A model generated the notes under the pieces. That model was not told where the DNA came from and did no database searches. It saw only the letters and a program-made list of their open reading frames with translations. A program made the translations under genes and the position numbers. Of a stretch of DNA of 54,569 bases, positions 1-54,569 are shown in pieces. Numbering within the stretch: the stretch's first letter is position 1; the number at the start of each line of letters is the position of its first letter. Source of the stretch: Synergistaceae bacterium (GTDB lineage: Bacteria > Synergistota > Synergistia > Synergistales > Aminobacteriaceae); NCBI GenBank assembly GCA_017443985.1, contig JAFSXR010000051.1, positions 1 to 54,569 on the forward strand, written 5' to 3'.

Positions 1-180
1 AATCTCCCGTGCCTCGTCTACCCTGTCGAGTAGTTCATCTATGGTTCTGACAATTTTGTTTAAGTCGTCCGTTTCAAGCCCCTGACCGCACATGAAAAGT
101 TCTGTAGCTCTGAGGGCTTCAACCGCATTGATTAAGGCAATGCGCATTTCTTCGATTAATTCCGGCGTAAAATTTTTCAT
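1..180 (-). CDS. Small hypothetical protein, C-terminus cut by the window edge
   Basis: The frame is open from an ATG at 180 leftwards to the window edge, giving 60 visible residues that begin MKNFTPELIEEMR. The visible part is acidic, probably helical and has no motif I recognise. The ATG overlaps the stop of the gene before it (ATGA, four bases), and GGAGG lies seven to eight bases upstream, so translation is probably coupled. It closes a tightly packed minus-strand run of tiny genes (1-1243) typical of a mobile element. The true length is unknown because the 3' end lies outside the window. Confidence 0.6.
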   Translation of the reverse strand, partial: MKNFTPELIEEMRIALINAVEALRATELFMCGQGLETDDLNKIVRTIDELLDRVDEAREI

Positions 181-371
181 GACCGAACCTCCGAAAATAC
201 GCGCCTTTGTGAGACGGTTTGAAACTTCGGGGAGTTTTTAAGAGTTGCGCTTTTCTCCCCGTATCTGATAGAATACGCACGTTCACTGACGGTGTTCACT
301 GCAAGATGATTCCGTCTGTGAATGGAATGTCCCTTCCTGAAAAGGTTGGGCATTTCGTTTTTTAATGACAT
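177..371 (-). CDS. Small basic hypothetical protein (64 aa)
   Basis: The longest frame begins at 422, but the ATG at 371 has a clear Shine-Dalgarno (AAAGGAG, eight bases upstream), so I place the start there: MSLKNEMPNLFRKG. The product is strongly basic (many Arg, Lys and His), without a membrane segment or recognisable domain. It overlaps the next gene by four bases (ATGA) and sits behind the Cys-rich small protein at 401-637. A small nucleic-acid-associated protein is possible from the charge alone, but nothing in the sequence proves it. Confidence 0.5.
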   Translation of the reverse strand: MSLKNEMPNLFRKGHSIHRRNHLAVNTVSERAYSIRYGEKSATLKNSPKFQTVSQRRVFSEVRS

Positions 372-400
372 GATTTTTTCTCCTTTCAAATTTTCAAAAA

Positions 401-637
401 TTAACCGCATTTGCTCCAGCATTTATTCGGGCATTCAACGCAACCGCCCTGATGAATTAATTCAGCTCCGCAAACGGGGCAATGATTTTCATCATCAAGA
501 ATTTTCTCGTTGACTTCTTCAGCTCCCGGATACGCAGGCGGTAAATTTTCCCCGTCCCGAACTTCCTGCAAAAGTCCCGAATTTTTTCGCGTCATTGCAA
601 GACGTTCCTTGTGAGTAAAAAATTTTGCCTTAGACAC
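401..637 (-). CDS. Small protein with C-terminal Cys-rich zinc-ribbon-like tail
   Basis: A GTG at 637 is the best start: GGAGG lies nine bases upstream, and the GTG overlaps the stop of the HTH gene before it by eight bases. An upstream in-frame ATG would sit deep inside that gene. The 78-residue product has a basic N-terminus (VSKAKFFTHKERLAMTRKNS), a Pro-rich acidic middle, and a C-terminus with CPVCGAEL, then CVECPNKC and CWSKCG-like spacing. Six cysteines in the last 25 residues suggest a zinc ribbon. The function is unknown; the context is an accessory element. Confidence 0.55.
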   Translation of the reverse strand: MSKAKFFTHKERLAMTRKNSGLLQEVRDGENLPPAYPGAEEVNEKILDDENHCPVCGAELIHQGGCVECPNKCWSKCG

Positions 638-1046
638 TGTAAAATTCCTCCTTCCTCCGTATCTTTGACGGGCGGCCTCTGCGCTTAACAGATTCGGGAA
701 TAATGACATTAACGGTAGTGCCATTTTGCTTTTTTTCCTGCCATGCCCTTATGTCAGACATCCGCCATCGTTTAGATCTCGGCCCGACAGAAATTCCCGG
801 AGGCAACAGACCTAAACGAAGATGCTCGTAAAAAGTGCTATCCGAAATTTGAAGTAAATCGCAAACCTGTTGAACTGTTAGGAATTTATCGGTTTCAGAC
901 TGCAAAATCGGCATTGTTTGTACAGGTTGTTCTTCTCTGTAATTCAGGAACATATCTACGGCTTCATCAAGTTCACGCCGTGCCTCGTTGAATTTTTGCT
1001 GTGCGATTCTTATGCGTGAAAAAATTGCCGACATTTCATTGTTCAT
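630..1046 (-). CDS. Excisionase/AlpA-like helix-turn-helix protein
   Basis: The 138-residue product has a helical, charged N-terminal half (residues about 5-45), which could be a coiled coil. A MerR/AlpA-type winged HTH follows at about 55-105: FLTVQQVCDLLQISDSTFYE, then LPPGISVGPRSKRWRMSDIRAWQ, the usual pattern of excisionase-family DNA-binding proteins. The C-terminus carries RRGRPSK, an AT-hook-like motif, followed by a basic tail. The Shine-Dalgarno is weak (AGGGAC). The gene starts two bases after the preceding stop and overlaps the next gene by eight bases. Its likely job is control or directionality of a mobile element, inferred from family and context. Confidence 0.7.
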   Translation of the reverse strand: MNNEMSAIFSRIRIAQQKFNEARRELDEAVDMFLNYREEQPVQTMPILQSETDKFLTVQQVCDLLQISDSTFYEHLRLGLLPPGISVGPRSKRWRMSDIRAWQEKKQNGTTVNVIIPESVKRRGRPSKIRRKEEFYSV

Positions 1047-1048
1047 AG

Positions 1049-1243
1049 TCAGACCGTCCCTTCAAAAGCATAGTCGCCGCGAAATTCGCCGATTGACTTA
1101 TAGAAACTGCGCCCAAGAACGAACATAATTCCGTCTTCAGACTTATAAATTTCAAGAAGTTCCCACCAGTCCTTGAGCAATTCATTAACTCTGTCGGGGT
1201 CGCTAAGAACTTTAATTTCTTTGATACTTGAATAACGTGTCAT
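1049..1243 (-). CDS. Small hypothetical protein (64 aa)
   Basis: The frame starts at an ATG with TAGGAG eight bases upstream and ends two bases before the HTH gene, so it looks like the first gene of the minus-strand run. The sequence (MTRYSSIKEIKVLSDPDRVN onward) has an aromatic WWELLEIY stretch and a beta-rich second half with GIMFVLGR. Single-domain helper proteins of this size are common in phage and integrative elements. I do not recognise a family. Confidence 0.5.
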   Translation of the reverse strand: MTRYSSIKEIKVLSDPDRVNELLKDWWELLEIYKSEDGIMFVLGRSFYKSIGEFRGDYAFEGTV

Positions 1244-1301
1244 TTTATTCTCCTATTCTGTTAAACTTATTCAATCTCCTAGTGATAAGGAGGTGATTTT
1301 T

Positions 1302-1544
1302 ATGCGTGGCATTGTGTTAGCCGCAACCCCCGCAGCAGTTGTCGCACACCTCGAAAACGGGGAATTTGCGCTTATTGAACTGCTCGGAGGCTATGATGTT
1401 GAACGCGGAGATATCCTCGAAGGAAATTTAGCTGACGAAGGTTCTCATGAAATAACAAACCTTACGCAGTTAGAGGATGAAATGTCCGTTGTGGTTCAAC
1501 GTATCTGCCGCTCTTTCAATGACGCAATCAGTCGCATTTGGTAA
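1302..1544 (+). CDS. Small hypothetical protein (80 aa)
   Basis: The start is the ATG at 1302, five bases behind a near-perfect Shine-Dalgarno (AAGGAGGTGA). A GTG at 1293 lies inside that ribosome site and is rejected. The product is acidic. Its N-terminal half (RGIVLAATPAAVVAHLENGE) resembles a small beta-barrel, followed by a helical C-terminus with VVVQRICRSF. It is divergent from the HTH run at its left, and its 3' end converges with and overlaps 1528-1728 by 17 bases. Family unknown. Confidence 0.55.
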   Translation: MRGIVLAATPAAVVAHLENGEFALIELLGGYDVERGDILEGNLADEGSHEITNLTQLEDEMSVVVQRICRSFNDAISRIW

Positions 1545-1728
1545 CATCGCCATATTTGGAATAATGACGTTGTGAATCCGGTATGCTCTGGAGTGAGGCT
1601 TCTACTCTAACCAGAGCATCTTTCAAAATTTTTACTGGATTTTCATCAAATCCTGCAAAAATTTTGACTTCATAGCTACCAGTTTTCATTTCCTCATTGG
1701 TCGTATACCTTACAGAAATTGTGGCCAT
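1528..1728 (-). CDS. Small hypothetical protein (66 aa)
   Basis: The ATG has GGGAGGA about six bases upstream. The 66-residue product starts MATISVRYTTNEEMKTGSYE and looks beta-rich at first, then helical (VKILKDALVRVEASLQSI). It lies 12 bases behind the XRE repressor gene and on the same strand, so both are probably on one transcript. It has no recognisable domain. It may be a partner of the repressor or simply another small gene of the element. Confidence 0.5.
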   Translation of the reverse strand: MATISVRYTTNEEMKTGSYEVKIFAGFDENPVKILKDALVRVEASLQSIPDSQRHYSKYGDVTKCD

Positions 1729-1740
1729 TTTCGTTCCTCC

Positions 1741-2211
1741 CTAAGCCGGCTGAATTGCACTGACAGTCGCATTAAAATCAGGTATCTGAGCTTCTGCCTC
1801 GTCCTTATGGTCGAACATCCAGCAAGCCTTTTGAAAACTTGCGATGATTTTTTTCAGCGACTCTTCGCGTTCTTGCGGCGTTCCAATATTAATCATTCCC
1901 CCAATGTGAATCTGCGGTTTTTCGTCATCGACACCATAAAAGAAAGAGTTATCCGTAATTTCAATTCCTGCTACGTTTGGCAAAGTTTTCACCCCCACTA
2001 AAATTTTTACTTCAAATTCCTGTTTATCCCTATCGTTAAGAAGGTCTGCTTCTGAACAGCCGAGAGCCTCGCAAAGTTTTTTAATATCGCTAATTTTTGG
2101 TTCTCTTTGTCCTAGTTCCCAACGACGTATGGTATTTTCGTGGCAGCCTACTTTTTCTGCGAGTTTTTCTTGGGTCATGCCTTGCTTTTCTCGAAGCTCT
2201 CTTAAAAACAT
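1741..2211 (-). CDS. XRE-family transcriptional regulator
   Basis: Residues 1-58 form a textbook lambda-Cro/XRE HTH: LREKQGMTQEKLAEKVGCHE, then NTIRRWELGQREPK. The rest (60-156) is an acidic, partly beta-rich extension I cannot assign; it may be an effector or dimerisation region. GGAGGTGA precedes the ATG. The gene is divergent from a second XRE gene at 2373 whose recognition helix is almost the same (CHENTIRRWELG against VHENTLRRWELG). A CI/Cro-like switch on the shared 161-bp intergenic region is a reasonable inference. Confidence 0.8.
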   Translation of the reverse strand: MFLRELREKQGMTQEKLAEKVGCHENTIRRWELGQREPKISDIKKLCEALGCSEADLLNDRDKQEFEVKILVGVKTLPNVAGIEITDNSFFYGVDDEKPQIHIGGMINIGTPQEREESLKKIIASFQKACWMFDHKDEAEAQIPDFNATVSAIQPA

Positions 2212-2372
2212 ATTCTCACCTCCAACTTTTTATGATTGATAATTTTACAACCCGTTCGGCGTGTTGTCAACATAAAAAGCTAAATAGGTAGAAAAATAAA
2301 ACTTTTTAGCACTGGTAAAAAAGTACCTAAATGGGTAGAATTTATAAAACATTAGATAAGGAGATGAAAATC
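2212..2372. promoter_or_regulatory. Divergent control region between two XRE genes
   Basis: The region holds direct repeats CTAAATAGGTAGAA (near 2279-2292) and CTAAATGGGTAGAA (near 2327-2340). The second sits in an imperfect palindrome TACC-TAAATG-GGTA, with another GGTA...TACC arrangement just before it. Repeats of this kind between divergent repressor genes are typical operators. The assignment rests on position and symmetry only. Confidence 0.45.
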
Positions 2373-2744
2373 ATGACGCTGGGAGAAAGGATTAAGAATT
2401 TTAGAAAAGGACGTTTTTCACAGGCTGAATTAGCCGATATCGTCGGCGTGCATGAGAATACTTTAAGGAGATGGGAATTAGGCGAGCGATCTCCCGATGC
2501 TGACGCTCTCATGAAACTTTCAAAAGCGTTAGGAGTTTCAATTTCTGAACTCATGGAAGAAAACGATGTTGAAGTAATACAGAAAAAAATGCCTAGTTCA
2601 ACTACAAAAAGCAGTAAGGGAATGTTAATTTATGAACGAGACGGCGAACGTTTAGAATTGCCGCCCACTGAGCAGGGATATAACATAATGAATAATATAG
2701 CTGCTGCAATAGCTTCAAGAACGGCGAAAGTAGCCGTATTGTAA
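2373..2744 (+). CDS. XRE-family transcriptional regulator
   Basis: The start is the ATG at 2373 behind AAGGAG (spacing about eight bases). The longer frame from 2331 begins inside the operator-like repeats and is less likely. Residues 1-55 are an XRE HTH (LGERIKNFRKGRFSQAELAD, then VHENTLRRWELGERSPDADA). A short linker and a C-terminal part follow with MLIYERDGERLELPPTEQGY, a small-domain pattern often seen after the HTH in phage-type repressors. It is divergent from 1741-2211, and its recognition helix suggests a shared operator set. Confidence 0.8.
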   Translation: MTLGERIKNFRKGRFSQAELADIVGVHENTLRRWELGERSPDADALMKLSKALGVSISELMEENDVEVIQKKMPSSTTKSSKGMLIYERDGERLELPPTEQGYNIMNNIAAAIASRTAKVAVL

Positions 2745-2769
2745 TGAATAAGAGCAACGAAAAATAAAG

Positions 2770-3429
2770 ATGATTATCTTAAAATTTTTTAACTTGATAG
2801 CACATGTTTTCGTGGGATTTTTCACGGTGTCTTTTTTTATGACAGGAATAAAAGTTGCTAAATCACCAGAAGATCTTGCAAAAGTCCTCGTTATGCTGGG
2901 TATATTTTCTCTTTTAGGAATGTACCCAGCAATAATAGCTAAGCGAAAATCCTTTAGATTTTTAGGATTTAAGTTATGGCTGTATGTAACTTTTATTCCT
3001 GTCATATCGTGGCTAAATATTTTAGCGGCACGCCCTGCTGTTATGAGTGAACATCAAGCAAACACCAGAATATTGGGAGTATCAGAAGAAAACAAAAAGT
3101 CAAGTATAAAAGAATCTTTTCAACAAGTTGATAACGTCAATAAGAAGAGCAAAGAAAATTTGGAGCGAATATGGGAAAAGTGGGAGCTTGAACATACGAA
3201 GCCCTCTCAACGGCAACGTTGGGAACGCGCATTGAAAGATTGTAGTTTAGTGAAAATGCTTGACGCTGAGCAAGGGGTTGCGTTAATTAAGGGGCGCAGG
3301 GGAGGTGAATACGTAGCTTCTCTCTTAAATTGTAGTTGTCCTGATTTTCAGAAAAGAATGAAACCATGTAAGCATATGTATTTACTTGCATCGCACTTTG
3401 GGCTTTTTGATCCGTACAGTACATTTTAA
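2770..3429 (+). CDS. Membrane protein with C-terminal SWIM zinc finger
   Basis: The 219-residue product begins with two or three hydrophobic segments (about residues 5-25, 38-55 and 68-85). A charged, probably helical linker with ENLERIWEKW follows. The C-terminus holds NCSCPDFQKRMKPCKHMYLL, which fits the SWIM pattern CxCx(n)CxH. SWIM domains are established nucleic-acid or protein interaction zinc fingers; tethering one to the membrane is unusual. The start is uncertain because no clear Shine-Dalgarno precedes the ATG at 2770. It follows the XRE gene by 25 bases and may be co-transcribed with it. Confidence 0.6.
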   Translation: MIILKFFNLIAHVFVGFFTVSFFMTGIKVAKSPEDLAKVLVMLGIFSLLGMYPAIIAKRKSFRFLGFKLWLYVTFIPVISWLNILAARPAVMSEHQANTRILGVSEENKKSSIKESFQQVDNVNKKSKENLERIWEKWELEHTKPSQRQRWERALKDCSLVKMLDAEQGVALIKGRRGGEYVASLLNCSCPDFQKRMKPCKHMYLLASHFGLFDPYSTF

Positions 3430-3457
3430 GTTTTTAGTAAAAAGGGGAGAGAAAAAA

Positions 3458-3676
3458 ATGACCGTACAAATAGAATTATCGCCCGAACTTGAACGACAGG
3501 TAAATTTTTGGGCAGGGAAAAGTCATGAAACGCCAAGCGAATTAACACTTCGCTTGCTTGAAGAATATGTAGACGATTGTCAAAACACGCACGAATTTTT
3601 CTCAAAAGAGGGAATGGATGACTCGTGCCTTTATAGTTCAGCGGAAGTGAAAAAATATCTTGGCTTGGAAAGTTGA
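3458..3676 (+). CDS. Antitoxin of a type II toxin-antitoxin pair
   Basis: The 72-residue product starts at an ATG with AAAGGGGAG upstream; the longer frame from 3386 overlaps the SWIM gene and is rejected. The N-terminus (MTVQIELSPELERQVNFWAG) with SELTLRLLEEYVDD resembles a ribbon-helix-helix DNA-binding domain, and the C-terminal half would wrap the toxin. It overlaps the next gene, a RelE-like toxin, by 17 bases, the usual antitoxin-first order. Confidence 0.7.
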   Translation: MTVQIELSPELERQVNFWAGKSHETPSELTLRLLEEYVDDCQNTHEFFSKEGMDDSCLYSSAEVKKYLGLES

Positions 3677-3923
3677 GTACACAAAAACTGCTCGTGAACA
3701 ACTTAAAAAATTACCTAGCGACATTGCATTAAGAATCACGAAATATATGGATAAACGGGCTGCTGAGGCTCCACGTCAGTACGGCAAAGCAATGAAGGGT
3801 GAATACGCTGGCCGTTGGCGTTATAGAGTAGGGGATTATCGCATAGTTTGTTTGCTCCGTGATGACGTGCTTGTAATTGAAGTTGTAAGAGTTGGGCATC
3901 GTAAAAATGTTTATAAAAATTAA
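3660..3923 (+). CDS. RelE/ParE-family toxin
   Basis: The 87-residue product matches the RelE/ParE fold. AWKVEYTKTAREQLKKLPSD is the usual first strand and helix. KRAAEAPRQYGKAMKG is followed by GRWRYRVGDYRIVCLLRDD, and VVRVGHRKNVYKN closes the protein. RelE members cleave mRNA at the ribosome, whereas ParE members poison gyrase; the conserved R-Y-R-V-G-D-Y-R-I run favours the RelE side. The start is a TTG at 3660 inside the antitoxin gene, so translation is coupled. The 76-bp repeat copy A begins nine bases after the stop. Confidence 0.8.
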   Translation: MAWKVEYTKTAREQLKKLPSDIALRITKYMDKRAAEAPRQYGKAMKGEYAGRWRYRVGDYRIVCLLRDDVLVIEVVRVGHRKNVYKN

Positions 3924-3932
3924 AATTTTTGG

Positions 3933-4008
3933 CCGTAGAAAAAATAATTTGATTTTATCTTAAAAATTGCATAAAAGAGCGGATTTTGCCGTTTTATTTC
4001 GGGGTCGT
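3933..4008 (+). repeat. 76-bp direct repeat, copy A
   Basis: The first 55 bases are identical to 5372-5426, and the last 20 nearly so (ending TTTATTTCGGGGTCGT in both). The copy lies just after the RelE-like toxin gene. It contains no open frame of note. Together with copy B it brackets a 1.36-kb segment with a gene fragment, dinD and a hicB-like gene. Confidence 0.85.
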
Positions 4009-4020
4009 AAATAAAACGGC
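3988..4020. other. Perfect 12-bp stem-loop at the edge of repeat copy A
   Basis: GCCGTTTTATTT pairs without mismatch with AAATAAAACGGC across a nine-base loop. There is no T-tract on the plus strand, so it is not a classic terminator in that direction. The left arm lies in the 76-bp repeat and the right arm just outside it, so repeat copy B lacks the structure. Confidence 0.7.
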
Positions 4021-4053
4021 AAAAGTAATGAAGAATTTGTTGCTAAGTTGTTT

Positions 4054-4197
4054 ATGAATAGGGCAATGGGCGAAAAGTTTAATTGGGACAGGTCGCCTAA
4101 AGAACTTCATAGTGAGTTAATGAAGTTAAATGTGACAGAAGATTGTACGTACTGGGTACACGGCGGCATGTTGTCGAGAGCTGATGACTATAAATGA
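4054..4197 (+). pseudogene. Short orphan reading frame or gene remnant (47 aa)
   Basis: The frame is open from about 4021 and its first ATG is at 4054; it ends at a TGA at 4195-4197. The peptide contains MNRAMGEKFNWDRSPKELHS and TEDCTYWVHGGMLSRADDY, which looks like real protein rather than chance. No Shine-Dalgarno is seen, and the frame emerges directly from the repeat/stem-loop junction, so it is probably the 3' remnant of a gene cut by the repeat. The parent family is not recognised. The rest of the 347-bp gap (3924-4270) holds the repeat, the stem-loop and the dinD leader. Confidence 0.4.
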
Positions 4198-4270
4198 AAT
4201 TAGTAAAGACGAATGAATACAGAAAATTTTAGACAGCTGGCGTGGGCTCAACGATTGAAAGGAATATTTT

Positions 4271-5071
4271 ATGGCGAATATAAATAATATTTTCGAAGAA
4301 ATAAAGCATTTTGATGATGACGGTCATGAATATTGGAGTAGTAGAGAACTTGCTCTAGTCTTGGATTATGTTGATTATCGTAATTTTGAAAATGTCATTG
4401 AGAGTGCTAAAAAAGCGTGCGAAAATAGCTCGCAGACTGTGTCTGATCATTTCGTTGACGTCACCGAAATGATAAAACTTCCTAAAGGAGCGGAACGGCA
4501 AATCAAAACGACGCTTTTATCTCGTTATGCCTGCTACTTAATAGTCCAGAGTGCCGATCCCAGAAAAGAAGCTGTTGCTCTCGGCCACAGTTACTTTGCC
4601 ATTCAGACTCGTCGTCAGGAATTGGAAGATAATCGTCGTTTGCAACTTCGCCAAGAGATTAAAGAACATAATAAAGGTCTTGCATCAGCAGCGAAACAAG
4701 CTGGTGTAGTCGAGCCAATAGATTACGCGATATTTCAAAACTCTGGCTATCGTGGCTTATATGGCGGATTGACGAAACAGGATATCCATAAACGGAAAGG
4801 TCTAAAAAAGTCTCAGGATATTCTTGACCATATGGGAAGCGAAGAATTAGCGGCGAATCTTTTCAGGGCAACTCAAACGGAGGCAAAGTTAATACACGAT
4901 GGCATTCATACAAAACAAGATGCTAACGCTACGCATTTTGCTGTTGGTAAAAAAATTAGAGACATTATCAAGGAATTTGGAAATACTATGCCCGAAGATC
5001 TTCCTACACCGCAAGAGAGTATAAAACAATTAGAAAGAAGAAAAAACAAAGAAAAAAAGGAGTTGCAATGA
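4271..5071 (+). CDS. dinD: DNA-damage-inducible protein D homologue
   Basis: The 266-residue product is co-linear with E. coli DinD: FEEIKHFDDDGHEYWSSREL, then DYVDYRNFENVIESAKKACE, LSRYACYLIVQSADPRKEAV, YRGLYGGLTKQDIHKRKGLK, ILDHMGSEELAANLFRATQT and a PEDLPTP segment near the end. E. coli DinD is LexA-controlled and reported to inhibit RecA-mediated strand exchange. I see no obvious LexA box upstream. AAAGGA lies eight bases before the ATG. A 24-codon frame (4213-4287) overlaps the start and could be a leader peptide. The gene overlaps a hicB-like gene by four bases (ATGA), so the two are one unit. Confidence 0.85.
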   Translation: MANINNIFEEIKHFDDDGHEYWSSRELALVLDYVDYRNFENVIESAKKACENSSQTVSDHFVDVTEMIKLPKGAERQIKTTLLSRYACYLIVQSADPRKEAVALGHSYFAIQTRRQELEDNRRLQLRQEIKEHNKGLASAAKQAGVVEPIDYAIFQNSGYRGLYGGLTKQDIHKRKGLKKSQDILDHMGSEELAANLFRATQTEAKLIHDGIHTKQDANATHFAVGKKIRDIIKEFGNTMPEDLPTPQESIKQLERRKNKEKKELQ

Positions 5072-5355
5072 AAAATTTAGATTATTACATGTCGCTTCCT
5101 TACGAAATTAAATTAGAGGAATTATCTGAAGATGACGGAGGCGGAATTTTTTTGTCTATCCCACTCTTAGGAGAAATGGCTGTTTGCGCTCACGGTGATA
5201 CTTATCCCGAAGCAAGAGCAAAACTCGAACTCGTGAAAAGGGATTACTTTGAAATGTGGTTGAAAGACGGTTGGGAAATTCCAGAGCCACAAGGTGAAAA
5301 TTTGCTTGGAAATACGGAAATTTATGTCAGGGAACTTGCGGCGATTGGCGTGTAG
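5068..5355 (+). CDS. HicB-like antitoxin-family protein without adjacent hicA
   Basis: The 95-residue product starts YYMSLPYEIKLEELSEDDGG after a short N-terminus and continues with LLGEMAVCAHGDTYPEARAK, the degenerate RNase-H-like fold of HicB antitoxins. The C-terminus (WEIPEPQGEN...) is short and lacks an obvious HTH or ribbon-helix-helix. HicB normally neutralises the mRNA-cleaving toxin HicA, but no HicA-like frame is near. The gene is coupled to dinD by an ATGA overlap, suggesting a function with DinD or an orphan antitoxin. Confidence 0.7.
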   Translation: MKNLDYYMSLPYEIKLEELSEDDGGGIFLSIPLLGEMAVCAHGDTYPEARAKLELVKRDYFEMWLKDGWEIPEPQGENLLGNTEIYVRELAAIGV

Positions 5356-5371
5356 TTGACCGTAGAAAAAA

Positions 5372-5446
5372 CCGTAGAAAAAATAATTTGATTTTATCTT
5401 AAAAATTGCATAAAAGAGCGGATTTTGTTTTTTATTTCGGGGTCGT
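5372..5446 (+). repeat. 76-bp direct repeat, copy B
   Basis: This copy matches 3933-4008 (55 identical bases at its start, one-base indel and a few changes after). An extra CCGTAGAAAAAA unit stands immediately upstream, making a short tandem. The copy lies just downstream of the hicB-like stop. Beyond it, the sequence to 5504 shows no gene. Confidence 0.85.
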
Positions 5447-5504
5447 TCACCGGCTCCAGAAGAAAATTAATGCGGATTTGACCGCTTCGCTTATAAATAT
5501 AAAA

Positions 5505-5530
5505 GACTCGCCGAGAAGCGAGTCCTTTTT
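5505..5530 (+). terminator. Rho-independent terminator
   Basis: GACTCGC and GCGAGTC form a 7-bp stem with a six-base loop, followed by CTTTTT. It would end plus-strand transcription from the accessory genes and may also act on the minus strand, where A-rich and T-rich tracts flank it. The stretch 5356-5698 otherwise holds repeat copy B, a promoter-like element and one copy of the operon-end repeat, and no gene. Confidence 0.7.
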
Positions 5531-5543
5531 GTTATAAAATTTT

Positions 5544-5554
5544 TATGCTAAAAT
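5544..5554 (+). promoter_or_regulatory. Extended -10 promoter-like element pointing at hydA antisense
   Basis: TATGCTAAAAT is an extended -10 motif. A 19-base stretch around it is repeated identically before the permease gene at 27934, where it makes sense as a promoter. Here no plus-strand gene follows; a transcript would cross the operon-end repeat and run antisense into hydA. Confidence 0.4.
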
Positions 5555-5588
5555 ATTTTGCTTAAGATTATAAAATTCACAGAAGAAA

Positions 5589-5698
5589 AATTTTTTACCA
5601 CTACATTTGCCACTACAAAAATCTCAAAAATTTCTTGCCCTCGTAAAAATTCACAGAGCTGATTCAAAAATTATAGTCGCGATTTTTTTCTCGACACC
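5589..5698 (-). repeat. Operon-end repeat, copy 1
   Basis: Read on the minus strand, it begins directly at the stop codon of hydA and aligns over about 110 bp with 33013-33122 and 52691-52800. The best conserved part reads TTTGAGATTTTTGTAG then TGGCAAATGTAGTGG followed by an A-run. As with the other copies, it follows the last gene of an operon in the same orientation, with a hairpin beyond it (5505-5530). The function is unknown. Confidence 0.7.
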
Positions 5699-7078
5699 TC
5701 ATGATAAAAATTTTTTTCTCTTTAGAAATTTTCCGCAGTTTTCTTTTATGACTTTTCCCTCTTCGGCAACTAATTCACCGCGCAGGAAAACTTTTTCAAT
5801 CACGCCGTTAATTTTCATTCCTTCGAGAGGCGCGTAATCGCATTTAGAAACTTGTTCAGAAGCTGTGATTATTTTCGAGCGTTCAGGATTTAATATTACA
5901 ATGTCAGCGTCAGAGCCTTCGCTTATAATTCCCTTTCGAGGGTAAAGCCCGTAGAGCTTCGCAGGATTTTCGCAAAGGACTTTGCACATTTTTTCAAGCG
6001 TTATTCTTTTTTTCGCTACGCCTTCGGAATAAATTACTTCGCCGCGAGTTTCAACGCCGGGCATACCGCCGGGAATTTTTCTGAAATCATTTTTCCCTAA
6101 TTCCTTTTGCTTTAATGTGAAAGCGCAGTGATCCGTCGAGACTGTTTGAATTTCTCCGTCAGCAAGTGCCTTCCAAAGTGCCTCACAGTCGCTTTTTTCG
6201 CGCAAAGGAGGCGAAATTACATAACGCGCTCCCTCAAAGCCGGGCAAGTCATATAATTCCCGCGTCATAGTCAAATACTGCGGACATGTTTCAGCGTAAA
6301 CGGCTTGGCCTCTTGCACGAGCAGCGCGGATTTCGTTCAAGCCTTCTTCGCATGTTAAATGAACGTCAATGACAGGAGCGTCGGCAACTTCAGCAAAATG
6401 CAAAAGCCTTCCGATCGCTTCAGCTTCAGCCGCCGCCGGTCGGGTTTTATAATGGCACGATACATCGCCGCCGCAACTTTTATATTCTTCCTGCAAAGCC
6501 GCGATTAATCCGTCATTCTCGCAGTGAACGCCCGTAATCCCTCCGACTTCTTTTAATCTCTTTAAGACTTGAAAAATAGTCTTGTCATTTAATTTTGTGT
6601 CGTAGGTCATGTAGAGCTTGAAAGTCGTTACGCCCTCGTCCATCATTCTTTGGCACTCGTCTGAAATTTTTTCGTTCCAGTCCGTTATTGACATGTGAAT
6701 GCCGTAATCGCAGGACACTCCGGCTTCAGCTTTTTTGAACCAGTTTTGCAGGCCCTCTTCTAAAGTTTCGCCGTGATATTGAGTTCCGAAGTCAATAATC
6801 GTTGTAGTGCCTCCCGAAACCGCCGCCCTAGTGCCCGAATAAAAATCGTCGCACGTAACAGTTCCGGCCACGTGTAAATCAAAATGAGTGTGAGCGTCAA
6901 TGAAGCCCGGAAAAATTAATTTGCCCGTTGCGTCAATGAGTTCAATATTTTCGGGAATGTCTTTTAATCCGCCCTTAACGACAGATTTTATTTTTTCGCC
7001 TTCGATTAATATATCCCCCGTAAAAATTTCGGAGGACGTTACTATTTTTCCGTTTTTAATTAATTTCATGATATTCAT
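5699..7078 (-). CDS. hydA: Dihydropyrimidinase/hydantoinase-family amidohydrolase
   Basis: The 459-residue product is a cyclic amidohydrolase. Metal ligands His63 and His65 lie in DAHTHFD. The Lys154 expected to be carbamylated lies in TFKLYMTYD, and further metal-site motifs are GVHCEN, YAETCPQY and STDHCAF. Family enzymes open cyclic ureides. In ygeW/ygfK-type clusters the HydA/HyuA member is placed at ring opening of a reduced purine or its hydantoin-like product; the exact substrate here is inferred. It is the last gene of ssnA-ygfK-hydA. A 74-bp gap with heptad repeats separates it from ygfK, and no strong Shine-Dalgarno is seen. An alternative start is the ATG at 7069. Confidence 0.85.
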   Translation of the reverse strand: MNIMKLIKNGKIVTSSEIFTGDILIEGEKIKSVVKGGLKDIPENIELIDATGKLIFPGFIDAHTHFDLHVAGTVTCDDFYSGTRAAVSGGTTTIIDFGTQYHGETLEEGLQNWFKKAEAGVSCDYGIHMSITDWNEKISDECQRMMDEGVTTFKLYMTYDTKLNDKTIFQVLKRLKEVGGITGVHCENDGLIAALQEEYKSCGGDVSCHYKTRPAAAEAEAIGRLLHFAEVADAPVIDVHLTCEEGLNEIRAARARGQAVYAETCPQYLTMTRELYDLPGFEGARYVISPPLREKSDCEALWKALADGEIQTVSTDHCAFTLKQKELGKNDFRKIPGGMPGVETRGEVIYSEGVAKKRITLEKMCKVLCENPAKLYGLYPRKGIISEGSDADIVILNPERSKIITASEQVSKCDYAPLEGMKINGVIEKVFLRGELVAEEGKVIKENCGKFLKRKKFLS

Positions 7079-7085
7079 ATTAATA

Positions 7086-7160
7086 AGGAATGAGGAATTT
7101 TTTAACTCCTAACCCCTCATTCCCCGCCTGCGTCGGGCAGGCTAACTCCTAACTAGATTA
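7086..7160. repeat. Heptad repeats with two stem-loops between ygfK and hydA
   Basis: GGAATGAGG pairs with CCTCATTCC, and a second stem GCCTGC/GCAGGC follows, with TAACTCC heptads between and after. The right end reaches the stop of ygfK. The core of the second stem recurs between ygeY and ygeW. Inside an operon this could act as an mRNA processing or partial termination signal. Confidence 0.6.
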
Positions 7161-10119
7161 AATATTTATAGTCGCGGTAAACCGTGTCGATAATGTCCGC
7201 AAGCCCGGCATCAATATTCTTTCCGCCGACTTTGTAGCTGCATTTCGCGCCCTTGACTCTCACTACCGCCTGACCGTCAGCAACAAAAGCAAAACCGTCA
7301 TTCGTCGAGTCGTTCATGTCCTCTTCACATTCAAAGAGCGTGAACTTGTCTTTATACGGCGACGAGTCATAAGGACAAAATACCGTGCAGTTTCCGCACT
7401 CGTTGCACATTTGATCGACGTGAATAATTTGATTTTTGCGTCCAGGAATTTTTATTGATATGTTTGCTCTGTTCGGGCAGACCTCAACGCAGTTCTCGCA
7501 GATTAAATCGCACGTCAGGCAGCGTTTGTCGGCAGTTCCGCAGGCCGGAGCCTCTTCCAAAATTCCGCGCTTTGCGTAAATAATTTCGTCAGCGAGCGAA
7601 GGTCTCTGCTCTTTCGCAATTTCATAGCCCAAAATATCCGAGCAGGCTTTTTGAGCGTCAGCGATCGCCCTAACAACAACCGAAGCACCGAACGCGCCGT
7701 CGCCGACAGCGTAAACTCCTTTTAATGAAGTCTCGCAGGTGTCGGGATTTAATTTCGGATTGCCTTTTTCGTCAGTTTCAATTCCGTTTGCGGTGTAGAA
7801 ATTCGCGTCAATTTTTTCGCCGATTGAAGCTATCACTGTGTCGCAAGGAACTTCGACAACTTCGTCAAGTTCTTTAACGCTTCTGCGTCCGCTCTCGTCA
7901 GGCGCGGCGAGTTCCATTTTATGACAAATTAATTTGCCGTTCTCAAGACTCACGGGAGCCAAGAGTTCTTTGAAGATTACGCCGTCATTTATTGCGTCAT
8001 TCAATTCTTCTTCGTCGGCAGGCATGTAACGTCTTGTCCTTCTGTAAACAAGATAGACGTTTTTAACTCCGTCAGTGCGTTTCGCGGCGCGTGCAGTGTC
8101 CATAGCGGTGTTACCGCCTCCAACGACAGCGACATTCTCACCGATTTTCAAATGGCCGTCATTTTTCTTGAAGTCCGTTAAAAATTCGAGGGCATTAACC
8201 GCGCTTCCGTTCTTTAATTTCAACGGCGTGTTTTTGTGCGCTCCTATTGCAAGAATAATCGCGTCAGCTTTTAATTCTTTGATGTTCTCAATTTTTTTCT
8301 TGAGGACAAATTTTGCTCCGACCGCTTCGGCTAATTTAACGTCCTTTTGAATTTCATCGCTCGAAATTCTGAACGCAGGAATTACATTTTGAATAACTCC
8401 TCCGGCAAATTCATTCTCGTCATAGACAGTAACGTCAGCACCGGCTCTCCCCAAGAAGAACGCCGCCGCTATACCTGCCGGACCTGCTCCGACGATAATA
8501 ATTTTTTTGCCGTTGGATTTTCCGGGCTTCAATTCCTTAATAACAGAGTCGAATGCTTTTCGAGCCGCAATTAATTTATTGTTGCGGATCTGTACGGGCG
8601 TTTCGTAGTGATTTCGCGTGCAGGCAGTCTGGCAGATATGAGTGCAGATATTTCCCGTGATGAAGGGCAGCGGATTTTTCGTAAGAATTACGCGCAGAGC
8701 CTCTTCATATTTTTCATAGCCCACGAGCTGTCCGTAAAGCGTAATATCCTGATGTATAGGGCATCTGTCAGAGCAGGGCGCGGTGAAGCAGTCAACGAGC
8801 GGAACTTTATTTTCTGATTTTCTCTTCGGCAGAGGCTTAATAGGCTTGACGTGATGTTTATCAGTCTTGGCCGCTTCCGCAAGATTTTCGAGAGCAGCTA
8901 CGTTAATTCCGTCCCACTTCTTTGGATTATTTTGCGTCAGCATGTCGGCCATTTGCACAAGCCTTTCATAGCCGCCCGGCTTTAATATCGTTGTCGCCAT
9001 TGTAACCGGCCAAATTCCTGTGCCGATGACCCTATCAATATTAAAGAAATCACAGCCGCCGGAGAAAGCTATTCTCAATTTTCCGTTGAAATCTCTTGAA
9101 AGGTTGCGAGCCACTCTCAATGAAAGCGGATACAAAGATTTTCCGGACATGTACATTTCAGACGAAGGCAATTCGTTTCGCGTAACGTCAACGGGGAAAG
9201 TGTTTGTGATTTTTACGCCGAACTCAAGATTTTTTTCGTCAGCAAGTTTTTGCAGGCGCGTCAACATCGGTATAGCGTCAGAGTATTGCAGGTCGCCCTT
9301 AAAATGAACGTCAGTGAACTGAATATAATCGTAGCCCATGTCGTTAAGGGTTTTTCTTGCTTCTTCATAGCCCAATAAAGTCGGGTTGCATTTAACAAAA
9401 GTGTAAAGGCCTTTTTCGGTTAATAAATACGCGGCGATCGCTTCAATTTCCTGTGGAGGGCAGCCGTGCAGCGTTGACACAGTAACAGAATTAACTATAT
9501 CGCTTCTTATCGCGTCAATGTCGGCTTCGGTAATGTTTGAAAATCTTTTGAGATTTTCTTTCAGCCACGCTTTGCACTCTTTAAAGATCGGCGTGTTTTC
9601 TGCGTGCATAATATTATCGATGAAAGTGTTGACCTTCTCGCCCTTAATGCCTTCGAGATCATAGCCTACTGAAATATTAAATTGAAAGCCGTCCGGCGAA
9701 CCCAAGCCCCATTCTTTTGAGATTACGCTCAGAATAAACCATGCTTTGACGTATTCTTCATAAGCCTGCTGGACTGTCAGCTCCGTTGACCATTCGCAGT
9801 TATAGCACTCGTCTTCGGCCAAGATGCACGGCTTATTAACACATGCGGCTAATTCGCGCCCGTCCATTTTCTGAACGGTCTTGAGCTCGAAAAATCTTGA
9901 ACCGCCGTAATAAGACGCTACGATATTTTGAGCAAGCTGTGTGTTAGGGCCTGCCGCAGGGCCTATTTGAGTTTCAAGTTTGCGCCCGAAAATCGTAAAA
10001 GATTTTGCCGGGTCAGCCTTGTAACATTTTCTTACGCCGAAGCATGAGCCTTTCTTATGCTCCTCTAAAACTCTTTCCATTAAGCCGGAAAAAGCAATTG
10101 GTTTCATTATGTCGCTCAT
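7153..10119 (-). CDS. ygfK: YgfK-family iron-sulfur flavoprotein (putative selenate reductase subunit)
   Basis: The 988-residue protein resembles E. coli YgfK (about 1030 aa). Residues 1-430 form a dihydropyrimidine/dihydroorotate-dehydrogenase-like barrel. Near 445 is the N-terminal [4Fe-4S] cluster segment of the glutamate-synthase small-subunit type (CSDRCP, then CTHICQTAC). GAGPAGIAAAFF near 540 and GGGNTAMDTARAA near 665 are FAD and NAD(P) sites. Two ferredoxin-type clusters follow near 866 (CLTCDLICENCVEVCP) and 905 (CNECGNCTVFCP). The fold predicts electron transfer from NAD(P)H to a reductive step. In gut bacteria ygfK belongs to the set linked to anaerobic urate breakdown, so reduction of a purine ring is the leading role. 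It starts 24 bases after ssnA. Confidence 0.9.
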   Translation of the reverse strand: MSDIMKPIAFSGLMERVLEEHKKGSCFGVRKCYKADPAKSFTIFGRKLETQIGPAAGPNTQLAQNIVASYYGGSRFFELKTVQKMDGRELAACVNKPCILAEDECYNCEWSTELTVQQAYEEYVKAWFILSVISKEWGLGSPDGFQFNISVGYDLEGIKGEKVNTFIDNIMHAENTPIFKECKAWLKENLKRFSNITEADIDAIRSDIVNSVTVSTLHGCPPQEIEAIAAYLLTEKGLYTFVKCNPTLLGYEEARKTLNDMGYDYIQFTDVHFKGDLQYSDAIPMLTRLQKLADEKNLEFGVKITNTFPVDVTRNELPSSEMYMSGKSLYPLSLRVARNLSRDFNGKLRIAFSGGCDFFNIDRVIGTGIWPVTMATTILKPGGYERLVQMADMLTQNNPKKWDGINVAALENLAEAAKTDKHHVKPIKPLPKRKSENKVPLVDCFTAPCSDRCPIHQDITLYGQLVGYEKYEEALRVILTKNPLPFITGNICTHICQTACTRNHYETPVQIRNNKLIAARKAFDSVIKELKPGKSNGKKIIIVGAGPAGIAAAFFLGRAGADVTVYDENEFAGGVIQNVIPAFRISSDEIQKDVKLAEAVGAKFVLKKKIENIKELKADAIILAIGAHKNTPLKLKNGSAVNALEFLTDFKKNDGHLKIGENVAVVGGGNTAMDTARAAKRTDGVKNVYLVYRRTRRYMPADEEELNDAINDGVIFKELLAPVSLENGKLICHKMELAAPDESGRRSVKELDEVVEVPCDTVIASIGEKIDANFYTANGIETDEKGNPKLNPDTCETSLKGVYAVGDGAFGASVVVRAIADAQKACSDILGYEIAKEQRPSLADEIIYAKRGILEEAPACGTADKRCLTCDLICENCVEVCPNRANISIKIPGRKNQIIHVDQMCNECGNCTVFCPYDSSPYKDKFTLFECEEDMNDSTNDGFAFVADGQAVVRVKGAKCSYKVGGKNIDAGLADIIDTVYRDYKYLI

Positions 10120-10143
10120 TAAAGTTTTACCCCCTTTTATTTT

Positions 10144-11472
10144 TTATCCGTTAATGCTCTTCCAGAGTTTCTCCGCCCCCTCGCGGATATGAGCCATTGC
10201 TGCTTCTTCGTCAATGTTCTGTAAAACTCTGTCCTTCATTAAAACTTTTCCGTTCGCTATTGTCGTTATGACCGAGCGTCCGTTCATGCCGAATAAAATA
10301 TGGCCGTTGATGTTATTTTCGCTTAACGGTGTCGGGGCAACGTAGTCCGTAATGATTACGTCAGCAGACGCGCCCTTCTCAAGAACGCCTAATTTATTTT
10401 TGAAGTAACGGCTTGCGATCGTGGCGTTGTGCTTGAAAAGCATTTCGGGAACTTCGCCCCATGCCGCGTTAGGATCGCAGAGATGATGTTTATGAAGAAT
10501 GTTAGCGACCTTCCACGACTCGATCATATCGTGGGTGTAGCCGTCAGTGCCGAGCCCCGTAACTATTCCCTTGTGAACAAGCTCCATTGTGGGGGGACAG
10601 CCGCAGGCGTTGCCCATGTTCGACTCCGGGTTATGAACGGTCATTGTGTTCGTGTCTTTTATTAAATCTATCTCGTGAGGATTTACATATATGCAGTGGG
10701 CCAAGAGAGTTTTTTCGCCGAGTATGTCCCAATCGTAAAGCCTATCGACAATTCTTTTTGAATGTTTCTTGAGACATTCATGAAGATCTAAAATTCCTTC
10801 GGCAACGTGAATGTGATAGCCTACTTCCTTTGGCTTCTCCTGTCTGCAAAGCTCCATAGTCTTATCAGAAATTGTAAAACTTGCGTGCATACCCATCATT
10901 CCTGCAATCATTCCCGAATCATCAGCGAGAGCGTGTTTCGCAAAATCTACGTTTTCTTTAACGGCGGCCTTTGCTTTTTCTTCGCCGTCCCTGTCAGAAA
11001 TTTCATAGCACAGACAGCTTCTTATGCCCGTCTCTTTTGCGGCCTCTTCAATAGCAAATAAAGAGCCGTGAATTTCTCCGAAACTTGCATGGTGATCAAA
11101 AATCGTTGTAACTCCGTTCTTAATGCACTCGATATAAGTCTCAAGAGCTGAGAGCTTCGTCAGCTTATTATCAAGATGTCTGTCGATGTTCCACCACTGC
11201 CCGTCAAGAATTTCAAGAAAACCTTTCGGGTTATAGCCTTTAATTGAAAGTCCGCGAGCCATTGCTGAATAAATATGCTCATGAGCGTTAATGAACGCAG
11301 GCATAATTATTCCGCCGTGAGCGTCAATGAACTCTGCGCCGCTGTATTTTTCTTTGAGGCTTGCATCTCCGACTTCGAGAATTTTATTGCCGTCAAGAAC
11401 TACAGCTCCGTTCTCTATAAAAGGCTGAGCTGAATTGCGAGTAATGACCTTGCCATTTCCTACGATTAGCAT
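10144..11472 (-). CDS. ssnA: SsnA-family aminohydrolase
   Basis: The 442-residue product is an amidohydrolase-superfamily deaminase/hydrolase. NAHEHIYSA supplies His64 and His66; YHIHVAEG, LLAHCIYV and GLGTDGYTHDM supply the remaining metal and catalytic residues. The length matches SsnA of E. coli. SsnA is a fixed member of the ygeW-ygfK cluster associated with anaerobic purine/urate degradation, but its precise substrate is not settled by sequence. It is the first gene of the minus-strand operon, divergent from ygeX. GGGGG precedes the ATG, a rather poor ribosome site. Confidence 0.9.
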   Translation of the reverse strand: MLIVGNGKVITRNSAQPFIENGAVVLDGNKILEVGDASLKEKYSGAEFIDAHGGIIMPAFINAHEHIYSAMARGLSIKGYNPKGFLEILDGQWWNIDRHLDNKLTKLSALETYIECIKNGVTTIFDHHASFGEIHGSLFAIEEAAKETGIRSCLCYEISDRDGEEKAKAAVKENVDFAKHALADDSGMIAGMMGMHASFTISDKTMELCRQEKPKEVGYHIHVAEGILDLHECLKKHSKRIVDRLYDWDILGEKTLLAHCIYVNPHEIDLIKDTNTMTVHNPESNMGNACGCPPTMELVHKGIVTGLGTDGYTHDMIESWKVANILHKHHLCDPNAAWGEVPEMLFKHNATIASRYFKNKLGVLEKGASADVIITDYVAPTPLSENNINGHILFGMNGRSVITTIANGKVLMKDRVLQNIDEEAAMAHIREGAEKLWKSING

Positions 11473-11640
11473 ACAGTTACCCCCTTTTAATTTTTGCTTA
11501 AGTGTGAGTGGAATAATTTTATAATAAAAAAAATCTTATTGCAATAAAAATTTATTATTGCTTTTTTTATTAAAGCCTTTATAATTCTATTTACTTAAAT
11601 TCACAACAATCTAAAAATTTTTATAAAAAGGGGAAGCAAA
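11473..11640. promoter_or_regulatory. Divergent promoter/operator region between ssnA and ygeX
   Basis: Rightward: TTGCTT (11558-11563), 16 bases, TATAAT (11580-11585). Leftward: TTGCAA (around 11539-11544), 17 bases, TAAAAT. Between them lie the palindrome TTATTGCAATAA (11536-11547) and an overlapping inverted repeat GCAATA-N9-TATTGC (11541-11561), covering both -35 regions. This is a good candidate operator for coordinated control of both arms, perhaps by the YheO/DauR-type protein at 24639-25328; that link is inference. Confidence 0.55.
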
Positions 11641-12837
11641 ATGCCTCAAGAAATAAAATGGGTTATGAATAACATGCCTAAGACTGAAGATAAAAATCTT
11701 CCGATTATGTCGGTTAATGAAGTCGCAAAGGCAAGAAAATTTCACGAGAGTTTTCCTCAATATAGCGTAACGCCGCTGACTAACCTTGCGAAAATGGCAG
11801 AGTATCTCGGCTTGAATGAAGTCAAGATTAAAGACGAGTCGTGGCGTTTCGGCCTTAACGCTTTCAAAGTTCTCGGAGGTTCCTACGCGATAGCGCGCTA
11901 CATTGCCGACGAGACAGGCACAGATGTTTCTGAACTTCCATATAAAGTTCTCAAGAGCGAAGAATTAAAAAAGAAATTCGGTTCAGCTACGTTCTTTTCC
12001 GCTACTGACGGGAATCACGGGCGCGGAGTTGCTTGGGCAGCCAACCAGCTCGGACAGAAAGCCGTTATCATTATGCCTAAGGGCTCAACGGAGACGAGAT
12101 TAAATAACATTAAAGCCGAAAACGCAAAGGCTTGGATTTCTGACGTTAATTATGACGAGTGCGTCAGGCAGGCCGCGAAACTTGCAAGCGAGACGGAACA
12201 CGGCGTAGTCGTTCAGGATACGGCTTGGGAAGGCTACGAAAAAATCCCGGCGTGGATCATGCAGGGTTACGGGACAATGGCCTCTGAAGCCGGCGAACAG
12301 TTCGGAGAACGTCCGACGCATGTTTTTGTTCAGGCCGGAGTCGGTTCGCTTGCCGGAGGCGTAGTCGGTTACTTCTCAAACCTTTACAAGGACAATCCGC
12401 CCGTCATGGTCGTTGTTGAAGCTGAAGCAGCCGCGTGTCTCTATAAAGGAGCAGTGGCAGGAGACGGAAAGCCGCGCATCGTTGACGGCGATATGGATAC
12501 GATTATGGCCGGGCTTGCCTGCGGAGAGCCTAATATAACTTCATGGGACATTCTGAAAAATCATGTTACAGCTTTCTTGGCCGTTGAAGATTCAGTAGCC
12601 GCTCGCGGTATGAGAATGTTGGCCGCGCCTTTGAAGGGCGATACTCAGGTTACGTCAGGCGAGTCAGGAGCCGCGCCGTTCGGAGCATTGGCGACAATCA
12701 TGAAGGACGACGAATATAAAGAGCTTCGCGAAAAATTAAAGCTGGATAAAAATTCAAAAGTCCTGTTATTTTCAACTGAAGGCGACACCGACCCTGGACG
12801 CTGGAAGAATATTATCTGGGAAGCGAAAGACAGGTAA
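11641..12837 (+). CDS. ygeX: 2,3-diaminopropionate ammonia-lyase
   Basis: The 398-residue product is a fold-type II PLP enzyme. Lys76 in GLNAFKVLGG is the Schiff-base lysine, at the place of Lys77 in E. coli YgeX. Other family motifs are ATDGNHGRGVAWAA, VQAGVGSLAGG (phosphate-binding Gly/Ser loop) and a C-terminal FSTEGDTD. The enzyme converts 2,3-diaminopropionate to pyruvate and two ammonia. In the purine pathway it is the exit to central metabolism. AAAAGGGGAAG precedes the ATG. The stop codon lies inside a seven-unit heptad array (12830-12878), so the C-terminal Arg and stop are encoded by the repeat. Confidence 0.93.
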   Translation: MPQEIKWVMNNMPKTEDKNLPIMSVNEVAKARKFHESFPQYSVTPLTNLAKMAEYLGLNEVKIKDESWRFGLNAFKVLGGSYAIARYIADETGTDVSELPYKVLKSEELKKKFGSATFFSATDGNHGRGVAWAANQLGQKAVIIMPKGSTETRLNNIKAENAKAWISDVNYDECVRQAAKLASETEHGVVVQDTAWEGYEKIPAWIMQGYGTMASEAGEQFGERPTHVFVQAGVGSLAGGVVGYFSNLYKDNPPVMVVVEAEAAACLYKGAVAGDGKPRIVDGDMDTIMAGLACGEPNITSWDILKNHVTAFLAVEDSVAARGMRMLAAPLKGDTQVTSGESGAAPFGALATIMKDDEYKELREKLKLDKNSKVLLFSTEGDTDPGRWKNIIWEAKDR

Positions 12838-12878
12838 CAGGTAACAGGTAGGAATTAGGAGTTAGGAGGCAGGAGTTA
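12830..12878 (+). repeat. Seven-unit heptanucleotide array
   Basis: Seven 7-base units stand in perfect register: ACAGGTA three times, then GGAATTA, GGAGTTA, GGAGGCA and GGAGTTA. The array starts within the last codons of ygeX and runs toward ygeY. Confidence 0.9.
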
Positions 12879-12925
12879 AAAGACCTTCTAACTTAAATTT
12901 AATAAAAGGGAGTAAAGAAATTAAA

Positions 12926-14251
12926 ATGGGAAAGTTGACTCAGGAAGAATTAAAAAAGATTAAGGACGCGGCTGAAGGTTACCGCGCCGACATGACGGCA
13001 TTTTTGCGCGCAATTGTGAAAAATCCCGGCGAGTCTGCAGGCGAAGCCGCTCACGTTGCAACAATCAAGGCTGAAATGGAAAAAGTAGGCTTCGATGAAG
13101 TCAGAGTTGACCCTCAAGGCAACGTCATGGGCTTCATGGGCAAGGGCTCAACGCTCATTGCTTTTGACGGCCATATTGACACAGTAGGAATCGGGAACAG
13201 GGCAAACTGGAACTTTGACCCCTACGAGGGTTTCGAGAACGATCATGAAATCGGCGGGCGCGGAGTTTCTGACCAGCTCGGCGGAACAGTCAGCGCAGTT
13301 TATGCCGCGAAAATCATGAAGGACTTAGGACTTCTCAACGATAAATATAAAGTAATGGTCGTCGGCACTGTTCAGGAAGAGGACTGCGACGGGCTTTGCT
13401 GGGAGTATATCTGCAAAGAAGACAAAATCAGACCTGAGTTTGTTGTCTCTTCAGAACCTACGGACGGCGGACTTTATCGCGGCCAGCGCGGACGCATGGA
13501 AATCAGAATTGACGTTAAGGGCGTTTCCTGTCATGGCTCGGCACCTGAGCGCGGCGACAATGCAATTTATAAAATGGCCGACATTCTCCGTGATGTTCGT
13601 GCGTTAAACAACAACGGCGACGCAGAGTCAACAGAGATTAAAGGTCTCGTGAAAATGCTCAATCCTAAATTCAATCCAGAATGGAAAGAAGCGAGATTTT
13701 TGGGGCGCGGAACTGTTACAGCGTCAGAAATTTTCTTCACGTCCCCTTCACGCTGCGCAGTCGCTGACTCCTGCGCTGTATCACTCGACAGAAGAATGAC
13801 GGTCGGCGAGACTTGGGAGTCATGCTTACAGGAAATCAGAGACCTCCCGGCAGTCAAAAAATACGGCGATGATGTAAAAGTCTCAATGTATCACTATGAC
13901 AGGCCGTCATATACGGGGCTTGTTTATCCCATTGAGTGCTATTTCCCGACGTGGGTGCTTCCGGCGGATCACAAAGTCTGCAAAGCCGCTGTAGCTGCTT
14001 ACACTGATTTATTCGGCGATAAGAGAATCGGCGACGAAGAGACGATCAAAGAGCGCGAAGTCAGACCGCTTTTAGATAAGTGGACGTTCTCGACGAACGG
14101 CGTTTCAATCATGGGGCGCAACGGTATTCCGGTAATCGGCTTCGGGCCCGGCGCAGAAGCTCAGGCACACGCACCGAACGAAATTACTTGGAAAAACGAC
14201 CTCGTAACCTGCGCGGCATTCTATGCGGCACTTCCGCAATACTATTGTTAG
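12926..14251 (+). CDS. ygeY: YgeY-family M20 metallohydrolase
   Basis: The 441-residue product is an M20/DapE/ArgE-type dizinc hydrolase. DGHIDTVG carries His83 and Asp85 of the metal site; SDQLGG and VQEEDCDG supply the bridging Asp and catalytic Glu region. A dimerisation lid domain lies about 180-300. YgeY is known as a selenium-metabolism/purine-cluster hydrolase. In this context it probably removes a ureido or carbamoyl group from a linear purine breakdown product on the way to diaminopropionate; this is inference. It lies 88 bases after ygeX across a heptad array. The Shine-Dalgarno (GGGAG) is about 12 bases from the ATG. Confidence 0.9.
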
Positions 14252-14262
14252 GTAGGAAATTA

Positions 14263-14300
14263 TAACCCCTCCGTCCTGCCTTTGGCAGGCGAGGGGGTTA
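14263..14300. other. Stem-loop between ygeY and ygeW
   Basis: TAACCCCTC near the left end pairs with GAGGGGGTTA at the right, enclosing CCTGCC-TTT-GGCAGG. There is no T-tract, so attenuation or mRNA processing is more likely than full termination. The CCTGCC/GGCAGG core is shared with the structure between ygfK and hydA. Confidence 0.6.
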
Positions 14301-14334
14301 ACATATAAAAAATACAGAAAGGAATTTTTTTACG

Positions 14335-15528
14335 ATGGCAAAATTTGAGAAACTTATCAACAAACTTACTTCGCTTCGTTCCGGCAAAATGTACAACAAT
14401 GATTTTTTCCTTACGTGGGAAAAAACTGATGATGAAATTCAAGCTGTCTGGACGGTCGCCGATGCTCTGAGAAATTTAAGAGAGCGCAACATTTCAACAA
14501 AAGTTTTTGACTCCGGGCTTGGAATTTCTTTATTCAGAGATAATTCGACGCGCACGAGATTTTCTTTTGCGAGTGCCTGCAATCTGCTTGGCCTCGAAGT
14601 TCAGGACTTGGACGAGAAAAAATCACAGGTTGCTCACGGTGAGACAGTCCGCGAAACAGCCAACATGATTTCATTCATGGCTGACGTTATCGGAATTAGA
14701 GACGATATGTATATCGGCAAGGGCAACGCTTACATGCACGAAGTTGCTGACTCTGTCGAAGCAGGCTACAGGGACGGAATTTTGGAGCAGCGTCCGACGC
14801 TCGTAAATTTACAGTGCGACATTGACCACCCCACACAGTGCATGGCTGACGCTTTACACGTAATTCACGAGTTCGGAGGAATTGAGAAATTAAAAGGCAA
14901 GAAACTCGCAATGACTTGGGCATATTCGCCTTCATACGGCAAGCCTCTTTCAGTTCCGCAGGGCGTTATTGGGCTTTTCACGAGACTTGGACTCGATGTT
15001 ACGCTTGCTTATCCTGAAGGCTACGAAGTCATGCCCGACGTTGTCGAAGTTGCAAAGAAGCAGGCTTTTGCGGCCGGAAGCAATTTCAAAATCACAAACG
15101 ACATGAAAGACGCTTTCAAAGATGCCGATATAGTTTATCCGAAGTCATGGGCACCGTTCGCGGCAATGGAGAAGCGCACAGTTTTATACGGCAACGGCGA
15201 CGACGCAGGAATTAAAGCCCTTGAAAAAGAACTTTTAGCACAGAACGCCACGCACAAAGACTGGGCTTGCACCGAAGACATGATGAAGCTCACGAAGAAC
15301 GGCAGAGCTTTATATCTTCACTGCTTACCGGCGGACATCACCGGCGTGTCATGCGAAGAAGGCGAAGTTGACGGCTCCGTCTTTGACCGCTACAGGACAC
15401 CGCTTTACAAACAAGCAAGCTACAAGCCCTATGTAATCGCGGCTATGATTATGCTTGAAAAATTCCCGAACCCTGCAGAAATTCTCGTGAAACTCAACGA
15501 GCGCGGAACGAAAAGGATTTTTGACTAA
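14335..15528 (+). CDS. ygeW: YgeW knotted carbamoyltransferase
   Basis: The 397-residue protein matches the YgeW family of trefoil-knotted carbamoyltransferases. The carbamoyl-phosphate loop is DNSTRTRFSFASA; family-specific parts include LDEKKSQVAHGETVRETANM and QCDIDHPTQCMAD, and LYLHCLPADI lies near the C-terminus. By pathway logic it catalyses phosphorolysis of a ureido intermediate to carbamoyl phosphate plus an amine, feeding arcC directly downstream. AAAGGAA precedes the ATG. Its stop and the arcC start share one base (TAATG), so the two products are made in step. Confidence 0.92.
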   Translation: MAKFEKLINKLTSLRSGKMYNNDFFLTWEKTDDEIQAVWTVADALRNLRERNISTKVFDSGLGISLFRDNSTRTRFSFASACNLLGLEVQDLDEKKSQVAHGETVRETANMISFMADVIGIRDDMYIGKGNAYMHEVADSVEAGYRDGILEQRPTLVNLQCDIDHPTQCMADALHVIHEFGGIEKLKGKKLAMTWAYSPSYGKPLSVPQGVIGLFTRLGLDVTLAYPEGYEVMPDVVEVAKKQAFAAGSNFKITNDMKDAFKDADIVYPKSWAPFAAMEKRTVLYGNGDDAGIKALEKELLAQNATHKDWACTEDMMKLTKNGRALYLHCLPADITGVSCEEGEVDGSVFDRYRTPLYKQASYKPYVIAAMIMLEKFPNPAEILVKLNERGTKRIFD

Positions 15529-16472
15529 TGTCTGAACATAAAAAAATAGTGCTTGCCTTAGGCGGAAATGCCTTAGGCAATACACTTCCCGAACAGTTAA
15601 AAGCGGCTCAAGTTACCGCAAAGGCCATTGTTGATTTAGTCGATGACGGTCATCAGGTCGTAGTAGTTCACGGCAACGGCCCGCAGGTCGGAATTATTAA
15701 CAACGCTATGACGGAGTACTCACAGCATAATAATTCTTTCACCGTTCCTCTTTCTGTATGCGTGGCAATGAGCCAGGCTTATATCGGCTACGATATTCAG
15801 AACGCTCTGCGCGAAGAATTTTTGAACAGAGGTGAAGAACCTCCGGCAATGGCTTCGCTTGTTACCCAAGTAAGAGTTGACCCGGAAGACCCGGCTTTTA
15901 CTGCTCCGTCAAAGCCCATCGGAAATTTCATGGCTAAGGACGAGGCACTCAAGGAAGCAGGCGAACGGGGCTGGATAGTTAAAGAGGACGCAGGGCGCGG
16001 TTATCGCCGTGTTGTTGCCTCACCTAAGCCTCAAGAAATTATTGAGTTAAAAGCTATTCGCGCAATGGCTGACTCCGGGCATTTAGTAATCTGCTGCGGA
16101 GGCGGCGGTATTCCCGTTATCTCTCAAGGCAAACACTTGGCAGGAGTTCCTGCGGTAATCGATAAAGATTTGTCGGCTTCATTGTTAGCTCAGAGCATGG
16201 AAGCGGATATGCTTTTAATTTTAACGGCGGTCGAGAAAGTCGCAGTTCATTTCGGCAAGCCCGATCAAAAAGGACTTGACACTATAACTATAAAAGAAGC
16301 TGAAAAATATATTGCTGACGGTGAATTTGCGCCCGGCTCAATGCTACCGAAAGTGCAGGCCGGAATTAAGTTCGCCGAGTCCGGCAGAGGCCGAACAGCC
16401 CTCATCACACATCTTCAGAAAGCTCGTGAGGCTTTGAAAGGAAATACGGGTACACGAATCATTAAGGAGTAA
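15528..16472 (+). CDS. arcC: Carbamate kinase
   Basis: The 314-residue product shows the carbamate-kinase signature: ALGGNALGNTLPEQ at the N-terminus, HGNGPQVGII, MAKDEALKEAGERGW, ICCGGGGIPV and IDKDLSASLLA. It turns carbamoyl phosphate and ADP into ATP, ammonia and carbon dioxide; in this cluster (yqeA in E. coli) it harvests the carbamoyl group released by YgeW, giving substrate-level phosphorylation. The gene overlaps ygeW by one base and is followed four bases later by the permease. Confidence 0.95.
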   Translation: MSEHKKIVLALGGNALGNTLPEQLKAAQVTAKAIVDLVDDGHQVVVVHGNGPQVGIINNAMTEYSQHNNSFTVPLSVCVAMSQAYIGYDIQNALREEFLNRGEEPPAMASLVTQVRVDPEDPAFTAPSKPIGNFMAKDEALKEAGERGWIVKEDAGRGYRRVVASPKPQEIIELKAIRAMADSGHLVICCGGGGIPVISQGKHLAGVPAVIDKDLSASLLAQSMEADMLLILTAVEKVAVHFGKPDQKGLDTITIKEAEKYIADGEFAPGSMLPKVQAGIKFAESGRGRTALITHLQKAREALKGNTGTRIIKE

Positions 16473-16476
16473 TTTA

Positions 16477-17793
16477 ATGAAACGTGCATCTATTTTTGAA
16501 TTTGACGGAGTGCCTTCAATCACGGAGGCTCTCCCTTTAGCTTTTCAACATGTTTTGGCAATGATAGCGGGCTGTATAGCTCCGGCTATTATCGTCGCTA
16601 ATATGGCTCTTTTGAGTCCAAGCGACAGCACTTTATTAATTCAGTCAGCGTTAGTCATCGCGGCTCTTACAACTTTATTGCAGCTATTTCCGATCGGGAA
16701 GAAAAACGGCTTCCATATAGGCGCAAAATTGCCCGTCATAATGGGAATTAGTTTTGCCTATGTTCCAAGTATGCAGGCTATAGCGGTTGACTCTGGAGTC
16801 CCTGCGATATTAGGAGCGCAGATTGTCGGCGGAATTGTCGCAATTATTGTCGGACTTTCAGTTAAAAAAATACAAAAATTTTTTCCGCCGTTAATCACGG
16901 GCACGGTGGTTTTTACTATAGGCTTGTCGCTTTATCCCGTTGCTGTTAATTACATGGCCGGAGGAATAGGAAGCCCGACTTACGGTTCGCCTCTTAACTG
17001 GGGGATTGCTCTTTTAACCCTCGCAGTAGTAACGGCTTTCAATCATTTTGCTAAAGGCATTGCAAAATTATCATCAATTTTAATCGGAATGACAGTCGGC
17101 TACATTGCGGCTCTTTTATGCGGAATTGTAGATTTTTCGCCCATTGCAGAGGCTTCGCTTTTTTCACTCCCTAAACCGCTTCACTTCGGAGTTAAATTTG
17201 AAGCTGCCCCCTGCATAGCAATAGGTCTGTTATTTGCGATAAATTCCATTCAAGCTATCGGAGATTTTACGGCAACAACGAGCGGAGCTATGAATCGTTT
17301 TCCGACTGACGAGGAATTAAAAGGCGGCATTGTAGGCTACGGCACTGCAAATATTTTCGGGGCATTAATCGGCGGACTTCCGACGGCGAGTTTCTCTCAG
17401 AATGTCGGCATAGTAACGACCACAAAAGTTATTAACCGCTGTGTGCTTGGACTTGCGGCTTTAATTTTATTGACGGCCGGAATAGTTCCGAAAGTTTCTG
17501 CACTGCTTACGACAATTCCGCTGTGTGTGCTTGGAGGCGCAACAATTTCTGTCTTTGCTTCTATTTCAATGACGGGTCTTAGATTAATTGACAAAGAAAA
17601 ATCAGATTACCGCAACAGTTCTATCGTTGGTCTTTCAGTTGCTCTCGGCATGGGAATTTATCAATATAAGCAGGCTCTTGCGTTATTCCCTGCGTGGACG
17701 ACTACAATTTTCGGAAACAGTCCTGTCGTAGTTGCTACGATTATGGCAATTTTTCTGAATATAATTTTGCCGAAACAAAAAGAAAATAATTAG
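16477..17793 (+). CDS. NCS2-family purine (xanthine/urate) permease
   Basis: The 438-residue membrane protein has about 14 hydrophobic segments and the NCS2/NAT landmarks: FQHVLAMIAG near the N-terminus, INSIQAIGDF (the QxxGD-type motif) and GGLPTASFSQNVGIVTTTKV. NAT transporters carry xanthine, urate or uracil with protons; the operon (ygeX-ygeY-ygeW-arcC) argues for a purine. AAGGAG lies before the ATG. A terminator follows 20 bases after the stop, making this the end of the transcript. A second NCS2 gene occurs at 27934. Confidence 0.9.
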   Translation: MKRASIFEFDGVPSITEALPLAFQHVLAMIAGCIAPAIIVANMALLSPSDSTLLIQSALVIAALTTLLQLFPIGKKNGFHIGAKLPVIMGISFAYVPSMQAIAVDSGVPAILGAQIVGGIVAIIVGLSVKKIQKFFPPLITGTVVFTIGLSLYPVAVNYMAGGIGSPTYGSPLNWGIALLTLAVVTAFNHFAKGIAKLSSILIGMTVGYIAALLCGIVDFSPIAEASLFSLPKPLHFGVKFEAAPCIAIGLLFAINSIQAIGDFTATTSGAMNRFPTDEELKGGIVGYGTANIFGALIGGLPTASFSQNVGIVTTTKVINRCVLGLAALILLTAGIVPKVSALLTTIPLCVLGGATISVFASISMTGLRLIDKEKSDYRNSSIVGLSVALGMGIYQYKQALALFPAWTTTIFGNSPVVVATIMAIFLNIILPKQKENN

Positions 17794-17812
17794 AAATTTT
17801 TCTAAAATATAA

Positions 17813-17845
17813 CCCGGAGGGCTTAATAAACTTTCCGGGCTTTTT
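17813..17845 (+). terminator. Rho-independent terminator after the permease
   Basis: CCCGGA and TCCGGG form the stem, followed by CTTTTT. It separates the ygeX-to-permease operon from the phosphatase gene at 17890. TATAAT at 17847-17852, just beyond, may start the next transcript. Confidence 0.75.
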
Positions 17846-17889
17846 ATATAATAAAACATAAAAATAATTAATTAAAGAAGGAAAAAATT

Positions 17890-18780
17890 TTGAAATATAA
17901 CGTAATAATTTTATCGTTGCTGATGTGCCTTTTTATTTTTTCATTTAAGGGTGAAGCTGATACCGATTTACAGAAAAATCAAAGCATTAATCTTCAAAGC
18001 ATCGGCAATGCCCGTGAACTTGGCGGTTATGTTGCGGGCGACGGAAGAAAAGTTAAACGCGGCGTTCTGTTACGGACTGCAAGCCTAAATAAAATTTCAA
18101 GTGATGACATAGCGCGGCTGACGAAAATTTATAACTTGTCCGTCATAGCAGATTTAAGAATGAGTTTTGAAGCTGCGGCCAAGCCCGACCCGGTTATAGA
18201 AGGCGTTAAATATGTAAATCTGCGCGTCATTGACGAAGAGTTATATATGCGTAAACTCGAAAAAATATTATCAGGTGAAAAAGATCCTTTTGAAATTCTT
18301 AAAATTACAGTTAATAGCGGAATGATAAGCGACAATATTTATATTGATTTTCTGTCGGGAAATTTCGGTAAAAAAGCATACAGCGAATTTTTCAAAGAGC
18401 TCTTGAATTTGCCGGAAGGACGTTCATTATTATTCCATTGCACGCAAGGCAAAGACCGTACAGGCTGCGCGGCCATGTTAATACTTTCTGCACTCGGTGT
18501 AAGCGAAGATATTATCTTAGAAGATTATATGCTCACGAATATTTTTAACGCCGGTTTAATCGAAAATGACCGCAAAATGCTTCTGTCTCGCGGAATAAAA
18601 GAAGACGAGCTTAAAAAATATATGTTCGTTCTAAATTCCGTAAACATAGAAATGATGACAAATGCTCTTTCATGGCTCAAAGAAAATTACGGTTCGCCTG
18701 TCGGATATATTATTCATGAACTTGGAATAAATGAAAACGAAATCGAAAAATTAAAATCGAAATTTCTTGAAAGGGAATAA
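17890..18780 (+). CDS. Exported Cys-based protein-tyrosine-phosphatase-like enzyme
   Basis: The 296-residue product begins with a hydrophobic signal-like segment (NVIILSLLMCLFIFS), so it is probably exported or anchored. The rest matches bacterial tyrosine phosphatases of the PF13350 type: NARELGGYVAGDGRKVKRGV, LRTASLNKIS, VIADLRM and the active-site loop HCTQGKDRTG with the nucleophilic Cys near residue 184. Members dephosphorylate phosphotyrosine or phosphoinositide-like substrates. The start is a TTG with AAGGA upstream. The next gene, a STAS-kinase fusion, starts six bases after the stop, so a phosphatase and a kinase-like protein are co-expressed inside the purine locus. Confidence 0.8.
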   Translation: MKYNVIILSLLMCLFIFSFKGEADTDLQKNQSINLQSIGNARELGGYVAGDGRKVKRGVLLRTASLNKISSDDIARLTKIYNLSVIADLRMSFEAAAKPDPVIEGVKYVNLRVIDEELYMRKLEKILSGEKDPFEILKITVNSGMISDNIYIDFLSGNFGKKAYSEFFKELLNLPEGRSLLFHCTQGKDRTGCAAMLILSALGVSEDIILEDYMLTNIFNAGLIENDRKMLLSRGIKEDELKKYMFVLNSVNIEMMTNALSWLKENYGSPVGYIIHELGINENEIEKLKSKFLERE

Positions 18781-18786
18781 GTTTTT

Positions 18787-19977
18787 ATGAAAGTAGAATT
18801 AAAAGATAATACCCTCACGATTTTTTTAGAGGGACGTTTGGACTCAAACAACGCCGGCGAAATTGAATCACGGATTATAGAGGCTGTCTCAAAAAATTCT
18901 GCGGCTTCAAAAATTCAAATTGACGTTGAAAAACTTGATTATATTTCTTCGGCGGGTCTGCGCGTTCTCTTAAAAATACGCAAGCAAGTTAAAAAGCCTC
19001 TGCCCGTTCTGAACGCTTCAAACGAACTTTACGAAATTTTTAACGTAACGGGCTTCACGGAATTACTTGACGTTCATAAAAAATTGCGTGAAGTCTCCAT
19101 AGAAGGCTGCGAACTTATCGGCGAAGGAGCTAACGGAAAAGTTTACCGATTAACGAAAGATGAAATAATAAAAGTTTTCAAGTACGGTGCTACTCTTGAC
19201 AGCATTGAAGCCGAACGTGAAGCAAGCCGCAAAGCATTTTTGTTGGGCGTACCCTGCGCCATCGCCTTTGATACCGTTAAATGCGGCGACAGCTACGGAA
19301 CTATTTACGAAATGTTAAACGCCGGGACGCTTTCAGAAAGAATTATGGCCGATCATGAAAGACTGCCGGAATTTGCAAAGGCTTCGGCTTTATTATTAAA
19401 ACGGCTTCATGAAATTGAAGTGCCTGAAGGACAAATGCCCAGAGCCTCGCGTCTGCTGCATAACACGATTGACAAATTAAACGGAATATTTACGCCCGAT
19501 GAGATTGAAAAAATGCACGCGATTTACAATACAATCCCTGAAGAAAATCATTTCGTTCACAACGATTACCACCCTAAAAATATTATGGAATCTAACGGCG
19601 ATTTAATGCTCATTGATTTAGGCGACGCGGGCATGGGAAATCCGATTATTGATCTCATTCATGACTATTTCGTTTTTAATCTTGTCGGCAGGGTCTCAGG
19701 CCTTTATAAAGTGTCTGATGACGACATCGGCTTCATCGGAATAACTTACCGCGATATGAGAGAGTTTTGGAAAATTTTTATCGAAACTTATTGCGGAGGC
19801 AATGTAGAAAAAACAGAGAGGCTTCAGAAAAAATTAGAGCCGCTTTCGCTGTTAATGTATATGTCAACAGCACTAGCACACCCGTTGATGAGTGAAGAAG
19901 GGCGCAAGGCGTATATTGAAAAAATGCGCAATTTAGTTTTGTCGCGTTATGACGAACTTGTTAATTACAAATGGTAA
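18787..19977 (+). CDS. STAS domain fused to an aminoglycoside-phosphotransferase-like kinase
   Basis: Residues 1-105 are a STAS (anti-sigma-factor antagonist) domain: EGRLDSNNAGEIE, then DYISSAGLRVLL, where Ser55 aligns with the phosphorylated serine of SpoIIAA. Residues about 108-396 are an APH/choline-kinase-like domain with glycine loop GEGANGKVYRL, lysine strand IIKVFKYG, catalytic HNDYHPKNIM near 257 and metal-binding LIDLGDAG. The fusion resembles a family described from Fibrobacter (TIGR02172). The kinase could phosphorylate a small molecule or a protein partner. Co-transcription with the phosphatase and position upstream of xdhD suggest a regulatory role; the target is unknown. Confidence 0.8.
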   Translation: MKVELKDNTLTIFLEGRLDSNNAGEIESRIIEAVSKNSAASKIQIDVEKLDYISSAGLRVLLKIRKQVKKPLPVLNASNELYEIFNVTGFTELLDVHKKLREVSIEGCELIGEGANGKVYRLTKDEIIKVFKYGATLDSIEAEREASRKAFLLGVPCAIAFDTVKCGDSYGTIYEMLNAGTLSERIMADHERLPEFAKASALLLKRLHEIEVPEGQMPRASRLLHNTIDKLNGIFTPDEIEKMHAIYNTIPEENHFVHNDYHPKNIMESNGDLMLIDLGDAGMGNPIIDLIHDYFVFNLVGRVSGLYKVSDDDIGFIGITYRDMREFWKIFIETYCGGNVEKTERLQKKLEPLSLLMYMSTALAHPLMSEEGRKAYIEKMRNLVLSRYDELVNYKW

Positions 19978-20014
19978 ATAATTTGCAATAATTTTTTATA
20001 AGGAGCGTGATTTT

Positions 20015-22606
20015 ATGAGCGAGCTTTTTACGATTAAAGTCAATGGCCGTGAAGTTCAGACGGACAAAAATAAAAAATTAATCCGTTTTCTGCGCGATGA
20101 TTTAGGCCTGTTATCTGTTAAAGACGGCTGCAGCGAGGGAGCTTGCGGAACTTGTACGATTTTAATGGACGGTCGGCCCGTTCGAGCCTGTATCATGACG
20201 ACTAAGCAGGCTGACGGAAAAGAATTAATCACAGTCGAGGGGCTCTCGGATTTTGAGAAAGAAGCCTACGTTTACGCCTTCGGAAAAGCCGGAGCGGTGC
20301 AGTGCGGTTTTTGTACGCCCGGAATGATAATGGCATCGAAGGCTCTTTTAGACACAAATAAAAATCCCACTGAAGAGGACGTTAAAAAAGCCATTCGCGG
20401 AAATCTTTGCAGATGCACGGGCTATAAAAAAATTCTCGAAGCCGTTTTGTTAGTTGCGGCAATTTTGCGCGGCGATGAAAAAATTGACGAGAATTTTGAA
20501 CGCTCTAATAATTTTTCAGTCGGAGAACACACTTTCAGAAACGATGTTCGCGAAAAAGTTTTAGGTTACGGAAAATATCCCGACGACATTTACATGGAAG
20601 GAATGCTGCACGGCTCGGCGGTGCGTTCGGCTTATCCTAGAGCAAAAATTCTTGACATTGACACAAGCGAAGCTAAAAAATATCCCGGCGTTGTTGACGT
20701 TCTGACGGCTGATGACGTTCCTAATAACAAGGTCGGACACATTCAGCAGGACTGGGACGTTTTCATAGCTAAGGGAGATATTACGCGCTGCGTCGGCGAC
20801 GCTATATGCCTTGTTGTCGGAGAGAGCCGCGAAATTGTCGAAGAGGCTAAGAAATTAGTTAAGATTGATTATGAAGTCTTAACACCCGTAAAAAATATTG
20901 ACGAAGCAAAAGCCCCCGACGCTCCCCAGCTTCATGCACACGCAAAGGGTAATTTATGCCAGAGCAGGCACGTTGTAAGAGGCGACGCAAAAAAAGCCAT
21001 CGAAAATTCAAAATACGTAGTAACTCAAACTTATGTAACGCCGTTCACTGAACACGCCTTCTTAGAGCCTGAATGTGCCGTAGCTTTTCCGTATAAAAAC
21101 GGCGTGAAAATTCTTTCAACGGATCAAGGCACTTACGACACGCGCAAAGAGACCGCAATAATGTTCGGCTGGGAGCCTGAAAGAGTTGTCGTTGAAAATG
21201 CTTTAGTAGGCGGAGGCTTCGGGGGCAAGGAAGATGTTTCTGTTCAGCACTTGGCCGCGCTTGCCGCTGTAAAATTAAACCGCCCTGTAAAAGTTAAATT
21301 GAGCCGTCAGGAAAGTATAAACTTTCACCCTAAACGTCATGCGATGGTCGGGACGTTCACTCTTGGCTGCGACGAGAACGGAATTTTTACGGGCTTGGAC
21401 TGCGAAATTAATTTTGACACGGGGGCTTATGCCTCACTCTGCGGACCTGTTCTTGAACGAGCCTGCACTCACTCCGTAGGGCCGTACTGCTATCAAAATA
21501 CCGACATTCGCGGCTACGGTTACTACACTAATAATCCGCCGGCAGGAGCTTTTAGGGGCTTCGGGGTATGTCAGAGCGAATTTGCCCTCGAAATGAATAT
21601 AAATTTGCTTGCTGAAAAAGTCGGAATATCAGCGTGGGAAATTCGTTACAGAAATGCAATAGAGCCCGGAAAAGTTTTGCCTAACGGTCAAATCGCTGAC
21701 TGCTCCACCGCGTTAAAAGAAACTCTGTTAGCCGTTAAAGATGTCTACGAAAAAAATAAATCTCACGCCGGAATTGCCTGCGCAATGAAAAACGCCGGAG
21801 TCGGTGTCGGACTTCCTGACAAGGGACGCGCAAAAATTAAAGTCGAAGACGGCATCGTCTGTCTTTACACAGCAGCAAGCGACATCGGGCAGGGCTGCTC
21901 TACTGTATTCATGCAAATTCTTGAGTCAACGTTAGGACTTCCACGCGACAAAATGAAATTAATGCCGGGCAGCACGGAGACTTCCCCCGACTCCGGGACG
22001 ACTTCGGGCTCTCGTCAGACATTAATAACCGGCGAGGCTGTGAGAATGGTCGGAGTAACTTTCAAGAAAGCTCTCGATGAAGCCGGCGGAGATATTTCAA
22101 AATTAGAAGGACAAGAATTTTTTGAAGAGTTCTTTGACCCGACAGACAAGCTGGGAGCAGACAAGCCCAACCCCAAGAGCCATGTTGCATACGGATTTGC
22201 TACTCATGTAGTAATTCTTGACGATAACGGCAAAGTCTCCGAAGTTTACGCGGCACATGACTCAGGAAAAGTCGTCAACCCCACGTCCATTCAAGGCCAA
22301 ATTGAAGGCGGAGTTTTAATGGGGCTCGGCTACGCTTTGACCGAAGATTTTCCGTTAGATAACTGCGTTCCTAAAGCAAAATTCGGAACGCTGGGCCTTA
22401 TGCGTGCCACTGACATTCCTAACATTCACGCGATTTACGTTGAAAAAGATGAGCTTCTGCCGTTCGCTTACGGAGCAAAGGGAATCGGAGAAATTGCGAC
22501 AATCCCGACAGCACCGGCAGCAGCAGGAGCATATTATGCGCGTGATAAAGTCTTTCGCTCTAAATTGCCGATGGACGGAACACCTTATCGTCCGAAGAAA
22601 AAATAG
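20015..22606 (+). CDS. xdhD: Fused iron-sulfur/molybdopterin hydroxylase, XdhD-like (selenium-dependent xanthine dehydrogenase type)
   Basis: The 863-residue protein joins a two-[2Fe-2S] domain (residues 1-150; CSEGACGTC, VQCGFCTPGM, GNLCRCTGY) to a molybdopterin hydroxylase domain (about 170-863). Mo-site motifs are GGGFGGKED, GAFRGFG and GAKGIGE, the last with the catalytic Glu. There is no FAD domain. The arrangement equals XdhD of E. coli (956 aa). The yqeB-yqeC-mocA genes just downstream accompany selenium-dependent Mo hydroxylases, in which Se is a labile ligand rather than selenocysteine. It probably oxidises or reduces a purine (xanthine/urate class). GGAGCG precedes the ATG. Confidence 0.92.
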   Translation: MSELFTIKVNGREVQTDKNKKLIRFLRDDLGLLSVKDGCSEGACGTCTILMDGRPVRACIMTTKQADGKELITVEGLSDFEKEAYVYAFGKAGAVQCGFCTPGMIMASKALLDTNKNPTEEDVKKAIRGNLCRCTGYKKILEAVLLVAAILRGDEKIDENFERSNNFSVGEHTFRNDVREKVLGYGKYPDDIYMEGMLHGSAVRSAYPRAKILDIDTSEAKKYPGVVDVLTADDVPNNKVGHIQQDWDVFIAKGDITRCVGDAICLVVGESREIVEEAKKLVKIDYEVLTPVKNIDEAKAPDAPQLHAHAKGNLCQSRHVVRGDAKKAIENSKYVVTQTYVTPFTEHAFLEPECAVAFPYKNGVKILSTDQGTYDTRKETAIMFGWEPERVVVENALVGGGFGGKEDVSVQHLAALAAVKLNRPVKVKLSRQESINFHPKRHAMVGTFTLGCDENGIFTGLDCEINFDTGAYASLCGPVLERACTHSVGPYCYQNTDIRGYGYYTNNPPAGAFRGFGVCQSEFALEMNINLLAEKVGISAWEIRYRNAIEPGKVLPNGQIADCSTALKETLLAVKDVYEKNKSHAGIACAMKNAGVGVGLPDKGRAKIKVEDGIVCLYTAASDIGQGCSTVFMQILESTLGLPRDKMKLMPGSTETSPDSGTTSGSRQTLITGEAVRMVGVTFKKALDEAGGDISKLEGQEFFEEFFDPTDKLGADKPNPKSHVAYGFATHVVILDDNGKVSEVYAAHDSGKVVNPTSIQGQIEGGVLMGLGYALTEDFPLDNCVPKAKFGTLGLMRATDIPNIHAIYVEKDELLPFAYGAKGIGEIATIPTAPAAAGAYYARDKVFRSKLPMDGTPYRPKKK

Positions 22607-22615
22607 AAAGTGAGG

Positions 22616-22677
22616 AATTATAGGAATTAGGAATGAAAAACAAAAAAACTCCTACCTCCTACCTCCTAATTCCTACC
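22616..22677. repeat. Inverted heptad arrays forming a hairpin before yqeB
   Basis: TAGGAATTAG on the left pairs with CTAATTCCTA on the right; between them lies an A-rich loop and TACCTCC/TACTCC-type heptads. The stem would sit about ten bases before the yqeB start, which has no Shine-Dalgarno of its own, so it may lower or control translation of yqeB. Confidence 0.65.
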
Positions 22678-22684
22678 TGAAAAA

Positions 22685-23479
22685 ATGCTTGCATGTATTC
22701 GAGGGGCGGGGGATTTAGCTTCCGGGATTGCAGTGAGGCTCTTCCGCTCCAACTTCAAAATTATTATGCTTGACATCGAAAATCCGACGACCGTCCGCAG
22801 AACTGTGAGTTTCTCTGAGGCTGTCCGTTTGGGAAAAACTTTTGTCGAGGATATTGTCGCATACCGCGCTGAAAATTTTAGTGAGGCTCTGGAAATTGCA
22901 AATAAAAATTCCGTTGCCGTTCTCGTTGACCCTGACGGAAGCGTCATAAAAAATCTTGCGCCTGATGTTTTAATTGACGCGATAATCGCAAAAAAGAACT
23001 TGGGCACAAAAATTAACGATGCTCCGATAGTAATCGGCGTAGGGCCGGGTTTTACGGCCGGGCTTGACTGCCATGCTGTAATCGAAACGAGACGCGGACA
23101 CACTTTAGGCCGGGCATTTTATAAGAAAGGTGCGAAGGCTATAAAAAATACCGGCGTTCCAGGAAATATCGGAGGCTATTCAGTTGAAAGAGTTTTACGA
23201 GCTCCGTGCGACGGCGTTATAACTCCCGTTAAGGAAATCGGCGACATAGTCAAAGCCGGAGAAATTGCTGCGACTGTTGATAATACTCCGTTATACTGCA
23301 CGATTGACGGAATGCTGCGCGGAATGTTGGCACCAGGCGTAAAAGTTTTTGAGGGCATGAAAAGCGGCGACATTGACCCAAGAGGCGCGGAGGTCGATTA
23401 TCTGAAAGTATCCGATAAAGCTCTCTCAATCGCCGGCGGAGTTTTAGAAGCAATTTTACATTTTCATGAAAATAATTAA
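22685..23479 (+). CDS. yqeB: YqeB, selenium-dependent molybdenum hydroxylase maturation protein
   Basis: The 264-residue product starts MLACIRGAGDLASG, the Rossmann-like GxGDLA signature of EF2563/YqeB proteins. It continues with VLVDPDG, VIGVGPGFTAGLDCHAVIET and GNIGGYSVERVLRAP. The C-terminal half looks like a biotinyl/lipoyl-type hammerhead (DGVITPVKEIGDIVKAGE). YqeB is a marker of the labile-selenium Mo hydroxylase pathway and probably acts in maturation. The gene has no visible Shine-Dalgarno behind an inverted heptad hairpin. Its TAA stop is the first bases of a heptad array that also forms the N-terminus of the next gene, which overlaps by 14 bases. Confidence 0.9.
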   Translation: MLACIRGAGDLASGIAVRLFRSNFKIIMLDIENPTTVRRTVSFSEAVRLGKTFVEDIVAYRAENFSEALEIANKNSVAVLVDPDGSVIKNLAPDVLIDAIIAKKNLGTKINDAPIVIGVGPGFTAGLDCHAVIETRRGHTLGRAFYKKGAKAIKNTGVPGNIGGYSVERVLRAPCDGVITPVKEIGDIVKAGEIAATVDNTPLYCTIDGMLRGMLAPGVKVFEGMKSGDIDPRGAEVDYLKVSDKALSIAGGVLEAILHFHENN

Positions 23480-24662
23480 CTCCTGCCTCCTGCCTCCTAC
23501 TTCCTACTTCCTAACTCCTACCTGTATAGCGGTCGTCGGTGCAGGCGGAAAAAGTACGTTAATCGAAAACTTAGCTGAAAAATTTGCCGCTGAAAATAAA
23601 AAGGTCTGTATCACAACAACGACACATATTTATAAAAATCATGACCGTGAAAATATTTTTTATGCCGGAACGGACGAGGGTGAAAAACTTTCTTATCCGG
23701 GCGACGAAGATTTTTCACGGCTTTGTGCTTCTTATGACGTTGTTTTAGTTGAGGCTGACGGCTCAAAACATTTCCCGATAAAAATTCCTAATGAAAACGA
23801 GCCTGTTATCCCTTCTAACGTCAATGAAATTTTTGTAGTCATGGGATTAAACGCTCTTGGCCGTCCTGTCGGCGAAGTCTGCCAGCGTTTCGATAAAGAA
23901 AAATTAATTGCAAAATTTCCCGGCATTGACGAAAAATTTTTAGTGAATGACGAGTTAATTAATTTCATTGCAGAAAAATTTTATATAAGGCCGCTGAAAA
24001 AAAATTTTCCTGACGCAAAAATTAATTTCATAAAAAATGATTTTTTATCACTTCCTACCTCCTGCCTCCTAACTCCTAGCTCAAAAGTTGCTTTGATTTT
24101 ATTAGCTTCGGGAATGTCAAAACGCTTTGAGACTGATAAAAATAAACTTTTCTATAAAATTCACGGCAAAGAAATTTTCAGATACGGCCTTGAGGCTTTA
24201 ATAAACGCTAAAAAAATTTTGAGCAAAAATAAAATTAATTCCCAAGTTTTTATGACGGGCGGAAATATTCCAGAATATGACGACGTAAAAATTATTGACA
24301 ACCCCGACAGGCTCGAAGGCATCGCAGGATCGATAAGGCACGGAACAGAAGCCGCAATAAAAAATAATTGTAATGCTGTTTTATTTTTTGCTGCCGACAT
24401 GCCGAACTTTCCTGCCGAAGACATAGCAGGACTAGTCCGCGAATTTTTATGCTCTAAAAAATTATGCGGCTGTGCTTTTTCAAATTATCCGGCTAATCCG
24501 GGAATTTTTGACGCTTCAATGTATAAAGATTTATTAAAACTTTCGGGCGACACGGGCGCGCTGAAAATTATCAAGCAATGTCCGCGAGACGTTCATTATT
24601 ACGTCGTGAGCCCCGAAAAACTTTTTGACATCGATACACTAAACGACACCGCCGATTTTTAA
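23466..24662 (+). CDS. YqeC-MocA fusion: Se-dependent Mo hydroxylase maturation and molybdenum-cofactor nucleotidyltransferase
   Basis: Residues about 20-190 are YqeC: IAVVGAGGKSTLIENLA (P-loop-like), CITTTTHIYK, VLVEADGSKHFPIK and VVMGLNALGRPVG. Residues about 206-398 are a MobA/MocA-like nucleotidyltransferase: ALILLASGMSKRFETDKNK, then FFAADMPNFPAEDIAGL. In E. coli these are separate (yqeC and ygfJ/mocA). MocA makes molybdopterin cytosine dinucleotide, the cofactor form used by XdhD-type enzymes. Two heptad arrays lie inside the gene: one encodes residues 5-19, the other the linker at about 195-206. The start at 23466 is uncertain; the conserved YqeC region begins only after the first array. 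Confidence 0.85.
   Translation: MKIINSCLLPPTSYFLTPTCIAVVGAGGKSTLIENLAEKFAAENKKVCITTTTHIYKNHDRENIFYAGTDEGEKLSYPGDEDFSRLCASYDVVLVEADGSKHFPIKIPNENEPVIPSNVNEIFVVMGLNALGRPVGEVCQRFDKEKLIAKFPGIDEKFLVNDELINFIAEKFYIRPLKKNFPDAKINFIKNDFLSLPTSCLLTPSSKVALILLASGMSKRFETDKNKLFYKIHGKEIFRYGLEALINAKKILSKNKINSQVFMTGGNIPEYDDVKIIDNPDRLEGIAGSIRHGTEAAIKNNCNAVLFFAADMPNFPAEDIAGLVREFLCSKKLCGCAFSNYPANPGIFDASMYKDLLKLSGDTGALKIIKQCPRDVHYYVVSPEKLFDIDTLNDTADF
23477..23524 (+). repeat. Heptad array across the yqeB stop and the yqeC-mocA N-terminus
   Basis: Units TAACTCC, TGCCTCC twice, TACTTCC twice, TAACTCC and TACCTGT stand in register (complement orientation of the TAGGAGK unit). The array is translated as Ser/Cys/Leu/Pro/Tyr/Thr-rich sequence before the YqeC domain. 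Confidence 0.9.
24049..24083 (+). repeat. Heptad array forming the inter-domain linker of yqeC-mocA
   Basis: Five 7-base units (CACTTCC, TACCTCC, TGCCTCC, TAACTCC, TAGCTCA) are translated as SLPTSCLLTPSS between the YqeC and MocA domains. The peptide closely resembles the one encoded at the N-terminus of the same gene. Confidence 0.85.
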
Positions 24663-25328
24663 TTGAGACATGTAACGGTAGACGCTGGCCTGCGAACAAC
24701 GAAGGCCAAGCGCGACATCTTTTACAACGCCCTTCAATAAAAATATTCCCTGCTCCTCAAGTGCCGCGATAACTTTCATTCGCTCTTCTGCTGTCATTCT
24801 GTCGGCAGAAATTCCCATTTTCTCAAGCTCTTTTTGAATAGCGTCCGCCGCAACCCCTTCGGACGATGAGTTATATTTTTCCGTAATGTCCGCCGCAAAT
24901 TCCGACGGCGTTTTTTCTGCAATTCCGTTTTCAATGAAATTCATCGGGTGAGCCAGTGCCATAATTTTTTCCGTCGCTTCTCTATAACGGCTGTCATCAA
25001 AATTTATGCACAACATTCCGATTAATTTCCCCTCGTGCTTAATGAAAAGCGTGTTCGAGCGCAGCTGTCTGCCCGAAGCTGAAAGCCCGTAGTCGTTTAC
25101 TCTATAGTCCTCATTTTCATAGCCTTTATCTTTTATGACTGACAAAGCTACATTAGTTAAAGGCGCACCAACTTTACGACCGCTTATGTGTCCGTTCACA
25201 ATGGCTATGATCGAGTGGTTAGGGTCTGTCAAATCATGAAAGACTATCTCATAATCCGGGCCAAGCACCTGCCCTAAAAATTCCGTAAGTTTTACATATC
25301 CCTGCAATATTTCTGAAGTATCGGCCAT
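24639..25328 (-). CDS. YheO/DauR-family transcriptional regulator (PAS-like plus HTH)
   Basis: The 229-residue product has an N-terminal YheO-type PAS-like domain (residues about 8-115: FLGQVLGPDYEIVFHDLTD, VGAPLTNVAL and LRSNTLFIKHEGKLIGMLCI). The C-terminal HTH_22 region is at about 170-225 (GIFLLKGVVKDVALGLRCSQ then ASVYRYMSQL). DauR-type proteins sense a small ligand and control catabolic genes. It is the only dedicated regulator seen in the purine locus, so it is the best candidate controller; a purine-related ligand is inference. Its 3' end overlaps yqeC-mocA convergently by 24 bases. The start follows AAAGGAG closely. Confidence 0.85.
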   Translation of the reverse strand: MADTSEILQGYVKLTEFLGQVLGPDYEIVFHDLTDPNHSIIAIVNGHISGRKVGAPLTNVALSVIKDKGYENEDYRVNDYGLSASGRQLRSNTLFIKHEGKLIGMLCINFDDSRYREATEKIMALAHPMNFIENGIAEKTPSEFAADITEKYNSSSEGVAADAIQKELEKMGISADRMTAEERMKVIAALEEQGIFLLKGVVKDVALGLRCSQASVYRYMSQLKIGGVV

Positions 25329-25362
25329 ATGTGCTCCTTTCTGAGAGTTATTTTTTATAATA

Positions 25363-25391
25363 ATAATAATTTATCGAAATTTTTTTGTCAA
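25363..25391 (-). promoter_or_regulatory. Promoter of the YheO/DauR-type regulator
   Basis: On the minus strand TTGACA (25391-25386), a 17-base spacer and TATTAT (25368-25363) form a near-consensus housekeeping promoter about 35 bases before the regulator start. It lies just after the stop of the CDF transporter gene, so the regulator has its own start of transcription. Confidence 0.7.
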
Positions 25392-25394
25392 AAA

Positions 25395-26507
25395 TCAGTC
25401 CGTAATATCTATGTCATACAGAATTTGCACCGTATAATCAGGATATAAATTTTTAATGTCGCGAATTAAAATATTCAAAGCCTCTTCCGGTGAGACGTCA
25501 AAACTTAAAACAACATCAAATCTTATTGTTTTATTCTCAAGATAAAAGCCGTGTATCTGCAGTGCCCATTCGTGAGCTAAAACAGTTTTCTGAATTTCCT
25601 CGCGCATCTTCGCAGCAAGTTCGTTCTTAGTGTTGTATGAATATACGCTTACGCCGGCCAACACAATGCCCGTTTCTTTATAGACACGTCCTTGAAGTTT
25701 TCTTGTAAGCGAATCAACTTCATCAACTGTCATAACGTCAGGTAATTCAAGATGAACGGCTCCATAGCTTTTATTAGGCCCGTAGTCGAATAAAACTAAG
25801 TCATAAGCTCCTCTAACTTCGGGTTCTTGAGTTAAAATGGCTTTAATTTTTTTGCTGAGTTCAGCGTCCGTCCTGTGTCCGATTAAGTCGTTGAGAGTTT
25901 CTCTCATCATTTCAAAACTCGCTTTAATAATGACTATGGATATGACGACACCGACATAAGCCTCTAAAGATATTCCCGAAATCAAAAATATAATTGCTGA
26001 GGCCAAGACCGAAGCCGATAATACAGCGTCAAAAGAAGCGTCAGAGCCTGAAGCGATTAGAGCTCCTGAATTTGCTTTTTCTCCCTGCGTCTTAACGTAT
26101 TTTCCTAAAATTAATTTAGCCGCAATCGCAACGGCAATGATGAATAAGTCAATAAAATTATAATTTGCAGTTTCAGGAGAAATTATTTTTTTTATTGACT
26201 CTACAAGTGAAGTTATGCCGGCGTAAAAGACAATAGCCGCAACGATCATTGAGCTTATGTATTCAAGTCTTCCGTGTCCGAGCGGGTGCTCCTTGTCGGC
26301 GTGTCTTGCGCCTAATTTAGCTCCTATTATTGTTATTATTGAAGACATAGCGTCGGAGAGATTATTAACCGCGTCAAGCACAACAGCTATAGAATTTGAC
26401 AAAAACCCTATAACCGCCTTAAAGCCTGCGAGCAGGACATTAGTAATAATTCCTATAATGCTTGTTCTTACTATTATTTTGCTTCTATCGTTTTCAAGTT
26501 GCTTCAA
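25395..26507 (-). CDS. Cation diffusion facilitator family transporter
   Basis: The 370-residue product has six predicted membrane segments and the CDF landmarks LDAVNNLSDAMSSIITIIGA and KEHPLGHGRLEYI (His/Asp metal site). A cytoplasmic ZT-dimerisation domain follows (about 205-285), plus an extra C-terminal ferredoxin-like repeat (LENKTIRFDVVLSFDVSPEE). CDF proteins export Zn2+, Mn2+, Fe2+ or Co2+. The start is a TTG that overlaps the guanine deaminase stop, with AAAGGAG ten bases upstream, so the two are co-translated. One possibility is that metal balance matters for the many zinc hydrolases of the pathway; this is speculative. Confidence 0.88.
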   Translation of the reverse strand: MKQLENDRSKIIVRTSIIGIITNVLLAGFKAVIGFLSNSIAVVLDAVNNLSDAMSSIITIIGAKLGARHADKEHPLGHGRLEYISSMIVAAIVFYAGITSLVESIKKIISPETANYNFIDLFIIAVAIAAKLILGKYVKTQGEKANSGALIASGSDASFDAVLSASVLASAIIFLISGISLEAYVGVVISIVIIKASFEMMRETLNDLIGHRTDAELSKKIKAILTQEPEVRGAYDLVLFDYGPNKSYGAVHLELPDVMTVDEVDSLTRKLQGRVYKETGIVLAGVSVYSYNTKNELAAKMREEIQKTVLAHEWALQIHGFYLENKTIRFDVVLSFDVSPEEALNILIRDIKNLYPDYTVQILYDIDITD

Positions 26508-27769
26508 AATATTTTTTCTCCTTTAACATATTTTGCCGTAAGTTTTACGTTCTCGTCTGAAAGATATATGCTCTGCTCAAGTCTCTCAAGTAAATGTTCG
26601 CGTCTCACTCCTGAATTTCTTTCGGGCATGACTATAACGTCAGCTTCGTAGCCGGGCAGAAAACTTCCGACAGCGCCGAAAAATTTTCCTCCGCCCATAG
26701 TCGCCATATAAAATGCTTCATTAAAAGTTAAAGGCTTCTGTTCGTTGTTAATGAAACGCCAGCGCAGCTTTGAAACTCCTACAGCGTCGGCAACTGCTCT
26801 GAACATTGAAAGGCTTGCCCCTGCGGCCAAGTCAGTTCCGAGACCGACATTAATTCCGCGTAATAAAAATCTTTTCACGGGAGCGACACCGCTCGCTAAA
26901 TTCATGTTCGACTGCGGACAATGAGCGATAAAGGCTTTCCGCTCCGCCATTAGCTCAAACTCATCATCTTTGAGAAAGACGCAGTGAGCCATTATTGTTT
27001 TCTCGTCGAGAAGGCCGTACCTGTCGTAAGTGTCGGCGTAATTTTTGCTGTCCGGGCAAAGCTCCCTCACCCATTCGACTTCAGAAGGATTTTCGCTCAA
27101 ATGCGACTGCACGGGAAGATTATATTTTTTCTTCAATTCTCCCAAGCCCTTCATTAACTCGTCAGAGCATGAGGGAGTAAATCTCGGCGTTAAAATCGGA
27201 CGGGTGCGCCTGTAATTTTTCGCCTCGTTTATAAAAATTTCTGTGTCTCTTAACGACTGCTCCGTCGTCTCCGTTAGATATTCAGGAGAATTTCTGTCCA
27301 TGTTGACTTTTCCGACGTAAGTTATAAGCCCTGACGCTTCTAATTTATCCATTAAAATTTTTGTCGCGGGCACGTGAATCGAGCTGAAAATTACTGCACG
27401 AGTCGTCGGGCTTGCCGTCAGTGCTTCAGTGAAAGCGTCATAAACCTGCCCGGCGTATTCAAGATTTTTATATTTTTTTTCTTCGGGGAACGTGTAAGTG
27501 TTCAGCCAGTCAAGCAATTCTAAATCCATTCCAAGCCCCCTGAACGGGAACTGCGGCGCGTGGACGTGTAAGTCCGTCATGCCCGGCATTATTAAATCTT
27601 CGCCGTAATCTTTAATTTCAATGCCTGAAAATTTTTCCGGCAGAGTCTCAAAAACTCCTTCGACCTTTCCGTCAGAAATGACAAGATAACTTTTTTCGTG
27701 CGCTTTAATATTTTTGCTGTCGGTGCTGTAGAAAATATTTCCCCTTAACGCAAATGTTTTCTGCTTCAT
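26504..27769 (-). CDS. guaD: Guanine deaminase
   Basis: The 421-residue amidohydrolase carries the guanine deaminase signature: MTDLHVHAPQFPFRGLGMDL (His68 and His70), then PVQSHLSENPSEVEWVRE, MAHCVFLKDDE, AHCPQSNMNLASG and GLGTDLAAG. It converts guanine to xanthine and ammonia, feeding the xanthine dehydrogenases of the locus. GAGGAG lies eight bases before the ATG. A minus-strand TATAAT (27820-27825) lies about 50 bases upstream. It is divergent from the permease-xdhABC operon, an arrangement that would make uptake and processing of purines respond together. Confidence 0.93.
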   Translation of the reverse strand: MKQKTFALRGNIFYSTDSKNIKAHEKSYLVISDGKVEGVFETLPEKFSGIEIKDYGEDLIMPGMTDLHVHAPQFPFRGLGMDLELLDWLNTYTFPEEKKYKNLEYAGQVYDAFTEALTASPTTRAVIFSSIHVPATKILMDKLEASGLITYVGKVNMDRNSPEYLTETTEQSLRDTEIFINEAKNYRRTRPILTPRFTPSCSDELMKGLGELKKKYNLPVQSHLSENPSEVEWVRELCPDSKNYADTYDRYGLLDEKTIMAHCVFLKDDEFELMAERKAFIAHCPQSNMNLASGVAPVKRFLLRGINVGLGTDLAAGASLSMFRAVADAVGVSKLRWRFINNEQKPLTFNEAFYMATMGGGKFFGAVGSFLPGYEADVIVMPERNSGVRREHLLERLEQSIYLSDENVKLTAKYVKGEKIF

Positions 27770-27933
27770 GTCCGCTGCTCCTCGCGTTTTAATAATAATG
27801 TTTTGAATTTTCTTGACTAATTATAGCGCAAAATTTCAATAAAAATTTTTTATTAAAATAAAAATTTTTATGCTAAAATAAATCAACTTCAAACAGATTA
27901 TTCAAAAAAATTTTTTCAGGAGGGGGAACGTTT
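27770..27933. promoter_or_regulatory. Divergent promoter region, guaD / permease-xdhABC
   Basis: Leftward -10 TATAAT lies at 27820-27825 on the minus strand. Rightward extended -10 TATGCTAAAAT lies at 27869-27879. AATAAAAATTTTT occurs twice between them as direct repeats (around 27837-27868). The repeats could bind a regulator but may just reflect AT bias. Confidence 0.5.
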
Positions 27934-29286
27934 ATGTCAGAAAGTTCTTCTAATCGCGTGAGTGTTGATAATATTTATCAGCTTAATGGCAGAGTACCTG
28001 TAGGCACGGCAATACCCTTTGGACTTCAGCACGTCCTTGCGATGTTTGTTGCAAACCTCGCACCGATTACAATCATTGCGGGCGCAGCGGGCTTATCGCC
28101 GGAACAAACGGGAATGTTGTTACAGAATGCTATGTTTGTCGCAGGCATTGCTACTCTTGTTCAGCTCTACCCGATTATTTTGCCGGGCACGGGGCTTCGC
28201 ATCGGAGCGCGTCTCCCTATCGTTATGGGAGTAAGTTTTACGTTCGTTACGATTTTATGCTCGGTCGCCGTGAATTTCGGCTATCCTGCTTTAATCGGAG
28301 CGGTGCTGGTCGGCGGACTTTTTGAGGGAATTTTAGGACTTTTTGCGCGTTACTTGGCAAAATTCATCAAGCCCATAGTCGCTGCTTCAGTCGTTACGGC
28401 GATAGGAATTTCATTATTCACGGTCGGCTCACGTTCATTCGGCGGCGGTTATGCTGAAGATTTCGGCTCGGCCTCAAATCTTATCATCGGAACGTTTACG
28501 CTTGTGGTGTGCCTTGCGTGGTCAGCTATGGTGAAAGGATATTTGAAACAGCTTTCGGTTCTTGCAGGATTAATAGCCGGATATATTCTTTCAATTTTTA
28601 TGGGCAAGGTTGATTTCAGCGGAATTTTATCGGGCGGAGCCGTATCGCTTCCTCACTTCATGATGTTCAAGCCTGAATTTCACGTCGGAGCGATTTTATC
28701 CGTCTGCATTATCTTTTTAGTGTCAGCGGCTGAGACAATCGGCGATACTTCAGCAATGACTATGGGAGGACTTGGAAGGCAGATTACCGAAGATGAAATT
28801 TCCGGCTCTCTTGCGTGCGACGGTTTTGCTTCGGCTTTCTCTTCGCTTTTCGGCTGCTCTCCCGTTACGTCGTTCTCTCAAAACGTAGGATTAATAGCAA
28901 TGACCAAAGTCGTAAACAGATTTACAATAATGACGGGAGCTGTCTGCATGATTTTGGGCGGACTTGTCCCTGTCGTTGGAAATTTCTTTGCGTCATTGCC
29001 TCAAGCTGTTCTCGGCGGCTGTACGATTATGATGTTCGGACAGATTTTATTATCAGGCATGCAGATGATTGCAAACTGCGGCTTTAATCAGCGCAACATG
29101 ACTATAGCGTCTCTTTCGCTTGCTGTAGGAGTCGGCTTCACGGCTTCGACAGAAGTTGCCATATGGAAAATATTTCCGCAGCTTATCCAAGATGTTTTTG
29201 GAGCTAACGTTGTTGCTGTAGTTTTTGTTGTTGCGATGATTTTGAGCTATGTTTTGCCTGAGGATATGGAGATTAAAGCAAAATGA
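27934..29286 (+). CDS. NCS2-family xanthine/purine permease
   Basis: The 450-residue membrane protein has NCS2 motifs FGLQHVLAMFVANLAPITII, SAAETIGDTSAMTMGG (QxxGD-like position) and CSPVTSFSQNVGLIAMTKVV. It differs clearly from the permease at 16477, so the two are not a recent duplication. Co-transcription with xdhABC and divergence from guaD point to xanthine or another oxopurine. The Shine-Dalgarno AGGAGGGGG stands before the ATG. Its TGA overlaps the xdhA ATG by four bases. Confidence 0.9.
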   Translation: MSESSSNRVSVDNIYQLNGRVPVGTAIPFGLQHVLAMFVANLAPITIIAGAAGLSPEQTGMLLQNAMFVAGIATLVQLYPIILPGTGLRIGARLPIVMGVSFTFVTILCSVAVNFGYPALIGAVLVGGLFEGILGLFARYLAKFIKPIVAASVVTAIGISLFTVGSRSFGGGYAEDFGSASNLIIGTFTLVVCLAWSAMVKGYLKQLSVLAGLIAGYILSIFMGKVDFSGILSGGAVSLPHFMMFKPEFHVGAILSVCIIFLVSAAETIGDTSAMTMGGLGRQITEDEISGSLACDGFASAFSSLFGCSPVTSFSQNVGLIAMTKVVNRFTIMTGAVCMILGGLVPVVGNFFASLPQAVLGGCTIMMFGQILLSGMQMIANCGFNQRNMTIASLSLAVGVGFTASTEVAIWKIFPQLIQDVFGANVVAVVFVVAMILSYVLPEDMEIKAK

Positions 29287-31565
29287 TAGTAGGAAAAAGT
29301 TATAAGCGTGTTGATGCTTACGATAAGGCCACAGGAAGAACGAAATACACTGAAGACCTTTGCGACAGACACGCACTCGTAGCAAAAATCAAACACTCTA
29401 ACGTTGCTCATGCTATCGTTAAGTCTGTTGATATTTCCGAAGCCGAAAAAGTTCCGGGAGTTGTAAAAGTTTTAACATGCTTTGACGCTCCCGACTTCCT
29501 CTTTCCTACAGCCGGGCACCCTTGGTCAACAGAAGAAAGCCATCAGGACGTTTGCGACAGAAACGTTTTAACGAAGCATGTAAGATATTACGGCGATGAT
29601 GTTGCTGCAGTTGTAGCTGAGGACGATATCGCAGCCAACAGAGCAATTAAATTAATAAAAGTTGAGTATGAAGTTCTGCCTTTTGTGTTGGACGTTCAGG
29701 AGGCAATGAAGGACGGAGCACCGCAGATTCACGAGAAATATAAAAACAACGTCCTAGCCCATACACAAAATAAAAAAGGCAATTACGAAGAAGCGATAAA
29801 AGAGCCCGGCTTAATTAAAGTTGAGGGTTGGTACGAGACACCGACTGTACAGCACTGCCACATTGAGAATTTTATCTGCTATGCTTGGGAGGAGAACGGG
29901 AGAATTAATATAGTCTCCTCTACACAAATCCCGCACATAACAAAACGCTGCGTATGTCAGGCACTGGGCGTTGAGTGGGGCAGGGTCAGACTTGTCAAGC
30001 CCTACATCGGCGGAGGCTTCGGAAACAAGCAGGACGCTTTATACGAACCCTTATGCGCCTGGCTCACAACGCAGGTCGGCGGAAGATTGGTTAAACTTGA
30101 CTGCCAGCGCGAGGAGACATTCGCAAACAACAGGGTCCGCCACTCGATACGCTATCATCTTATTTCATGGGTCAAAGAGGACGGAACTTTAGTAGCGCGT
30201 AAGGTTGAATGTTTCTCTAATCAGGGAGCTTACGCAAGTCATGGACATTCAATTTGCGCGAAGGGCTTGGGCTCGTTCAATCAGCTTTATCCCTGCGAAA
30301 ATTTTGAGGGCGACGGCTGGACGATTTTTACAAATAGGCAGGTTGCCGGAGCTATGAGGGGTTACGGTATGCCGCAGGCTACTTTCGCAATCGAAGCGCA
30401 CACCGAAGACATTTGCACGAGATTAAATCTTGACCCCGTAGCTTACAGACGCAAAACCGTAATGCCCGTTGGATATGTTGACGCATTCTCTAAGAATGAG
30501 CTTTACTCCGACACATTTAATCAGACGCTCGACAAGGGAATTAAATACATCGACTTTGAGCGCAAGAGGAAAGAATACGCCAATCAAACGGGCGATATAA
30601 GACGCGGCGTGGGAGTTTCGTTCTTTTGGTACAACACGGCGGTGTGGCCGATAGCCCTTGAAACTTCATCGTGCCGAATGGTAATGAATCAGGACGGCTC
30701 AGTTCAAGTCCAATTAGGCGAGACCGAAATCGGTCAGGGAGCTGACACGGCATATACACAAATGGCCGCCGAGACTTTAGGCTTGCCGTTCGAGAAAGTT
30801 CACGTTGTATCATGCCAAGATACGGACGTTACGCCCTACGGAACGGGTGCTTATGCTTCGCGCCAGACTTACACGGCAGGAATGGGCGTTCGCGGTTGTG
30901 CAGAGGCTTTCAAGAAACATCTTCTTGAAGTTGCGTACAGATATACAAGAATGCAGACGTATTTAATGGACATCAAGGACGGCAACATAATCCGCACGAC
31001 TGACGGACGGGTTTTAATGACGCTCGGCGATCTTGCCATGCACGTTTTATACAGCCATGAACAAAATGAGCATCTCACAATGGAAAAAACATCGCAGATT
31101 AAATCCAACGCTTACTCGTTCGGCTGCTGCTTGGCAGAGGTTGAGGTTGATATCCCAATGTGCCACGTTAAATTATTGAACATTGTCAACGTTCACGACG
31201 CAGGAACTTTGATTAATCCGGCACTTGCTGAAGCTCAAGTTCACGGCGGAATGAGCATGGGCATCGGCTTTGCTCTTTCAGAAAAAATGCTTTACGACGA
31301 GAAGACGGGCAAATTATTGAACGGCAATTTATTGGATTACAAATTATCAACGATGATGGATCACCCGCATTTAGAGGCGCAGTTTGTAGAGAACCCTGAG
31401 CCCACGAGCGCATACGGCACCAAAGGACTTGGCGAGCCTCCGGTGTGCCCTGTTGCTTCAGCAATCCGCAACGCTGTATTAAATGCGACCGGCGTAGCGT
31501 TCAATGAAATTCCTATCCGTCCTCACCTGCTTTACGAGAAATTCGCCGAAGCCGGTTTATTTTAG
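29283..31565 (+). CDS. xdhA: Xanthine dehydrogenase, molybdenum-binding subunit
   Basis: The 760-residue product is a molybdopterin hydroxylase large subunit. GGGFGNKQDAL, QGAYASHGHS and GAMRGYGMPQATFAIEA form the Mo pocket, GETEIGQGADTAY the cofactor site, and GTKGLGEPPV holds the catalytic Glu. It lacks its own Fe-S and FAD domains, which follow as xdhB and xdhC. The trimer would oxidise hypoxanthine or xanthine with electrons to NAD+ or ferredoxin. The start overlaps the permease stop (ATGA). A second, fused hydroxylase at 20015 suggests division of labour between the two enzymes. Confidence 0.92.
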   Translation: MIVGKSYKRVDAYDKATGRTKYTEDLCDRHALVAKIKHSNVAHAIVKSVDISEAEKVPGVVKVLTCFDAPDFLFPTAGHPWSTEESHQDVCDRNVLTKHVRYYGDDVAAVVAEDDIAANRAIKLIKVEYEVLPFVLDVQEAMKDGAPQIHEKYKNNVLAHTQNKKGNYEEAIKEPGLIKVEGWYETPTVQHCHIENFICYAWEENGRINIVSSTQIPHITKRCVCQALGVEWGRVRLVKPYIGGGFGNKQDALYEPLCAWLTTQVGGRLVKLDCQREETFANNRVRHSIRYHLISWVKEDGTLVARKVECFSNQGAYASHGHSICAKGLGSFNQLYPCENFEGDGWTIFTNRQVAGAMRGYGMPQATFAIEAHTEDICTRLNLDPVAYRRKTVMPVGYVDAFSKNELYSDTFNQTLDKGIKYIDFERKRKEYANQTGDIRRGVGVSFFWYNTAVWPIALETSSCRMVMNQDGSVQVQLGETEIGQGADTAYTQMAAETLGLPFEKVHVVSCQDTDVTPYGTGAYASRQTYTAGMGVRGCAEAFKKHLLEVAYRYTRMQTYLMDIKDGNIIRTTDGRVLMTLGDLAMHVLYSHEQNEHLTMEKTSQIKSNAYSFGCCLAEVEVDIPMCHVKLLNIVNVHDAGTLINPALAEAQVHGGMSMGIGFALSEKMLYDEKTGKLLNGNLLDYKLSTMMDHPHLEAQFVENPEPTSAYGTKGLGEPPVCPVASAIRNAVLNATGVAFNEIPIRPHLLYEKFAEAGLF

Positions 31566-31580
31566 GGAGGTGGATTTGTA

Positions 31581-32462
31581 ATGTATGACGTTGAAGCGAT
31601 TTACGAAGCAAAAACAGTAGCGGAGGCAATTAAACTTCGTCAGGAGCACCCAAAAGCCGTAATAATTGCGGGCGGTTCTGACGTGCTGATAAAAATCCGC
31701 GAGGGCAAATTAGCAGGCTGCGAGCTTATCAGCATTTACGGAGTCGATGAAATTCGCGGCGTGAAACTGGAAGATGACGGAACATTGAGAATAGGCTCGC
31801 TGACTTCTTTCTCACATATAACCAAAAATGAATTAATCCAAAAATATATTAACGTTCTTGGTGAGGCAGTTGACAAAGTCGGAGGCCCTCAAATCCGCGC
31901 AATCGGAACAATCGGAGGAAATACCTGCAACGGCGTAACGTCGGCGGACTCTGCTTCCACTTTAATGGCATGGGACGCGATAATCGAATTAACCGGGCCT
32001 GAAGGAGTGAGGCGTGTGCCAATCGAGAAATTTTATCTCGGAGCTGGAAAAGTTGACATTCACGAGGGAGAAATTCAGACGGGCGTTTTAATTCCAAAAA
32101 CATCGTATGAAAATTGCAAAGGCCATTATATTAAATACGGTATGAGAAACGCAATGGAGATCGCTACGACTGGCTGTTCGGTCAATGTCCGATTATCGCC
32201 AGATAAAAAGACCGTCGAGCGTTTGCGAATTGGTTACGGTGTTGCGGCTCCTGTGCCTATCAGAGCGCATAAGGCCGAAGAAAAATTCAACGGTGCGCCC
32301 GTATCAATGCAGACTGCCGAAGGAATTTCAAAAGCAGTTCTCGAAGATGTAAATCCGCGTGATAGCTGGCGAGCGTCAAAAGATATGAGGCTTCATTTGT
32401 GTTCGGAAATGGCTAAACGCGCTTTTATTGAGGCTGTTCGTTTGTGCGGAGGTGAAATCTAA
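31581..32462 (+). CDS. xdhB: Xanthine dehydrogenase, FAD-binding subunit
   Basis: The 293-residue product has a PCMH-type FAD domain: IIAGGSDVLIKIREGKLAGC, then GGPQIRAIGTIGGNTCNGVT and SADSASTLMAWDA. The C-terminal CO-dehydrogenase-flavoprotein domain starts near 175 (MRNAMEIATTGCSVNVRLSP). This subunit passes electrons from the Fe-S subunit to NAD+. GGGAGGTGG precedes the ATG, 15 bases after xdhA. The stop is directly followed by the xdhC ATG with no gap. Confidence 0.92.
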   Translation: MYDVEAIYEAKTVAEAIKLRQEHPKAVIIAGGSDVLIKIREGKLAGCELISIYGVDEIRGVKLEDDGTLRIGSLTSFSHITKNELIQKYINVLGEAVDKVGGPQIRAIGTIGGNTCNGVTSADSASTLMAWDAIIELTGPEGVRRVPIEKFYLGAGKVDIHEGEIQTGVLIPKTSYENCKGHYIKYGMRNAMEIATTGCSVNVRLSPDKKTVERLRIGYGVAAPVPIRAHKAEEKFNGAPVSMQTAEGISKAVLEDVNPRDSWRASKDMRLHLCSEMAKRAFIEAVRLCGGEI

Positions 32463-32948
32463 ATGGCTCAATACAAATTAGTAACATGCACGATTAACGG
32501 CAAAAAACGCAGTGCAATGGTCGATGTCCGCGCATCTTTAACGGATATGCTGCGCAACGATTACGGCCTTACATCAGTAAAAAAAGGCTGTGAAGTCGGC
32601 GAATGCGGGGCTTGCGCTGTAATAATTGACGGCGAGAGCTTTAACTCCTGCATTTATCTTGCAATATGGGCGGACGGCAAAAACATCACAACGCTTGAGG
32701 GATTAACTCACGAGGACGGAACATTATCGGACATTCAGCAGGCATTTGTTGATGAGACGGCTATTCAGTGCGGATTTTGCTCGCCGGGCTTCATGATTGA
32801 GGCGGAGTCTTTCTTACAAAACGGAAAGATTTATACCGATGATGAATTACGCAAATTATTATCCGGCCATCTTTGCCGCTGCACGGGTTACGAAAACATC
32901 TTGAGGGCAGTCAAAAAAGTCATGCACTCACGGGCAGAAAAATGTTAA
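32463..32948 (+). CDS. xdhC: Xanthine dehydrogenase, [2Fe-2S] subunit
   Basis: The 161-residue product has two [2Fe-2S] motifs: CEVGECGAC with a later Cys (plant-ferredoxin type, residues 43-65), and CGFCSPGFM plus CRCTGYENI in the C-terminal helical domain. It links the Mo and FAD subunits. The gene begins immediately after the xdhB stop, with its Shine-Dalgarno (GGAGGTGA) inside xdhB. It is the last gene before a strong terminator at 32965-33009. The symbol follows E. coli subunit naming and should not be confused with the XdhC-type chaperone at 34211. Confidence 0.92.
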   Translation: MAQYKLVTCTINGKKRSAMVDVRASLTDMLRNDYGLTSVKKGCEVGECGACAVIIDGESFNSCIYLAIWADGKNITTLEGLTHEDGTLSDIQQAFVDETAIQCGFCSPGFMIEAESFLQNGKIYTDDELRKLLSGHLCRCTGYENILRAVKKVMHSRAEKC

Positions 32949-32964
32949 TCTAAAAATTTTTAAT

Positions 32965-33009
32965 GTCATTAAGTTTGACGGCAATAAAAAAACTTAATGA
33001 CGTTTTTTT
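32965..33009 (+). terminator. Rho-independent terminator of the permease-xdhABC operon
   Basis: GTCATTAAGTTT pairs perfectly with AAACTTAATGAC over 12 bp, followed by GTTTTTTT. The operon-end repeat copy 2 starts four bases after the T-tract. Confidence 0.9.
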
Positions 33010-33012
33010 ATT

Positions 33013-33122
33013 GAGTGCCCTTCAAAAATTTTTGATTCTATTTTTGAAAGTGTATTTGTAAAAAGTTATGAGCTTTGAAAAATTTTGAGATTTCTGTAGG
33101 TGTAAATGTAGTTGCAAAAAAA
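33013..33122 (+). repeat. Operon-end repeat, copy 2
   Basis: It aligns with 52691-52800 and with the complement of 5589-5698 over about 110 bp, best at GAGATTTCTGTAGGTG and TAAATGTAGTTGC with an A-run. A perfect hairpin GTTCCCA-N6-TGGGAAC (33125-33144) follows, and beyond that a minus-strand TATAAT (33156-33161). Read on the minus strand the order is promoter-like element, hairpin with T-tract, repeat. Confidence 0.75.
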
Positions 33123-33144
33123 TAGTTCCCATCCGTCTGGGAAC

Positions 33145-33174
33145 TTGACTAAGATATTATAGCACAAACATAAT
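33145..33174 (+). promoter_or_regulatory. Candidate promoter of the molybdenum-cofactor operon
   Basis: TTGACT (33145-33150) and CATAAT (33169-33174) are 18 bases apart, just upstream of the first gene of the operon. A minus-strand TATAAT with TGC extension overlaps at 33156-33161, so the region may be bidirectional. Confidence 0.4.
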
Positions 33175-33197
33175 TTTTATGGAAGGTGAAAAATTTT

Positions 33198-34214
33198 ATG
33201 AAGTTAATAAAAACAGAAAACGCTGTCGGACAAATGCTGTGCCACGATATTACGCAAATAATTCCGGGCGTAAAGAAAGGCCCTGCGTTTCGTAAAGGCC
33301 ACATAATAAAAGAAGAAGATGTGCCGGTTTTATTAAGTCTTGGCAAGGATAATATCTACATTTGGGAAGTTGACGAGAACACAATACACGAGAACGATGC
33401 CGCAGAAATTTTATACAGCCTTTGCAAAAATACAAATATTCATCACGGCGAAATTAAAGAAGGAAAAATCGAGGCTGTTGCCGACATTGACGGATTATTA
33501 AAAGTTGATACAAAAAAATTAAATATCGTAAACTCTCAAGGCGATATGATGATCGCAACACGGCATGGAAATTTCCCCGTAAAGGCAGGAGATATTTTAG
33601 CTGGTATGCGGATTATTCCGCTTATAATTGAGAGATCCAAAATGGAAAAAGTTAAACGCGAGGCCAGCGGAGAGCCGATACTAAAAATTATGCCGTTTAT
33701 ATTAAAAAAAGTCGGTATTATCACAACAGGCAACGAAATTTTTTATAATAGAATTGAAGATAAATTTACGCCCGTTGTAAAATCTAAAATTGAGGAGTAC
33801 GGCGGAGAGATAATCGCACACAAAATAAGCAGTGATGATCCTGAAATGACAATAAATTTTATAAAAGAAATTTTGGATATTGGAGCAGAGATGATTTTAT
33901 GCACCGGCGGAATGAGCGTTGACCCTGACGACAGAACGCCTTACGCGATAAAAAAATCTTCGGATAAAATTATTTCATACGGCGCACCTGTTTTGCCCGG
34001 TGCTATGTTCATGCTTGCATACAAAAATGATGTTCCGATAGTCGGGCTGCCAGGCTGCGTTATGTATGCAAAGAGAACGATTTTTGATTTAATTTTGCCG
34101 CGTTTAATGGCCAAAGATACAATTACACGCGAAGAGATTAATAATTTTGGTGAGGGCGGGCTGTGCTTAAACTGCCAAGTCTGTACGTTCCCTAATTGCG
34201 GCTTTGGAAAATGA
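33198..34214 (+). CDS. MoeA-like molybdopterin-binding protein with C-terminal Cys motif
   Basis: The start is the ATG at 33198; the GTG at 33186 lies inside the ribosome site GGAAGGTGA. Residues about 1-165 form a MoeA-type N-terminal region, and 166-315 a MoCF/MogA-like molybdopterin-binding fold (VGIITTGNEIF, ILCTGGMSVDPDD and VVGLPG-type segment PIVGLPGCVMYAK). The C-terminus adds CLNCQVCTFPNCGFGK, a Cys-rich tail not found in MoeA of E. coli. Its role is probably metal insertion or handling of molybdopterin for the xanthine dehydrogenases. It is the first gene of a compact operon and overlaps the next gene (ATGA). Confidence 0.8.
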   Translation: MKLIKTENAVGQMLCHDITQIIPGVKKGPAFRKGHIIKEEDVPVLLSLGKDNIYIWEVDENTIHENDAAEILYSLCKNTNIHHGEIKEGKIEAVADIDGLLKVDTKKLNIVNSQGDMMIATRHGNFPVKAGDILAGMRIIPLIIERSKMEKVKREASGEPILKIMPFILKKVGIITTGNEIFYNRIEDKFTPVVKSKIEEYGGEIIAHKISSDDPEMTINFIKEILDIGAEMILCTGGMSVDPDDRTPYAIKKSSDKIISYGAPVLPGAMFMLAYKNDVPIVGLPGCVMYAKRTIFDLILPRLMAKDTITREEINNFGEGGLCLNCQVCTFPNCGFGK

Positions 34215-35251
34215 ACACTAAATTTTTTGAAATCATAAAAAGTTCCAATCCTAACAAAGAAAATATTTCTTTCACTGTCATAAAAGGCGAAGGACTTGGA
34301 GAGAAAGCAATTTTTTCTGACGGTGAGTGTATTTTTTTCTCACATAATGACGGTTTTCTAAAATCCAATTTTGATACGCTTGCAAAGTTTCTCAACACAG
34401 GCATTTATCCCGTTGAAAATTCGTTAATTTATGCTGAAAAAATCTCAACTGAAAAGAAAATAATTATCTGCGGTGCCGGTCATGTTTCAATGCCGATAAT
34501 AAAATTTGCAAAAATTTTAGGCTTTCATGTTACAGTTATTGATGACAGAGAAATTTTTATTGAAAACGCTGTAAAAAACGGAGCTGATGTTACAATATGT
34601 GAGCCGTTTGAACGTGCTTTATCCAAAATTCACGGCGGTTTTAATTCTTATTTTGTAATCGTTACTCGCGGTCATCGTTATGATTCTGAATGTCTGCGCT
34701 CAATTTTGAAGAAAACTTATGCTTACGTCGGCATGATGGGATCAATCAGAAGAGTTAAAATTGTCCGCGAAAATCTCTTGAATAGAGGCTTTGATGCCGG
34801 AGCAGTGCTTGGTATTCATTCACCGATAGGGCTTGCGATAAACGCTGAAACTCCCGAAGAAATTGCAATTTCAATTTTTGCCGAGATAATACAAATAAAA
34901 AATAAAAACCGCGATTTTGAATTTTCTCCAGAAATTTTAGATAATATTTTAGGAACAGGCCACCATGAGCCTTTATCGGGGCGTAAAATTTTATGCACGA
35001 TCGTGTCCAAACAGGGGGCAGGTCCGCGCAACGTCGGAACTAAAATGTTATGCACCAGCGAAGGAAAAATTTTTGGAACTATCGGCGGAGGCTTGATGGA
35101 AGCGCAAGTTATCAAGAAAGCCGAAGAATTATTTAACCAAGAAAAATTTTCTCCAGTTTTGTTAAAATTTAATCTCACTGCCGGAGAACTTTCAGCAGAG
35201 GGCGAAGTCTGTGGCGGTGTCATAGAAATTTTTATTGAGAGTGTTTCATGA
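34211..35251 (+). CDS. XdhC/CoxI-family molybdenum hydroxylase maturation factor, domain order reversed
   Basis: The start is the ATG at 34211 overlapping the preceding stop; the TTG upstream is rejected. The 346-residue protein has a Rossmann domain in the middle (IIICGAGHVSMPIIKFAK, then TVIDDRE, VTRGHRYD and YVGMMGS), as in the C-terminal half of XdhC. The CoxI-type segment (SKQGAGPRNVGTKML, then GTIGGGLMEAQVI and AEGEVCGG) stands after it. In classical XdhC this order is the opposite. XdhC proteins bind molybdenum cofactor and promote its sulfuration and insertion into xanthine dehydrogenase. The gene overlaps moaA by four bases. Confidence 0.85.
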   Translation: MNTKFFEIIKSSNPNKENISFTVIKGEGLGEKAIFSDGECIFFSHNDGFLKSNFDTLAKFLNTGIYPVENSLIYAEKISTEKKIIICGAGHVSMPIIKFAKILGFHVTVIDDREIFIENAVKNGADVTICEPFERALSKIHGGFNSYFVIVTRGHRYDSECLRSILKKTYAYVGMMGSIRRVKIVRENLLNRGFDAGAVLGIHSPIGLAINAETPEEIAISIFAEIIQIKNKNRDFEFSPEILDNILGTGHHEPLSGRKILCTIVSKQGAGPRNVGTKMLCTSEGKIFGTIGGGLMEAQVIKKAEELFNQEKFSPVLLKFNLTAGELSAEGEVCGGVIEIFIESVS

Positions 35252-36225
35252 AAGATAAATTTTTCCGCGATATAAACTATATGCGGATTTCCGTTACAAA
35301 CCGCTGCAACATGCGCTGTAATTATTGTATGCCCAATGTTGTTAAAAATCTTTGTGAGAACGAAATTTTAACCGACGATGAAATAATTGAGACGGCAAGG
35401 GCGGCGGTTCGTTGTGGCATTGTTAAATTCAAATTAACGGGCGGAGAACCTTTATTGCGTCCCAAAATTGCGGAAATTATATACAAATTAAAAAATATTT
35501 CAGGTGTTGAGAGCGTTAGTATGACTACAAACGGGGCATTGCTCGCAGAAAATATCAATGAGCTTCAAAAATCCGGCCTTGACTCTGTAAATATTTCGCT
35601 TGACTCTCTCGATATAAAACGCTTTGAAAAAATAACGGGCTTTAATCTCTTAGATAAAGTTTTAGATGGAATTGATGCGGCAATTTCTTCAGGTGTCCAT
35701 ACAAAAATTAACACTGTTCTTCAAAAAGGAATTAATGATGACGAATGGGAAAAAATTTTATTAATTGCTAAAGAAAATCCCGTTTATGTCAGATTTATTG
35801 AGCTTATGCCGATTGGTGAAGGAAAAAATTTTTGGGGTATAAGCAACGAAAAAATTTTGAATGACATTCGCAAAAAATATCAAGGCGTTGAGAATGATTT
35901 TAGCGTTCACGGCAACGGCCCGGCGGTTTATATAAAAATTCCGGGATTTTTGGGCGGTGTCGGCTTTATCAGCGCAATGTGCGGAAAATTTTGTTCGTCA
36001 TGCAACAGATTAAGGCTGACCGCGCAGGGGAAATTGAAGCCATGCCTTTCTTTTGCAGATTATCTTGACGTTAGGGAAATTTTGAGAAGCAGTGAAAAAA
36101 ATTTAATTCAGGCTAAATTGGAAAATCTTATCAAAAAAGCTGTTGAGTTAAAACCGCGTGAACATTGCTTTGAAACGCCGGTTAAAAATTCTGAAACTTT
36201 GCGAATGTTCGAGATTGGAGGCTAA
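35248..36225 (+). CDS. moaA: GTP 3',8-cyclase MoaA
   Basis: The 325-residue radical-SAM enzyme has the N-terminal cluster Cys20, Cys24 and Cys27 in CNMRCNYC. The SAM-binding LTGGEPLLR follows, then the second cluster FCSSCNRLRL with a third Cys in LKPCLS. The protein ends in Gly-Gly, the functional C-terminal motif of MoaA. It makes the first committed intermediate of molybdopterin from GTP together with MoaC. The ATG overlaps the preceding stop (ATGA). The following moaC starts four bases after its stop. Confidence 0.95.
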   Translation: MKDKFFRDINYMRISVTNRCNMRCNYCMPNVVKNLCENEILTDDEIIETARAAVRCGIVKFKLTGGEPLLRPKIAEIIYKLKNISGVESVSMTTNGALLAENINELQKSGLDSVNISLDSLDIKRFEKITGFNLLDKVLDGIDAAISSGVHTKINTVLQKGINDDEWEKILLIAKENPVYVRFIELMPIGEGKNFWGISNEKILNDIRKKYQGVENDFSVHGNGPAVYIKIPGFLGGVGFISAMCGKFCSSCNRLRLTAQGKLKPCLSFADYLDVREILRSSEKNLIQAKLENLIKKAVELKPREHCFETPVKNSETLRMFEIGG

Positions 36226-36229
36226 AATT

Positions 36230-36724
36230 TTGGAAGATTTCACACACTTCGATGACAAAGGCCGCGCACGTATGGTGGACGTTCACGAAAAATATATTAC
36301 CCAAAGAAAAGCTGTAGCTGCCGCGAAAGTTTTGGTTAATCACGAAACTTTTGAATTAATAAAAACGGGCGGGATTAAAAAGGGCGATGTTTTGACGGTT
36401 GCTCAGATTGCCGGCATAATGGGGGCAAAACGAACGCCGGATTTAATACCAATGTGCCACCCGATTTTTATTGAAGGCGTTAATTTAAGTTTGTCGCTTG
36501 ATGAAAAAAATTTTTCGGTTGAAATTTTGGCTGAGGTTCTCTGCGAAGGTAAAACAGGAGTGGAAATGGAAGCTCTAACTGCGGCAGCGGTCGCGGCTCT
36601 CACAGTTTACGACATGTGCAAAGCAGTACAAAGAGATATAATTATTCAAGATATTTATTTAGTAAGCAAGACAGGAGGTTCACATGGAGATTATCACAGC
36701 GGCAGTAATCACCGTCAGCGATAA
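36230..36724 (+). CDS. moaC: Cyclic pyranopterin monophosphate synthase MoaC
   Basis: I place the start at a TTG at 36230: GGAGG lies nine bases upstream, and the protein then begins LEDFTHFDDKGRARMVDV, as MoaC usually does. This gives 164 residues (E. coli 161). Conserved parts are AGIMGAKRTPDLIPMCHP, CEGKTGVEMEALTAAAVAAL and YDMCKAV with the catalytic Lys. It works directly after MoaA. Its 3' end overlaps the mogA-MOSC start by 41 bases, an unusually long overlap, so the last 13 residues are read from both frames. Confidence 0.93.
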   Translation: MEDFTHFDDKGRARMVDVHEKYITQRKAVAAAKVLVNHETFELIKTGGIKKGDVLTVAQIAGIMGAKRTPDLIPMCHPIFIEGVNLSLSLDEKNFSVEILAEVLCEGKTGVEMEALTAAAVAALTVYDMCKAVQRDIIIQDIYLVSKTGGSHGDYHSGSNHRQR

Positions 36725-37622
36725 AGGCTTCAAAGGCGAGCGGAAAGATACAAGCGGCCCGGCTCTCAAAGAAATGTTAGAGGCAGACGGCTGGAAAGTT
36801 GTTTACACAAATATTATTCCTGATGAGCGCGAAAAAATTAAAAGCGAGTTGGTAAAATGTGCAGATGAATTGAAAATTAATTTAGTTCTTACAACAGGCG
36901 GCACAGGATTTTCTCCGCGTGATGTAACTCCCGAAGCAACTTTGGATATTATCGAACGCCGAACGCCCGGTATCCCGGAAGCAATGCGAGCTGAAAGCAT
37001 GAAAATCACGCCACGCGCTTGTCTCTCACGCGAAGAGGCTGGAATTAGAAAGCAGACTTTAATAATTAATTTACCGGGAAGCAAAAAAGCCGCGTCTGAA
37101 AATTTTTCTGCTGTCATAAATGCAGTGAGGCACGGCGTTGAAATGATTAACTCTTCCGGCTCGGCGGACTGCGCTGAACAAATAGGAAAAATTTTATCCG
37201 TCAACATCAGCGAAAAAAAAGGTACACCAAAGCACCCTGTCGATAAAATCATAATGAAGCCTGATCACGGGATTGTCGGCGATGCTCACGCAGGAAACTG
37301 GCACAGGCAAATTAGTTTGTTAGGCGATGAAAGCGTCAAGAAAGCTCAAAAAAATTTGTCGTTCAATTTGGCTCCTGGCGACTTCGCTGAAAATATTTTA
37401 ATCGAGGGAATTTGCTTGTATAAGCTGCCAGTAGGTACACGCTTGAAAATTGGTACAGCCTTGTGCGAAATAACTCAGATCGGCAAAGAATGCCACTCTG
37501 ATTGCGCAATTCGCAAATTAACGGGCGATTGCGTTATGCCGCGTGAGGGCGTTTTTGCAAAAGTTCTCGAGGAGGGCGAAGCTAAAGCAGGAGACCTTGT
37601 TCAGGTAGGAGTTAGGAGGTAG
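36684..37622 (+). CDS. MogA-MOSC fusion protein
   Basis: Residues 1-165 are a MogA/MoaB molybdopterin adenylyltransferase: AAVITVSDKGFKGERKDTSG, then LTTGGTGFSPRDVTPEATL and INLPGSKKAASENF. Residues about 168-312 are a MOSC domain (KILSVNISEKKGTPKHPVDK, HAGNWHRQISLL, GDFAENI and the Cys-containing GKECHSDCAIR). MOSC domains carry molybdenum-cofactor sulfuration or transfer activities, so the fusion joins activation with a sulfur step needed for xanthine dehydrogenase. AGGAGG stands before the ATG. The last five codons (VGVRR) and stop are encoded by a heptad array. Confidence 0.9.
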   Translation: MEIITAAVITVSDKGFKGERKDTSGPALKEMLEADGWKVVYTNIIPDEREKIKSELVKCADELKINLVLTTGGTGFSPRDVTPEATLDIIERRTPGIPEAMRAESMKITPRACLSREEAGIRKQTLIINLPGSKKAASENFSAVINAVRHGVEMINSSGSADCAEQIGKILSVNISEKKGTPKHPVDKIIMKPDHGIVGDAHAGNWHRQISLLGDESVKKAQKNLSFNLAPGDFAENILIEGICLYKLPVGTRLKIGTALCEITQIGKECHSDCAIRKLTGDCVMPREGVFAKVLEEGEAKAGDLVQVGVRR

Positions 37623-37630
37623 GAGTTAGG
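37603..37630 (+). repeat. Four-unit heptad array at the mogA-MOSC/modA junction
   Basis: AGGTAGG, AGTTAGG, AGGTAGG and AGTTAGG run from the last codons of mogA-MOSC to one base before the modA ATG. They supply both the stop of the first gene and several overlapping Shine-Dalgarno-like sites (AGGAG) for the second. Confidence 0.9.
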
Positions 37631-37631
37631 A

Positions 37632-38408
37632 ATGAAAAAATTTTTTTTAGTGTTATTTTTAGTGTTGTGCGTTTTAGTAAATACAGCAGGAGCGGAGAAA
37701 AAAGATTTAATAGTCTTCGCTGCGGCCTCAATGACCGAGACAATGAACGAGATCAAAAATTTGTATGAAAATGAAAATCCTGACGTTAATGTAATTTTTA
37801 ATTTCGACTCGTCAGGAACGCTCAAAACTCAAATTCAAGAGGGCGCAGCGTGTGATTTATTCATCTCGGCAGGACAGAAGCAAATGAACCAGCTTGAAGA
37901 ATTAAAATTAATTCTTAATGGTACGCGAATTAATTTGCTTGAAAATAAAATTGCCCTTGTAGTTCCTGACGGCTACGCAGGAAACATCAAGAGCTTCGAT
38001 GATTTAGCAAAGGCACTCAAGAACGAAAAAATTTTATTTGCAATGGGCAACAGCGATGTCCCCGTTGGTCAATATACGCAAAAAATTTTTGCATATTACG
38101 GCCTCGATGAAAAAGAATTGGCGCAGGCCGGGAAAATCACATACGGATCAAACGTAAAAGAAGTTACGACGCAGGTTAAAGAATCGAGCGTTGATTGCGG
38201 CGTTGTATATTGCACGGACGCTTACAGCGCAGGCTTAAAAATTATTGATACAGCTACGCCGGAAATGTGCGGTCAGGTCATTTATCCGGCAGCAGTTATA
38301 AAAGAAAGCGCAAATATAAATTCTGCTGAAAAATTTTTGGATTATCTGACAAAATCAGAGGCCATGAAAATTTTTGCGTCAGTAGGATTTTCTCCGGCAA
38401 AAAATTAA
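37632..38408 (+). CDS. modA: Molybdate ABC transporter, substrate-binding protein
   Basis: The 258-residue product starts with a signal peptide (KKFFLVLFLVLCVLVNTAGA, then EKK) without a lipobox. The mature part has the ModA pattern: LIVFAAASMTETMNEIKNLY, FNFDSSGTLKTQI, CDLFISAGQKQMNQLEE and GNSDVPVGQYTQK, with CGVVYCTDAYSAG near the hinge. It binds molybdate or tungstate outside the membrane. Its ribosome site is a tandem heptad array, so copy-number changes there could tune its expression. It is followed by modB and modC. Confidence 0.93.
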   Translation: MKKFFLVLFLVLCVLVNTAGAEKKDLIVFAAASMTETMNEIKNLYENENPDVNVIFNFDSSGTLKTQIQEGAACDLFISAGQKQMNQLEELKLILNGTRINLLENKIALVVPDGYAGNIKSFDDLAKALKNEKILFAMGNSDVPVGQYTQKIFAYYGLDEKELAQAGKITYGSNVKEVTTQVKESSVDCGVVYCTDAYSAGLKIIDTATPEMCGQVIYPAAVIKESANINSAEKFLDYLTKSEAMKIFASVGFSPAKN

Positions 38409-38417
38409 AAATAAAAA

Positions 38418-39098
38418 ATGGATTTGTATCCGCTTTATAATTCGTTAAGGATTGCGGCAGTCAGCAGCGTTATTGTGTTTTTTGCAGGGATTGCCGCAGC
38501 TTATTATTCTTCACGGTTTCCAAAATTACTAAAAGGATTTTTGGACGTTGTTTTAACTTTGCCGCTCGTGCTTCCTCCGACTGTGTGCGGATATTTTTTG
38601 ATTGTAATCTTCGGGTTAAAGAGGCCGCTTGGAAAATTTTTGGCTCAATTCGGAATTAAATTCGTCATGACGTGGTACGGAGGCATAATCGCAGCGGCGA
38701 TCGTGGCTTTTCCTTTGATGTACAGGACGGCTCGCGGAGCGTTTGAAAGTTTCGACATGAACTTGGCTTATTCTGCTCAGACTTTGGGACTGTCCGACAC
38801 TTATATTTTTTGGCGGATAATGATGCCTGCGTGCCGTCAGGGTATCATCGCCGGAGCTGTTTTATCTTTTGCACGTGCGCTCGGAGAATACGGAGCAACA
38901 AGCATGTTAATCGGCTACACTCCCGGACGGACAGCGACAATCTCAACAACAGTTTACCAATTATGGCGCACAAACGATGAGGCCGGAGCTTTTTTGTGGG
39001 TCATGATAAATTTAGCTATTAGTGCCGTTGTTTTATTGCTTGTGAATATGCTTGAAGAGGGGCGCAGAAAAAATCATGAGCCTTTTTATAAACATTGA
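38418..39098 (+). CDS. modB: Molybdate ABC transporter, permease
   Basis: The 226-residue membrane protein has five or six hydrophobic segments and the permease EAA-type loop contacting ModC: TLGLSDTYIFWRIMMPACRQ, then GAVLSFARALGEYGATSML. It has the usual ModB length. The gene begins nine bases after modA. Its 3' end overlaps modC by 23 bases. No clear Shine-Dalgarno is present; translation may be coupled to modA. Confidence 0.93.
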   Translation: MDLYPLYNSLRIAAVSSVIVFFAGIAAAYYSSRFPKLLKGFLDVVLTLPLVLPPTVCGYFLIVIFGLKRPLGKFLAQFGIKFVMTWYGGIIAAAIVAFPLMYRTARGAFESFDMNLAYSAQTLGLSDTYIFWRIMMPACRQGIIAGAVLSFARALGEYGATSMLIGYTPGRTATISTTVYQLWRTNDEAGAFLWVMINLAISAVVLLLVNMLEEGRRKNHEPFYKH

Positions 39099-40116
39099 AA
39101 AAAATTTTGAGAACTTTACACTAAAAATTAATTTCGAGCACGACGCTAGCATTCTTGGCATTCTCGGCGCTTCGGGCTGCGGAAAGAGCATGACGCTGAA
39201 ATGTATCGCAGGCATAGAAAAACCTGACAGCGGCAAAATTATTCTTGATGATGAAATTTTATTTGACTCACAAAAAAAAATTAATCTGCCTCCGCAAAAA
39301 AGAAAAGTCGGTTATTTGTTTCAAAATTACGCGCTCTTCCCTAACATGACAGTTAAAGAAAATATTTTATGCGGACTTCATTACGAAAAAAATATTTTGC
39401 TCAAAGAAAAAATTTTTTCTGACACAATCGGACTTTTGAATTTAACGGAGTTAATTAATCACAAACCGAATGAATTATCAGGAGGCCAGGCACAGCGCAC
39501 GGCACTCGCTAGAATTTTGGTAAACCGTCCTAAAATTTTAATGCTCGACGAGCCTTTCTCAGCCCTCGACAGCCATTTAAGATTAAAACTTCAAATGAAA
39601 ATAAAAAATTTATTAAAAAATTACGGGCGCGGAGTTCTTCTCGTTACTCACGACAGAAACGAGGCTTACAGAATGTGCGACTACATTGCCGCTATGGACA
39701 ATGGAAAAATTTTGACGCTGAAAGATACCCACGAATTTTTTGCAAATCCTGAAAGCGTCCCTGCCGCAATTTTATCAGGCTGTAAAAATATAGCTAGGGC
39801 CGAAAAAATCAGCGACTATAAAATTTTCGTCCCCGAATGGAATATAACGCTGTCAACAAAAATAAAAATCAAAGATAATATTAAAGCTGTCGGAATACGC
39901 GCACATCACTTCAGCCAAAGTATAAAAAAGAACCGAAATAAAATTACTTTCATTCGAGAAATGGAAGAGCCTTTTGAATACGTAATTGAATTTCGGTTTA
40001 CAGGGCAGTCAAAAGAAAGCGAGCCGGTCTGGCTGCGTCTGTCAAAAGATAAAAAGCCCGAAAAATTTCCGGAAGAACTAGGCGTTGAAGAAGAAAATAT
40101 TTTACTTTTGTATTAA
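39076..40116 (+). CDS. modC: Molybdate ABC transporter, ATP-binding protein
   Basis: I start at the ATG at 39076 (GAAGAGGGG upstream); the TTG at 39052 adds residues not typical of the family. The 346-residue ATPase has Walker A GASGCGKSMT, Q-loop LFQNYALFP, signature LSGGQAQRTALARIL, Walker B ILMLDEPFSALD and the switch His in LLVTHDR. The C-terminal about 110 residues form a MOP/TOBE-like regulatory domain. It powers molybdate uptake and ends the cofactor operon. Its 3' end overlaps the convergent sbcC by 15 bases. Confidence 0.93.
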   Translation: MSLFINIEKNFENFTLKINFEHDASILGILGASGCGKSMTLKCIAGIEKPDSGKIILDDEILFDSQKKINLPPQKRKVGYLFQNYALFPNMTVKENILCGLHYEKNILLKEKIFSDTIGLLNLTELINHKPNELSGGQAQRTALARILVNRPKILMLDEPFSALDSHLRLKLQMKIKNLLKNYGRGVLLVTHDRNEAYRMCDYIAAMDNGKILTLKDTHEFFANPESVPAAILSGCKNIARAEKISDYKIFVPEWNITLSTKIKIKDNIKAVGIRAHHFSQSIKKNRNKITFIREMEEPFEYVIEFRFTGQSKESEPVWLRLSKDKKPEKFPEELGVEEENILLLY

Positions 40117-42801
40117 GCTGACCCCTGCGCCCTCTATTACGCTGATGCCTTCGTGCTTGGGTATAACGTGAATTTGAACGGCTATACGCTCTTGAAGCGC
40201 CTGAACGTGAGAAATTATGCCGATCATTCTTCCGTCGCGCCTAAGTTCCCCCAGCGCGTCGAGAGCCGTATTCAGCGCGTCTTCATCGAGAGAGCCGAAG
40301 CCTTCATCTAAAAATAATGAGTCAATGCGCGATTTATTCCCGGAAATTTGAGAGAGGCCAAGCGCAAGCGCGAGACTGATTATAAATCTCTCGCCGCCGG
40401 ATAAATTTTCAGTCGGGCGTATCTCTCCTGCCTGTTCTTTATCAATGACGCTGAGGTCGAGTCCGCTGCTATCGGGCCGTGCCATGAGAACGTAACGCCC
40501 GTTCATTTTTTCAAGCTGTGAGTTGGCTAAGTCTATCATCATTCCAAGCGTTATATTTTGAGCAAAAACGCGGAATTTGTCGCCCTTTGCAGAGCCTATT
40601 AAACCATTCAGCGCGTTCCAGTCTGAAGAAATTTTTTCCTGAGCTTTGTATTTTTCGTCAAGCTCCTGTAACTGCGATTTTAATTTTTGTCTGTCGCTTA
40701 GATTTTTCTTGAGCGTAAAAATTTTTTCTTTAAGTGTGTTAATTAATTTCTCGCGCTCTTTGAACTCTGGCAGAAGTTCCGCAAGATTTCTGGTAGTTAC
40801 TGCCTTTTCCGACTCGGCTTTTAATTTTTGCTCAAGATTATCTTTAACGCCCTGCAATCTATTTTTTTCGCCCTCAAGTTCCTGTTGTCTATTTCGAAGT
40901 TTTTTCAGCTCATCGTAGTCAACTTTCGAGGCATTAAAAATTTTTTCGTTCTCAAAATTTTTTTCGTGAAGAGCCGAAATAAAGTCGCTTTCAAGTTTTT
41001 TAAGTTCATCTGATAAATTTTCAAGCTCTGAATTTTTGGATAAAAGATTTTTTTTGTTGGCCTCAATCTGATTTTTCAAAAATTCTCTGCGTTCTTTGGC
41101 ACGCTTTATTTTTTCATTGAGGGTTGCCACATCTTGCAGCCAAACATTAATTCCGGGCATTATATCGCTGACAACTTTTGCTGAAATTCCCATTTGAGCC
41201 ATAAATTCAGATATTTCAATCTTTGAAACGGAGTGTCGCTCAGAAATTTTATTAAACTCGCTGATTAAATTATCGAGATTTGTTCTTGCCGCGCTCTCGT
41301 CAGATTTCACGGCCGAATAATTTTTGTGAGCCTCGTTAAGTTTTTCGTGAGCCGTCTTTGTCTGCTGTCGTGCAATTTTCAGAGCGTCATCAAATTTTGA
41401 AATATCATCAAAATTTTTTTCTTTTTCATTATCTAAAAAATCTGCTCTTGGGTGCTCGATTGCTCCGCACACGGGGCAGGGCGTTCCGGGCCGTAAATTT
41501 CTTCTGGCATCGTCAAAAATTGCTTCTGCTCTCATGCTCACTAATTCTTCAAACTTTTTCGCGGCCTTCGCGTATTCTTCTTGATACTGCGAATAATTTT
41601 TTTCTGCTGAAGTCAAAGCGACTTGGGCTGTTTGAAATTTCTTTTCGGTTATTTTCTTTGCCGTTTCGGTCTCTTTTTTTTCCTTAGCGATGTCAGAAAA
41701 TAAAATCGCCCGCTCTTTAGCTCTTGCGCCTAAACTTTCCGGAGTTTCGTTTTCAGGGACGTTTCTAGTAATTTTTTTATATATGCTTTCAAGTTCCGGG
41801 ATCTCTTTTTCTTCAGTCTGTGAAAGAATTTCGAGTTCTTGTTCAATTTCGTTTTTTATTTTTTCAACTTGGGCGGAAACTTTTTTGAAATTATTGCGCT
41901 GCGCATTCAAGTTTGAATAATCTCCGAGCAGCTCTGCAGCTTTCGAGCCCGTTTCAAGTTTTCGCTGATCAGCCGTAAAAATTTCAGCTCGCTTTTTATG
42001 CTGCTCAAATTCGTGTTGATTTTCAGCAATATCATTTTCGAGCTTCTGAATGTTTTTCAGCCATTCAATGGCATTTTTAGCTTCAGCCTGTTGATTTTCA
42101 GCCGATGAAAGATTTTTCCCTGCCACGCTCATAGCGTCGAGTATTTCGTCTTCGTCATTAAATTCATCATTAGGCTTTAAGCTGTCGCGCTGAATTTTTA
42201 TATTATTTAATTCGTTCTGCTCTTGGCCTGCGCGTGCATAGACGAGTTTTGAAATTTCGCTGTAAATTTTCGTGCCCGTTAATAATTCTAAAATTTCCGC
42301 CCGTTCGTTTTTACCAGCCTTTAGGAAAGCGTCAAAGCCTCCCTGCTCAAGCATCACGGCCTGCTTAAAACGTCCAAAGTCAAGGCCGGTTATTTCTTGA
42401 ATTAATTTCGGGGTCTCGCTGACTTTCTCTGAAAATATTTCGCCGCTCTCAGCGTCCGACAGAATATGCTTCTGTTTCTGCAATTTATTTTTTGTGCCGG
42501 ATTTATGCTGACTCCAGAGGCTTATAAATTTTTTTCCTTCGCTCTCAAAAATAACTTTTGCGTAACATTCATCGCTGCGGCGCGACATAATTTCATTCTG
42601 TTTATCGTTAATGCTCGCAAGTCTCGGCGTTTGACCGTAAAGAGCAAGGCACACCGCGTCAAAAATTGTAGTCTTTCCCGCGCCGGTCGGGCCGGTTATC
42701 GCAAAAATCCCGTTAGTTTCGTAAAGATTATCGGATAAATCTATCCGCCAGCGTCCGCGCAGCGAGTTAAGATTTTTTAATTCAATTTCTAAAATTTTCA
42801 T
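40102..42801 (-). CDS. sbcC: SbcC exonuclease subunit (SMC-like ATPase)
   Basis: I place the start at the ATG at 42801 (MKILEIELKNLNSLRGRW); the longer frame to 43107 lies opposite glgB and is a shadow. The 899-residue protein has Walker A GPTGAGKTTIFDAV, long coiled-coil arms, the zinc-hook Cys pair CPVCGAIEHP near residue 440, signature LSGGERFIISLALALG and Walker B IDSLFLDEGFGSLDED. With SbcD it opens DNA hairpins and trims ends. SbcD, normally adjacent, is absent from the neighbourhood. No Shine-Dalgarno is visible, and the gene starts only ten bases beyond the glgB terminator. Confidence 0.92.
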   Translation of the reverse strand: MKILEIELKNLNSLRGRWRIDLSDNLYETNGIFAITGPTGAGKTTIFDAVCLALYGQTPRLASINDKQNEIMSRRSDECYAKVIFESEGKKFISLWSQHKSGTKNKLQKQKHILSDAESGEIFSEKVSETPKLIQEITGLDFGRFKQAVMLEQGGFDAFLKAGKNERAEILELLTGTKIYSEISKLVYARAGQEQNELNNIKIQRDSLKPNDEFNDEDEILDAMSVAGKNLSSAENQQAEAKNAIEWLKNIQKLENDIAENQHEFEQHKKRAEIFTADQRKLETGSKAAELLGDYSNLNAQRNNFKKVSAQVEKIKNEIEQELEILSQTEEKEIPELESIYKKITRNVPENETPESLGARAKERAILFSDIAKEKKETETAKKITEKKFQTAQVALTSAEKNYSQYQEEYAKAAKKFEELVSMRAEAIFDDARRNLRPGTPCPVCGAIEHPRADFLDNEKEKNFDDISKFDDALKIARQQTKTAHEKLNEAHKNYSAVKSDESAARTNLDNLISEFNKISERHSVSKIEISEFMAQMGISAKVVSDIMPGINVWLQDVATLNEKIKRAKERREFLKNQIEANKKNLLSKNSELENLSDELKKLESDFISALHEKNFENEKIFNASKVDYDELKKLRNRQQELEGEKNRLQGVKDNLEQKLKAESEKAVTTRNLAELLPEFKEREKLINTLKEKIFTLKKNLSDRQKLKSQLQELDEKYKAQEKISSDWNALNGLIGSAKGDKFRVFAQNITLGMMIDLANSQLEKMNGRYVLMARPDSSGLDLSVIDKEQAGEIRPTENLSGGERFIISLALALGLSQISGNKSRIDSLFLDEGFGSLDEDALNTALDALGELRRDGRMIGIISHVQALQERIAVQIHVIPKHEGISVIEGAGVSLIQK

Positions 42802-42810
42802 GATGAAATA

Positions 42811-42847
42811 TAAAAAAAGAGGCCCTATGCTGCTCACATAAAGCCTC
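42811..42847 (-). terminator. Rho-independent terminator of glgB
   Basis: On the minus strand GAGGC and GCCTC enclose a 19-base loop with extra pairing (ATG/CAT), followed by seven T. It lies 13 bases after the glgB stop. Confidence 0.65.
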
Positions 42848-42859
42848 GTCAATAAAAAA

Positions 42860-44791
42860 TTAAATTTCGTTTTTCGTGTTGAAGTGGAACATGACAATTC
42901 CGAGCGGCGGCAGACTAAGCACAAGCGAGTAAGGAAGATTATGGCACTCGACCATCTCTGTTTCCATTCCTCCGCAGTTACCGATACCGCTTCCGCCATA
43001 CTGTGTCGAGTCGCTGTTGAGAATTTCTTTCCAGAAGCCCATGCGCGGCACGCCGACACGATAGCCGAATCTCGGAACGGGGGTAAAATTCGCGGCGCAT
43101 AAAACATATTCTTCGTCGCTCTTGCCCTTGCGCCACCACACTATTACGCTGTCGTGCCAGTCGGAACAGTCAACCCACCTGAAGCCTTCGTTAGAAAAAT
43201 CAAGTTCGTGAAGCGGCTTATATTCTTTCAGGGCCTTATTCAAATCTCTGACCCAGTTTTGAATACCCCTGAAGTCTTCTTTCTGGAGCAAATGCCACTC
43301 GCACGCGCTGTCGTGATTCCATTCGAGACCCTGAGCAAATTCACCGCCCATGAACAATAATTTTTTGCCCGGATGCGCCCACATATAACCGTAAAGCAGT
43401 CTCAAATTTGCGCGTTTCTGCCACCAGTCGCCCGACATTTTATTAATTAATGACCCTTTGCCGTGAACGACCTCATCATGTGAAAGAGGCAGCATGAAAT
43501 TTTCGCTGAAGGCGTACCAGATACTGAAGGTTAATTGATTTTGATGCCAGCTCCTGTAAATCGGCTCAAGGCTCATATACTCAAGAGTATCGTGCATCCA
43601 GCCCATGTTCCATTTCATGCCGAAGCCTAAGCCGCCTAAAAATACGGGCCGCGTTACCATCGGCCAGTCGGTACTCTCTTCCGCGATAGTCTGAATAGTT
43701 CCGAAGCGTCCGTATAATTCGCTGTTCATGTCGCGGAGCAGCGATATAGCCTCAAGATTTTCACGGCCTCCGTAAATGTTCGGCACCCATTCGCCGTTCT
43801 TGCGCGAGTAGTCGAGGTAGAGCATTGAAGCTACAGCGTCAATCCTTAAGCCGTCCGCGTGATACTGGTCGATCCAGAATGCCGCCGAAGAAATTAAATA
43901 GCTCCTGACTTCGTTGCGCCCGTAATTGAAAATATAGCTGCCCCAGTCCGGGTGATAGCCCTTGCGCGGATCTTCGTGTTCATATAGTGCCGTTCCGTCA
44001 TAGCGTGCAAGGCCGAAATCGTCCGTCGGGAAATGGCTTGGGACAAAATCAAGAATGACAGCAATATTTTTCTTGTGTAATTCGTCGATTAAGTACATTA
44101 AATCTTCGGGCGTTCCGTAGCGTGCTGTCGGGGCAAAATATCCTAAAGTCTGATAACCCCACGAGCCGTAAAACGGGTGTTCCATGACGGGCAGAAATTC
44201 AACGGCATTGAAGCCCATGTCCTCGCAGTAGCCCGGAAGCTCTTCGGCCATTTCGCGATATGAGAGCGACAACCCGTCGTCCCAGTGCCTTCTCCATGAC
44301 CCTAAATGAACTTCGTAAACGCTCAAAGGCGCGGACATGCTCATAGCTTCACCGCGATGTGCAAGCCATTCGCCGTCATGCCATTCATATTCGGGCCAAT
44401 GGGTTATTGATGAAGTACGGGGCGGAAGTTCAAAGACTCGTGAGAACGGATCCATTTTGTCTTTATATTCGCCGTGAGAATTTTTAATATGGAATTTATA
44501 TAACTCCCACTTCTTGAGGTCAGGCACAAAACCTTCCCAAATTCCTGAGCCGTCCCAGCGTGCTGCAAGCGGGTGCGCGCCCGGATCCCAGCCGTTGAAG
44601 TTTCCAACTACGCTGACTTCCTGTGCGTTCGGTGCCCACACTGAAAACGCTACGCCTTCAACATTGTCCGCAGGGTCTGTAAATTTTTGTGCTCCCATTT
44701 TTTCATAGAGATGATAGTGAGTGCCCTGCTTGAACAGGAATATATCATAGTCAGTTATCGGTGATACGCCGTGTCTGATGTTACCGGCCAT
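42860..44791 (-). CDS. glgB: 1,4-alpha-glucan branching enzyme
   Basis: The 643-residue product has an N-terminal CBM48 domain (about 40-130: VEGVAFSVWAPNAQEVSVVG, then NGWDPGAHPL). The GH13 barrel follows with VEFLPVMEHPFYGSWGYQ, the nucleophile Asp near 315 in GLRIDAVAS, the acid Glu near 369 in TIAEES and LPLSHDEVVHGKGS. It forms alpha-1,6 branches in glycogen. The length is normal for the family. AAGGAGG precedes the ATG. No other glycogen genes are in the window, so it stands apart from a glg operon. Confidence 0.95.
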   Translation of the reverse strand: MAGNIRHGVSPITDYDIFLFKQGTHYHLYEKMGAQKFTDPADNVEGVAFSVWAPNAQEVSVVGNFNGWDPGAHPLAARWDGSGIWEGFVPDLKKWELYKFHIKNSHGEYKDKMDPFSRVFELPPRTSSITHWPEYEWHDGEWLAHRGEAMSMSAPLSVYEVHLGSWRRHWDDGLSLSYREMAEELPGYCEDMGFNAVEFLPVMEHPFYGSWGYQTLGYFAPTARYGTPEDLMYLIDELHKKNIAVILDFVPSHFPTDDFGLARYDGTALYEHEDPRKGYHPDWGSYIFNYGRNEVRSYLISSAAFWIDQYHADGLRIDAVASMLYLDYSRKNGEWVPNIYGGRENLEAISLLRDMNSELYGRFGTIQTIAEESTDWPMVTRPVFLGGLGFGMKWNMGWMHDTLEYMSLEPIYRSWHQNQLTFSIWYAFSENFMLPLSHDEVVHGKGSLINKMSGDWWQKRANLRLLYGYMWAHPGKKLLFMGGEFAQGLEWNHDSACEWHLLQKEDFRGIQNWVRDLNKALKEYKPLHELDFSNEGFRWVDCSDWHDSVIVWWRKGKSDEEYVLCAANFTPVPRFGYRVGVPRMGFWKEILNSDSTQYGGSGIGNCGGMETEMVECHNLPYSLVLSLPPLGIVMFHFNTKNEI

Positions 44792-44871
44792 TAAAATGCC
44801 TCCTTCGTGAAATAAAATTAAAATTAAAAGAACGTGAGAAAATTTTACGGGAAAATCGCGTTTTATTCAAT

Positions 44872-44904
44872 AAAAAATCCCCGCAGCATTAAAGCCACAG
44901 GGAT
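44872..44904 (-). terminator. Rho-independent terminator of the SYNERG-CTERM repeat protein
   Basis: On the minus strand ATCCCTGTGGC pairs with GCTGCGGGGAT (three wobble pairs) across TTTAAT and is followed by a T-run. It starts about 20 bases after the gene's stop. Confidence 0.8.
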
Positions 44905-44925
44905 ATTCTGTAAAGTGGTTTAATG

Positions 44926-47900
44926 TTAGTTTGAATACTTCTTCATGAGCGTCAGAGCAAGAGCCAAAACCCCAAGCCCCGCAAAGCCCATATCACAACC
45001 GCCGCCGCTGCTGCTGCCTATGCTGCCCGTGCCAGAATTTGAGCCTGAGCTTGAAACAGTAACTTTCAAGTCCGCGCTGTCCTCCAGTCCGTTCTCGTTA
45101 TAAGCGTAAACGGTAACGTGATAATCTCCTTCCTTCGCAGTAGAAGCCGCTACGACCGTTACTGTGTTGGTGCTGGGGTCGTTGTCTCTGTCATAATTCT
45201 GGTTGACTGAAGACAGCTCCGTTGTCGTAAGCTCTGAATAATTCCAGTCGTAAACGTTCGCCGCCTTAAACGTTGCGGAGACGCTTCCGCCGGGGGCAAC
45301 GCTGACGGACTGATCGCCCGTGCTTATTTCAGGCTTCGCTGACGTTATTGACGACGGATCCACGACATCAATAAAGAGAGGCATAGGTGTCTCGTTGCCG
45401 GTGCTGTCATGTCCGTAAACGGTGAAATAACCGCTGTCGGCCTCTGCAGTGATTACATCGGAAGTCTTTGCAGTGGAAGCAGCCGTCATAAAAATTTCGC
45501 AGATATTCGAATCATCGGGTTTAGGACGCGCAACAACGGTTAAGAAGCTCGGCGTGTCATTTCCGATTGTCCATGTAACAATGTTCGTGCCGCGTAAAAC
45601 TGTCTTTACTGTTCCTCCGGGTACAACAGACTTAAACTGGTCTTTCATTGGAGGAACATCGATTTTCGGAGCGTTCGTGTCCTCCACGATGTTGACGGTC
45701 AACGTCTTTGAAACGCTGTCGCCCTGATTGTTATAAGCAGTAACCGTTATGTCATCAGAGAGACCTTCTATTAAGTAAGAAGCAGTCGTTATAAAGACCG
45801 TACAAGTGTTTGTGTCATCTTGATATGACAACTCAACGCCGTCAAGTAAGAACGACGCATTGTCGCACGTCCAGAAGCTGATTCCTTCGCCCTTGAATAC
45901 TGCCGATACAGTACCGCCGGGCACAACGTTCACGCTTGAAGGCGCGGTCGTGATTGTAGGTTGCTCACTTGTTCCCTCCGTGATGATACTGACAGTGAGT
46001 TTCGCTGGAGAAGCTACAACTTCGCCGACTTCATTATAAGCATAGATGTCTATTGTTGCTGTAGTATCTTGTGATACTGCTTCGCTTGTCGTAACAAGAA
46101 CTTCACAGCGGTTTGTGTTGGTCGAATAATTAAGCTCAACCGCCGTTACTCCGTCAGGAAGATTTCCGTATCTCCAAGTCTTGACATTCTTTCCTGTGAA
46201 GATAGCCCTTGCAGTTCCTCCGGCTATGACTTCTACTTCTCCGTTTCCGTCAATCGTTGCGGAAGCATATGTCGTAGAAGAACTTTCTTCCGTTACCGTA
46301 ACTGTTAAAGTTGCGCTTACCTCTTCGCCGACTGCGTTATAAGCGTAAATATCTGTAGAATATGTGCCTGCTTCAGCCGTAGAACTCGCGGTAACGAGAA
46401 CTTCACAGCGGTTTGTGTTGGTCGAATAATTAAGCTCAACGGCCTTCAACGCCGCTGGAAGATTTCCGTACTTCCAAGCATTTACATTCTTTCCCGTAAA
46501 TACAGTCCTTACAGTTCCGCCGGCCTTGACTGTTACTTCCTCATTTTTGTCAATCGTCGCAGCGGCGTATGTATCTGTCGTTACTGTAATTTTTAATGTT
46601 GAGCTTACCTCTTGTCCGACCTCGTTATAAGCATACATAGGTACGGAGTAAGTCCCGGCCGTTGCCGTCGAGCTTGCAGTAACAAGAACTTCACAGCGGT
46701 TCGGGTTGCTTGAATAATCCAGCTCAACGGCTTTCACAGCGGCAGGAAGTTTTCCGTATTTCCAAGCGCGGACATTCGTTCCCGTGAAAACGGCCTTTAC
46801 AGTTCCGCCGGCCTTGACTGATACTTCCGCGCTCTTGTCAATCGTTGCGGGGGCGTATGTCTGTGTCGTTACCGTAACTTTTAATGTTGAGCTTGTCGCC
46901 TCGCCGGCCGCATTAGCCGCATAAATAGGCAGAGTGTAAGTGCCGGCCTTCGCATTTGAGCTTGCAGTAACGAGAACTTCACAGCGGTTCGGATTGCTTG
47001 AATAGTTCAGCTCAATATCATGTATATCATCAGAAAAATTCCTGTCATAGTCCCAAGCGCGGATATTCTGTCCCGTGAATACAGCCTTTGCAGTTCCGCC
47101 GGCTATAACGGTTACAGACTCGGCCTCATCGATAACAGGGTTTTTGAAGTCATCAGGGTTGGCCGCGACAATATGCAGATAAGCAGGAGTTGTTACAACC
47201 TGTCCTACTGCGTTATAAGCGTAAACTTTAATGTCCGCAGTAGTAATCACAGCATCAACGCTTGTATTTGTCATGACATACATTTCACAGCGGTCAGGGT
47301 TATCAGCATACGAACATTCAATTTCACTTATCCAAGCATATTTGGCCATGTCAGAACGGTCAACCGCCCAAGACCTTACGTGCTTGCCCGTGAATACCGC
47401 CGTTGCTGTTTTGCCCGGCACAACGCTGATTATCTCGTCTGCATCGATTGTTGCTGCTGTGTGCGCTTCGTTCTGGACAACCTTTATGGTCAATGTTGCA
47501 GGGTCTGACTTCTGGCCGATCGCGTTAAGCGCGTAAATTTTTTTCGTGTAGGTTCCGACTGCTGCATTTTCAGCGGCCGTTACCTTAACGTTGCAGCGGT
47601 TGGTACTCTTTGAATAATCAAAAGTAATGTCGCTGATTATGTCGCTTGAAAGTTCGCCGTCATAAATCCAACCCTTTGCGTACTTACCCGTGAAGGTTGC
47701 CGTTGCAACTCCGCCCTGCACGACAGTTACTTCTTCGTCGCTGTCAATCGTGGGTTTCATATGGTCTTCGTTGAGCGTAACATTAACCACTATGTATCTA
47801 CTCATTATATCTGTTCCGGGTTTACCGGCTCCGTTGAGGCCATAAATGAGAATTTTATGTACTCCGGCTTTCGCGTCAGGGTTGACATTCACATAAGCAT

Positions 47901-48987
47901 AACAGATCTTAGGACTGTTCTTATCGAAACTCAGCCTCACGCTGTCAATGTTACCCTGCAAATTATCCTCATCGTCCCCGCAAACCCAATCTCTAAGATA
48001 GTCGGAACCTGTTAATGTTACCCAGCCTGTTTCGCCCTGCTTAATTGTAATCGTTTTAGGGACGATTGAATCGACTGTAGCGTCTGAGTGATCCGCGTCA
48101 GGCGAGAAATTTATTCTCAATGTTTTTTCAGCTCTTGTACCATATGGGTTATAAGCGTATATAGGCAGATCCTCATACTCACCTTTCGGATATATGGCCT
48201 CATTGGGTGTTGCCGTTATGGTAATTGTGCATTTTGTCGGGTCATCTGCATAATCAAACTCAATCCCTTTTATGTAGGGATCCGCATTTCTCTTGAGCCT
48301 ACTATTACCGTGATCCCACCTTACGGTGTTCGTGCCAGTGAAGTCTACCGAGACCTTAGCACCCTGCATAATTGTAATCTCGTCAGGGCCGCTGATTGTC
48401 GGTGCTTCTTTACTTGCCACAACCTCAATGGTAAAATTCTGCGTCATCATTTCCGGCGTTACTCCTGCCTGCTGATAACCGCACGAAGGATAGCCATTAA
48501 CCGCAAATTGGTATTTGCCAGCCGGTATGCTGTTATTTACGTTGATATAAAGTTCAACATAGTTATTGTTTACGTCTTTATGCAATTCTGCATTCGGACG
48601 AGCTAGACGCAAATTATCCTTTATCATCGTCTGTACTCCGGGCGTAACACTTTTAGTCTCACCCCGAAATGTATATGTAAATCCGGCCGTTGAGTTCAGA
48701 GATTGAAGATAGGCAGTGTAATGGAAAGGGTCGGCATAAATATTACTACTATCCCTGTCTATTGCAAAGCCAATGTGAAGACTGCCGCCATGAGCAACCT
48801 CTATTGTGGGGTTATTAATTCGCACTGTACCGTTGTAGAATCTTCCGTCGCTCCAAGTTGTAGTCTCGGTAGGATCCTGCATCCATATTCCATATACTTT
48901 GGCAGCCGCAAACGACGGAGTGTCGAGCGAGGTCAGCAACGCCGCAAGGAGAAAAACTCCCAACAAGAAAAACTTTTTACTTCTCAT
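44926..48987 (-). CDS. Large exported repeat protein with SYNERG-CTERM sorting signal
   Basis: I start at the ATG at 48987 behind AGAGGTGG; a GTG 12 bases earlier lies in that site. The 1353-residue product has a signal peptide (KKFFLLGVFLLAALLTS), an N-terminal domain to about 190, and eleven tandem units of about 80-110 residues. Each unit runs from a hydrophobic-Ile-Asp start through a Gly-rich turn (KAGGTVKAVFTG), a conserved Trp (AWKYGN), and a conserved Cys (NPNRCEVLVTAS) to a YAYN strand, which suggests a beta-sandwich. Units 5-8 are nearly identical even as DNA. The C-terminus is a Gly/Ser linker, GGGCDMGFAGLGVLALALT and a basic tail, matching the SYNERG-CTERM signal. It is probably surface-anchored; adhesion is possible but unproven. 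Confidence 0.88.
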   Translation of the reverse strand: MRSKKFFLLGVFLLAALLTSLDTPSFAAAKVYGIWMQDPTETTTWSDGRFYNGTVRINNPTIEVAHGGSLHIGFAIDRDSSNIYADPFHYTAYLQSLNSTAGFTYTFRGETKSVTPGVQTMIKDNLRLARPNAELHKDVNNNYVELYINVNNSIPAGKYQFAVNGYPSCGYQQAGVTPEMMTQNFTIEVVASKEAPTISGPDEITIMQGAKVSVDFTGTNTVRWDHGNSRLKRNADPYIKGIEFDYADDPTKCTITITATPNEAIYPKGEYEDLPIYAYNPYGTRAEKTLRINFSPDADHSDATVDSIVPKTITIKQGETGWVTLTGSDYLRDWVCGDDEDNLQGNIDSVRLSFDKNSPKICYAYVNVNPDAKAGVHKILIYGLNGAGKPGTDIMSRYIVVNVTLNEDHMKPTIDSDEEVTVVQGGVATATFTGKYAKGWIYDGELSSDIISDITFDYSKSTNRCNVKVTAAENAAVGTYTKKIYALNAIGQKSDPATLTIKVVQNEAHTAATIDADEIISVVPGKTATAVFTGKHVRSWAVDRSDMAKYAWISEIECSYADNPDRCEMYVMTNTSVDAVITTADIKVYAYNAVGQVVTTPAYLHIVAANPDDFKNPVIDEAESVTVIAGGTAKAVFTGQNIRAWDYDRNFSDDIHDIELNYSSNPNRCEVLVTASSNAKAGTYTLPIYAANAAGEATSSTLKVTVTTQTYAPATIDKSAEVSVKAGGTVKAVFTGTNVRAWKYGKLPAAVKAVELDYSSNPNRCEVLVTASSTATAGTYSVPMYAYNEVGQEVSSTLKITVTTDTYAAATIDKNEEVTVKAGGTVRTVFTGKNVNAWKYGNLPAALKAVELNYSTNTNRCEVLVTASSTAEAGTYSTDIYAYNAVGEEVSATLTVTVTEESSSTTYASATIDGNGEVEVIAGGTARAIFTGKNVKTWRYGNLPDGVTAVELNYSTNTNRCEVLVTTSEAVSQDTTATIDIYAYNEVGEVVASPAKLTVSIITEGTSEQPTITTAPSSVNVVPGGTVSAVFKGEGISFWTCDNASFLLDGVELSYQDDTNTCTVFITTASYLIEGLSDDITVTAYNNQGDSVSKTLTVNIVEDTNAPKIDVPPMKDQFKSVVPGGTVKTVLRGTNIVTWTIGNDTPSFLTVVARPKPDDSNICEIFMTAASTAKTSDVITAEADSGYFTVYGHDSTGNETPMPLFIDVVDPSSITSAKPEISTGDQSVSVAPGGSVSATFKAANVYDWNYSELTTTELSSVNQNYDRDNDPSTNTVTVVAASTAKEGDYHVTVYAYNENGLEDSADLKVTVSSSGSNSGTGSIGSSSGGGCDMGFAGLGVLALALTLMKKYSN

Positions 48988-49108
48988 ATAATAAACCACC
49001 TCTTATGAACTCTTATGAAAAATTAAAAATAATTTTCAAAAAATTTAATTTATAGAGTTAATTAAAACTCGGAAGTGCATTTTACATTACCCTCCCCCTT
49101 TAATCAAG

Positions 49109-49657
49109 TTAAGGGTGAGAAAAAAATTCATAGTTCTCAAAAACAAAAAACTCTGGTGCAACTAAGCCGTTACCTTCTGAAAATTCGTTGACTTTATCTT
49201 TATAATCACCGCTTGAAATTAAAGCCGCGTTCGGAAAAGCTAAGACCCATTTCGACAGAGCGAGCCCCACTGCGTAAGGAGAGCAGGCCAAGTCCGACAG
49301 CCCGGACTCAAGCCGCGCAAGGTCAACGCTCACGACGGGGACATACTCATCAAAAAGTGCCTGCCAGTTGATATTATTTTTTAATAAATAATCCGACGGA
49401 GCTATCAAAATATTTTCATCGCTGCTGAGCGATGACGAAGTTAATTTTATGCACCCGAACGGCATTAACTCGCTCGTGCAGAGCCATTCAAAAGAACTCG
49501 CAGAGCCTTCGGGCAAAGTTTCGAGCCTTAAATTATGAGAGAGACGCGAAAATAATTTCATGCTCATGTTTCTGTCGGCACTAAGGAGCAGAGCTTTCGT
49601 CCTGCCCTCAAAAATTTTCATAGAAAAAAACCGCGACTTGAAAGAATGTTCGCGCAT
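49109..49657 (-). CDS. Hypothetical protein, probable C-terminal part of the upstream GTPase gene
   Basis: The 182-residue frame has no Shine-Dalgarno at its ATG (49657), and the same frame stays open upstream through the heptad array 49687-49742. The sequence (KIFEGRTKALLLSADRNMSM, then FEWLCTSELMPFGCIKLTSS) shows no domain I know. The frame relation is such that gain of one heptad, or loss of two, in the array would join it to the GTPase frame ending at 49666. I therefore treat it as the detached 3' part of that gene, though a separate gene eight bases downstream is also possible. Confidence 0.55.
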   Translation of the reverse strand: MREHSFKSRFFSMKIFEGRTKALLLSADRNMSMKLFSRLSHNLRLETLPEGSASSFEWLCTSELMPFGCIKLTSSSLSSDENILIAPSDYLLKNNINWQALFDEYVPVVSVDLARLESGLSDLACSPYAVGLALSKWVLAFPNAALISSGDYKDKVNEFSEGNGLVAPEFFVFENYEFFSHP

Positions 49658-49665
49658 TGAAGTTA

Positions 49666-51264
49666 TTAACGAAGAGAAGAGCGAAGAGGAAGTAGGAGGT
49701 AGGAGTGAGGAGTTAGGAGGTAGGAAGTAGGAAGTAGGAGTGATGAGGTAATGACTTCATTGCCAGCCGCTAATTGTTTTAATTTTTCGATGATCGCGTC
49801 TAATTTCCATTTTAATAAATCAGTTCTTGAGCGTTCTATAATTTTTAGGGCGCGTTTGGCACGTAAAAATAAAGCCCGTTCGAGCGAGTTACGGCCAAGT
49901 TCTTTCAAAAAATTAATTATGCCGTCAATATTTGAATTTTTCCATGCGCTTGAATTTCTGTTGAAAAAATTTTCTACGGCAATCTTCGAGGATAACGCGA
50001 TAACTTCAACTTCAGAGCCGTTAAAATTTTTAATACCATTTTTAATTGCGGCGATGTCGCTTGAAATTTTTTCGTCCGCCGTCCTGATAACTTTTCCGGC
50101 CTCCGTGTCATCGCTCTCTAAATCTACTTGAGTGAGAGCGAAAATTATTTCTTCATTCTTAGCTCCAAGCTCATCAAAAAATTTATAGTCAGAGCCTTTT
50201 AATCTTGAGCGTATCGGAATGACATAAATAATAAAATCAAGTTCCGGCAAAATATTTTTCAAAGCCCCTGCACCCGTGAAAGCGTCCCAGCCCGGAGTGT
50301 CAACGAGGCAGATATTTTCGGGGATTAACGCGCCCGGTATTGTAACCTCGACTCTTGCGGCCTCGTTAATACCTCCTAACTCCTCCCTCCTACCTCCTAC
50401 CTCTTCAATGCGTCCGTCCTGATAAAAAATTTTCGCGGATTTTTTTTCGCCTTCTCTGAAAAAAACAGGGACGTTTTTAATATTTATTTTTTCTCCCGTG
50501 ATTGCGTTAATAAGCGCGGATTTTCCGCTTCCTGACAAACCTGCAACGCCGACGTTCAAATATGGAGAGCCCAGCGAACGTTTTAAGGCCCTTAATTGCG
50601 CATCGCCGGTGAGAATATTTAATGCAGCGTCAAGATTTTCATTTAACGAATTAAAAATAAAATCGTTTTGAAGAGAATTTTTTTCTGAAATTTTTAACGG
50701 TGCCGGGAACGGCGAGAAAATTCTCCGGGAAATTTCGTGCCTCAAAATTAAATTTTCCTGCTCTAAATCTTTTTTCAGCGTGATGTCGCTCAGGGTCATA
50801 ACACCGGCAACCCGGACGGCCTCAAGAATTTTTACACGCCCGTAATCGTCAGTGATTTCTATAGTGTCGCCATCGTCAGCATCGGAGAGCCACGCGCTTA
50901 ACCCTAAAATTTCACTGCCAAATAATTTCAGCGGCCTGCCATCGGAATTTCTTTGAATGAAAGCGTCAAGCCTGAAGTTTCTATAAATTCCGTCTCCGCA
51001 ATATAATTTCCGGTTAAGCGAGAAAAAATTTTCATGACTGCTGTAAATAATATTTTCAAGTTTAGAAATTTTTGAGTGGTCGGACGGGTGGCAAAGTTCG
51101 TACCATTGGTCTAGAGTTTTCGGACAAGTTGAAATTTCGAGCCTCATAAGGCGTAAAAGTTCAGACGAGAAATAAATATCTCTCGACGGAAAAATTACGG
51201 TCAGTCCCGGCTCGCTCGATGAGTTTATAAAATATTTGCGTTTCCATTCAGAAAATTTAATCAT
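49666..51264 (-). CDS. PAS-domain dynamin-like GTPase
   Basis: The 532-residue product has a PAS_3-like N-terminus (LDQWYELCHPSDHSKISKLE, GIYRNFRLDAFIQRNSDG). A dynamin/YfjP-type GTPase begins near 235: G1 GLSGSGKSALINAITG, G3 CLVDTPGWDAF and G4 ALTQVDLE. A helical tail follows. PAS-coupled large GTPases are unusual; a signal-responsive membrane or stress role is conceivable, but no partner is seen. Two heptad arrays are translated: one inserts EEVGGRREELGG between G1 and G3, the other forms the Leu/Pro/Ser/Tyr-rich C-terminus just before the stop. The second array probably shifts the frame from the following 182-codon frame. No clear Shine-Dalgarno precedes the ATG. Confidence 0.75.
   Translation of the reverse strand: MIKFSEWKRKYFINSSSEPGLTVIFPSRDIYFSSELLRLMRLEISTCPKTLDQWYELCHPSDHSKISKLENIIYSSHENFFSLNRKLYCGDGIYRNFRLDAFIQRNSDGRPLKLFGSEILGLSAWLSDADDGDTIEITDDYGRVKILEAVRVAGVMTLSDITLKKDLEQENLILRHEISRRIFSPFPAPLKISEKNSLQNDFIFNSLNENLDAALNILTGDAQLRALKRSLGSPYLNVGVAGLSGSGKSALINAITGEKINIKNVPVFFREGEKKSAKIFYQDGRIEEVGGRREELGGINEAARVEVTIPGALIPENICLVDTPGWDAFTGAGALKNILPELDFIIYVIPIRSRLKGSDYKFFDELGAKNEEIIFALTQVDLESDDTEAGKVIRTADEKISSDIAAIKNGIKNFNGSEVEVIALSSKIAVENFFNRNSSAWKNSNIDGIINFLKELGRNSLERALFLRAKRALKIIERSRTDLLKWKLDAIIEKLKQLAAGNEVITSSLLLPTSYLLTPHSYLLLPLRSSLR
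49687..49742 (-). repeat. Eight-unit heptad array near the 3' end of the GTPase gene
   Basis: On the plus strand the units read AGGAAGT, AGGAGGT, AGGAGTG, AGGAGTT, AGGAGGT, AGGAAGT twice and AGGAGTG; a ninth degenerate unit follows. The array is translated as a low-complexity tail, and its unit length is not a multiple of three. Confidence 0.92.
50370..50404 (-). repeat. Heptad array inside the GTPase domain
   Basis: Plus-strand units TACCTCC, TAACTCC, TCCCTCC, TACCTCC and TACCTCT are translated on the minus strand as a charged Glu/Gly/Arg loop between the G1 and G3 motifs, a place where dynamin-like proteins tolerate insertions. Confidence 0.85.
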
Positions 51265-51283
51265 TTTTTTTTGTCCTTAATTG

Positions 51284-51289
51284 TATAAT
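51284..51289 (+). promoter_or_regulatory. Candidate -10 element of lysA
   Basis: A perfect TATAAT lies 40 bases before the lysA start in the short gap after the divergent GTPase gene. No convincing -35 element is present at normal spacing. Confidence 0.35.
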
Positions 51290-51329
51290 TCTGCAAATAA
51301 TAACATGAGAAAGGATTTAGTTTTCAATA

Positions 51330-52613
51330 ATGAAAAAACTTACTTGGGGCGGAGTTGACTGTCAGAAATTAGCCGAAGAATACGGAACGCCTTTATACGT
51401 TTTCGACACGGGAATAATAAAATCGCGCTGCCGTGAACTCCGCGAAACTTTCATGGAACGCTGGGAAAATACGACCGTGCGTTACGCAAGCAAAGCATTT
51501 TTAATAAAGGAAATGGCACGCATAATAAAAAGCGAGGGGCTTGGGCTTGATGTCGTGTCGCTCGGAGAACTTTACACGGCATTGAAAGCCGGCTTTCCTC
51601 CTGAAAAAATCGAGATGAACGGAAATGCCAAGAGCAGCGAAGAAATTTCTTTTGCGATTAATTCCGGCGTAGGAAGAATTATTGTAGACCACCCTGACGA
51701 ATTAAAAACCATCGAACATTTTGCAAGCCTGAAAGGAATTAAGCAGAAAATTTTAATCCGTGTTGCTCCCGGCGTTGACGCTCACACGCACGCTTATATA
51801 GCGACGGGACAGACTGACAGCAAATTCGGACTTCCTGTTGATATTTCTGAAGGCTCAATGTTAGCGCACTCGATTCAATATGCAATGAAGAGCGAATATC
51901 TTGACTTGAGGGGCTTGCATTTCCACGTAGGTTCGCAGCTTTTTGACCCTGACGACAACGTAAAGGGCCTCGAGAAAACTATCGAGTTAATGAAAAAATT
52001 AAAGGACGCTTTCAATTTTACGACGAAGGAATTAAATTGCGGAGGCGGCTTCGGAGCTGTGATAAATCCTTCAGTTTCTCCCGTGAAGTGCGCGGATTTC
52101 ACCGACCCTATGATGAAATTGCTGTATGAGGACTGCAAAAAATATAATCTTGAAATTCCGCAGATAATCATCGAGCCGGGCCGCTGGGTAATTTCAGAAG
52201 CCGGAATAACTCTATACAAAGTCGAGAACATCAAAGAACTTCCGAAGCTGACATACATAGCCGTTGACGGAGGAATGGCCGACAATCCGCGCTACGCTCT
52301 CTATCAGGCTGAATATGAAGCCGTTAATGTCAACGATATTGAAGCTCCGGTTTACGATCCCGGCGACGGTACAAAATTTTCAGTCGTTGGAAAATGCTGT
52401 GAGAGCGGAGATATTTTGATTGACGACGCAAAACTCCCGAAGCTCAAAGCCGGCGACATAATCGCGCTGTACAATTCCGGCGCATATACTTTCAGTATGT
52501 CGAGCAGGTATAACAGACTTCAAAGACCGGCTGTAATATTCGCTGAGGACGGCCAAGCACGTTTAGTATCAAAGCGTCAGACGCTTGACGACATGATCAA
52601 AGACGAAATATAA
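51330..52613 (+). CDS. lysA: Diaminopimelate decarboxylase
   Basis: The 427-residue product is a fold-type III PLP decarboxylase. Lys55 in RYASKAF binds PLP; HVGSQLFDPD, CGGGFGA and EPGRWVISEAG line the cofactor site; GKCCESGDIL supplies the active-site Cys and substrate contact near the C-terminus. It makes lysine from meso-diaminopimelate. AAAGGA stands about 15 bases before the ATG. It is a single gene, followed by a heptad array and copy 3 of the operon-end repeat. Confidence 0.93.
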   Translation: MKKLTWGGVDCQKLAEEYGTPLYVFDTGIIKSRCRELRETFMERWENTTVRYASKAFLIKEMARIIKSEGLGLDVVSLGELYTALKAGFPPEKIEMNGNAKSSEEISFAINSGVGRIIVDHPDELKTIEHFASLKGIKQKILIRVAPGVDAHTHAYIATGQTDSKFGLPVDISEGSMLAHSIQYAMKSEYLDLRGLHFHVGSQLFDPDDNVKGLEKTIELMKKLKDAFNFTTKELNCGGGFGAVINPSVSPVKCADFTDPMMKLLYEDCKKYNLEIPQIIIEPGRWVISEAGITLYKVENIKELPKLTYIAVDGGMADNPRYALYQAEYEAVNVNDIEAPVYDPGDGTKFSVVGKCCESGDILIDDAKLPKLKAGDIIALYNSGAYTFSMSSRYNRLQRPAVIFAEDGQARLVSKRQTLDDMIKDEI

Positions 52614-52616
52614 AAC

Positions 52617-52651
52617 AGGTAGGAGTTAGGAGGTATGAGGTAGGAGGTAAA
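52617..52651 (+). repeat. Heptad array after lysA
   Basis: Units AGGTAGG, AGTTAGG, AGGTATG, AGGTAGG and AGGTAAA start four bases after the lysA stop. The 337-bp gap 52614-52950 otherwise holds the operon-end repeat copy 3, its hairpin and the thrS promoter, and no gene. Confidence 0.85.
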
Positions 52652-52690
52652 AAATAAAAAGCACTTAAAAAAATCTTTCGCAAAAAATTT

Positions 52691-52800
52691 GAGTGTCTGA
52701 AAAAAAATTTTGAATCCTAATTTTTTAATTTGCTTCGTGAATTTTTATAAAGCTTGAAAATTTTTGAAATTTTTGTAGGTGTAAAAGTAGTTGCAAAAAA
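52691..52800 (+). repeat. Operon-end repeat, copy 3
   Basis: It aligns with 33013-33122 over the whole length and with the complement of 5589-5698, best at GAAATTTTTGTAGGTG and AAAAGTAGTTGC with an A-run. A hairpin ACAGCTCT-N10-AGAGCTGT (52801-52826) follows. On the minus strand a TATAAT at 52836-52841 with TTGAAA 18 bases upstream precedes this hairpin, which then ends in a T-run. AAAAGCAC (52657) and GTGCTTTT (52848) bracket this copy as short inverted repeats. Confidence 0.75.
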
Positions 52801-52895
52801 ACAGCTCTCGATATTTTAAGAGCTGTTTCGCGTTTATTATATCATAGGTGCTTTTAATTTTCAAAAAAATTTCTTAACGCTTGATTTATCAAAAG

Positions 52896-52904
52896 TGTTA
52901 TACT
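52896..52904 (+). promoter_or_regulatory. Candidate thrS promoter (extended -10)
   Basis: TGTTATACT fits an extended -10 element about 47 bases before the thrS ATG. The leader is too short for a T-box, and none of the T-box sequence landmarks are seen. Confidence 0.45.
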
Positions 52905-52950
52905 TTCTAGAAAAAATTTTATTTCATAAATAAGGCAGGTATTTATTTTT

Positions 52951-54569
52951 ATGTTGCAGTTTAAGAATGGCGATAAGTCTTGCGAATTTGATAAGAATGA
53001 AATAATTTTGCATGACGTTATAAAATCGCTTGGCCTTGATAATAAAAAAATCATAGCGGCAAAATTTAACGGAGAATTAATGGACTTGTCGCGCTGTGTA
53101 AATTCCGGCGGCGAGGTCGAAGCAGTTTCAGCCGACAGCCCTGAAGGTTTGGAAATTTTACGCCACAGCACGGCGCACTTAATGGCTCAAGCAATTTTGC
53201 GCTTATATCCCGGTTCTCATTTCGGAGTAGGTCCTGCGATTAAGGACGGATTTTATTATGATGTTGACGCAGCCGGAACAATAACGGAAAACGATTTGCC
53301 GAAAATTGAAGCGGAGATGAGAAAAATTGCAGGCGCGGGCGAAAAAGTTTCAAGAGAAGACATGCCAAAAGACGAGGCATTAAAATTTTTCGCCGAAGAT
53401 CCTTACAAGACCGAATTAATTTCAGAGATTGACGCTCCTACAGTTTCTGTTTACAAGCAGGGCGAATACGCGGACCTTTGCAGAGGCCCTCACGTTCCCG
53501 ACGCTTCAAAAATTCATAACTTCAAACTGCTTTCAATCGCCGGAGCTTATTGGCGCGGAAGCGAAAAAAATAAAATGCTTACGAGAATTTACGGCACGGC
53601 CTTCGCAAACCCTGACGAATTAAAAGCATATATAAAGATGCTTGAGGAAGCCAAGCTGAGAGATCACAGAAAACTTGGAAAAGATTTAGACCTCTTCAGC
53701 TTACACGAAGAAGGTCCGGGCTTCCCGTTCTTCCACCCAAAGGGAATGGCAATAATGAACACGCTGATCGATTTCTGGAGGCGCGAACACAATAAACGCG
53801 GCTACACTGAAATTAAAACTCCGCAGATTTTAGACCGCGAATTATGGATACGTTCGGGGCACTGGGATCACTACCGTGAAAACATGTACTTCACTGAAAT
53901 TGACGAGAAGCCTTACGCCATTAAGCCAATGAACTGTCCGGGAAGCATTTTAGTTTACAAGACGCAGTTGAGAAGTTACAGAGACTTGCCGATGAGGCTG
54001 ACCGAGCTTGGCTGTGTTCACAGGCACGAACGCAGCGGAGTCCTTCACGGATTGATGCGCGTGCGCTGCTTCACTCAGGACGATGCCCACACATACATTG
54101 AGCCGACAAAAATTAAAGAAGAAGTTACGGCGATTATGGAGCTTGATAAATATTTTTACACTAATGTTTTCGGCTTCAAGTATTCAGTCGAACTTTCAAC
54201 GCGCCCGGAGGATTCAATGGGAACTGACGAACAGTGGGAGGCCGCAGAGAACGCATTGAAAGACGCTCTTGAAAGCACCAACACCCCATATACGATTAAT
54301 CCCGGCGACGGAGCTTTTTACGGGCCTAAAATTGATTTTCACCTTGAGGACTGTATCGGCAGAACGTGGCAATGCGGAACTATTCAGCTTGATTTCCAAA
54401 TGCCCGGACGCTTCGGAGTTACGTACATCGGCGAAGACGGCGCAGAACACACGCCCGTTATGATTCACAGGGTCGTGTTTGGGAGCGGTGTGCGTTTCAT
54501 GGGAATTTTGTTTGGGCCTTACGCCGGAGCGGTTGCGTTTTTGCTCGCGCCGGGGCAGGGCAAAATTAT
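52951..54569 (+). CDS. thrS: Threonyl-tRNA synthetase, 3' part beyond the window
   Basis: The frame is open from the ATG at 52951 to the window end (539 codons plus two bases). It has an N-terminal TGS domain (residues 1-62), the editing domain with HSTAHLMAQA near 73, GKDLDLFSLHEEGPGFPFFH, the catalytic core MNCPGS, motif 2 (ELGCVHRHERSG) and GDGAFYGPKIDFH. It charges tRNA-Thr and removes Ser. The Shine-Dalgarno is weak (AAGG, distant). After MIHRVV the sequence departs from the usually invariant motif 3 region (FGSGVRFMGILFGPYAGAVA instead of the expected IERFIGILIEHYAG-like run), which looks like error at a contig end. The anticodon-binding domain is outside the window. Confidence 0.92.
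   Translation, partial: MLQFKNGDKSCEFDKNEIILHDVIKSLGLDNKKIIAAKFNGELMDLSRCVNSGGEVEAVSADSPEGLEILRHSTAHLMAQAILRLYPGSHFGVGPAIKDGFYYDVDAAGTITENDLPKIEAEMRKIAGAGEKVSREDMPKDEALKFFAEDPYKTELISEIDAPTVSVYKQGEYADLCRGPHVPDASKIHNFKLLSIAGAYWRGSEKNKMLTRIYGTAFANPDELKAYIKMLEEAKLRDHRKLGKDLDLFSLHEEGPGFPFFHPKGMAIMNTLIDFWRREHNKRGYTEIKTPQILDRELWIRSGHWDHYRENMYFTEIDEKPYAIKPMNCPGSILVYKTQLRSYRDLPMRLTELGCVHRHERSGVLHGLMRVRCFTQDDAHTYIEPTKIKEEVTAIMELDKYFYTNVFGFKYSVELSTRPEDSMGTDEQWEAAENALKDALESTNTPYTINPGDGAFYGPKIDFHLEDCIGRTWQCGTIQLDFQMPGRFGVTYIGEDGAEHTPVMIHRVVFGSGVRFMGILFGPYAGAVAFLLAPGQGKI

What the first reader, a model, noticed from the sequence alone, without database searches (positions are those of the whole stretch)
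49109..51264. Likely phase-variable or split PAS-dynamin-like GTPase at a heptad array
The GTPase frame ends at 49666 just after an eight-unit heptad array. The downstream 182-codon frame has no ribosome site and is open upstream through the array in another frame. Computing the frames by hand, one extra heptad (or two fewer) would fuse both into one protein of about 720 residues. Slipped-strand mispairing would therefore switch the C-terminal domain on and off.
Basis: partly seen in the sequence, partly recalled or inferred. Interest (0 to 1): 0.75.

Follow-up and report, generated by a model that had tools for sequence, protein, structure and literature searches.

The report
GTPase gene split by slipped heptad array
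In an uncultured gut bacterium (Synergistota), a gene for a sensor-coupled GTPase is cut into two reading frames because it is exactly one 7-base repeat shorter than its sister species' intact copy; the repeat is one of hundreds scattered through this lineage's genome, so a chance slip fits better than a purpose-built on/off switch.

Summary
The 532-codon and 182-codon frames are two halves of one gene, out of frame by one heptad. The closest relative (G019, 94.5% DNA identity) has an array exactly 7 bp longer at the same place and one uninterrupted ORF. All 32 same-genus relatives with the C-terminal domain carry both parts in one frame. The Met that opens the 182-codon ORF is an internal conserved residue, so this is a split gene.

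The switch reading is only partly supported. The array belongs to a dispersed family, CAGK-(TAGGAGK)4-TAAAA, abundant in three of 43 genus genomes. About 60% of arrays begin at a same-strand stop codon, against 2% expected, and four units is the usual number. This matches the G-rich heptamers described in Xanthomonas and Nostoc, whose authors thought phase variation unlikely. Most orthologous arrays keep length and unit order between the sister species, but the one in this gene is longer and more changed than most. Reads showing a mixed population could not be examined.

Best explanation: a recent loss of one heptad, by slippage or unequal recombination, in an array that had colonised an inter-domain linker. 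The split is potentially reversible; nothing shows that it is a regulated switch.

The parts
49666..51264 (-). N-terminal part of a PAS-GTPase gene (532 aa): weak PAS_3, dynamin-type GTPase domain, helical segment, then an out-of-frame tail encoded by the array
49109..49657 (-). C-terminal part of the same gene (182 aa); its ATG is the internal conserved Met of 'SSLITSMREREF'; not a separate gene in relatives
49686..49750 (+). TAGGAGK heptad array (about 8 imperfect units, antisense to the gene) in the inter-domain linker; one unit shorter than in sister species G019
49669..49756 (-). stretch in which both frames are open; a +1 (mod 3) length change here would fuse them
49658..49665 (-). 8-nt gap between stop of part 1 and ATG of part 2, without ribosome-binding site; only termination-reinitiation could express part 2
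50372..50399 (-). second heptad array, sense and in frame inside the GTPase domain (EEVGGRREELGG), replacing a longer loop of relatives; its third unit is GAGGAGT, which avoids an in-frame TAG
12849..12876 (+). dispersed heptad array of the same family
22648..22675 (-). dispersed heptad array
23479..23520 (-). dispersed heptad array, antisense inside a 398-aa ORF that is intact in G019 as well
24051..24078 (-). dispersed heptad array, antisense inside the same 398-aa ORF
37606..37633 (+). dispersed heptad array, differs by 7 bp from G019
52620..52647 (+). dispersed heptad array directly after the stop of the 427-aa ORF

Best explanation
One PAS-dynamin-like GTPase gene was recently frameshifted in this genome by the net loss of one heptad within a dispersed TAGGAGK array that had colonised the linker between the GTPase/helical part and a conserved C-terminal domain. 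Shown: the gene is single in relatives; the sister array is exactly one unit longer; the array family is dispersed. Inferred: the loss came from slippage or from unequal recombination within the array, and it is accidental though potentially reversible. The expected product is a 532-aa protein lacking its C-terminal domain, with the domain made separately at best by weak reinitiation.
For: Sister G019 has +7 bp at the array and one ORF. All 32 same-genus relatives with the C-domain have both parts in one frame, and the domain is fused across 12 genera. The C part still looks constrained: no stop in 182 codons, dN/dS 0.16, 9 against 6 lineage-specific residues, so the break is young. The array family is genome-wide, usually four units, at gene ends. 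Most orthologous arrays keep length and unit order. Divergence to G019 changes sharply around the array (dS 0.0125 before, 0.41 after), so a recombination junction near it is possible.
Against: This array is more diverged than its flanks and longer than any other in the own sample, which would also fit a more active, switch-like locus. The single assembly cannot show whether a fused allele coexists.
Confidence: 0.6

Rival explanations
1. A true phase-variable (contingency) locus: slipped-strand mispairing adds or removes heptads at high rate, so that the C-terminal domain is switched on and off within a population.
For: Unit length is not a multiple of 3; both frames are open through the array; the sister differs by exactly one unit; the array is the longest in the own sample and diverged 20% against 4.4% in its flanks; the C part is still constrained.
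Against: Units are imperfect, with at most two identical neighbours; arrays of the family generally change slowly; no relative other than this genome shows a clean OFF state; the gene is not a surface or modification gene; the array belongs to a dispersed family that is not specific to this gene.
Confidence: 0.22
2. Assembly or sequencing artefact: the metagenome assembly dropped one heptad and the real gene is fused.
For: The genome is a fragmented, 75% complete assembly; tandem repeats are where short-read assemblies can lose units.
Against: The array is only about 55-65 bp and its units differ, so ordinary reads would span it; several other arrays also differ by about one unit between the two species.
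Confidence: 0.1
3. A functional split: the two parts work as separate polypeptides, the second made by termination-reinitiation at the ATG 8 nt after the stop.
For: Stop and start lie 8 nt apart; dN/dS of the C part is 0.16.
Against: No ribosome-binding site; no other genome shows the split; the first part ends in an array-encoded tail; the constraint mostly reflects time before the break.
Confidence: 0.08

Closest known systems
G-rich heptameric repeats GGGNATC / GGGGA(C/T)T of Xanthomonas and Nostoc (Rehm et al. 2015, PMC4692102)
   Different: Unit here is TAGGAGK with GG rather than GGG tracts, so G-quadruplex formation is untested; fixed edges (CAGK ... TAAAA); Synergistota; some clean empty sites in a sister species
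TAACTGA heptamer repeats of Beggiatoaceae (MacGregor 2015, PMC4679880)
   Same: Dispersed short heptamer arrays with patchy distribution; sense-oriented arrays give stops in all three frames, so inside ORFs they are open in the reverse orientation or mutated
   Different: TAACTGA arrays lie just upstream of start codons; these lie just downstream of stop codons
SSR-mediated phase-variable genes, including heptanucleotide tracts (e.g. neuO of E. coli K1, listed as PMC13001214)
   Same: Repeat unit not divisible by 3 inside an ORF; loss or gain of one unit breaks or restores the frame
   Different: Imperfect array of a dispersed family; no demonstrated switching; PAS-GTPase rather than a surface or modification enzyme
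Bacterial dynamin-like proteins (BDLP 2j68, 5owv, IniA 6j72)
   Same: GTPase and following helical region match by profile (5e-12 to 9e-10)
   Different: N-terminal PAS-like domain and a C-terminal domain with no PDB or Pfam relative

Membership tests
SSR-mediated phase-variable (contingency) locus | tandem array in a coding region with unit length not divisible by 3, both frames open through it | tested here: met
SSR-mediated phase-variable (contingency) locus | array length differs between close relatives so as to switch the frame | tested here: met
   +7 bp in G019, fused ORF there
SSR-mediated phase-variable (contingency) locus | near-perfect, homogeneous units | tested here: not met
   units TAGGAGG/TAGGAGT/GAGGAGT/TAGGAAG/GATGAGG
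SSR-mediated phase-variable (contingency) locus | mixed ON/OFF alleles within a population | not testable with these tools
   no reads; one genome per species
Dispersed G-rich four-unit heptamer repeats (Rehm et al. class) | hundreds of dispersed arrays of a 7-bp G-rich unit | tested here: met
Dispersed G-rich four-unit heptamer repeats (Rehm et al. class) | preference for four units | tested here: met
   53/99, 78/99 and 27/39 arrays in three species
Dispersed G-rich four-unit heptamer repeats (Rehm et al. class) | enrichment next to stop codons on the sense strand | tested here: met
   59-62% of arrays against 2% of random positions
Dispersed G-rich four-unit heptamer repeats (Rehm et al. 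class) | G-quadruplex formation; GGG tracts in the described members | not testable with these tools
   only GG tracts here; four near-invariant GG tracts per four-unit array
Bacterial dynamin-like protein | dynamin-type GTPase domain | tested here: met
   Dynamin_N 34.2 bits over cut-off 27; in 21 of 22 family members
Bacterial dynamin-like protein | membrane-binding paddle or transmembrane region | tested here: inconclusive
   C-domain has no structural relative; the predicted model was unusable, pLDDT 34
REP element with RAYT transposase | Y1_Tnp transposase in the host genome | tested here: not met
   PF01797 absent from G000, G013 and the complete G019

The most novel reading that the evidence does not exclude
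The heptad array is a short inserting element (about 38 bp, CAGK-(TAGGAGK)4-TAAAA) that spread in one Synergistota clade, targets sites just behind stop codons, sometimes leaves duplicated target sequence, and seeds in-gene arrays whose length changes can turn protein domains on or off.
Probability: 0.12. Interest if true: 0.65.

Novelty: new member of a known kind. Interest (0 to 1): 0.38.

Why it matters
It gives a clean natural case of how dispersed heptamer arrays, normally parked behind stop codons, can end up inside a gene and break it by one repeat unit. It also adds another bacterial phylum and a new unit to a little-studied repeat class that shows the same odd rules (four units, sense strand, at stop codons), which makes their origin and spread testable by comparing sister species with filled and empty sites.

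Tried and rejected
Two separate genes: rejected, since all relatives are fused. REP/RAYT mobilisation: Y1_Tnp absent from the three array-rich genomes. Reverse-transcriptase mobilisation (group II intron, retron, DGR): RVT_1 absent from the same three. CsrA as the specific array-binding protein: CsrA is in nearly all genus genomes, with or without arrays, so not informative. RNA structure at the junction: z = 0.40, nothing. Rfam: no match in the window. Structure of the C-domain: model with pLDDT 34, discarded. Literature on this unit in Synergistota: none found.

Full report
Observation. The window carries a 532-codon ORF (51264-49666, minus strand) and, 8 nt after its stop, a 182-codon ORF (49657-49109). 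A heptad array lies at 49686-49750; seven strict units at 49693-49741 are followed by a degenerate eighth. The second frame is offset by two bases and is open upstream to 49757, the first to 49668, so both are open across the array. The upstream sequence of the second ATG (TCTTCTCTTCGTTAATAACTTCA) has no ribosome-binding site.

Homologues. The closest genome, G019 (an uncultured Synergistales metagenome assembly from sheep), matches 35299-54569 at 94.5% DNA identity. At the array it has exactly 7 bp more and a single ORF of 718 aa from the same ATG. In all 32 same-genus relatives with the C-domain, both parts lie in one open frame. A profile of the C-domain finds it in 58 of 188 genomes of the phylum, in 12 genera; apart from this genome only G066 (three internal TAG codons) looks broken, and hits at contig ends are partial. 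The Met that begins the 182-codon ORF is the conserved internal Met of 'LLSSLITSMREREF'. So the two ORFs are one gene, and the split is specific to this genome.

The protein. Relatives have a PAS_3-like N-terminus, a dynamin-type GTPase domain and a helical region, closest among solved structures to BDLP, 5owv and IniA. The C-terminal domain has no Pfam or PDB relative; its two-sequence structure model was unusable.

What the array is. TAGGAG-type two-unit matches number 613 in this genome, against 4 for the reversed pattern. Three-unit exact matches: 73 here, 118 in G019, 47 in G013, two each in G007, G025 and G063, none in the other 37 genus genomes, and none in the genomes of other genera among 151 sampled in the order. 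Sampled arrays have a common form, CAGK-(TAGGAGK)n-TAAAA, with near-invariant AGGA and four units as the mode (53/99, 78/99, 27/39). 59-62% begin within -22 to +20 bp of a same-strand stop codon, against about 2% of random positions, in all three species. About 10-12% have at least two inverted heptad units within 90 bp downstream, against 1% background. This is the pattern reported for GGGNATC heptamers of Xanthomonas and Nostoc (PMC4692102), whose authors considered phase variation unlikely. Because TAG occurs once per unit and seven is not divisible by three, a sense array closes all three frames within three units; MacGregor notes the same for TAACTGA (PMC4679880). In-gene arrays are accordingly antisense or mutated. 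The second array in this gene (50372-50399, sense, in frame) has GAGGAGT where a TAG would be in frame.

How stable arrays are. Of 40 orthologous own/G019 arrays, 27 keep unit count and most others differ by one; some of those differences are a mutated rather than a lost unit. Same-length arrays differ at 3.9% of bases, and over 48 loci the median array divergence (4.8%) is no higher than in flanks (5.6%). High-rate slippage should have scrambled unit order. Other ORFs with arrays keep their frame between the two species, including in-frame length changes. This array is an exception: 20% diverged against 4.4% in its flanks, plus the 7-bp gap, and the longest in the own sample. G013 has a degenerate antisense array in the same linker, in frame, so the linker array probably predates the sister split.

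Age and cause of the break. The C part shows dN/dS 0.16 and no clear excess of lineage-specific changes (9 against 6), with no stop in 182 codons; the break is recent. Synonymous divergence is 0.0125 before the array and 0.41 in the C part, most of it towards the 3' end. So recombination has homogenised the first part, and a junction near the array is possible. Slippage and unequal recombination cannot be separated here.

Insertion. Some loci are filled in one sister and clean in the other. One filled site in G019 (C2:203348) is flanked by a repeated TGCGCGGAAT that is single in the empty site; others show weaker or no duplication. That hints at insertion, but no candidate transposase or reverse transcriptase was found, and deletion of old copies may explain part of it. 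I rate this a lead.

Verdict. Adaptive phase variation is possible (0.22) but lacks the evidence that would define it.

Noticed in passing
L100 (G019:C2:200001-220000), about 3320-3420; also G019 C1:34702 and C1:155115: Heptad element flanked by a 10-bp direct repeat (TGCGCGGAAT) that is single in the empty G000 site; weaker duplications at two other filled/empty pairs.
   Followed up: partly
L189 (G000:C28) near 3263 against G019; G000 counterparts of G019 C1:31681, C2:240490, C3:29071: GC-rich palindromes (e.g. GCCTGTCTGCCGGACAGGCAG) sit inside or replace heptad arrays in one of the two sister species: apparently a second dispersed repeat family associated with the arrays.
   Followed up: no
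window 35299-54569: Identity to G019 alternates between about 87% and 100% in 250-bp bins (74% at 49049-49298), suggesting recombination mosaics between the two species.
   Followed up: partly
window 44926-48999 (-): 1357-aa ORF next to the GTPase with tandem repeats of about 288 bp (46084-47015) and a hydrophobic C-terminal tail; looks like a surface protein.
   Followed up: no
G066:C198:3088-3656: A second genus member whose C-domain match contains three TAG codons and breaks into two frames: possibly another independently broken copy.
   Followed up: no
window 23466-24662 (+): 398-aa ORF with two antisense heptad arrays, intact and of equal length in G019: in-gene arrays can be stably kept in frame.
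   Followed up: partly
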